From positions 1-36,474 of IMG/VR virus record IMGVR_UViG_3300025133_000323: a stretch of DNA of 36,474 nucleotides; one strand, written 5' to 3'. Positions 1 to 36,474 of the stretch are shown piece after piece; the first letter of the stretch is position 1; each line of letters opens with the position of its first letter. The notes under the pieces are model-generated. The model was given only the letters and a program-made list of their open reading frames with translations. It ran no database searches and was not told the origin of the DNA. This DNA is from a virus. The position numbers and the translations under genes were made by a program.

Positions 1-386
1 TGGCGACGTCCTGTTGCATAAGTGTCCCACCCTGCTGGTGTGGTAGGATATGTCGTAGAAGAAAACAGTTGGCGACTAATGGAAGCAGTCAAAGGGTAGG
101 ATCCGGTGATTATCGCTCCGTACGACTCTGTACTGTAATCCGCAGAGCTTACATTGGGGAAGGCCAACCAATTGCCATCCTTAATGAAATAAGGATAAAT
201 TAAATTACTGGTGCGGTCAACATTATATTCATAGAGGCTCGTGTACCCATCTTTAATATTGGCACCCAGATGGCGATTATTGTTATAATATATGGAATTA
301 TGATACATAGTGAAGACACTCTGAGGGTGTGTCTCCATACGGTTGGTGTAAATATCGTCCGGTCCAAATTTATGAAGATAAGGCAT
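1..386 (-). CDS. Phage tail structural protein, 3' end outside window
   Basis: An ATG at 386 opens a frame of 128 codons that runs off the left edge, so the C-terminus is missing. The N-terminus reads MPYLHKFGPDDIYTNRMETH, followed by aromatic and Asn-rich sequence (YHNSIYYNNN, SLYEYNVDR) and a Ser/Thr-rich stretch. The start is well supported: AGAAGGAG lies about ten bases upstream. From memory, the opening MPYLH.FGPDDI.xNR recurs in structural proteins of uncultured marine myoviruses, usually beside the type of gene found at 441-1502. The position at the end of a tail-gene run fits a virion component, possibly a fibre or adhesin part. No enzymatic motif is visible. The function is inferred from context only. 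Confidence 0.75.
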   Translation of the reverse strand, partial: MPYLHKFGPDDIYTNRMETHPQSVFTMYHNSIYYNNNRHLGANIKDGYTSLYEYNVDRTSNLIYPYFIKDGNWLAFPNVSSADYSTESYGAIITGSYPLTASISRQLFSSTTYPTTPAGWDTYATGRR

Positions 387-405
387 AGAAAAACTGCTCC
401 TTCTC

Positions 406-412
406 TAAATAG
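406..412 (-). promoter_or_regulatory. CTATTTA element upstream of the left-edge tail gene
   Basis: The minus strand reads GGCTATTTAGAGAAGGAG in the 54-base gap before the ATG at 386. The heptamer ends 19 bases before the start codon, and the Shine-Dalgarno sequence lies between them. The same heptamer occurs in three other gene junctions (2571-2577, 24403-24409, 33528-33534). Its enrichment in gaps is seen in the sequence; a role as promoter or processing signal is only a guess. It is not the canonical T4 late box TATAAATA on this strand. Confidence 0.3.
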
Positions 413-440
413 CCTGCTCTTCTAATATTGTGCCCGACTC

Positions 441-1502
441 TTAATAATCTAAGCGAACTCGAAGGGTTACTTCGTCCGCAGGGGTTTTCTTAAGCGGCTC
501 ACTTAGCTTGGCTACTGCCAATAGTTGGTTATCCGCATTGTAAAGCCCTACTGTAGTAATATAAGATACGGGAGTATCTGTTTTTACATCCTTCACTCGC
601 ATTTTACTATCGCTTAGATAAGTAGCGTTGCTGCTATAATTGAACTCCGTATTGCCGGCGCGACAGAAGTATATTGTGGAGTTAAGATCGGTGGTATTAT
701 TAAAAGACAGATCATAAAATCGATGGCGCATTGCATCACATGTCCCACTTATAGATCCGCTCACCAATAAGTCTGTGATCGAAGACCCGGCAGAATCCAT
801 GTCACATGCCACGCCGCCCAAATCAGCTTTAAAAACGGACGAGGTAAGAGCAACAATACCGGCTTGATAAAAGAGAAGTCCACAAGGCTGATCAGAAGAC
901 GCCATTGTGCTTCCGGATGCATAAAGAATATTGAACTCTCCTGCTGGGGAGTTGGTCTTGTATGCAGTAGAGTCTTTGTCATAAATTTTCAACTGGGTTG
1001 AAAAAGGAGCCGCATATCCGGATGCATTGCCGAGATAAAAGTTAAATCCTCCGCCGGACTGTTTCTGGATTTCATCCTTAGTAAGCAAGCGAGCAAGGTT
1101 AACATAAACCACTTCATTCATTTTGGTCGAAGGGGTTGTACTACCAAATGCGCCGTCGGAATCTAATCTCTGAATATTTCCAGAGGAATCATAGCCTGCT
1201 ACAAGCTGAGCTATTTCATTATAGAGGTCTTGTTTTTGGTTCTGTTGAACCAAGCCCGCAGAAGCCGTCAAGGATGAAACCGAAGAGTATCCGGCGGTCA
1301 AATCAAAAATATGATTAGCGGAAGAACTTAAATAAGGGTAGTCGTATACTGATTGAAACATTCCATGGGCATAATTTTTAATATTCTCGTCGCTATACGT
1401 GCCCGATACTATCGTACCTGTGACTGGGATAGCCTCGTGCAATTTTGTAAGATTCTGCTGAATGTCTGTTCCAGGGGTGAGTTTTTTAAAACTTGTAGCC
1501 AT
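441..1502 (-). CDS. Conserved phage tail structural protein (353 aa)
   Basis: A 353-residue protein with no membrane segment and no catalytic motif. It is rich in Ser, Thr, Asn and Tyr, as expected of a beta-rich virion protein. The N-terminus carries LHEAIPVTGTIVSGTYSDEN and HGMFQSVYDYPYLSSSANHI; the C-terminus carries ITTVGLYNADNQLLAVAKL followed by SEPLKK and ends in LRVRLDY. From memory, both ends are strongly conserved in tail-region proteins of uncultured marine myoviruses, which argues for a full-length gene. The start at 1502 is supported by AAGGA with a spacer of about seven to nine bases. It lies 24 bases after the 335-aa gene and 54 bases before the left-edge gene. Its exact place in the particle (baseplate rim, fibre connector) cannot be read from the sequence. 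Confidence 0.8.
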   Translation of the reverse strand: MATSFKKLTPGTDIQQNLTKLHEAIPVTGTIVSGTYSDENIKNYAHGMFQSVYDYPYLSSSANHIFDLTAGYSSVSSLTASAGLVQQNQKQDLYNEIAQLVAGYDSSGNIQRLDSDGAFGSTTPSTKMNEVVYVNLARLLTKDEIQKQSGGGFNFYLGNASGYAAPFSTQLKIYDKDSTAYKTNSPAGEFNILYASGSTMASSDQPCGLLFYQAGIVALTSSVFKADLGGVACDMDSAGSSITDLLVSGSISGTCDAMRHRFYDLSFNNTTDLNSTIYFCRAGNTEFNYSSNATYLSDSKMRVKDVKTDTPVSYITTVGLYNADNQLLAVAKLSEPLKKTPADEVTLRVRLDY

Positions 1503-1526
1503 GTTATTTTCCTTTTAGTTTACAGA

Positions 1527-2534
1527 TCAAGTCTTCTTCAAGAGCTTAAGAGGGACCTCGACACGATACCCTGTCTCTACACCGGTTATCCGTAGGACGG
1601 TATTGATATATTGATATGCAGTGGCTGACAGAGTAATATTGCCCCCGAGGTCAGTCCAGATAGTAGTCCCCGCTTCAGCAGTTTGTGTCGAACGTAAAGC
1701 AAAGACAAGACGAGTACCTAGGCGTCCTGTGGTTGTTGATCCGCCAATGGCAGAGTTTTCGACGCTTGCAGGAGTAGTATTGTAATTTATTTCGAAGTTG
1801 GGTGATACACCTTTTGACTCGTTAGAAACTATACCGGAGTTAGTTTGGGTTGCAAAATAACTGGCATCTTCCTGAAGAGTAAAGTAATAAGTGGCTATGT
1901 TATCAGAGTTGACACTGATGGGGCGAGCAAGGTTCGAGTTGTCACCCTGGGTCGTAGTAGCAATATTCAGGAGCCTGTTGTCAACCTCTACCATATAACG
2001 AGTCTCCACCAACTCAGAATCGGTAGTTCCCAAATAATCCAAGGAAAGGTCGCTTGTGTTCAAGCCATTATCAAAGACGAGTCGCGATTGGTTAGCTGCT
2101 CGGCGTGCGTCGGCGAAGCGTGTTCCGGTAATCTGATCTTTGGCAAGCTGATTGGCGGTGTCTGTGTCCGCAGCCACATAATATCCACCAATAGGAGCCG
2201 AGGGTAAAGAGCCGGTAGGGGTCCCCGCACCACTCAAAGTATTGAGCTTAATAACGGGCAAATACAACAAATCACTATTAGTATAAGTCAGGAGCTTGCT
2301 CTGTAAAGAAGCTGCTTTGTTCGTGAAAGCTTCAAAAACTGGAAGCTGAAGTATTCTTAAATCTTGGTATCCCGAAGAAGTAGTGGCAGTATAGAGTGAA
2401 TAATCTATCTCGTCGTCACTGAGTGCGAATTTAGTGATAGCAAAACTGCCATCGCCTTTGGCGAGCTTGGCTCGACCCACTTCCGTCAACACGGCGTCGA
2501 GTATAATATCCCCACTGTTATCTAAAAATGCCAT
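1527..2534 (-). CDS. Phage tail structural protein with conserved 'LDNSGDIILD' N-terminus (335 aa)
   Basis: A 335-residue protein opening MAFLDNSGDIILDAVLTEVG, then RAKLAKGDGSF and FALSDDEIDYSLY. This N-terminal module is, from memory, common in structural proteins of marine T4-like phages. It matches the 306-aa protein encoded at 9603-10523 in register (Leu12, Leu16, Thr17, Gly20, Lys23, Ala25, Gly27), so the two are probably diverged relatives at their N-termini. The remainder is Ser/Thr/Asn-rich and probably beta-structured; no enzyme motif is visible. The start is supported by AGAGGA six bases upstream. The 59-base leader is the longest gap in the window and holds two predicted hairpins and a CTATTTA element. 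Confidence 0.8.
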   Translation of the reverse strand: MAFLDNSGDIILDAVLTEVGRAKLAKGDGSFAITKFALSDDEIDYSLYTATTSSGYQDLRILQLPVFEAFTNKAASLQSKLLTYTNSDLLYLPVIKLNTLSGAGTPTGSLPSAPIGGYYVAADTDTANQLAKDQITGTRFADARRAANQSRLVFDNGLNTSDLSLDYLGTTDSELVETRYMVEVDNRLLNIATTTQGDNSNLARPISVNSDNIATYYFTLQEDASYFATQTNSGIVSNESKGVSPNFEINYNTTPASVENSAIGGSTTTGRLGTRLVFALRSTQTAEAGTTIWTDLGGNITLSATAYQYINTVLRITGVETGYRVEVPLKLLKKT

Positions 2535-2551
2535 AACTTTTCCTCTTTATA

Positions 2552-2589
2552 ACTGGGCAGCCAGTCTTATTAAATAGTATCCATTTAAT
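2552..2589 (-). promoter_or_regulatory. Structured leader: two hairpins and a CTATTTA element before the 335-aa gene
   Basis: The first hairpin on the minus strand pairs ATTAAATGG with CTATTTAAT (2581-2589 with 2569-2577) around a three-base loop, with one G-U pair. It starts four bases after the stop codon at 2594. The second pairs ACTGG with CCAGT (2561-2565 with 2552-2556) around a four-base loop. Neither is followed by a U-run, so this does not look like a Rho-independent terminator. A processing or stability element, or a promoter region, is possible. The pairing is visible in the sequence; the role is inferred. Confidence 0.35.
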
Positions 2590-2593
2590 GATT

Positions 2594-5500
2594 TCATTCA
2601 TTTATATCTCTTTGGGTAAAACTTAACTTAATGTCAAACTTTCGTCCCGTATCCCTTGAGGTCAACCGTACGATGAAATCTTTGTTAGCAATTGACTTTC
2701 CTATTTCGCTTCCCAGGTTCCGTATCCCGTGAGATTCACCGTCGTCGTCTACTTTATTTATAGGGTCCGATTGAATATCGGAAGGACCTATTTGCAAATA
2801 GCGTGTAAACTTGCGAGTGGGGACTTTGCGCGAAACAGGAACAAATTTATATTCCTCAATTTGAGGGAGACATTTACCCTTATCATATACTAAGCGTACT
2901 TCCTTTATGGGACTTGGGTTAGAGACATTACCATGAACATCATAAGCTACGCAGGTGTAATAGTACCTGACGTTAGGGTCTATATCATCGGTAAGATCAT
3001 AGGATGCCACCAGTTCCGACTCTACCATCTGAGGGTTTTTAGTTAGATCATAGGTTACCACATCTGCATTCTCCTCTTTATTGAAAGAGGCATATAAATC
3101 CTTATAAGAGACGACTGCGGTATTCAGGTGGGTAGTCCGCATTATTTTAACACGAACAATCTCTGTTAATGATTCGTTTTTGAATTGCAGGAATCCGCGG
3201 CGAAGCGGAAAATATTCCAAGTGGTGCTGATACCACCACTGACTGCTGTGGTCTCCCGGCTCAACATCTATGGTCCTAAGCGCGCCATCTTGTGTAAACT
3301 CGCCAACCGACAGGTCAACACCGACCTTTACTTGGCGATAATTTCCTTTCAGAGGATAAACCGTAAGATCTGGTGGGGGTGGCGGATAGTCTAAAATCTT
3401 GGTGGGAGTATAATATCGACCATTGGGCATCCAGTAACCTGTAAGAGGGGTACGGGTACGGCGAATTTTATCTTTATATAGTGAACTTTGGTAAATGGGG
3501 ACTTCATACAGATGAATAGAAGGAGAAGAGACGGAATAAGAGTCAAATGCAACGGGGTCAAACCCTGCCATACGATTCCGGGCATCATCAAATGGCTCCA
3601 ATTCCCTTTCAGCATCCTCGGCGGGAGGATTGAACTCCTCCAGATCGATTTGAGACTCATCCCCCACTCCGACGTGCATCCAAGATGGCAACCTAAAGGT
3701 ACGATTGCGGGGTGCAGGGAGGATAATCGATCTATAATTCGTAGTATAGACAATCCGATACTCATATAAATCATAAGTATAAGAGGTGTCGTATTTGACC
3801 TGAGAATCTACATATTCGAACATCCTATCGCGGCTTTGATTATTGCCCGGATTACCAAGTAGACCATTGGCTACATATATTTCCTGCATCACCGCGCCAT
3901 CCTGATTTTTCTTAATTATCTTATAAGCTAAAGCCTCGGATGGTGTTGCTGGTCCTCTCAAATTATTTGTTAAATAGTCAGTATAGTTTAAAAACTGCTG
4001 CTTGGCTATATTCCCTAGGTCTGCCCTAAAAGACGTTTGGAGTGCTGTTTTTTGAGATGCGCTGGGTTTTGCTCCGGTTAAAACGTCCAGTCCGCGCTCC
4101 GTTAAAACCAGAGGCGTCATAACATATTTGGACGGAGAAAGTGCGGCATCTTGGAGATCGATATGGCTCAATATTCTCGATATAGGTGTTCGTCTAAGTG
4201 GGAGGGTGTCATATTTAGACACTTGTAAATTATTCCCTATATACGAAGCTTTACTTGGATTTCCAGCAGAACTTTTCAGGGCTCGAATAAACAGAGGATT
4301 GTTGGTAGTTAAAGTTGTTTCAGGAGGAGCGGATGTTCCCGGAAAAGCTAAGCGAATAGCGTCTAAAATTATAGAACTAATTTGGTGAGGAGGGGGGGCG
4401 TCTTGAACCTCTACTGTATTCATCGCCATAGTAGCCGGTCCTGGGCTCTCCATCTGGAATTTGACCGTATTAGTCATTGGGAAAAACTTAACCTTATCTT
4501 TTAGGAGTTCCACGTCAGCAGCCGGCACTAAGAGAGCCTTTTGTTCTTTCATCATTTGTTCTTGTCGATTAAGGGTAGCGCCGGGTGCCGAGGAACTAAG
4601 AGCGGGTACAGTGTCGCTATAAGTGTTTAGATACGAACGAATACTTTCGTCTGTATCGTCGAGCACAAAAGAATTTTGCATAGTTAAAAGAGGCTTATAG
4701 TAATTCTCTAAATATTCACGTCCCTTGCTCGCTTTGTCTCCTGGAGAGGAATCGGCGGGCGGTGGATCCCACTTAGATGGTACTCCTCCGTTCATACCCA
4801 GTGATTGATTACAGATTTTGTAAATATACCGATTTGGGAGAACTCCTTCAGGAACGTTAGATCCTGAAATGGTTTCTTCGTATTTTTCATGGTAAAATAG
4901 ATAATCGGGATCAGTAGAGGCACCACCATCATCATTACTTAAACTTCGATCCAGATAAGGGTAAGTGAAATAATTTCGTACGAAAGGGACCTCCTGCACG
5001 AATCTAAATTCATTGTGGTCGGAGTACGCGGCAGGGTCCAACAAATTGCGGTATTCTGATGTGTGAGCCAATGCAAGGGCCTCGTAAATATCCCCCAACG
5101 ACTCGCGCACTTCTTCCATTGCCCGCAACACAGCATCAGCCAAGACCATTATATTGTGGGCGGCCCACGCCGGGGGATCAATTTGAGCAGCCCGACTTAT
5201 AATCCAGTTCCAGCCTGCGCGGGGGCGATTGCCTGTCCAAATGCCGACAACGTTGGCTTGGGACTGGTTATCGCGGAGTCCGACAAATAGCCGAAGCAAA
5301 TCTCCAAGAGACGCATTCTCGCCCAGAGCCTCGGCCCACTCATCTTCATCTTGGGATACGTTTCCATGAGTGTGTTGATAGTTCCGCAGCGCATCTTCTG
5401 TGTACTGAACCGCGTCAACGGTTAGCAGTCCGTTGCGCCGGTCAGCAATTGGGGAGAGAAATTTATTAACCGCTTGAATATGGGAACCGTGGGAAGATAC

Positions 5501-5998
5501 CAAGGGGATCCCATCAAGAAACTCGTGAATATAGGGAGAACCCAAAAGGAAAATGCATCCTCGGATAGTAGCAGAATAGGTATCCCGTGAAAAACTATAC
5601 CAATTTCCGCTGGGGACAAAACGCGGAAGGGACTTTTGAAATATATAAGGATTAGGAGAACCTCCTGCTGTTAACGTCTCTGTGCCGCCGGGCTCATACT
5701 TAAGAGAGGTTGCCCACTCATGAATAAGTCGGCGGTCTACACTATTAGCAATGGATGTTGTACTCAGACCACTACCCATGTATCCCCCCAAAGACCATCG
5801 AACGCGTTCATGTTGTTGAGTATTATCATCCGTGCGAGAAGATTCGATCAGAGTGAGGTGGTCGGCACCAAGTCCATAAAGCGCAGGTGGACGCGCTGGG
5901 CCATTCCTCTTGTTTTGATAATAGGACATAAAGGGGTCGAGGCGAGTGGTTGGAGCCACTGCATAAACTTTTATAGTACTTTTCGGAGAATAACTCAT
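2594..5998 (-). CDS. Large virion structural protein with C-terminal fibronectin-III-like segment (1134 aa)
   Basis: An 1134-residue protein without a recognisable enzymatic domain. The body is rich in Pro, Tyr and Asn with many short loops. Around residues 935-1045 a segment resembles a fibronectin type III fold, with the pattern RYYYTCVAYDVHGNVSNPS, where a Tyr-rich strand is followed by a turn and SNPSPIKEV. The last part (ending TGRKFDIKLSFTQRDINE) also looks beta-rich. The start at 5998 has AGG seven bases upstream and lies 20 bases after the 1190-aa gene. FnIII-like segments are common in tail and baseplate proteins and often mediate weak carbohydrate or protein contacts. I do not recognise a T4 equivalent; an outer baseplate or fibre-attachment protein is a contextual guess. 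Confidence 0.75.
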   Translation of the reverse strand: MSYSPKSTIKVYAVAPTTRLDPFMSYYQNKRNGPARPPALYGLGADHLTLIESSRTDDNTQQHERVRWSLGGYMGSGLSTTSIANSVDRRLIHEWATSLKYEPGGTETLTAGGSPNPYIFQKSLPRFVPSGNWYSFSRDTYSATIRGCIFLLGSPYIHEFLDGIPLVSSHGSHIQAVNKFLSPIADRRNGLLTVDAVQYTEDALRNYQHTHGNVSQDEDEWAEALGENASLGDLLRLFVGLRDNQSQANVVGIWTGNRPRAGWNWIISRAAQIDPPAWAAHNIMVLADAVLRAMEEVRESLGDIYEALALAHTSEYRNLLDPAAYSDHNEFRFVQEVPFVRNYFTYPYLDRSLSNDDGGASTDPDYLFYHEKYEETISGSNVPEGVLPNRYIYKICNQSLGMNGGVPSKWDPPPADSSPGDKASKGREYLENYYKPLLTMQNSFVLDDTDESIRSYLNTYSDTVPALSSSAPGATLNRQEQMMKEQKALLVPAADVELLKDKVKFFPMTNTVKFQMESPGPATMAMNTVEVQDAPPPHQISSIILDAIRLAFPGTSAPPETTLTTNNPLFIRALKSSAGNPSKASYIGNNLQVSKYDTLPLRRTPISRILSHIDLQDAALSPSKYVMTPLVLTERGLDVLTGAKPSASQKTALQTSFRADLGNIAKQQFLNYTDYLTNNLRGPATPSEALAYKIIKKNQDGAVMQEIYVANGLLGNPGNNQSRDRMFEYVDSQVKYDTSYTYDLYEYRIVYTTNYRSIILPAPRNRTFRLPSWMHVGVGDESQIDLEEFNPPAEDAERELEPFDDARNRMAGFDPVAFDSYSVSSPSIHLYEVPIYQSSLYKDKIRRTRTPLTGYWMPNGRYYTPTKILDYPPPPPDLTVYPLKGNYRQVKVGVDLSVGEFTQDGALRTIDVEPGDHSSQWWYQHHLEYFPLRRGFLQFKNESLTEIVRVKIMRTTHLNTAVVSYKDLYASFNKEENADVVTYDLTKNPQMVESELVASYDLTDDIDPNVRYYYTCVAYDVHGNVSNPSPIKEVRLVYDKGKCLPQIEEYKFVPVSRKVPTRKFTRYLQIGPSDIQSDPINKVDDDGESHGIRNLGSEIGKSIANKDFIVRLTSRDTGRKFDIKLSFTQRDINE

Positions 5999-6018
5999 AA
6001 ATTTACCTATATTCCTTT

Positions 6019-9000
6019 TTAATACTTAGTCTGGGCGGTAGAATACAGCACCACTGGGGTATTTCTCTCTTCGACGTCTGTTGGTTCCTCATCCTCGAAT
6101 GTTGACTGGTCAATGATAAAATATTGATTATATATGGGCAAATTTAACACGTCGGCTACCTCGCCATAACTGGTCTGAAGGTATACATCACACGCTTCTC
6201 CCGAGGGCAATAAATCCCTATACTCGATTTTAGTCAATGGGCTAACGCGGCATAACATTTTCTCACCGGGAGCAAGATTTTCTGTGACACCAGCCGAGAA
6301 AGGAATCCATTGATCGAGTACCACGTTGGGGTCACTGTTCTCTCCTGTGCGACCGAATCGGCTTAAGCACTCAACTGTTCCCAGTTGCTTATAATTAAGC
6401 CAAAAAGCCAAGAATTTAGAATACATCTTCATGGGATCCAACGTTGTTCCGTATGCTGGCTGATCTAAACCTGACTCCCAAAAACTCACCGCTTGATCTA
6501 AGTTGTTTGACTTATTTTTATCATCTAAAATAGGGCGAGTCGCATTGTATGGCCCACGTAACGAATTTGGAAATAAGAGCGCATCGGCGCTTGAAGCAGC
6601 TACTACCATCATACTCTTAAGTTGGAAAGGTAGTCCATTAAATATCCCTTCGATCATCTCACGCACGTTAATATTATTAACTCCAAATGCATTAACCAGA
6701 CCCCGCATTGAATTAAAATCCATATCTTGATAGGTTACGTCCAGATTAATTTTACTATCTACGGACATTTCGCCGAAAATAGCAAAAGGGAATTTTAGAG
6801 GGCGTTGAAACTCTGCCTGTATGGTTTGTGATTTGTTTGCACTTTCCTTGTCTTCAGTTAAATTAGTAAGTGTGGCATCCACTTCAGATACATATGTATC
6901 CAGGGCAGGGAAGCCACTACCCAACCCACCAACGATAGAAGGGACGGCCAAGGGTCCCGGCAAATAAGGAACAGCGGATGTCAAGCCTGCGGTGGGCTCA
7001 TATTCTCCGGACATTATATGGGGGGGAGAATATTGCGGAGTTAAAGTTGAATCCAGTAAGGTTCCATGAGTTTGCCCTAAGTCTGCGACCACAGATGAAT
7101 ATAAACTCTCTTCACCCAGGGTAGAACAGTCATCCTGTGGGGCTCTGTCGCTTTCGGCAACAACAGGAGCCCCGTAAAAAAGTTGAGAGATTGCAGTTCG
7201 AGTTCGAACCAAATCCACGAAAAGATCAGCATACCTATCCAAATCATAATAGACGTAAGAAGCGCCTCTTCTTTGGAGGGAAGAAATCTGATCCAGTGGC
7301 TTCCGAGATGGTGTTATGATAGTTCGCGGACTCAAATAAGTCATATTTGTGGGAATGATATTTGCCGGGTTGGGTATCGTAGTAATTGAGTCTATGGTTA
7401 CTGGTGATGGTTGAGCCGAAGGTTGAAAGTATTTGTTAAATTCTAAAGAAAAGCGTTGAAAAATGTCAGGTATCTGCATTCTTAACAGTCCGGATGCATC
7501 TTTCTGTTTATCTTGTTGATCGTGAGAAAAAATAAAATCTTGTCCATAACCCACCTGAGCGGATGGATTAAGGATCTGGGAGAAATTATGCTCCCCTTGA
7601 ACGATTGGGTACAGTGTCTGTTTCAAACCCACGGACTCCAGCGCAAATAGTTTCGTAGTGTGTGTGTCCCCGAGAGGATTGCCGGGAAAGACACTCTTGA
7701 GTTTATTAAAATAAAGATTTATACCTAAATTTAACATATTTTGAATTTCTGTCAGCCACCGAAGAGGCATATTAGAAGATAAGGCTCGAACAGAATCCAT
7801 ATATGGCGTTATATTTATTGGATCGCCTGGAAGAGTATCATTGAGGATTTCTGCATACTCCTCCAACATCTTGAGAATAAAAGAATCATATCTCTCATTG
7901 GTATTATCAAAGTTTAAAGTGTGGCTGCTCAGTGAGGTAAGAACGACCCCTTCAGCCGCTGAATGAGGATGGATGTCCATAAGGTGAGAATAGAGATGAT
8001 TCAATGCTGTCTGAAAAGAGAAAAGTTTTTTAACTATGTATCTCAAGTAGTCTGGAGCAGCATCATATGCTTCAATATCTACGCTATAATAAATTGAGTT
8101 CTTATTGTTGGTGTCTAAATGGTCGGTGCCTTCATAAAATTTAATTTTAGCCAGAGATTTAAACCCTACAATCCCTTTAATCTCTTGGGGGTTAGAAACA
8201 TATTCTGCCCTATATGTTGCGTCGGGCGTTCGGGGGGAAAGATGGGCGCTCGTACTCACATCATTACCAGGCATTGTGGCGGTCTGGTCGCATATATGTC
8301 TCTTTATCTTAATGGATCTAATGTTTGACCGCATCGGTGGAAATTTCTCTGGATTCATATCAGCAGAAATAGGAGACAGTAATTTGGTAGCCATAGAATT
8401 ATTAGAATAGAAATAGGGCAACACACTTTTGGACTTTAAAAATTCTGCTTGGTTAACAGCAAAACTAAAACGAACTGATTTATTGTGGTCAACCGTGGCC
8501 CATAACTTTGAATAAGGCGCATTGTCCTGGAAAAGTCCTGCAAGTTCAGAATTTGCCTCACTAATCACATTCTTGGGTGGATTGAAAAAACTATTCCATC
8601 CTGTGGTAATTTTCTCCCGCACACTGGCTGCGGTCTGATTGTCTAAAATATGTAAAAGACCCCTATGAGGGGCGTAAAGAGCGGCAGTATTAGCCGGGCG
8701 CATCCGGACCAAGAGTCGGTCGGTAGTAGCAGGTGCCCACAAACTCTGGATTCCTTTGAGGTTTATGGCAACAATTGGAGTAATGGGTACGCCAAGAGCT
8801 ACGCCGCCATCGCTATCAACACGAGAAGGCACATAGGCGTAAACATAGAGACTGAGTTGTTGTATTTCTTCTATGGTCTGTCCGACAAAAGGAATAGTAA
8901 CCGGGGTTAAAAAGATTCTATCAGTCGCGGTGCCTCTTGAAGTTTTATTGAGTATATCGTTGACCAACGACCCATTAATTGACTTTCGTGCCGAGGAAGA

Positions 9001-9591
9001 AACAGTGTCTAAAATATCTTGAGGGGACTGAGGCGGTGCCGGTACGACCAGAGGTACGGATATTCCACCGTCTGACGATAGTTCTAAAATATTACCATTA
9101 GTATCTCGCGCAGCCAAATCCAACAAAGGGCTGTCATACATGACAACTCCTTTAGAGAGAGCTTTCCCAGTGCCCACAGGGGTTTGAGGAGTGACAAACA
9201 TATTTGTAACCACTTGTGATGCTACACTATAAGGCGAGACGGGATTAGTGGACGACATATATTGTTGGTTGTCGAGAGATAAACTTCTTCTTATAAATTT
9301 GGTAAACATCTCCGGAGAAACTTCTATCGCCGCGGTCGTTGTTTGTTCCGCCAGTAAATATTCATTAAACCTCTGGGTGATAAAATCTAAAGAGGTCGAT
9401 GACGTTGAAGTGGTGGCTACAAAACATCTTAGCCGAATACCTCGTAAAAGATTTAAGGTTTGCTCGTCTGGGACAGTTTTTTTGTAGGCGCTCCAATTTA
9501 CAGTAAGAGAGAAATTAGGCTGTCCAACACTCGGCGTGCTTTCTGATGTGATCGATTCGAAACGAATATTTTTAATAATATCTAATAGCAT
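6019..9591 (-). CDS. Large virion structural protein, unknown family (1190 aa)
   Basis: A long frame encoding about 1190 residues. The frame is open back to 9648, but that start would overlap the preceding gene by 46 bases and add an atypical N-terminus. The internal ATG at 9591 is preferred: it lies 11 bases after the preceding stop, has GGGA about eight bases upstream, and gives a sensible N-terminus (MLLDIIKNIRFESITSES). The protein has many Ser/Thr/Pro-rich stretches, a likely helical segment near residue 530-600 (for example LRYIVKKLFSFQTALNHLY), and no signal peptide, transmembrane segment or catalytic motif. It sits between the 306-aa and 1134-aa structural genes, so a tail or baseplate role is inferred. 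I do not recognise the family. Confidence 0.72.
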   Translation of the reverse strand: MLLDIIKNIRFESITSESTPSVGQPNFSLTVNWSAYKKTVPDEQTLNLLRGIRLRCFVATTSTSSTSLDFITQRFNEYLLAEQTTTAAIEVSPEMFTKFIRRSLSLDNQQYMSSTNPVSPYSVASQVVTNMFVTPQTPVGTGKALSKGVVMYDSPLLDLAARDTNGNILELSSDGGISVPLVVPAPPQSPQDILDTVSSSARKSINGSLVNDILNKTSRGTATDRIFLTPVTIPFVGQTIEEIQQLSLYVYAYVPSRVDSDGGVALGVPITPIVAINLKGIQSLWAPATTDRLLVRMRPANTAALYAPHRGLLHILDNQTAASVREKITTGWNSFFNPPKNVISEANSELAGLFQDNAPYSKLWATVDHNKSVRFSFAVNQAEFLKSKSVLPYFYSNNSMATKLLSPISADMNPEKFPPMRSNIRSIKIKRHICDQTATMPGNDVSTSAHLSPRTPDATYRAEYVSNPQEIKGIVGFKSLAKIKFYEGTDHLDTNNKNSIYYSVDIEAYDAAPDYLRYIVKKLFSFQTALNHLYSHLMDIHPHSAAEGVVLTSLSSHTLNFDNTNERYDSFILKMLEEYAEILNDTLPGDPINITPYMDSVRALSSNMPLRWLTEIQNMLNLGINLYFNKLKSVFPGNPLGDTHTTKLFALESVGLKQTLYPIVQGEHNFSQILNPSAQVGYGQDFIFSHDQQDKQKDASGLLRMQIPDIFQRFSLEFNKYFQPSAQPSPVTIDSITTIPNPANIIPTNMTYLSPRTIITPSRKPLDQISSLQRRGASYVYYDLDRYADLFVDLVRTRTAISQLFYGAPVVAESDRAPQDDCSTLGEESLYSSVVADLGQTHGTLLDSTLTPQYSPPHIMSGEYEPTAGLTSAVPYLPGPLAVPSIVGGLGSGFPALDTYVSEVDATLTNLTEDKESANKSQTIQAEFQRPLKFPFAIFGEMSVDSKINLDVTYQDMDFNSMRGLVNAFGVNNINVREMIEGIFNGLPFQLKSMMVVAASSADALLFPNSLRGPYNATRPILDDKNKSNNLDQAVSFWESGLDQPAYGTTLDPMKMYSKFLAFWLNYKQLGTVECLSRFGRTGENSDPNVVLDQWIPFSAGVTENLAPGEKMLCRVSPLTKIEYRDLLPSGEACDVYLQTSYGEVADVLNLPIYNQYFIIDQSTFEDEEPTDVEERNTPVVLYSTAQTKY

Positions 9592-9602
9592 AATAAATCC
9601 CG

Positions 9603-10523
9603 TTAACTGTCCGTAGGCACAATATAGCCTTGCTCCAGAGAGTCGCAAATATCCCCTGGATTCTCGTCTTGTGTGCCGCGATAAAGAGTGGATTGGGAGG
9701 GCATCGCGACCCCCTCTATTTCAGAGTCTACTAAAATCTTTAAATAAAATTCTACATACTTTTCATCTAATATTGGAAAGGCGGACGCAATTTGTTCTTC
9801 ACTCCCTTCCAGGGTTTGTGACAGTTGGCGAGGATTAGTCTGTTGGCGCAATGAGAGAGTACCATTATCTTCAAGATCTTGGTTGATAAAATAAAGTTTT
9901 CGCATAGTATCATCTTCACGCTGTTCGAATACCTCTATATCAAAATTCCCATTGAGTTTAAAAAGTGTATTTAATTCTTGTACGTCCAGATTTAATGTTT
10001 CTACCTTGTGGTTGACAATCGGGAAAGGAGGATCTTGTTCCAGGGTCCCGCTTCGATAGTAAACAGTGTCGTTGGATGCACTCATCATGGGTACAGTATT
10101 GTTAATCTGATAAGTTACTCCAGGCTTTAATTCTGTTGGACTTCCCTCCATTAAGGTCACATTCCAGGCCGGATAATAATCACTCCACGGACTACTGCTT
10201 CCCAGGAAACGATAATAAGGAGCGTTAAACTCGGACACTTGATAAATTTGATTAACCAAATCAGCACTGTCGATGGCCACGATACTCTGATTACTTCCGG
10301 TAAATCTCGTGAGAGGTTTGACCCTCGGGGTTTCTTGTTTGATACGAGTAACAATCGCATTTTGAGATTCCGAGATCCCGCCATATTGTCCATCATACAA
10401 TATATCAGTATCATAAAAAGCATAATAATGAGGATTAAATTCTCCCGAAGCAAATTTTTGTTTGCCATAAGGAGTTAGCTCAATATTTAACACTTCTTCT
10501 TTTTGATTAAAAAATGTAGTCAT
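9603..10523 (-). CDS. Phage tail structural protein with conserved 'ELTPYGKQKFASG' N-terminus (306 aa)
   Basis: A 306-residue protein that opens MTTFFNQKEEVLNIELTPYG, then KQKFASGEFNPHYYAFYDTD and ILYDGQYGG. From memory this is a conserved N-terminus of tail-region proteins in large marine myoviruses. It aligns in register with the 335-aa protein at 1527-2534, suggesting a shared assembly module. The C-terminal half is acidic and contains FKLNGNFDIEVFE and FYLKILVDSE, probably beta strands; no catalytic motif is seen. The ATG at 10523 has only a weak upstream GAG, about eleven bases away, so translation initiation may be modest or coupled. It follows the 3519-aa gene after 24 bases. It may be a connector of the baseplate or of a large tail component. 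Confidence 0.78.
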   Translation of the reverse strand: MTTFFNQKEEVLNIELTPYGKQKFASGEFNPHYYAFYDTDILYDGQYGGISESQNAIVTRIKQETPRVKPLTRFTGSNQSIVAIDSADLVNQIYQVSEFNAPYYRFLGSSSPWSDYYPAWNVTLMEGSPTELKPGVTYQINNTVPMMSASNDTVYYRSGTLEQDPPFPIVNHKVETLNLDVQELNTLFKLNGNFDIEVFEQREDDTMRKLYFINQDLEDNGTLSLRQQTNPRQLSQTLEGSEEQIASAFPILDEKYVEFYLKILVDSEIEGVAMPSQSTLYRGTQDENPGDICDSLEQGYIVPTDS

Positions 10524-10547
10524 ATCTTAAATATCTCAGCAGTATTA

Positions 10548-13500
10548 TTATTCATCGTTGATTTTCGAGATTGCAGAAAAGATAGCCGGAGATGGCGGAG
10601 AAGAAGCGTCTTCGGGATTTTGGATACTGAGCTTGACTTGTCCTGAATTTTGTGCTTCTTCGTACTCTCTATGTAATTCCGGTCGAAAAACAACTTTAGT
10701 ATCAAGTTTGCCGAGTTCGATGAGCGAGAAATAATCGTAAGGCCAGTTATAAGAACCCTCTCCCAGAGAATGCTTAATCTTATATATATCTTTAGAGTAT
10801 TTGGCACGGGATCCCATAAGTTTGTCCATTTGTGCACCGGAGAGACCTTGGCTGGAAAAATATCCTCTAACATTATCATAAGTTAAAGCTTGGGGACCAT
10901 CTACTTCCTCCATTACCATCTGAGAATAATCTACCAAGCCCCGTTCTTTCACTTTAAATACAACCCATTTAATATCAGGAAATAGTCCGCGCTTGTCGGG
11001 CATTCGAGAAATATCAATAATATCATAACGAGGGTGACCAGTTCTTTCAACTCCCAGTTCTATTTGCTTTTTGAGAACTTCTGGGAATTTGGTTACATCC
11101 TCTTCTACATTATCACCTGGCAGATAATGATCTATTGCCGCATAACTGGTGGTGAAATTGTGCCCCAGACTTGGCATGATCCCCTGCCACATATCGGCAA
11201 GATCTTGACGAGAAAGAGTGACTTTGTGTTCCAGAAGATAGACGGCGGGAGTAGTAACTATCTTCTCTCCCTCTAAAATTTCATCATAGTTATCCCCGCC
11301 AAAGGGATTAATAGTATCCGAAATATGGGGGTATCCCGGAGGAAGGAGTCCGAGTAGTTTAGACGCTAATGTGGGGGGTAGTGAAAAGCGGGTAAACTGT
11401 TTTCGAAATGCTTTGATTTGGGGACCGAGTTTATCAGCAGGGGCCCTCAAAGGAATAAGGTGAGCTTCATTTTTCTCATCGAGATAAAAAGGTAGAGCCA
11501 AAATAGCTTCAGATAAGGTTTTTTCCTTATCTTCTCCTAATTCTCCCAGCCGCTTAGCTTTCGTCAAATCCATCCCGTTTCGTATAACCTCATCTGGATC
11601 AAAACCACAAAGGTCAGCTAAAGATTGAACTTCGCGACCGGAATCGATCACCACCTTAGGTATCTTCTTAACATATATGGAGTTACTCGCAGTGTTTCCT
11701 CCGCCCATGTAATCTATATAACTTTGGGCTATATAATCATATTCTTCCTCATCCCCCGTGGGGATATCTTTAATATATAAGTAAACACCCTGATTATCAT
11801 TTGGTATCGTCCCATATTGATGCCACATCCCCTGAGTTTCTGAAAGATATTCTGAGGGTGTTACCGAAGAAGAGAAGTTATAATTAGTTGCCCCTGATCC
11901 TGTCTGGGGGAAATCTAAGATCGGACATTCCCACTTTGGCATAATTGTCCACTTGTTTGGATCCAGAGGAGTGTAGGTTCCGCCATCGATAGGAAATTTA
12001 TTATATAAAGATATAGACGCATCGAGATCCATGCGATTTTGCCAGGCACGGTTCCACCCATAGGTGGGTGTCGCCACTGAAGTTACAGTGTTGCCATCAC
12101 GATCGACGTAAGAGCCTGATGTCATGTCATAATAGCTTCCGCTCTCGTTAAGGTATTGAATAAACAATTCTCCACGGCGGTTATCTAAAATTTCTTCCAA
12201 CGTATAATCCGTCTTATCCCCTTGGGGCATGAAGAGAATGCGGACCAGAGAAGGTCCATAATAGTACGGAGGAGTATAAGGAGCGAATTCGCCGCGGTGC
12301 TGCGGCCAGTCTAACGCTCCACCATTAGGAAGATATGAGGCACTGAGGTCACCCCAATCCGAAGAACCGGTTGCAGTGGGCATCCCAAAAGCATAAGGGT
12401 TGCTATAAAGATTACTCTCGCTCGTCTTGAATAGTCCCACTTCCATCATATACGCAGCGTTATCTTCCACCTGTACTATTCTTACTGGATGTGTTGATTG
12501 TTGAGAATCTTTCGGAGGGTAGCCAAACTGAGAAACAAACTTTGTCAGATAACCTTCCTCGCCCAGCTTGTTGTATTTTTTAGTCAAAAAGAACTTAGGA
12601 ATGTTCGCCAAAAAGTTGGATATAGACTTCTGGTAGAAACTATCTTCCGGAGTAGTAGTCAAAGAACCCGTTACATCCAAGAACAAAGTGTGATTAATGT
12701 CCGAAAGTACTGTTCCCAAATTAGATCCACTTTGCATTACTGATGCCGGGTCCATAATAGATTCAAAGGGCAATCGATCAGCCCAAAAGAAAGCATCTAC
12801 ATCACTGTTTGACCAATCAAAAGTACCATTGTTGCGACGACTATTGCCTGGAATACTTCCTGCCGGAGTAGCGGAAGAAAGAGTGCCTGAGAGGCATCCA
12901 TGCAGAGGGGTCGTGTTAGAACTACTCAAAAACTGAGTGTTGTTCCGTGTTTCTCGGCGAATGGGATAATCAACAGCAACTCCCGCCTTAATAGAGTTAT
13001 AAAGGATACCAGGCGCAAAGAAGGGCCTTAACATGGACCGCCAAGCCGAGGTAGCCGTTTTATCAGCCCCATCGTAAGTCATGTGGTTCGAATAGGCTCC
13101 GTGAAACAGCGAAGCTATCTCCAGGCTTCGGTTAACGGGATAAAAACCATTATAAGGTAGAATCTTTAACAGAGCATCTGATTTTATTTCAAAGTGGCGA
13201 GGGAACTTGTTAAATATATAATTCCTATTCTGTTTATCACTGGGCATGAAGTTTTCCAAGAACTCCATTTTATCAGTTTCAGAATATCTCTCATAGAAAT
13301 CAATATTAGTCCCATCAAACATTGAGTCAGAGGCACCTGTTAATTCCAGAGAGGATTTTACGAGAGACGTTAGGGAGCCATTGGTTTTAAATTCTGCTAT
13401 ATGCTCACTAATCCGATATTCGGGCAAAATCGTATAGGCTTTTCCAACTCTGCGGATATCCTCTACATATGTCTCATAATTATCATAAAAGGGAGATACT

Positions 13501-16500
13501 GTGCCTGCATAGGTTCCCTTGTCTGTCCCTTGGACATACTTACGAGAAGTAGCCGCTGTCCAAGGGGGGCGAGTATATACTGAGCCGGGTGATCGGGGCT
13601 CCACCAATTCTTGGCAGGATGAAACTGATGCAGTTCCTCCTCCAAAATCTGGACCATAAATGAACCCACTGACTTCTGCCGTGCCGGCGATTACTTTACC
13701 GTTCATCCCCGTTCCGCAGACATCAGCTATCAAACTAACTCGGGGGTCTACCACCGAAGTTACCGAAATATTTACATCTCCTGCCACTTGACGTGCGGTG
13801 ATGGCGTCACCAATCGCTTGAGATATTTTCGCGGTACTATCTGCGCCTTGGGTGCCGATCAACCAACTGGGTGAACTTGCCACCGTGGTATACGCAACCG
13901 AGCTATGAAATGTAGAAGTTACAAGACCATGGGCAACATCGTTCAACTCAAGCGTCTCTACTCCCTTGCCATAATCCCAAAATGTTCCATTAAAAGTTGA
14001 GTCTAAAAAGGAAGGCCCGGCATCGCCGGCGATCATCTGGGTGTAGCCGCCGCCGGTGTCGGACTCAGCATAAAAACAGCTACCAGTGATGGTGCGACGA
14101 TTCCACTCCGTGGGGTCCAAAGAAGTCTGGTAAAAATATACTCGCGATGGAGTTCCGGGATCAATATGAGGGCGAATAGCTAATGCTGAAGAGGTGTAGG
14201 CAGATTCAAACGAAGAAGAAATCCGGTTTGCCAGTTGAGCCGTGGTTGTAAGAGATTGATAACCGATATTCATAGGATCATAGAGATCCGAGCCCGAATT
14301 AAAATAGAAACTATAGACAGTAGCAGGGAAATCGATGGGAGCCGAGGAAGAGAGTGCCAGAGTTGTGTTATGCAGAGTGTCTGCTCTGTCAGCACCGCCA
14401 CCGAAGCCTGCCGCCACGATGCCGGCACTATCGACCCGAGTAGAAGATAACACCTTAGCATTCATCAGAGATCCTAACTGCCATGCCGTAACATTGATGG
14501 TATCTGTTCCCGAGTCTGTCACGCTGATACTTAACGGCACGGTTGGTGTGGTTACTGAATCACCAAGAGCGATAAGGAGAGTATCCCTAATCTGTTCCAC
14601 TGTTCCTCCGAATGTCCCGCTTAGTCCTACATTGTATTTATTGGTAGCCCCATCATAACTTGTAGTTCCAGTTGTTTCATCAAATACAAATTCTATAGAA
14701 GTAGTAAGGTCTTGTACGGTAACTGATTCTCCGTTTAATGACGTGCGAGAGGCTACTATCTGCACTACAAAGCTGCCCGTAGCCGCTGCCGGGGGTACCG
14801 GGGGCTCATCGATATCAATGAAGGTATCTCCCAGAGTTTTTGGTTCGTTTTGCCATCTAAGAGCGTCTATATAACTGGTAGCACACACAGCAGGAGTAGT
14901 TGAGCAAGTATAATAAGTTGAGGGGACATTATAAACATATTGTGCAGAAATTGTTTTTGCCGACTCGTACATGGCTGTAATGGGAGAAGTTTTATATGGA
15001 TTATAGGTTGCCTGGTCATAAACCCGACCATAATGTGTCATCATAAGTTCGCCGGCTGCCATGGTTCCAACATCAGCTAACAACACTGGCACACCGCCGG
15101 TCAATACCGTCACTAAAGAATCCCGAGAATCAGCATAAAGATAAGAATCTAAAGGCCACCTTGAACCTTGTCCAAAGCCTGCGATTGATGCATCGGGGTC
15201 TAAATAACTTACTGGGGTTTGATCCTGATACATTACTGAGTAATCTTGACTTGTTTTGTATGGATAGACAAGTCGGCGGTATTGTCGATTATAAGTAGAA
15301 ATCGGTACTGTTCCAGTTACTTGAGAATAATTGGCAAAGGCACTCATATCAGTGGAGACCACCAGCTTATCATCTTTCCAGAAATCATTCACAAATGCTT
15401 GGCGCGCACGTGATCCGGATAAATAAGTATAAATCTCCTTGGGATGGATAGTTTCTTGATAACTGGTAAGTTTTAATAAATCAATACCAGTCACAGCCCG
15501 ATCTACTTGGTCTACAAATTTTTCTCGGATTACTTCATAAGGTCGTTTAATTTTACCATAAGCGAACTTTACATTGCCCGCAAGTTCATAATTTAATTGA
15601 CGGTTGGCAAATCCCATTAAAGCATTTCCGTAAGAGTATTCCAAGTTAAGATGAGTCTTATGACTGGTAGTCTTAGTGGGAGTTCCTATGTTAGTCCGGA
15701 CATGGTGAATTAAAGGCTTGTACCGAGACGTGACTGGGGCTTCTCTGTATTGCTGGGAATAATAATATGGTTCACCAAAGTTATTTCGATCATACTCCAT
15801 ACGAGTTTTAGTATTAATGGTTGTCGTATCATTAGAATAAAAATTACTAACCGGGGACGGCAACAAGGCATCTGATGTTAGTGAAATGTTGGGCAATAGT
15901 TCATACACATTATTTTGAGAATAATATTTCCCCGCGGCTGTCTGAGAACTTCTGAGTTGTTTCCAGGGAACAAAATCTCTATAATTCGCCCACTTAAACT
16001 CTTTTGATCCATCCAGTCCTACGATCAAAGAAGCATCAAACCCAGGTGCGGCGGGATAAGCATCACTGCTTTGAGTAACAAAATAAATGTTGTCAGGGTA
16101 GCGAGCGCCCCGGACTACATAAGCATTGTAGGTATTTAGATTATCCCCACCTGAAATATAGGACGTCCATTGTGCTCGATCCGCCGAAGGGATGGGATGA
16201 GTTACGTACGCATTATCATAGACGTTACCGGTAATATAAGTGAGCGTTGGGTCAGTTGAGCCAATCTCAACGCGCGGTCGGGTATTACGCTGCGTCTGCA
16301 CAGGAGCAGGCAGATCAGTAAGAGAACTATAACCACCCCATTTTACGTGTGCCGTTAGAAGCTGATTGTACGGTTGTCTTACTATCAAATTCCTGAATGG
16401 TAAAGCGTTATTTGGTGCATATTGATCGGAGTTCACGTCCCTAAACTGTTGTTTTGATGTTTGTTTTCCGCCGGGGGCTGAAAATCTATCAACTATAATA

Positions 16501-19500
16501 GTCTGGTTTGTGCGTCGAGAGGCTATCTGACGGGGGGCCGGATAATCTGCCGATCCTGTTAATCCTGCCGAACGTCGAGAAGGGGGAGTAACAAAGGCAG
16601 TGGGCATCGTATACGCATAATGGGAAGTGTTGGTAATAAAATCCATATTAGTAAGAGATCGATCGGCTGTTTGTACAACTTCATACTTCTTAAGATAATT
16701 TCCTATTTGGCGTACGCCGGAAGTAGCTGAATGTCCAGCCACTATAGTGCGAATGTTAGAGATATTAACTGGTGCTTTAGCAGCAGAGTTTCGGAGATAA
16801 TATCCTGGCGGTGTAGATCCCGGCGTAACCCTATTTACAGAACCAGTAGAGGATACCACCGAAAGTGTAAATGCTTCCTTGCGGTCCTCTGTCCTCATCG
16901 GACTTACGTGGCGAGATTGCCGTCCGCCAACCCACTGTTCCGTAAAGGGACCCTGGAGAGGGATTCCTTGCCTGGGTGAAGGCATAACATTATCGTGATG
17001 GAAGTTGGTTATTGTCTGGGAGGTAAGTCCGGCTGCTGCCAAAACTGCATTATATCCTGTATTAAGTGTAGACTGGAAGACACTAAACGGGGCAATCTGC
17101 TCCCCAGTGTAATTAACTCCGTCCATTGTAGCTCGGAAAGCGATTCTCTTCCTTTGTCCCGGAATAATGATATCATCGATGTCGCGCAAACTTTTGAATT
17201 GATCGAAAGTGAAGTTTTGAAAACTAAGTTTTTTATTGAAAGCAGGGTTGGATCCCCCTCCTATGTTAAGAGGAAAATCGGTCCTGAGGACACGAATAGC
17301 TTCCGGAGCCAGTGATCTGGCTAAAGACTTCTTCGTTGCCTGGCGTGTATAAAGATTTTCACCGGGTCCCGCCAGAGGAGAATCATAACGCTCCGCGCGG
17401 CGTTGCCAATAGGGAGCATTCTCCGATTCCATCCCGTTGACCGGGCGGTGGTTAAAGCGCCAGCCCGATGTATAAATATTTTGGCTAATTCCGCGCCGTA
17501 GGGCTGAACCTCTACCGGTAATACCTCTACCTACCCCGCCGCCAGGTCTGGGGATACGGGGTCTTTCTATTCCTCCCGACACCTCGACGGGAATCGATTC
17601 CGGAATTGTCCCTCCAGGAATTCGGGCAGGTATAGCAGGATCATTAGGATCTCCCTCTAATCCTAAGAGGGGTTCTGGTCCACCCAGGGATCCCTCGGGT
17701 CCGCCGCGGCGACCATTGTCTCGTCCGGGGCGGCGGTCGCGGGTTATAGACGCTTGGTATTGGATCTTGGGTCGCTCAAGTACATGACTTTCTATCATTT
17801 TTCGTGTATTTTTGGCGTACCGAGCAGATGCCGGCAATAACTGCTCTATCATAGTACCAATAGCACTGTCAAGCCACTTATAGTAATCTACATATTTTTC
17901 TAAATCTGGTATGTCGTTTTGAACTTTTTGGAAAAATAGTTCTCGTACATGTTCCATTTTCTTATAGTTTGCCCGGTATTTATTAACCGGCTCGCCGATG
18001 AGGTTATTGAATTCATCGATAGATGCAAACATCTCTAAAATGCGATCAGAGATTCCTTTATACATGCTGCGCTCAACAGCAAAAAAGAAACTCTGAGGTC
18101 TGACATATACGCCAAACGTCTCTTCGTTAGCACTGAGTACCCGTACCATATTATCATCGGCGGCATACTCGGGCGGCTGCAACTTTTCGGTCTGGAGATA
18201 AGCTTTGCGTACCGGAGTATAGTTAGCGGAAAAGAAGTCGCCGCGGCCCGTATGTTGCCGAAGATTGATGGGGCTTAAATTACCCTGGTAAGAGGAAGGA
18301 TAATCTCCGGAAGTGGATCCCGAAGAATAATCAGAGATATTAAATCGCCCGGAGGCGTCCGATTCTGAAACGTTTGCCAGGTCCCAATTCATTGCCAACG
18401 TAGCAATCTTAGGAATAAACACCGAAGGAACAGTCGTCTGAAAAGAATAAGCATTCTTATAAGGATTGTTTCGTCCAAAAGCATCTGAACTTTTTGCCTG
18501 CAAATCTAAAGTAGTGCTTGGTAGATAATCAGTCCAATACCTAATACTGGAGGCTTTTATATCTGTCGATACCAGGGTGCTCCCAGTATAATTGGTTCTA
18601 TGAGCCCCTACATATATACGCTTCGCCCCAGACAGAACAGTCGATCCACTGAGCGGTGTATATGATGATGAAATAGCGAAACTATGTTGCTTAACGCCAG
18701 AATCATAATTTACCCCATACAATTCTAACCAATACCCGTTAGTCGCGGCGCTGGACCCAGAAACGCTATCGGCAAAGGGGTATTTTTGGGGGCGTAGGGA
18801 TAAAGTGAAATTCCATTTCTTATTCTCGTAGACATTAGTATAAATGCTACTACTCAATAAGGTGTCTCCGGCTCGATTTTTTACAATAAAATAAGCATCT
18901 TTGACATTCTTCAAGGGTTCATATACTTCAGCATACTCCCCAGGCGCTTTTACTGCATACACTTCGAGACCGTAGTCATTGGCTGCTGATTCCCACGTTA
19001 GGTCGGTAGAAGTCTGAGATTTGTCCAGTGGAGTATGAAATCCGAACAGAGACGAGGAAACCACACTGGGCATCTCGTAATCAAGATATAAATAATTTTG
19101 TTTATCCGGAAAAACAACTTCAGCCTGGAGAGCAACGGCTTGGTCTTGACTATTCGAAACTGATCCCGTTATCAGTCCAACTGAATTACTATTTGTAGCA
19201 TCATAATATTGGTATAACGTGGCTTCGTCGTCTGACTGTTGCAACAATCCCGTAAAGTCGGCATATTTTTTAGTACTGGTAGAAGTCTTATAGGAATCAA
19301 GGAGTTTATAATCGGCGTTATCTGTATACGTATTGAGGGCGATAATCTCGTCATCTACCCCAAGACAGCGTATAAAATTACGAACTGACTTCTCGCTTCC
19401 TTTGGATTTAAGGATCTGGGCTAAATTATTGTAAATGTTCTTATAGATAACATTCTTAACATCTTCCAGCCGATTATCGAAATTTATCTGCTCGTCGCGT

Positions 19501-21107
19501 TCTAAAAACTGCCCTAAAGAGTCAATATTTTCAAAGAGTTCTGGCGTATCAATGCCGAGATTCTCAACTAAGCGATCGCTATAAGGCATCTCATTGATAG
19601 ATCCCGTTAAACTACCAGACAAATAATCAACTGAACGGGCGTTCTTGAGTCCCTGAGCTTGGTTATACAGCGTATCAAAATAATTCGCCATCACTTGGGT
19701 TATTTTTAAGAGTTCGTTCGAGCCCGCTTCTTCCTCTTCTATGACCCAAGCCGGCAAATGATTAATCATGCGAGCATTATTTTGGGCATCATAGTTGCTG
19801 CCGCTCAATTCGTAGGTATCTTTAGCTGTGATATAGCGAGGGTTAGCTGTCCGAATGATCGGATCAGGAATTTCTCGAACCGATTTAATGGACAGGTCAT
19901 CAACAGCGGAGCCAAGATTTCTACTCGCCGAACTGTAGCCAACATAGAGACCGTTAGATACGCGACCAGAATAGTCTAAGATAACCGAGTCAGTATTCGA
20001 GTCGCCGGTTACACCTTCATTAAACTTATAATATACCCCAAGAGAAATATTGGCATCGTATTTATTTGAGCCGCCGTTGACATGACTAAACCAGTGTTGT
20101 CCAATTTGTTCCGCGTTCCGGGCTTTTTTCCAGAAGCGGAATTCATCCAATGATCCTGAAAACTTTCCGTCTCCTTCCAGAACACCAGCAGTGCCCGATG
20201 GGGCTACTCGAAGAGCCCCAATATTGGAGATCATGGTTCCCGTAACTTCACTTATCAGTCCCGAGCCAGTAAGTCCAGTGTGAGTACAGTCCCCATTTAT
20301 ATAAAAATCTAAAGTAGGGGTAGCCTGCGAGGTATCGAAAGCAAACGCATAATTGCGCCACGTCCCATCATTAATAGATATAGATCCCGTCGGGATAGAA
20401 ACATTAGAAAATCCGGCAGTACCCGACAGCATCGTCACTTCAAAATGGTCAGCCGAACCAGTAGCTATCTCAATTCGTAAGCGTCCATAGCCAGCCGAGC
20501 CGGTACCCGCACCATTCCATAAATCAAATACCACCTGGCGAGGGGATTCTACGGCGGCGTCAAGGTCAGCGGTCTTCTTATAGAAAAATTCTACTGTTGT
20601 CCCATGGGTGCCGCCAAAGGTCAAGTTGGAGGTACGATTTTTCTCTTCATCAAAAAGAGTGTCCTTGTGTGGTCCGCCCTTAGTTTGAATATATTCATTC
20701 GTAGCGGAATAATAACCACTGGCATGTGGCGTCAGGGATCCATAAGTAGTGCCATTAGAGATATAGCCAGTGGAAGCAGGGTAGACCTCCTCCAGCATAT
20801 ATTTTTCTAACGGATTCAAATCGTTATAGAATTTAGTCTTCTCTAATCCCGAGCCGTCGTAAGGATAATAGCTTGAGATATAAGTGAAGGTGTTGTTATA
20901 ATATTGCTTCGCTGATCCAAATCGAACAAAATTTAAAGGATTGGAATAATCTACAGGAGGGAGAAAGTATTTTTGTTTCTCTACAAGTTGGCTAAGATGC
21001 TCTTCTGATTCAACACCCGCTCCCACAGTATCCGCCGCGGTACTTCTTAGATATTTGCTAACAGTGGCTGCCTGCTTGTTGTTGTCAAATAACTTTTTTA
21101 TACTCAT
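10548..21107 (-). CDS. Giant mosaic baseplate/tail protein with LamG-like lectin domain (3519 aa)
   Basis: An uninterrupted frame of 3519 codons overlapping the upstream gene by four bases (ATGA). Visible parts: (1) residues about 165-335, a LamG/concanavalin A-like fold with DGTWRNYAFAFDTS, LDFYINGD and GSLDEFRFWKKARN; (2) residues about 450-590, a segment resembling phage tail protein P2 gpI, with NLAQILKSKGSEKSVRNFIR then CLGVDDEI; (3) residues about 1118-1201, a Gly/Pro/Arg-rich linker; (4) residues about 1360-1430, a block with GPFTEQWVGGRQSRHV and PPGYYLRNSAAKAPVNI, which from memory recurs in giant proteins of uncultured marine phages; (5) residues about 2105-2500, beta modules with repeat character; (6) a conserved-looking C-terminus with KWVVFKVKERG and SYNWPYDYFSLIELGKL. 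It follows gp6-like and DNRLRE-like genes, so a baseplate role with glycan binding is likely. Its size is far above T4 gp7 (about 1030 aa). Confidence 0.85.
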   Translation of the reverse strand: MSIKKLFDNNKQAATVSKYLRSTAADTVGAGVESEEHLSQLVEKQKYFLPPVDYSNPLNFVRFGSAKQYYNNTFTYISSYYPYDGSGLEKTKFYNDLNPLEKYMLEEVYPASTGYISNGTTYGSLTPHASGYYSATNEYIQTKGGPHKDTLFDEEKNRTSNLTFGGTHGTTVEFFYKKTADLDAAVESPRQVVFDLWNGAGTGSAGYGRLRIEIATGSADHFEVTMLSGTAGFSNVSIPTGSISINDGTWRNYAFAFDTSQATPTLDFYINGDCTHTGLTGSGLISEVTGTMISNIGALRVAPSGTAGVLEGDGKFSGSLDEFRFWKKARNAEQIGQHWFSHVNGGSNKYDANISLGVYYKFNEGVTGDSNTDSVILDYSGRVSNGLYVGYSSASRNLGSAVDDLSIKSVREIPDPIIRTANPRYITAKDTYELSGSNYDAQNNARMINHLPAWVIEEEEAGSNELLKITQVMANYFDTLYNQAQGLKNARSVDYLSGSLTGSINEMPYSDRLVENLGIDTPELFENIDSLGQFLERDEQINFDNRLEDVKNVIYKNIYNNLAQILKSKGSEKSVRNFIRCLGVDDEIIALNTYTDNADYKLLDSYKTSTSTKKYADFTGLLQQSDDEATLYQYYDATNSNSVGLITGSVSNSQDQAVALQAEVVFPDKQNYLYLDYEMPSVVSSSLFGFHTPLDKSQTSTDLTWESAANDYGLEVYAVKAPGEYAEVYEPLKNVKDAYFIVKNRAGDTLLSSSIYTNVYENKKWNFTLSLRPQKYPFADSVSGSSAATNGYWLELYGVNYDSGVKQHSFAISSSYTPLSGSTVLSGAKRIYVGAHRTNYTGSTLVSTDIKASSIRYWTDYLPSTTLDLQAKSSDAFGRNNPYKNAYSFQTTVPSVFIPKIATLAMNWDLANVSESDASGRFNISDYSSGSTSGDYPSSYQGNLSPINLRQHTGRGDFFSANYTPVRKAYLQTEKLQPPEYAADDNMVRVLSANEETFGVYVRPQSFFFAVERSMYKGISDRILEMFASIDEFNNLIGEPVNKYRANYKKMEHVRELFFQKVQNDIPDLEKYVDYYKWLDSAIGTMIEQLLPASARYAKNTRKMIESHVLERPKIQYQASITRDRRPGRDNGRRGGPEGSLGGPEPLLGLEGDPNDPAIPARIPGGTIPESIPVEVSGGIERPRIPRPGGGVGRGITGRGSALRRGISQNIYTSGWRFNHRPVNGMESENAPYWQRRAERYDSPLAGPGENLYTRQATKKSLARSLAPEAIRVLRTDFPLNIGGGSNPAFNKKLSFQNFTFDQFKSLRDIDDIIIPGQRKRIAFRATMDGVNYTGEQIAPFSVFQSTLNTGYNAVLAAAGLTSQTITNFHHDNVMPSPRQGIPLQGPFTEQWVGGRQSRHVSPMRTEDRKEAFTLSVVSSTGSVNRVTPGSTPPGYYLRNSAAKAPVNISNIRTIVAGHSATSGVRQIGNYLKKYEVVQTADRSLTNMDFITNTSHYAYTMPTAFVTPPSRRSAGLTGSADYPAPRQIASRRTNQTIIVDRFSAPGGKQTSKQQFRDVNSDQYAPNNALPFRNLIVRQPYNQLLTAHVKWGGYSSLTDLPAPVQTQRNTRPRVEIGSTDPTLTYITGNVYDNAYVTHPIPSADRAQWTSYISGGDNLNTYNAYVVRGARYPDNIYFVTQSSDAYPAAPGFDASLIVGLDGSKEFKWANYRDFVPWKQLRSSQTAAGKYYSQNNVYELLPNISLTSDALLPSPVSNFYSNDTTTINTKTRMEYDRNNFGEPYYYSQQYREAPVTSRYKPLIHHVRTNIGTPTKTTSHKTHLNLEYSYGNALMGFANRQLNYELAGNVKFAYGKIKRPYEVIREKFVDQVDRAVTGIDLLKLTSYQETIHPKEIYTYLSGSRARQAFVNDFWKDDKLVVSTDMSAFANYSQVTGTVPISTYNRQYRRLVYPYKTSQDYSVMYQDQTPVSYLDPDASIAGFGQGSRWPLDSYLYADSRDSLVTVLTGGVPVLLADVGTMAAGELMMTHYGRVYDQATYNPYKTSPITAMYESAKTISAQYVYNVPSTYYTCSTTPAVCATSYIDALRWQNEPKTLGDTFIDIDEPPVPPAAATGSFVVQIVASRTSLNGESVTVQDLTTSIEFVFDETTGTTSYDGATNKYNVGLSGTFGGTVEQIRDTLLIALGDSVTTPTVPLSISVTDSGTDTINVTAWQLGSLMNAKVLSSTRVDSAGIVAAGFGGGADRADTLHNTTLALSSSAPIDFPATVYSFYFNSGSDLYDPMNIGYQSLTTTAQLANRISSSFESAYTSSALAIRPHIDPGTPSRVYFYQTSLDPTEWNRRTITGSCFYAESDTGGGYTQMIAGDAGPSFLDSTFNGTFWDYGKGVETLELNDVAHGLVTSTFHSSVAYTTVASSPSWLIGTQGADSTAKISQAIGDAITARQVAGDVNISVTSVVDPRVSLIADVCGTGMNGKVIAGTAEVSGFIYGPDFGGGTASVSSCQELVEPRSPGSVYTRPPWTAATSRKYVQGTDKGTYAGTVSPFYDNYETYVEDIRRVGKAYTILPEYRISEHIAEFKTNGSLTSLVKSSLELTGASDSMFDGTNIDFYERYSETDKMEFLENFMPSDKQNRNYIFNKFPRHFEIKSDALLKILPYNGFYPVNRSLEIASLFHGAYSNHMTYDGADKTATSAWRSMLRPFFAPGILYNSIKAGVAVDYPIRRETRNNTQFLSSSNTTPLHGCLSGTLSSATPAGSIPGNSRRNNGTFDWSNSDVDAFFWADRLPFESIMDPASVMQSGSNLGTVLSDINHTLFLDVTGSLTTTPEDSFYQKSISNFLANIPKFFLTKKYNKLGEEGYLTKFVSQFGYPPKDSQQSTHPVRIVQVEDNAAYMMEVGLFKTSESNLYSNPYAFGMPTATGSSDWGDLSASYLPNGGALDWPQHRGEFAPYTPPYYYGPSLVRILFMPQGDKTDYTLEEILDNRRGELFIQYLNESGSYYDMTSGSYVDRDGNTVTSVATPTYGWNRAWQNRMDLDASISLYNKFPIDGGTYTPLDPNKWTIMPKWECPILDFPQTGSGATNYNFSSSVTPSEYLSETQGMWHQYGTIPNDNQGVYLYIKDIPTGDEEEYDYIAQSYIDYMGGGNTASNSIYVKKIPKVVIDSGREVQSLADLCGFDPDEVIRNGMDLTKAKRLGELGEDKEKTLSEAILALPFYLDEKNEAHLIPLRAPADKLGPQIKAFRKQFTRFSLPPTLASKLLGLLPPGYPHISDTINPFGGDNYDEILEGEKIVTTPAVYLLEHKVTLSRQDLADMWQGIMPSLGHNFTTSYAAIDHYLPGDNVEEDVTKFPEVLKKQIELGVERTGHPRYDIIDISRMPDKRGLFPDIKWVVFKVKERGLVDYSQMVMEEVDGPQALTYDNVRGYFSSQGLSGAQMDKLMGSRAKYSKDIYKIKHSLGEGSYNWPYDYFSLIELGKLDTKVVFRPELHREYEEAQNSGQVKLSIQNPEDASSPPSPAIFSAISKINDE
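13620..14800 (-). repeat. Repeated beta-modules inside the giant protein
   Basis: Two related modules of roughly 110-130 residues flank a third beta-rich module. The first, encoded near 14800-14390, reads VEQIRDTLLIALGDSVTT, ISVTDSGTDTINVTAWQLG, MNAKVL and FGGGADR. The second, encoded near 13970-13620, reads STAKISQAIGDAITARQ, ISVTSVVDPRVSLIADVCG, MNGKVI and FGGGTAS. The order helix with A-x-G-D-x-[IV]-T, then ISVT, then MN-[AG]-KV, then FGGG is kept in both. The pattern resembles the 'ATAL..I....ISVT....V.LT...G..GN' repeats seen in many phage structural proteins. Module limits are approximate. Confidence 0.55.
17505..17755 (-). other. Gly/Pro/Arg-rich linker segment of the giant protein
   Basis: This part of the 3519-residue frame encodes about 84 residues dominated by Gly, Pro and Arg, including RDNGRRGGPEGSLGGPEP, IPARIPGGTIPES and RPGGGVGRGITGRG. 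It is visibly richer in G+C than its surroundings and is unlikely to form a globular fold. It separates the N-terminal LamG and gpI-like half from the large C-terminal body, so it probably acts as a flexible or extended linker. Confidence 0.6.
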
Positions 21108-22588
21108 TTATCTTCTTCTATTCTGATTTTGAACACTTCAGGCTGCTCTTGATAGGCACCCTGTAAATAGTATGCAAACTTAATTCCATAAGCGAAGCCG
21201 GCTTCTATTTCCTTAGTGTCTAACTCAAAATAGTTTCCGCTGACATCATAAGATAAGCGGCTATAATTGTTGGCAGCACTCCCGGTTCCGTAAGGAATAA
21301 TATCGAGATCATCCACCATTCTAAAAACACGGTAATAAGCATTTTCAATAATTTCTGGAACTATCTTGGATGTTGCCTTGGTGTAGATGTTTGGGCTCCA
21401 GTTCTTTTTGCGAGCAAAAACTCTCAAGGTAGGATTTTGTCCCTTTACGTACGAGGCTTCTAAGTTGGGCATTGATGTTACATATTTTTGATTATACATT
21501 AGTTCCGAAGTCGAAACTGATTTCGGAGTATAAGAACTGGTAAAGAATTCTACGCGACTTCCCCCTGACCCAGTAGACCACACATCAAAAACGGGAGTAT
21601 AGCTACTCGTAGAAGCAAAAGAAGCTGTATATATACCAGTGGCAGTTATATTGTTTTCCACCAGCAAGCCAGCGGTAACGCTTGTGCCAGAAGAGCCATC
21701 CGCACTTACTATAGTTAAAGGATCTCCCACTGGAGATGTGCTCCCTGAATAAACTTCCACACTCAGAGTGTTGCCAGTAAGATTAGGAATATCTTGTAGT
21801 TGTCCCCGAATTACATTGTACATATACAAAGTATTTAAATTTTCCGACGCTGGTGCCAAGCTACTGCTGATGGCAAAATCTCCACGGTTATCCCGTCGAG
21901 TGGAATCCCACCACGCTTCAATCGTTGGTCGGTAATCATAATATTCACTAGTGCGCGCAAAAAACATCTTAGTGTACAGACTGGTAGTACCTGAGACTGC
22001 CGAGTCCGGATATTTAATAAGGAAGCCAGCGTTAGTGGTTCCATTGAGCCATTGGTATACTTGTTCAGAGACGTCCAATCGTAAATTCTCTAACCCTGTT
22101 TCGAAGAATACACTTCCCGAGGTCCCCGCCCCCGTTAAGATGGATCCACCCGCAGACGTCCACGCCGTCGCTGCGGACGCCGACACCCAGTTAGACGCGC
22201 CCAAATCTGTATAGTTGTTCATGTCCAGTCCTCGTCCCTCGTTCCAGGGTTGAGAAGCCATACATACATCGAGACTATAACTCAATGGGGTGGTGTTTCC
22301 GTGGGGCGCATTATACAAGTTAAGATAAAACTTTATACTGCCAGAATCATTAGGTAAGGTTCCGGCGGCCATATCGGTGGATATAGTAGAAACAGGAAAC
22401 TGAATGAGGAAACGCGATTGCTCTGCGTTTATAGCATTAATGGGAGCATTTGTTTGTCCATGGACAACAAAAGTCTCCAATATATCTGCCGCGCCCATAT
22501 TAGACCCAGTTCCACGTAATACTAAATTATTCTTATATGCATTCGTAATAGTATTATCTTGAGATGCAAAATATTTTTTAATACCCAT
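21104..22588 (-). CDS. Tail structural protein with DNRLRE-like beta domain (494 aa)
   Basis: A 494-residue protein beginning one base after the gp6-like stop codon and overlapping the giant 3519-aa gene by four bases, so it is probably translationally coupled to both. Around residues 50-230 it resembles a DNRLRE-type beta domain: an early RFLIQFPVSTI strand, then SVFFETGLENLRLDVSEQ, VYQWLNGTTNAGFLIKYPD and a closing strand with YDYRPTIEAWWD. The rest is Ser/Thr-rich with strands such as LSVEVYSGS and SRVEFFTSSYTP. The C-terminal part (EIIENAYYRVFRMVDDLDII, AYQEQPEVFKIRIEEDK) is Tyr-rich and likely beta-structured. No catalytic motif is seen. Its place between gp6-like and giant baseplate genes suggests a baseplate wedge partner. 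The domain call rests on pattern memory. Confidence 0.72.
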   Translation of the reverse strand: MGIKKYFASQDNTITNAYKNNLVLRGTGSNMGAADILETFVVHGQTNAPINAINAEQSRFLIQFPVSTISTDMAAGTLPNDSGSIKFYLNLYNAPHGNTTPLSYSLDVCMASQPWNEGRGLDMNNYTDLGASNWVSASAATAWTSAGGSILTGAGTSGSVFFETGLENLRLDVSEQVYQWLNGTTNAGFLIKYPDSAVSGTTSLYTKMFFARTSEYYDYRPTIEAWWDSTRRDNRGDFAISSSLAPASENLNTLYMYNVIRGQLQDIPNLTGNTLSVEVYSGSTSPVGDPLTIVSADGSSGTSVTAGLLVENNITATGIYTASFASTSSYTPVFDVWSTGSGGSRVEFFTSSYTPKSVSTSELMYNQKYVTSMPNLEASYVKGQNPTLRVFARKKNWSPNIYTKATSKIVPEIIENAYYRVFRMVDDLDIIPYGTGSAANNYSRLSYDVSGNYFELDTKEIEAGFAYGIKFAYYLQGAYQEQPEVFKIRIEEDK

Positions 22589-22589
22589 C

Positions 22590-24383
22590 TTATGTTACCA
22601 CTCCTTCAATATCCGCACTCGAAAATAACACTTCTGCTGCCGCGTCTTGAGGGATGATAAGATACCGTCCGTCATCGGTAAGATTAGATTCGATATCATA
22701 AACCACGTCGCTATACTTACCACCTGACCTATTAAACAATTCTACCTCCGTAGTATCCACCACGCCCGGAACTTCATTTAAGAGCTTATAGATCTGGGCG
22801 AGATGGATAGCTTGTCCGATGTCTGGCGTGACATTTAGAAAGTCGGTTTGAAGCTTAGCAATACATCTCTGTAACAAAGTATATCTATTTATATCTTGTG
22901 CCGGTAACACCTTAAAACGTATACCATAATTGATGATACGTCCATCGATAATGTCCATGGTATCGTTAATCATACGATATCGGTTAAGCCACGTTCGCAT
23001 ATTCTCTTTTAAAGTATTATTAGGAACTCCTAAAGTTCCGGTGGCAGTCTCCGAGAGGACATAAATATTCAAGTTATTGTTGACCGATTCTACGTCCCTT
23101 ACTACGTTGCAACGCTTCACTTTTCCAAATTTAGCTGGCATACGATATAAAAGACTGGTATAATCTTCACGAGTTACTGCTCGGTTTTGAGAAGCAAAAG
23201 TGGCATATGCCCTCTGTTTGAGTTCTTCCAAAGAAGGAAAGGATATATCCCCCATAATGGGTTGTTCATTTTCAAGTTCCAAAGAGCTAACGACGCCATT
23301 AAGTAAAGAGCCAGCCAAAGATGCTCGGTTCTTGAAGGAAAACTGGGGATTGGTGGCGGAATTTAGAGCGCCCACAGGCGCGTTTATCCCATTAGTTCTA
23401 TTTGCATAATATGAAACAGTCAACGTAGTATTGACAGGAACGACTCCAAATTTATCAGTTTGTATAAGATTGGCTGGATCAAATGTTTCTTCAGACACAT
23501 AGTTTTTGCCGTTAACTTCAAGCACCACATCTGCCGGATCGGCTATTAAATTACTCGTCAAATTCTCTTCGGAGCCGTACCCAAATTGAAGAAAGGTACC
23601 GCCTACGGCATTATTGACTGTAACAAAGCGTCGGGCAGCAGGCACCAAACGCAAAACATATGGGACGTCCGCCTTGTTAGTATTATAATTGGGTACTTGC
23701 TTATAGACCACATCCTGCGTTAAGTAATCTACTTCATAATACTCATTACCCTGAGAATCTTTAACTGACATGACTTCTGTAATATTTTTTCTCTTCAGTT
23801 CTATATTGCGAAAACGCATGTAATCTCCTATGATGAAGGTATCTCGATATTGTTGTCCCGAGATTACGGTACCATAGGCTTTAATCGCAAAGAATGTAGG
23901 GTTTCCTGTAGTGTTGTCCACTTGAGAGACGGTTACTTCATTATTAGGGTTAGTAAAATCCACATCTTCCACTAATGTAAAAGGAGCGTTACTTGTAGAC
24001 TGAAGCAGTGTTCCAGCTTGAAGGATAGGCATATAAGCTACATCAGGTCCGCGCGTTGCGGTATTTACAGGAACGGATATATAAAAAGCTACTTGCCCAG
24101 TAGAACGAGCAGAGCCGGGCATCTTATACCCCAGCACTCTTGCCATGCGCAACACATTACCATATTGGATAGCACTATCCATATAACTTTCATTTGCTTG
24201 GAAATCTGTATAAAAAGAAAGCTGATCACCGACATAAGCCACCAAGTCCAGCATCATTGCACCAAAAGATGCCTCACTGAAATCTTTAAAAGTGGTTGGA
24301 TAATAACGTTTGGCATAATTGACTAAATCTTCCTTGATGGAATCAAAGTCTCTGCTGGTATAATTGATGGGTCTTTTAGACAT
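22590..24383 (-). CDS. Baseplate wedge protein, gp6 / J-like
   Basis: A 597-residue protein that matches the gp6/Baseplate_J-type family, which forms the ring joining wedges around the hub of contractile tails. The N-terminus INYTSRDFDSIKEDLVNY, SEASFGAMMLDLVAYVGDQL, then SFYTDFQANESYMDSA and LGYKMPGSARSTGQVAFY is highly characteristic. Near residues 395-425 the sequence AVTREDYTSLLYRMPAKFG then KVKRCNVV is another hallmark; the C-terminal part carries a predicted ferredoxin-like tail region. Length is close to T4 gp6 (660 aa). It follows the gp25-like gene directly, the order seen in T4 and most contractile injection systems. The start at 24383 has GAGG about nine bases upstream. Confidence 0.93.
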   Translation of the reverse strand: MSKRPINYTSRDFDSIKEDLVNYAKRYYPTTFKDFSEASFGAMMLDLVAYVGDQLSFYTDFQANESYMDSAIQYGNVLRMARVLGYKMPGSARSTGQVAFYISVPVNTATRGPDVAYMPILQAGTLLQSTSNAPFTLVEDVDFTNPNNEVTVSQVDNTTGNPTFFAIKAYGTVISGQQYRDTFIIGDYMRFRNIELKRKNITEVMSVKDSQGNEYYEVDYLTQDVVYKQVPNYNTNKADVPYVLRLVPAARRFVTVNNAVGGTFLQFGYGSEENLTSNLIADPADVVLEVNGKNYVSEETFDPANLIQTDKFGVVPVNTTLTVSYYANRTNGINAPVGALNSATNPQFSFKNRASLAGSLLNGVVSSLELENEQPIMGDISFPSLEELKQRAYATFASQNRAVTREDYTSLLYRMPAKFGKVKRCNVVRDVESVNNNLNIYVLSETATGTLGVPNNTLKENMRTWLNRYRMINDTMDIIDGRIINYGIRFKVLPAQDINRYTLLQRCIAKLQTDFLNVTPDIGQAIHLAQIYKLLNEVPGVVDTTEVELFNRSGGKYSDVVYDIESNLTDDGRYLIIPQDAAAEVLFSSADIEGVVT

Positions 24384-24401
24384 ATATGATCGCCTCTAAG
24401 T

Positions 24402-24809
24402 TTAAATAGTCACGGCTGAAGTTATTACCAGTTGGTCTGAGCCCACATATGGTGATAGATTATAGTTAATAACTAACTGCACTTCATTATAAGCGAGCAC
24501 GCTGTTTTCATCACTTGTCACAAATTGAATTTCTTCTATATTAACAGCCGGTAAATAAATTGACTTTTGTTCACGAATTTCTTGAACTAAATTGTCCATC
24601 ACCGGACCAGTCAACGGTTCAAATAAATATTGTTTAAGACCTACACCAAACATAGGGTCCATGAGACGTTCGCCTGGAGCAGTTAATATAAGAGTCTTGA
24701 AATTTTGACGGATAGCTTGTCCAACAGTCTTGTTCAACTCATATGGACCATCGACGGGACTATACCGAAGTGGTACAGATACTGAAATTCCTAACCCTTT
24801 ATTGCTCAT
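24402..24809 (-). CDS. Baseplate wedge protein, gp25-like (GPW/gp25 family)
   Basis: A 135-residue protein of the GPW/gp25 family, a core wedge component of contractile tails that contacts the sheath. Visible hallmarks are LNKTVGQAIRQNFKTLILTA, then PGERLMDPMFGVGLKQYLFE at residues about 44-64, where PGER and FG are the family signature. The length is typical (T4 gp25 has 132 residues). Despite its historical name 'lysozyme-like', the family is structural. The start at 24809 has a strong GGGGGA upstream. The gene is followed after 18 bases by the gp6-like gene, the usual partner. Its last two codons overlap a CTATTTA element at 24403-24409. Confidence 0.93.
   Translation of the reverse strand: MSNKGLGISVSVPLRYSPVDGPYELNKTVGQAIRQNFKTLILTAPGERLMDPMFGVGLKQYLFEPLTGPVMDNLVQEIREQKSIYLPAVNIEEIQFVTSDENSVLAYNEVQLVINYNLSPYVGSDQLVITSAVTI
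24403..24409 (-). promoter_or_regulatory. CTATTTA element upstream of the gp6-like gene
   Basis: The minus strand reads GACTATTTAAACTTAGAGG across the gp25-like stop codon. The heptamer ends 19 bases before the gp6-like ATG, exactly the spacing seen for the copy at 406-412. The identical spacing could reflect a shared initiation or processing signal, but two cases are few and the motif is AT-rich. Confidence 0.28.
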
Positions 24810-24819
24810 ATTCTTCCCC

Positions 24820-27800
24820 CTATGTAAGTAGCGTCTCTAAAATCAATTTTTCATTCAAAAGGTCAGCCTGAAATCGGCGGGCGTAATTATACTGATATCC
24901 TAAAAATCTTAGAAAATCCCGAGGCGCGTGTTTTTGCATGTGTTCCCATTTTTCTTCGCCGGCCCACTCCTCACGGACGGACTCAAACCAAGAGTGGGGG
25001 CTGTTTTCCTCATCGACTACTGATTCCCGCGCCCCACCTTTCATAAAGCCGCTCTCTCCCATGGTGTCAAATACACTCCCAAGCCACTCGTAATAATCCC
25101 CCGAACCGTCGGTTATAGAGGGGCCGTCCAGCCCACGGTAACCTTTTGCGACCCAGGCTTTCCACACAGGGATATACCCACCGAGTTCGGTGGCATAATG
25201 TCTATATTGATTGGTGTGGAAATGATTTTTAAACTCCTCTAAACTGTCGGCAAGCGCTTGACCATATTCGGCTGTCATAAAACCTGAGTTAAAGCTAGTC
25301 CTAAAAAATCTGGCCACCCTCTTGGCGACGCCGTTGAGGTGGGCTTGGGTCTGCTGCCGTTTGGCGACCTTTAGCTGAATGTTGTCGTCTTCATGCTCAG
25401 CACCCAACGATATCGAGTGGACCCATTTACCAGCCTCAAAGTGCATTCCGGGGGATGTAAAAAATCCCGACTCTGAAAAGGCTTGTTTAAATGTGGCTCC
25501 GTCCTCGTCGGCGTCGCTCAACTCCACAAGCTGTGCAGGGGTATACAAGAGTTGACGACTTCGCAATTCTTCTTGGAAACCTTGAAGTTCTTCGTCTAAT
25601 ACTTGTAGGCGCGCCCTTACCTCATCAGCGTGATAATAAGTTGTATTATCACTCTGATCCCACTGCATTACGGCTACCGGGAAACCTCGAAATTTAGCAC
25701 TAAACCGGTCCACCATCTGACCCGCCAGGGCTGTCAAATACGCATCATCGGCGATGGCAGTTTCAAATAACAGTTTAGCATTAGTCTCACTATACCTTTG
25801 GCACGGGCGCACTGAATGATCATAGAAACTTAACGCCTGTCCGACTAATAGGGGTGCGGGAAAATAATATTGGGCAGCCGTAATACCTGTGTCAGTCAGA
25901 CGAGCGCGGTGCCACTCCTCTTCGGTAGCGTCAGTATTAGGAGGCAGGGGCTCCGGGTCGTCATATTCAATAAGAGACTGTCCAATTTCCGCTGCGCAAG
26001 CGCCCGCTTCCCCCTCGGTTAAACCAAAATTTTGATTCCCCTGTCCTAAGTGAATATTGAGGTACCCAAAAAATCTTCCTACCGATTTTCGGTATCGCTC
26101 CAAGACGATATTCGTCCGAAGGTGGTCCGCGAAAGCCCAATCCTCATAGATGCCGCGGTGGATGGTCTGATATTCACTAATGCGTCCAATATTTTCCAAC
26201 ATCTTCATTATCATAGATTTAACTGTAGTATGTAATTTCTCTTCTGGAGTGTCGGTGGTATTAAAAACTACCTGAGGGTTATCTTCGGGATAATTTGCAT
26301 AAACTTTTTCTATTAAATCAAATTTGCTATAAATTTTTCCTAACAGAGATCGGCTGCTCAATTCTTTTACAATTTGCTTGGTCATATAACTGGATATAAT
26401 TTCCACCGTTCCCAGTGACCCCCACTGCGGATATGGGGACGCCAAGGGCAATACATTCGTAAAAAATCTCTGTAAGCGTGCTTGAAGGACGGTCACCCAT
26501 GACGTTGCTATATAAATGTCGTTCGCATTCACGCATTCGTCATCATTAGGTTCAAACGGCATTACATTAGTGGCTTGAAGATATTTGGTCATTCTTCTGC
26601 GTGCGCGCGGTGAAGAAAATCCACGGTCTAACGTCTCGTCAATTTTCACCGTATAGTTTCCAAAGGCAGTGCAATCAATGCTACGGCCCGAGCGATCAAC
26701 CCCCTTGACTCCCGCGGTAGTAAGGTACTCCGGATTATGATCAATTCTCCCCTGTATCCCAAACATAAAGGGGTTAACTAAAGATAGGATACTATCCTCT
26801 AACTCTGTTTCTGTAAGAGAGGGGAATTTTACCCCCCTAAAATAATATTCCCCATTCTTCTGGATATATGTTCCCAGCATATTTGGTGTTCCAATTAGGT
26901 GCGCGTAATTGATAGGCACAGGATACCCTTCAGTTCCCGGCTCGATCGCAGTCTCGACATCCCGCGGAACATAAGAGGCTAAAATAGTAGGGTCCGGATA
27001 TTCCGGATTATCAAGAGGTACAAAATTGGGAACATAAGTAAATTCATTATGGGGATCATTTGTGAAAGCTGTGGCGAGAGTCACCCCAGGGTTATTCTCT
27101 GGTGATACCCGTGCATTGTTCACCCTCATAAAAATACGAGGATAATAACCTCCATACGAAGCCGCGGCGGTGTATTCTTTGGCGTAATATGCGGGATGGA
27201 TTACTTCGGTACAGAGTTGATTATTATAGTCGGCTTGGCTATTTAAAACCTCTGCGTAAGCGGAATTTCCGGGATGTTTTGTTGGATCTATATATTCTTT
27301 GGCTATTTCGTTTTTAATATGTAAAGGGGCCACCCGTTTCCCATAACTCCCCACTCGTTGATTAAGGGTTGCAGGTGATCGGGATCCCTCGGCGTTGACG
27401 AGACCAGGCTCTTCAAAAGGAAGAGGTAGATAGTTGGTGAGTCCTGCCACTAAGGTCTCGGTGACCAAATCCCTCACTTGAGAGTTCCCTCCAAGATTTG
27501 TGTGAGTTCCGCCATGGCGAGTTGGGAATTGTCGATAAACGTGATTGACTTCTCCGGTCGGTAGTTGACCGGGGCCCAGATTCAAAGGCGATGTAACAAA
27601 GGATACGGGGATGCCATTTCGCAGATAATCATAACTTTGAAAAAACATTTCCGAGCCCATCTTAGTGGAATAAAAATTATATACTAATTCAACCAGATGA
27701 TCGGGGGGCTTGGCGAAATAGGATTCTAATTGTTCCCCAAGATATGCTTGAAAAGCCAAAGAGAGGGCGGCGATCAATTTTAAGAGATCTTCATAAAATT

Positions 27801-30800
27801 TCATAACAGGCAAAGAATTCAAAAACTGATTCAGGCGAAGTTCTAGAGTTTCCAAAGATTTTAAAAATCCGCAATAAGCATTTATTTTATCAATCTTGTC
27901 CGAGACGATCATTTGTTGTTGGGCGGCAAGCTGTTCGACACTGAATTGAAAACCCAGGGAATTGACGTCTGCTTTAAGATCTCGACAATAAGCCGCTAAA
28001 GGAGACTCATCACTATCGCCCTCATCTCTCAGGTCCAAAGACTGTCCAATTAAGAAAATGAACTCTCTAAGTTTTTTATCTAAATCTTTTATCTTCCGAA
28101 ACCCAGGATAAGTCTCCATGGTATAATACCGCAAGATCATGTCGCCCGCTTCGGTTTCTCCATTGTTGTCCCATATTCGCCGCACCGTAGCCATATGGCG
28201 TTCTGATTCGGTGGCATACTCCGGAGATACCCATCCGGTAGGCCATTTAATTGAAGGACGTGGGTCGGTTAGAGCGGAACTTATATGGGCATAAAGTGAA
28301 TTTTCTCCGTCGCCGTATAACAGTTGCTCTTGCTCTTCGGGGGTAGTCATCGCCGAGATATCTTCTAACAGTTGCAACAAGGTCGCTTCAGGCACACGGC
28401 TCTCAGTTATCACAACCTCTTCATCAATTGTTTCCTCGGTAGTATGAAAAAGTAGAGACTCTCCCCCTATACCACCAAGATCTAAATTAGCGGCTTCTAC
28501 CAGACTTCTCAATGAAGAGGCCCCATAATCATGGCGGGGCATCGGCAATCCGGGATTAGGATCGTTAGCGGGACCACACCCCAACATGGCGTTAATTAAA
28601 TCTTGCGCTATAGAATTAATCATTGCTGTAAGAAATTGACGTACAAGACGATTGATAACTTTTTCCCATATCTCCATCGACGCGCGGCTCTTATTCATTC
28701 CTTTAATCTTTTTAAGCTCAATTTTTAAAGGTGCGGGATTCTGTTGTTTAGAGGAGTATTTTCCTGTTTCCGCCCCAAATGCTTCATCGACCATGGGGTC
28801 CAAAACAGCATTGGTGAGGGATCCTCCCAGAACATCCAAACCGCAAAAGATTTGATCATTGACTTCCCGTTCCAGAGCCCTTCTTGCTTGGGCTGGATTG
28901 GCCTCGGCGTTGATCGCAGCGTCAGCATAAGGCATATATGGGGCGCATTCTCGGCGCAAAGTCTCATTGGCCATGATTTCTGATTTTAAAGCAAATATGA
29001 TTTGGCGGATTTTGATCCTCATGGCTATTTTACCGTTGAAGACTTCTGAAAGATTGAGCGCATGTTTGGTTATTCGGGCCATGGTCGTAGAACAGTTCGC
29101 AGTTTGAAATCCCTTCTTCACATTCAAATATTTGCTGGCGCGAGAATAAGCCTTGGCAGACTCCTCGGGTGTGAATTTACTTTCCTCATCATAAATGGCT
29201 GTCGTGGTATCCCACATTTTTTTAGCGAGCCGGAGTTGTTGTGCGGCGGCACGGATACCTGATAAATCAATAGATATAAGAGGATCGTTGCTGGCAGCGT
29301 CTTGAGCTTTTGCTATATCTCCCGGCGTCAGGATGAAAGTGGGATAGGTGTATTTTTGGAGAAATTCTAACCAAGGTTCTCTGGTCTCCACATTAGTGGT
29401 AAAATAAGCATTTGCTATTTCATCGGAATGATAAACATAAGAAAAGGTAGTAGGGTTTTGGAAAGAAAATGCATTTAAAAGGTATTCTGTATAGTTGGGA
29501 GTCTCTGGGGGCGGGTCGAGAGTAGCTAAATAACGATTACCCGTAGCACGGTCGCACAAAACCCCATTGATAGAGAGATAAAGTAAATTATATTCCCTAT
29601 CTACATAAAATTGTACTTGATCGCTGTCCGCAAGAGTAAGATTGTTATAGTTATAAAAATTGCCCAAAACATCTACTATAGAGCCAATTCTCTGAGCTTC
29701 CTCTTCTAAATCCAGACCTTTCAGGGCGGCTGGAGTCAAACCTTCGTCGAGGGTTATATTATAGTACTCCTCCAATAACATGGCGGTAGCAACAGAATTT
29801 CTAAGGAGACGAGTGGGGGTAAAAATTACAGGCTCGTGAGAGAGGACTGGTGTTTTGTGGGGATCTATTATAACCTGTGCTTTTTGTAAAGGGGTTAACT
29901 CATATTCTTGATATCCTATGGTGGTTTCCGATGTCTGGTGTTCCATAATCCTTTGGGATATAGTTACAGCACACACCCAATGAGAAGCAGGACGGGGATC
30001 TTTGAAGGCTACAATATCCCACGCGCGGTTCTCAGGGTCTTCTTCTGGATCAGTAGGCTGTAAAAAAAGAGGGGATGCACCTCCTGCCTCAGCGGTCGCC
30101 AGGGGTCGTCCCGACTGAATATTAGCTCTATTAGTAGGAGAATCTTTTCCCGCGAATTTCAGAATTTCTCCAATTCCTATATCGGCTATACGCTGGTATC
30201 TCTCTCTGATGCTTTGATAAGCTGATTCATCATAGAGTCCAAGTTCCCGTCTTTGAGGCTCATCATCGGATATAAGTCCTATGTCCAAGGCATCATTAGA
30301 GGTATATGAGGTTCTAAGCGTATAGTAATATTTATCATCCGCAGGATTAAAATAGACGCGTTCTTTTTTCTTTCCGGCTTGACAATTATTAGTCCACTCA
30401 AAAACATCAACTGTAGGATCCGTGCTATAAAAAACACTATTAGTGGGAGAAAGTCCAGCTAATTCCATTTGAGCGTCTATGTTATCTTCTAAAGTTATCA
30501 TTATGCCAGGATCAAGCTCGAACGCTGTGTAAAGCCTGTTTCGATATTCAGGAGAGTGGCTCGTGGGAATAGCGATGAGATTAGAGATTTTTTTGTCGAG
30601 TCCGGACTGGTTGTCGAGAAGAGCAGCGTCTCGGCTCGTTAACGTGCTATAGGCGTATAGAGCCACACTGGAAGCGTCCTCAAGTCGTCCTACCAGGCGG
30701 CCCAACTTCTCTTTTATTTCGTCATCGCTAAGATATACCAATTTCCCATCAACGACTTTACCATTCTGAGGGTAAAGGGAAGAATATGCCACCAGATCCG

Positions 30801-31050
30801 ACACCGTTATTTTTCTACCTTCTTCTGTAAAAGTGTCCGGAATTGTTTCGGCGTTCAAAAGAAAGCCTGCATTGGGGAATTCTGCAAAATATAAAAAACT
30901 CTCGTGGATACCATCTAAGACAAATCGATTTCTTAAATTATTGTAGTCATAAGAGGGGACATCACCGTCTCCATTAACGGGATTTAGTTCGCCATATGTT
31001 TGTTCCGCGAACGGGTTAACAATATTTTTCTGTTGCTCAGATAACGGCAT
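24820..31050 (-). CDS. Giant baseplate-associated structural protein, unknown family (2076 aa)
   Basis: An uninterrupted 2076-codon frame between the spike-like gene and the gp25-like gene. The start MPLSEQQKNIVNPFAEQTYG at 31050 has AGGA about nine bases upstream. It is acidic, with mixed helical and loop character. Helical segments include VINRLVRQFLTAMINSIAQD near residue 800 and FYEDLLKLIAALSLAFQAYL near residue 1085; a segment with DDECVNANDIYIATSWVTVL lies near residue 1510, and a charged C-terminus (RDFLRFLGYQYNYARRFQAD) ends the protein. There is no signal peptide and no confident transmembrane region or catalytic motif. T4 has no gene of this size between gp5 and gp25. Context suggests a baseplate or tail-tip protein; a tape-measure role is less likely, because it lacks long heptad regions and sits beyond the hub genes. 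I do not recognise the family. Confidence 0.78.
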   Translation of the reverse strand: MPLSEQQKNIVNPFAEQTYGELNPVNGDGDVPSYDYNNLRNRFVLDGIHESFLYFAEFPNAGFLLNAETIPDTFTEEGRKITVSDLVAYSSLYPQNGKVVDGKLVYLSDDEIKEKLGRLVGRLEDASSVALYAYSTLTSRDAALLDNQSGLDKKISNLIAIPTSHSPEYRNRLYTAFELDPGIMITLEDNIDAQMELAGLSPTNSVFYSTDPTVDVFEWTNNCQAGKKKERVYFNPADDKYYYTLRTSYTSNDALDIGLISDDEPQRRELGLYDESAYQSIRERYQRIADIGIGEILKFAGKDSPTNRANIQSGRPLATAEAGGASPLFLQPTDPEEDPENRAWDIVAFKDPRPASHWVCAVTISQRIMEHQTSETTIGYQEYELTPLQKAQVIIDPHKTPVLSHEPVIFTPTRLLRNSVATAMLLEEYYNITLDEGLTPAALKGLDLEEEAQRIGSIVDVLGNFYNYNNLTLADSDQVQFYVDREYNLLYLSINGVLCDRATGNRYLATLDPPPETPNYTEYLLNAFSFQNPTTFSYVYHSDEIANAYFTTNVETREPWLEFLQKYTYPTFILTPGDIAKAQDAASNDPLISIDLSGIRAAAQQLRLAKKMWDTTTAIYDEESKFTPEESAKAYSRASKYLNVKKGFQTANCSTTMARITKHALNLSEVFNGKIAMRIKIRQIIFALKSEIMANETLRRECAPYMPYADAAINAEANPAQARRALEREVNDQIFCGLDVLGGSLTNAVLDPMVDEAFGAETGKYSSKQQNPAPLKIELKKIKGMNKSRASMEIWEKVINRLVRQFLTAMINSIAQDLINAMLGCGPANDPNPGLPMPRHDYGASSLRSLVEAANLDLGGIGGESLLFHTTEETIDEEVVITESRVPEATLLQLLEDISAMTTPEEQEQLLYGDGENSLYAHISSALTDPRPSIKWPTGWVSPEYATESERHMATVRRIWDNNGETEAGDMILRYYTMETYPGFRKIKDLDKKLREFIFLIGQSLDLRDEGDSDESPLAAYCRDLKADVNSLGFQFSVEQLAAQQQMIVSDKIDKINAYCGFLKSLETLELRLNQFLNSLPVMKFYEDLLKLIAALSLAFQAYLGEQLESYFAKPPDHLVELVYNFYSTKMGSEMFFQSYDYLRNGIPVSFVTSPLNLGPGQLPTGEVNHVYRQFPTRHGGTHTNLGGNSQVRDLVTETLVAGLTNYLPLPFEEPGLVNAEGSRSPATLNQRVGSYGKRVAPLHIKNEIAKEYIDPTKHPGNSAYAEVLNSQADYNNQLCTEVIHPAYYAKEYTAAASYGGYYPRIFMRVNNARVSPENNPGVTLATAFTNDPHNEFTYVPNFVPLDNPEYPDPTILASYVPRDVETAIEPGTEGYPVPINYAHLIGTPNMLGTYIQKNGEYYFRGVKFPSLTETELEDSILSLVNPFMFGIQGRIDHNPEYLTTAGVKGVDRSGRSIDCTAFGNYTVKIDETLDRGFSSPRARRRMTKYLQATNVMPFEPNDDECVNANDIYIATSWVTVLQARLQRFFTNVLPLASPYPQWGSLGTVEIISSYMTKQIVKELSSRSLLGKIYSKFDLIEKVYANYPEDNPQVVFNTTDTPEEKLHTTVKSMIMKMLENIGRISEYQTIHRGIYEDWAFADHLRTNIVLERYRKSVGRFFGYLNIHLGQGNQNFGLTEGEAGACAAEIGQSLIEYDDPEPLPPNTDATEEEWHRARLTDTGITAAQYYFPAPLLVGQALSFYDHSVRPCQRYSETNAKLLFETAIADDAYLTALAGQMVDRFSAKFRGFPVAVMQWDQSDNTTYYHADEVRARLQVLDEELQGFQEELRSRQLLYTPAQLVELSDADEDGATFKQAFSESGFFTSPGMHFEAGKWVHSISLGAEHEDDNIQLKVAKRQQTQAHLNGVAKRVARFFRTSFNSGFMTAEYGQALADSLEEFKNHFHTNQYRHYATELGGYIPVWKAWVAKGYRGLDGPSITDGSGDYYEWLGSVFDTMGESGFMKGGARESVVDEENSPHSWFESVREEWAGEEKWEHMQKHAPRDFLRFLGYQYNYARRFQADLLNEKLILETLLT

Positions 31051-31060
31051 CCTTTATGTC

Positions 31061-31993
31061 CTAATTTACATGGTTATATTTACTGCGGAAATTCCAGGGC
31101 GGAAAAGGGTTTTTAATACCATCTTCTCCACCACCGCCGTAGTTAGCTTTATGAAATACATAGTTTAGATTATTAGTATATAAATCTAACGCTGCCATAG
31201 GCAGACGTGATATTAATTGATTGAGTTTTCGTGCCGCCACACCGGTGGGGTCTACGAAAGACAACGCCAACATAATTACTAACTCAAAATTATAAGTGAC
31301 AGAAGCATTTAAATCAGCAATGAGATCGGTTATTTCATCGAGGACTTTCACTAAGTCATCGCCCTTCACCATAGGTTGAAGGTCGCTGTCGTCATTGCCC
31401 GCTATGAGATCTATTCCCTGTATTACTCCATCAACATTCATCCCTACTGATCCCTGATAAACATCTGTGGACGTAACAAGTTTAATCCCTTGTCTACCAA
31501 TAATTCTCACTGAATCGGATTTTATAGCGATAGCTGAGGTGAAGGTTGGAGAACCCACACTTCCTTTTGCTAAATTGAAATATTCTGGACTGTCAATGTC
31601 TTTAGCTTTTTGAGTGATGTAGATACGTGAAGAATCCAGTTCGGTACTCTTGTTGGTAGCAACATCTTCCCCTTTAGAATTAGCTTCACGGGCTTGGACA
31701 CCAGATAAGCCGGCAATAATATCTATACACCCACGATGACTGCACACCATCGCGCCCGTTCCGGAGTCCAGGCTCCCCGGTCGGTCATAACCCTGCACTA
31801 TAATGGTGTTAGCCTTCCCTCGTATTACCGTTTCATTTGGACCTATGTTGTAGTTCACATGGGGTTCAAAAATTGGGTTTTGCCTAATCCCCGATGCGTA
31901 ACGTCCTATACTCCCAGGAGAACTTTCGCGCATTTCTTGGGTTGCTAAGCTTAGGATCCCATCTATTACTGCTTTTACGTTCATGCCAGCCAT
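31061..31993 (-). CDS. Baseplate spike-like structural protein (310 aa)
   Basis: A 310-residue protein directly after the hub/peptidase gene. Its centre is built of short repeated strands typical of spike or beta-helix proteins: NIGPNETVIRGKANTIIVQG then YDRPGSLDSGTG (residues about 50-80), GCIDIIAGLSG (88-98), and AIAIKSDSVRIIGRQGIKLV (155-173). These are followed by GIDLIAGNDDSDLQPMVKGD and a helix DLVKVLDEITDLIADLN (213-229). From memory, 'LQP-MVKGD-LV-L' closings occur in hub or spike proteins of marine T4-like phages. The C-terminus is helical, then Gly-rich. A role in or around the membrane-piercing spike is inferred from this and from its place between the hub and the wedge genes. The ATG at 31993 has only weak GAGA upstream; an ATG three codons later is possible. 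Confidence 0.7.
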   Translation of the reverse strand: MAGMNVKAVIDGILSLATQEMRESSPGSIGRYASGIRQNPIFEPHVNYNIGPNETVIRGKANTIIVQGYDRPGSLDSGTGAMVCSHRGCIDIIAGLSGVQAREANSKGEDVATNKSTELDSSRIYITQKAKDIDSPEYFNLAKGSVGSPTFTSAIAIKSDSVRIIGRQGIKLVTSTDVYQGSVGMNVDGVIQGIDLIAGNDDSDLQPMVKGDDLVKVLDEITDLIADLNASVTYNFELVIMLALSFVDPTGVAARKLNQLISRLPMAALDLYTNNLNYVFHKANYGGGGEDGIKNPFPPWNFRSKYNHVN

Positions 31994-32001
31994 TTATTTT
32001 C

Positions 32002-33231
32002 TCACGATTTCACAAAGCCGCTGTTTATGAAGAAAGCTTCGGGGTCTAGGGCTTCTGTGGTAGGTTGAAGTTGTGTATCATACACCACTTCAAAATGTAA
32101 ATGCGCGCCAGTACTGTTAGGCGGCCTTGTCTTTCCTGTGGCACCGCTTGTGCCTATTTGTTTACCTTGCGCAACCTTCTTTCCAGCCTTCCATATATTT
32201 GCGTCTGGTTCTTTAAGGTGTGCATAGAGCGTATAAAAATCTGGTCCGTCAAATTGGTCGTGTTTAATCATGATATACCACCCAAAGCCTCCTTTGTTGA
32301 ACCTGACGCGTTCGACGGTTCCGTCAAAAACTGCATAGATAGGGGCGTCCATTGGGGCTCTGAAATCTACTCCCTTGTGAGGTCCTCCAGAGCGCATCCC
32401 TACAGGGGAAGTCACGTACATATTATACGTTTTCAGTGCAGCTACTATTTGGTTGGGATCCAACATTCCCGTTGTTCTATCCATAAAAGACTTAAGAAAT
32501 TGTCCACCAGGCTCCACAGGGAGAGACGGGTGTTTAATTTTGTTTTTATCAGTGCCCGATGGGGGTATGGGCGGATTTTTCCAGATCCGTCCGGGGGCGA
32601 ATGCCACCCCCTGGCAAACCTTGCCGACTGTTGTTTTTTGTTTCCCTCCTTTGGTGGGTCGGGGAGCAATACAATTACTAAAAAGTTCGTCGAGAGGGCG
32701 GTCGTGTTTCGCGCTATCGATAACACCAGTAATTACTCCAGTAGAGAGATTTGATATGAACCCCCATTGAGCGGCCATATCTATAAACTGAACCTCAACA
32801 ATTGATCCTATTTTCAATTTCTCCTCACCTCCAGCTTTGCGAAAATCCGCAAACCAAGGATAAAACTCATTTTCTATAGACTTGCTCTTTGATGGCACGG
32901 GAAGGAAAAAATGCCGAGGGTCGTCGATTACTCTAACTTTATATCTATGGAATGACTCGTTTTCTTTCGGGTTCAACCACGACCAGAAACTATCCCAATA
33001 ACCCTGGTTATCTTGTTTAGTATAGTTGTTTTTAGTGACAACACCTCGGCAAATAGTTTTATCATCATAGGGACGATTACTATAAAAGTTGCGTATGATA
33101 GTGCGTAACGCATGAGAAGCAGAGTTCTTTCCCTCTATATAAGCACGGTCTTTAATAGACGACTTCCCAGAAGGGGTACCATGATTTTGGTTAGTTAAAC
33201 TGGGGAGTCCTTTTTTGTTTTTATTAGACAC
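32002..33231 (-). CDS. Baseplate hub protein with OB-like domain and M23 peptidase
   Basis: A 409-residue protein with two visible parts. Residues about 95-170 look like the OB-fold of gp5-type hub proteins (YKVRVIDDPRHFFLPVP, IGSIVEVQFIDMAAQWGFIS). Residues about 275-385 are an M23 (LytM-type) zinc endopeptidase: HKGVDF with H285 and D289, YAHLK with H338, and GAHLHFEV with H377 and H379. All metal and catalytic positions of active M23 enzymes are present, so it probably cuts peptidoglycan cross-links as the tail penetrates. Pro- and Lys-rich sequence (about 190-245) links the parts. T4 gp5 has the same idea with a lysozyme domain instead. The start codon is GTG at 33231, one base after the preceding stop, supported by AAAGGA eight bases upstream. 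Confidence 0.9.
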   Translation of the reverse strand: MSNKNKKGLPSLTNQNHGTPSGKSSIKDRAYIEGKNSASHALRTIIRNFYSNRPYDDKTICRGVVTKNNYTKQDNQGYWDSFWSWLNPKENESFHRYKVRVIDDPRHFFLPVPSKSKSIENEFYPWFADFRKAGGEEKLKIGSIVEVQFIDMAAQWGFISNLSTGVITGVIDSAKHDRPLDELFSNCIAPRPTKGGKQKTTVGKVCQGVAFAPGRIWKNPPIPPSGTDKNKIKHPSLPVEPGGQFLKSFMDRTTGMLDPNQIVAALKTYNMYVTSPVGMRSGGPHKGVDFRAPMDAPIYAVFDGTVERVRFNKGGFGWYIMIKHDQFDGPDFYTLYAHLKEPDANIWKAGKKVAQGKQIGTSGATGKTRPPNSTGAHLHFEVVYDTQLQPTTEALDPEAFFINSGFVKS

Positions 33232-33232
33232 A

Positions 33233-33523
33233 TCAGTTGTCCTTTATAATGTCAAAAAGCTGCTTTTTGTCATCTTCGGATAAACCCGCCTGAGAATGGG
33301 CACTTTCTTTTTTATATACCAAGGTCGCCAACTTAACCAGTTGTTCATTACTCCTCTGGAGAGTTTCGACAAACTTCGCAGCAGTAGACCCTGCATCTGA
33401 ATATCGTTCTGAAGAAACCGCCATATACTCTTTCAAGTTGGATAAAAGAGTTTCTGTCTCCTGGCGGTCATTATTAATATTCTCCAGAGCTTGTTCTATA
33501 AGGGATTCGAGATTCTTTTTCAT
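33233..33523 (-). CDS. Small helical phage protein (96 aa), unknown function
   Basis: A 96-residue, almost entirely helical protein (MKKNLESLIEQALENINNDR, a central LKEYMAVSSERYSD, and QLVKLATLVYKKES) with heptad-like spacing, so a coiled coil or a small oligomer is plausible. There is no signal peptide or membrane segment. It lies between the sigma factor and the hub gene, one base before the GTG of the latter. Unusually, there is no Shine-Dalgarno sequence near the ATG at 33523; an inverted repeat occupies the position. I do not recognise the family. An assembly chaperone or small regulator would fit the position, but nothing in the sequence decides it. Confidence 0.7.
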   Translation of the reverse strand: MKKNLESLIEQALENINNDRQETETLLSNLKEYMAVSSERYSDAGSTAAKFVETLQRSNEQLVKLATLVYKKESAHSQAGLSEDDKKQLFDIIKDN

Positions 33524-33527
33524 ATTG

Positions 33528-33545
33528 TAAATAGTAACCTATTTA
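33528..33545 (-). promoter_or_regulatory. Perfect 7-bp hairpin with CTATTTA arm before the 96-aa gene
   Basis: On the minus strand TAAATAG, loop GTTA, then CTATTTA forms a perfect seven-base-pair stem. It includes the stop codon of the sigma gene (TAG, 33541-33539) and ends four bases before the ATG at 33523. No U-run follows, so a terminator is unlikely. It resembles the first hairpin before the 335-aa gene, whose arms read TAAATGG and CTATTTA. A processing site, translation control element or protein-binding palindrome are all possible. Confidence 0.4.
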
Positions 33546-34228
33546 ATTTCTCCCTCGTCCCACTTCTTCTTAAAAAGGCGGTATCTTTCCCTCATTTTAT
33601 TTAAACAGCTTACAATTTGTTTGGTGTTTAATCCTGTAATTTCCCGCATGTAGAGGTAGATAGCTTTTTTATTAAAAATCTCAATCTGTTCTATATTCTC
33701 CATTAATGTTTGGATAGCGTTCAATACCTTCTCTTCATTTGGCTTAAGACGTAATTTTTTCCAGGAGTCTATTTCTTGAAGTAAGTGGATCCAATATTGA
33801 TGTTCTTCCGCTTTATCATAAAATGTATGAAGACCGTCGCCTGAGATGGCTTCTACCTCACGAATCATTGCATCGTAATTAACTTCGCGTCGGTTTTTCT
33901 TGGTTTGTTTTTTGGCTTTATGAGTGAACCAATTCTTAGTCACTACCGAAAAATAGGAAAATGCCTTAGTTCCTTGATCGGGATTAAACTTCCCCAAGAT
34001 AGTAGTGAGCCATATTTTACAATCATCCTTTAGATAATCAATGTTTTCCAGCGATGTAAATTTATAGGTGTAAACGATTTTATCTACTAACTCGTTAAAC
34101 GCCGGCTGGATTTCGGATACATAAAGACGAGATCTTTCAGCAGTGTCAGAAGTAGCACAATAATCGATAATGGCTTGTTCTGTTTGCTTCGTAAAATAAT
34201 GGTTTTTATTGCGTTTCTTCTTTTTCAT
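33539..34228 (-). CDS. Late-transcription sigma factor, gp55-like
   Basis: A protein of about 229 residues resembling the T4 gp55 family, the phage sigma factor that redirects host RNA polymerase to late promoters. The centre holds LKDDCKIWLTTILGKFNPDQ followed by KAFSYFSVVTKNWF and a basic KAKKQTKKNRRE, matching the sigma region 2 pattern in which gp55 has '[22 protein letters not shown]'-like sequence. The C-terminus (KAIYLYMREITGLNTKQIVS then CLNKMRERYR) looks like a helix-turn-helix, which T4 gp55 (185 aa) lacks. The frame is open back to 34252 (no Shine-Dalgarno there). I prefer the ATG at 34228, preceded by GATGAGGA and giving the compact N-terminus MKKKKRNKNHYFTKQTEQ. Either start overlaps the upstream gene. 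The gene precedes the baseplate cluster it may activate. Confidence 0.8.
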   Translation of the reverse strand: MKKKKRNKNHYFTKQTEQAIIDYCATSDTAERSRLYVSEIQPAFNELVDKIVYTYKFTSLENIDYLKDDCKIWLTTILGKFNPDQGTKAFSYFSVVTKNWFTHKAKKQTKKNRREVNYDAMIREVEAISGDGLHTFYDKAEEHQYWIHLLQEIDSWKKLRLKPNEEKVLNAIQTLMENIEQIEIFNKKAIYLYMREITGLNTKQIVSCLNKMRERYRLFKKKWDEGEIK

Positions 34229-34514
34229 GTTCCTCATCTTCAAATAAATCATTTTTTTGGGAGATAAAATCCCCCAATTCTGTGTTTATCTCTTTGGCAT
34301 GTTCAAGTAAACTTTCCAAGGTCCCGTCGCCATAAAATCGGTCCATAGAATAAACCTTTTCGACGTGCTCTGTAAAAGACTTCAAATTTTTATTGATTTC
34401 AATGAAATCCACAATTAAAGATCTTGAATAGCCCAAAAGATTGCGGATATACCATACGCTCACCCCTAAGAGGCAAAAGCTTAGCACGCTTGCTGCGGAT
34501 AGAATATAAATCAT
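34206..34514 (-). CDS. Small membrane-anchored phage protein (102 aa)
   Basis: A 102-residue protein with one N-terminal hydrophobic segment (IYILSAASVLSFCLLGVSVW, residues about 2-21), followed by a basic turn (YIRNLLGYSR) and an acidic helical C-terminus (LEHAKEINTELGDFISQKND, EEHEKEE). It fits a signal-anchored inner-membrane protein, with the charge pattern suggesting a cytoplasmic C-terminus. It overlaps the zinc-ribbon gene by four bases (ATGA) and its end overlaps the sigma gene. Single-pass proteins of this size are frequent in T4-like phages. Possible roles include membrane tethering or lysis timing, but no holin-like pattern (two or three spans) is present. Function unknown. Confidence 0.72.
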   Translation of the reverse strand: MIYILSAASVLSFCLLGVSVWYIRNLLGYSRSLIVDFIEINKNLKSFTEHVEKVYSMDRFYGDGTLESLLEHAKEINTELGDFISQKNDLFEDEEHEKEETQ

Positions 34515-34774
34515 TTCTTATAAACCCGTTTAGAGATCTTTTTCCTCGTTTTTTTAAGCTCTACTTGGTTATCATGGATTGCCTGCTTTACTTGCGTTCC
34601 TGCTTTGTTATCCACGGTTGTAAATGGTTTCACATTATGTGTTATGGGTTTAGATAAATCTTTTTTTATCTCGGAGGAGCCACATTTCAAACAAACAACA
34701 CCCTTACATTTATAGGAGTGTCTCAGAGTAAAAGTGTGAGTGCACTCAATGCAGATATAATCATAGATTGGCAA
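34511..34774 (-). CDS. FmdB-type zinc-ribbon protein (87 aa)
   Basis: An 87-residue protein starting MPIYDYICIEC, the standard opening of FmdB-type zinc ribbons. Four cysteines in two CxxC knuckles (C8/C11 and C28/C31, in CLKCGSSEIKKDL) would bind one zinc ion; a fifth cysteine (C23) lies between them. The C-terminal half is basic (KKTRKKISKRVYKK), as in a nucleic-acid-binding protein. The start codon is TTG at 34774: no ATG fits, and the conserved MPIYDY begins exactly there. The gene overlaps the next by four bases. FmdB-like ribbons occur in many phages and bacteria, usually with unproven regulatory roles. Here a transcription or RNA-related role is an inference from the ribbon and its nearness to the sigma factor. 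Confidence 0.82.
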   Translation of the reverse strand: MPIYDYICIECTHTFTLRHSYKCKGVVCLKCGSSEIKKDLSKPITHNVKPFTTVDNKAGTQVKQAIHDNQVELKKTRKKISKRVYKK

Positions 34775-34790
34775 AATAAACTTTTCTTCT

Positions 34791-34994
34791 CTATGGTATC
34801 AAAATTTCAGATTTCGAAGCATTGAGAGAATCGTCGAGATTATTCTTGACAAAGGGAGGGTTTAGTACAAATATCTCTCCATCTCGTTCTTCAAGAATCC
34901 AATCATTTAGGAGTTCGGTAATATCCACTTGTTCTGATAGGCACTTCTGCAAAGTCATTAAAAGCGCACCTGTTGCTTGTTTAGATAGTTTCAT
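34791..34994 (-). CDS. Conserved small phage protein (67 aa), unknown function
   Basis: A 67-residue protein (MKLSKQATGALLMTLQKCLS, then EQVDITELLNDW, and FVLNPPFVKNN). From memory, short proteins with an 'ATGALLMxLQKxLxEQxDI' start and a 'V-NPP' strand are widespread in T4-like marine phages, without known function. It likely folds as one helix followed by a small sheet. It overlaps the NAD synthetase stop by four bases (ATGA), with AAAGG and GAGGAG upstream, so it is translationally coupled. The 16 bases after it contain nothing recognisable except the leader of the TTG-started zinc-ribbon gene. Confidence 0.75.
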   Translation of the reverse strand: MKLSKQATGALLMTLQKCLSEQVDITELLNDWILEERDGEIFVLNPPFVKNNLDDSLNASKSEILIP

Positions 34995-35782
34995 CCTTTT
35001 ATCTCCTCGGGCACTTCACAGACGGGAGGTACCTCTAATTTGTGTTTATTGCCAAAATGGCGATCTAAATAAATTTTCATCACTTCTCTTTCACGATCGG
35101 ATAATTCCGCAGATGCCCAATTATCTCCATGGGTATCGTAATATTCCAGTGCCCACTCCAACTCGTTGTAAGTAGCACCGATCTGATCCTCGTCAGACCT
35201 ACCATCATCCCACAGTCCGTCATTAGGAACCGCAGTCTGAACAGACTGAACCGTTTCTAAATAAGACGCCAGTTCATAAACTTCCGATTTAAGGAGATCG
35301 GCGATTGGAGATAAATCCACCCCTCCATCGCCATATTTTGTAAAGAATCCAACGCCATAATCTTCCACTTTGTTCCCTGTGCCACCAACTAAGAAGTTGT
35401 TAGAGTTGGCAAAAGCATACAGCGTCACCATCCGTAGTCGAGAGCGAGTATTCGCCAGGGAAAAACCACCTAGGGCAGCGTTTGGGAGTTGATCACAAAA
35501 AACCTCGAATGTGTCGGTTAGGTCCACAGTATGGGATGTAACATTACTATATTTGCTCTTTAGCCACGCGATGTGTTCATCTGATCTTGTGGTGTGGTTC
35601 GGATTTTGATGGATGGGCATATTCAGTACGATTACTGGCGCGCCGGTCTCGGCGCAGAGAGTAGATGTTACTGCTGAATCGATTCCTCCTGATACTCCTA
35701 CCACAAACCCTTTGAGTCCTGATTGTTTCAACCGGGTCGAGAGCCACTTCACTAAGTGATCCTTGACCTTGGAGCTATTCAT
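34991..35782 (-). CDS. nadE: NH3-dependent NAD+ synthetase
   Basis: A 263-residue single-domain NAD+ synthetase, which converts nicotinic acid adenine dinucleotide, ATP and ammonia to NAD+. The PP-loop VSGGIDSAV is at residues 30-38. Also present are NTRSRLRMVTLYAFAN (111-126), LVGGTGNKVEDYG (131-143), TKYGDGGVDLSPIADLLKSE (148-167), VPNDGLWDDGRSDEDQIGAT (185-204) and a C-terminal NKHKLEVPP (245-253), all in the family order. There is no glutaminase domain, so it should use free ammonia. It overlaps the epimerase gene by eight bases and has AAGGA eight bases upstream. In a phage it may raise NAD+ for replication or counter NAD+-depleting defences. The protein appears complete and active. Confidence 0.95.
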   Translation of the reverse strand: MNSSKVKDHLVKWLSTRLKQSGLKGFVVGVSGGIDSAVTSTLCAETGAPVIVLNMPIHQNPNHTTRSDEHIAWLKSKYSNVTSHTVDLTDTFEVFCDQLPNAALGGFSLANTRSRLRMVTLYAFANSNNFLVGGTGNKVEDYGVGFFTKYGDGGVDLSPIADLLKSEVYELASYLETVQSVQTAVPNDGLWDDGRSDEDQIGATYNELEWALEYYDTHGDNWASAELSDREREVMKIYLDRHFGNKHKLEVPPVCEVPEEIKG

Positions 35783-36474
35783 TGTTGTTTTCCTTTTCTA
35801 TTTGCGTGCAAATCCATTCATAAGTTTTTTCCATGCCAATTCTAAGTGGTTGGTTATAATCCCAGTCTAACTTTTGGCGGATCAACTCATTGTCGGAGTT
35901 TCTGCCGCGTACGCCGACGGGACACGGAAATCCATACTTATCTTGGAATTCTTGTCCATCAATATTTTTAATGGTCGTATTTTTTCCGGAGATATCAATA
36001 GCCATTTGGGCAAAGTCGTTAATAGCGATCATCTCTTCCGAGCCGATATTTACAGGTCCAATAAAGTCGGAGTCCATCAAGCGTCGAGTGGCTTCAATAC
36101 ATTCATCAATATATAGGAATGATCTGGTCTGTTTTCCGTCGCCCCAGACCTCGATGGTTTCACCTTCAAGAGCCAAAGCTGCCTTTCGGCACATGGCAGC
36201 CGGTGCCTTCTCGCGGCCGCCATCCCAGGTCCCATGAGGTCCAAAAATATTATGATATCGTGCGACCCTAACATCTACCCCATAATTGCGATGAAAGGCA
36301 AAAAATAGGCGCTCGCTAAAGAGCTTCTCCCAGCCATATTCACTGTCGGGAGCAGCAGGGTAAGCGGTGTCTTCCGCACACTTTGGATTGTCAGGGTCGG
36401 TTTGATTGTATTCGGGATACATGCAGGCTGAAGACGAGTAGAAGACTTTCTTAATCTTCTTCTTCACACACTGT
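35775..36474 (-). CDS. GDP-mannose 3,5-epimerase-like enzyme, N-terminus outside window
   Basis: An open frame entering from the right edge; the in-window part is about 232 codons and the GTG at 36467 is not its real start, because the Rossmann glycine motif is missing. The sequence matches the NAD-dependent extended SDR family of GDP-mannose 3,5-epimerases, as in plants (conversion of GDP-D-mannose to GDP-L-galactose/gulose). Counting from the GTG, C15 lies in SSSACMYPEY, Y44 and K48 in YGWEK, and K87 in GGREKAPAAMCRK. These have the same spacing as Cys145, Tyr174, Lys178 and Lys217 of the Arabidopsis enzyme (as I recall them). HNIFGPHGTWDGG, EVWGDGKQTRSFLYIDEC and PVGVRGRNSDN also match. 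Roughly 105-130 residues are missing. It overlaps nadE. It probably makes a sugar nucleotide for glycan or virion decoration. Confidence 0.85.
   Translation of the reverse strand, partial: QCVKKKIKKVFYSSSACMYPEYNQTDPDNPKCAEDTAYPAAPDSEYGWEKLFSERLFFAFHRNYGVDVRVARYHNIFGPHGTWDGGREKAPAAMCRKAALALEGETIEVWGDGKQTRSFLYIDECIEATRRLMDSDFIGPVNIGSEEMIAINDFAQMAIDISGKNTTIKNIDGQEFQDKYGFPCPVGVRGRNSDNELIRQKLDWDYNQPLRIGMEKTYEWICTQIEKENNNE

Follow-up and report, generated by a model that had tools for sequence, protein, structure and literature searches.

The 36,474-nucleotide viral sequence analyzed here in full (IMG/VR record IMGVR_UViG_3300025133_000323, hereafter the window) raises the question of what a phage makes of a single 3519-codon gene placed among its baseplate genes, and whether such a gene is real. 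A first-pass annotation had described a 3519-residue mosaic protein in one open frame, without giving the strand; it is encoded on the minus strand and contains no internal stop codon (Table 1), and a second contig carries a 3518-codon frame whose product is 89.5% identical to the giant protein over 3516 aligned codons. Comparison of the whole giant with a close relative gave a pN of 0.063 and a pS of 0.69. The frame is real and is under purifying selection along its full length, with regional pN against the close relative being lowest in the core (0.040 to 0.042) and the C module (0.045) and highest in the linker (0.152) and module M1 (0.110). Searches of Pfam, PHROGs, and NCBIfam with the whole giant returned no match beyond a LamG domain, and a search of titles and abstracts in the literature found no paper describing the protein.

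The genes around the giant point to a probable role in the baseplate. In the order of transcription, a protein with an M23 peptidase domain is followed by proteins of 310 and 2076 aa, gp25, gp6, a 494-aa protein, the giant, and proteins of 306, 1209, and 1134 aa, and the part running from gp25 through gp6, the 494-aa gene, and the giant to the 306-aa gene forms a conserved block. The gp25-gp6 pair precedes the giant with one 494-aa gene in between, and a gp6 profile match was found upstream of the giant in most of those loci (of 85) in which the stretch was long enough. The first-pass annotation had placed the gene where T4 encodes gp7 and gp8, and the gp7 position holds: the giant follows gp25-gp6, and its core is homologous to the proteins found in the gp7 slot of three other lineages.

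Table 1. Baseplate-block genes of the window and regions of the giant protein (residue numbers refer to the giant)
Feature	Coordinates	Strand	Evidence or remark
gp25, baseplate wedge/sheath initiator	24402..24809	minus	PF04965, E 6.7e-9
gp6, baseplate wedge protein	22590..24383	minus	phrog_219, E 6.5e-21; tblastn
494-aa gene, conserved neighbor in the gp6-giant interval	21104..22588	minus	
Giant protein of the gp7 slot	10548..21107	minus	ATG at 21107; 3519 codons; ~390 kDa
LamG/pentraxin-like domain, residues 111-415	19863..20777	minus	PF13385; AlphaFold2 model and VIA
Wedge-like helical core, part 1, residues 416-640, with KGT-type motif	19188..19862	minus	gp7-slot homology
Second beta-rich domain, inserted in core, residues 641-985	18153..19187	minus	AlphaFold2 model, most of 600-980 predicted confidently
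Wedge-like helical core, part 2, residues 986-1115	17763..18152	minus	Identity 0.49, highest of the N module
Gly/Pro/Arg-rich linker, residues 1116-1212, where some relatives are naturally split (site A)	17472..17762	minus	
Module M1, residues 1213-1700, naturally split in some relatives close to its end (site B)	16008..17471	minus	
Module M2, residues 1701-2100	14808..16007	minus	
Mobile repeat, copy 1, residues 2118-2239	14391..14756	minus	Iterated profile
Mobile repeat, copy 2, residues 2241-2355	14043..14387	minus	Iterated profile
Mobile repeat, copy 3, residues 2384-2492	13632..13958	minus	Iterated profile
C module, residues 2501-3519, alpha/beta	10551..13607	minus	No solved relative found
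306-aa gene, conserved, downstream of the giant	9603..10523	minus	

The three lineages were reached by tblastn of gp6 against INPHARED, which identified Flavobacterium phage immuto, Microcystis phage Mel-JY01, and the uncultured 484-kb phage LR756508. A profile of the N module matched their gp7-slot proteins with E values of 1.4e-16, 7.9e-15, and 5.8e-19, respectively, and hhalign of the N core against the gp7-slot proteins of the three lineages gave a P value of 1e-21. The homology is concentrated in two blocks, at profile positions of about 440 to 640 and 1014 to 1111. In the immuto protein these blocks are nearly contiguous and the intervening beta-rich domain is missing; the beta-rich domain of the giant is therefore an insertion. 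Encoded two or three genes after gp6 and annotated as hypothetical or left unannotated, the proteins of immuto (1265 aa), Mel-JY01 (1336 aa), and LR756508 (1404 aa) share the core of the giant but are about one-third of its length and have no match to its LamG stretch, and the M and C profiles found nothing at an E value of ≤1e-3 in the baseplate regions of these three phages, S-PM2, or T4. AlphaFold2 modeling of residues 1 to 1125 (39 alignment rows) yielded a mean pLDDT of 72, with the LamG and second beta-rich domains modeled confidently and the helical core below 50 over most of residues 491 to 599 and 988 to 1125. With the core modeled this poorly, its gp7-like fold is putative; the VIA matches to the N model were filled by the LamG domain (residues 112 to 410), so that the core was barely probed. 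The N module had no credible match among PDB sequence profiles, and PHROGs searched with 39 N and 25 C members gave scattered weak hits, each in at most three members (best E value, 0.0008).

A segment like P2 gpI had also been proposed, and here the evidence is suggestive only. The PF09684 (Tail_P2_I) model had no match in the window protein; hits below the cut-off, with E values of 0.003 to 0.024, fell inside the giant homologue in 3 of 17 other records (a count that excludes the window and the P2 control), and the best relatives scored 12 to 14 bits against a cut-off of 20.6, with every relative searched lying below it. Alignment to gpI by hhalign covered 39 columns around the KGT-type motif (P = 0.037). 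We do not assign the giant to Tail_P2_I, whose curated cut-off was not reached.

The LamG-like domain itself is well founded: PF13385 (Laminin_G_3) matched residues 161 to 335 with an E value of 8e-10 and 39.5 bits against a curated cut-off of 27.6, the Pfam match recurred in 37 of the 39 family members scanned, and the AlphaFold2 model of the domain was superimposed by VIA on PAPP-A over 214 residues (Z = 20; rmsd, 2.8 Å). A domain that confers host specificity is expected to be more variable than a wedge core. Within the N family (n = 39), pairwise identity averaged 0.426 for LamG, 0.414 and 0.492 for the two core parts, and 0.366 for the second beta-rich domain. LamG thus equals the wedge core in conservation, and the results support neither a receptor binder that gives specificity nor a variable reader of host glycans; it may bind a common glycan. 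Matches to LamG only, in cellular genomes (loci L167 to L201), are mostly in Bacteroidetes, which offers a faint hint of the source of the domain or of the host.

The N module is followed by a linker that the first-pass annotation had singled out as rich in Gly, Pro, and Arg; these residues make up 53% of positions 1123 to 1212, compared with 18% of the protein overall. Modules M1 and M2 had nothing credible among PDB sequence profiles, and Pfam searches with 23 M members recovered FG-GAP_2 in a single one. Self-BLAST of the giant for repeats found none at an E value of ≤1, but an iterated profile seeded with residues 2103 to 2240 revealed a module of about 110 residues in three divergent copies, in keeping with the repeat part of the earlier description. 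The same profile detected 89 copies in 48 of 80 sequences (some of them from one phage), and because they occur at varying places, the module is mobile. When the window is compared with its close relative, the repeat block has a pS of 0.41, against 0.69 for the whole giant, a difference in one pair of sequences that would fit recent exchange.

The C-terminal region of about 1000 residues is conserved among relatives, as had been noted. Its AlphaFold2 model (25 rows) had a mean pLDDT of 69 and a pTM of 0.79, yet no PDB structure matched it with an E value better than 2.8, VIA returned a single unrelated chain (Z = 2.8), and PDB sequence profiles gave no credible match. Seven BFVD models matched the C model at an E value of ≤1e-3. 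Among them, A0A0F7LAZ6 from an uncultured marine virus shares the fold (Foldseek E value, 3e-44; TM score, 0.57); this protein is uncharacterized and gives no functional clue.

Among the 50,697 phage records of INPHARED, tblastn found no match to the last 1000 residues (E, 1e-3), the first 1110 residues (E, 1e-3), or residues 1203 to 2500 (E, 1e-2). IMG/VR yielded 20 loci through the last 1000 residues and 47 through the first 1110, and a C-module profile recovered at least 525 relatives, of which 80 were kept. Among 18 records searched for capsid and sheath genes at an E value of ≤1e-3 (14 from IMG/VR and 4 named phages), a Gp23 capsid gene and a sheath gene were both present in the same 8, namely, the 4 named phages and 4 IMG/VR relatives, with the sheath matches of the latter 4 falling under the family cut-off. 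Nine of the 10 records with no such match are shorter than the shortest of these 4 relatives, and no capsid gene was seen in the window. Because four long relatives carry both a Gp23 and a sheath gene, the relatives are taken to be T4-like, presumably contractile phages. The longest relative frame, at locus L062, has at least 4585 aa and continues past the end of its stretch. Two leads to a host were set aside. A match in a WOR-3 "chromosome" (L162, CP070664.1) is a phage contig flanked on both sides by 100 N within a draft scaffold, a placement that is probably a binning or scaffolding error, and the matches in Maricaulis and other draft genomes are short contigs.

The relatives also include natural dissections of the giant. 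Starting from 147 loci, we retained 118 in which the block is complete from the 494-aa gene to the 306-aa gene and, after removing those with a 306-aa protein ≥95% identical to one already kept, 86 non-redundant blocks; loci were picked via N or C and both flanking genes were required, and the sample is therefore a selected one. The block is one frame in 62 of the 86 and two or three genes in the remaining 24, so that the same modules exist as separate genes in relatives, as expected if the giant is, as had been suggested, a fusion of parts. C is present at the loci found through N, as N is at those found through C; N, M1, and C are present in the same order in all 86 blocks, and M2 went undetected in 1. 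The splits set N apart from the rest in 12 blocks (in one of which N is in two frames), fall after M1 in 9 and within M1 in 2, and leave three parts in 1. Cut A lies inside the linker rich in Gly, Pro, and Arg, and an ATG of its own starts the second gene; cut B lies at about residues 1657 to 1699 as placed from BLAST maps. In a FastTree phylogeny of the C module, built from a crude alignment and with SH-like support only, there are six changes between the fused and split states, of which at least five are forced for the fused group by the starred branches. In an IQ-TREE phylogeny of the N module, the sequences with cut A form one clade (100/100) nested among fused sequences, and those with cut B form one group with weak support (84/37). 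The nesting, in a tree with no inferred root, suggests that cut A was derived from a fused ancestor. Judging from their co-occurrence in sequence, the N, M, and C modules probably act together.

Taken together, these observations make it likely that the giant is the baseplate wedge protein that a T4-like contractile phage encodes in the gp7 slot, grown into an arm of three modules. The assignment to the gp7 slot is made because of position and core homology; the further steps we infer. T4 gp7 pairs with two copies of gp6 in the wedge. In XM1, a wedge contains a single gp17 and two copies of gp16. Two loop regions of this gp17 hold the tail spikes, which are bound by its C terminus and by an insertion that separates parts of its core (PMC10457771). 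By analogy with T4 gp7 and XM1 gp17, the core of the giant (residues 416 to 640 and 986 to 1115) would pair with two gp6 copies to form the wedge, and LamG and the inserted beta-rich domain would lie at the surface of the wedge. On the tether of the basic and probably flexible linker, the M and C modules may reach outward to the baseplate rim, and the rim that they form may hold or organize fibers; fusion would keep the modules at a 1:1:1 ratio, with six copies per virion. More tentatively, it is possible that in a large uncultured T4-like clade the multi-protein baseplate rim of T4 has been replaced by a single chain of about 3500 residues running from wedge to periphery, with a C-terminal ~1000 residues of unsolved fold, and with modules that, to judge from repeated natural cuts at the same linkers, could work tethered or free.

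Other readings have to be weighed against this enlarged wedge protein. An adhesin, that is, a side fiber encoded beside wedge genes that mainly binds receptors through a glycan-reading LamG domain and has the C module as its tip, would account for the LamG/pentraxin fold (the carbohydrate-binding protein 4dqa is among the best matches), the mobile modules, the great length, and the low-complexity linker. We regard it as unlikely, since LamG lacks the variability of a specificity domain, a wedge-like core is within the same protein, and the C module is globular and conserved. A chain merging T4 gp7 with gp8 and gp10, a version of the merged wedge and receptor-binding tasks suggested by the first-pass annotation and one in which M and C would be very divergent gp8/gp10, has the genomic position in its favor, and gp8 (PF09215) and gp9/10 (PF07880) went unmatched in 13 of 13 IMG/VR relatives, as if absorbed. 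Nevertheless, no family link of the giant to gp8 or gp10 was found, nor any fold link of the C model, and we regard such a merger as improbable. The gp8 model is too weak on distant phages for the missing gp8 matches to count for much either way (the annotated gp8 of S-PM2 also falls under the PF09215 cut-off). Size alone would suit a tape measure protein, but the two folded regions are modeled as mixed alpha/beta and beta structures with no long helices and the gene follows gp25-gp6, which leaves very little room for this idea. The least credible reading is an assembly chimera or a read-through artifact joining several genes: although 24 blocks do carry two or three genes here, the single frame of the other 62, which include the 89.5%-identical separate contig, and the shared module order of fused and split blocks show that the frame is not an assembly chimera, and the split genes have clean stop and start codons and cluster on the tree.

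The size and the slot of the protein are not new, as annotations of T4-like cyanophages already include giants in the gp7 slot. S-PM2p084 of Synechococcus phage S-PM2, a "virion structural protein" of 3048 aa, is likewise a giant multidomain protein directly after gp25-gp6; it belongs to phrog_4406 and also matches phrog_2885, "baseplate wedge subunit", and related PHROG profiles of cyanophage giants extend to 6136 positions. No relation between S-PM2p084 and our giant was detectable by hhalign (P = 0.02 to 0.5), and no PHROG matched the giant. T4 gp7 (1032 aa), XM1 gp17 (242 aa), and P2 gpI (176 aa) likewise occupy a slot next to gp6/gpJ, and their likeness to the giant is one of presumed working only: hhalign found nothing between the giant and T4 gp7, P2 gpI had no significant sequence match and shares the KGT-type motif only, and XM1 gp17 is likened to the giant by its described role. 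The novelty lies in the sequence family, in a C module for which no solved relative was found, and in the natural dissection. A common baseplate-block protein whose larger part is without a family, fold, or cultured example marks a genuine gap in how phages are annotated, and the fused and split versions supply ready domain boundaries for expression and cryo-EM, as well as a means of asking if baseplate assembly depends on the covalent link.

Several other genes of the window deserve mention. Upstream of gp25 lies a second giant of 2076 aa (24820-31050) with no convincing Pfam, PHROG, or NCBIfam match, and several relatives have frames of about 1934 to 2108 aa at this position. The protein in the spike position (32002-33231) has a C-terminal M23 peptidase domain (E value, 4e-24) instead of a T4-type lysozyme. 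The 335-aa (1527-2534) and 306-aa proteins have, by eye, a similar-looking N-terminal stretch. Finally, an NAD synthetase gene adjoins a putative nucleotide-sugar epimerase/reductase gene, the latter recognized by eye (34991-35782 and 35775-36473), and an annotated NAD synthetase gene is likewise located downstream of the tail genes in immuto.
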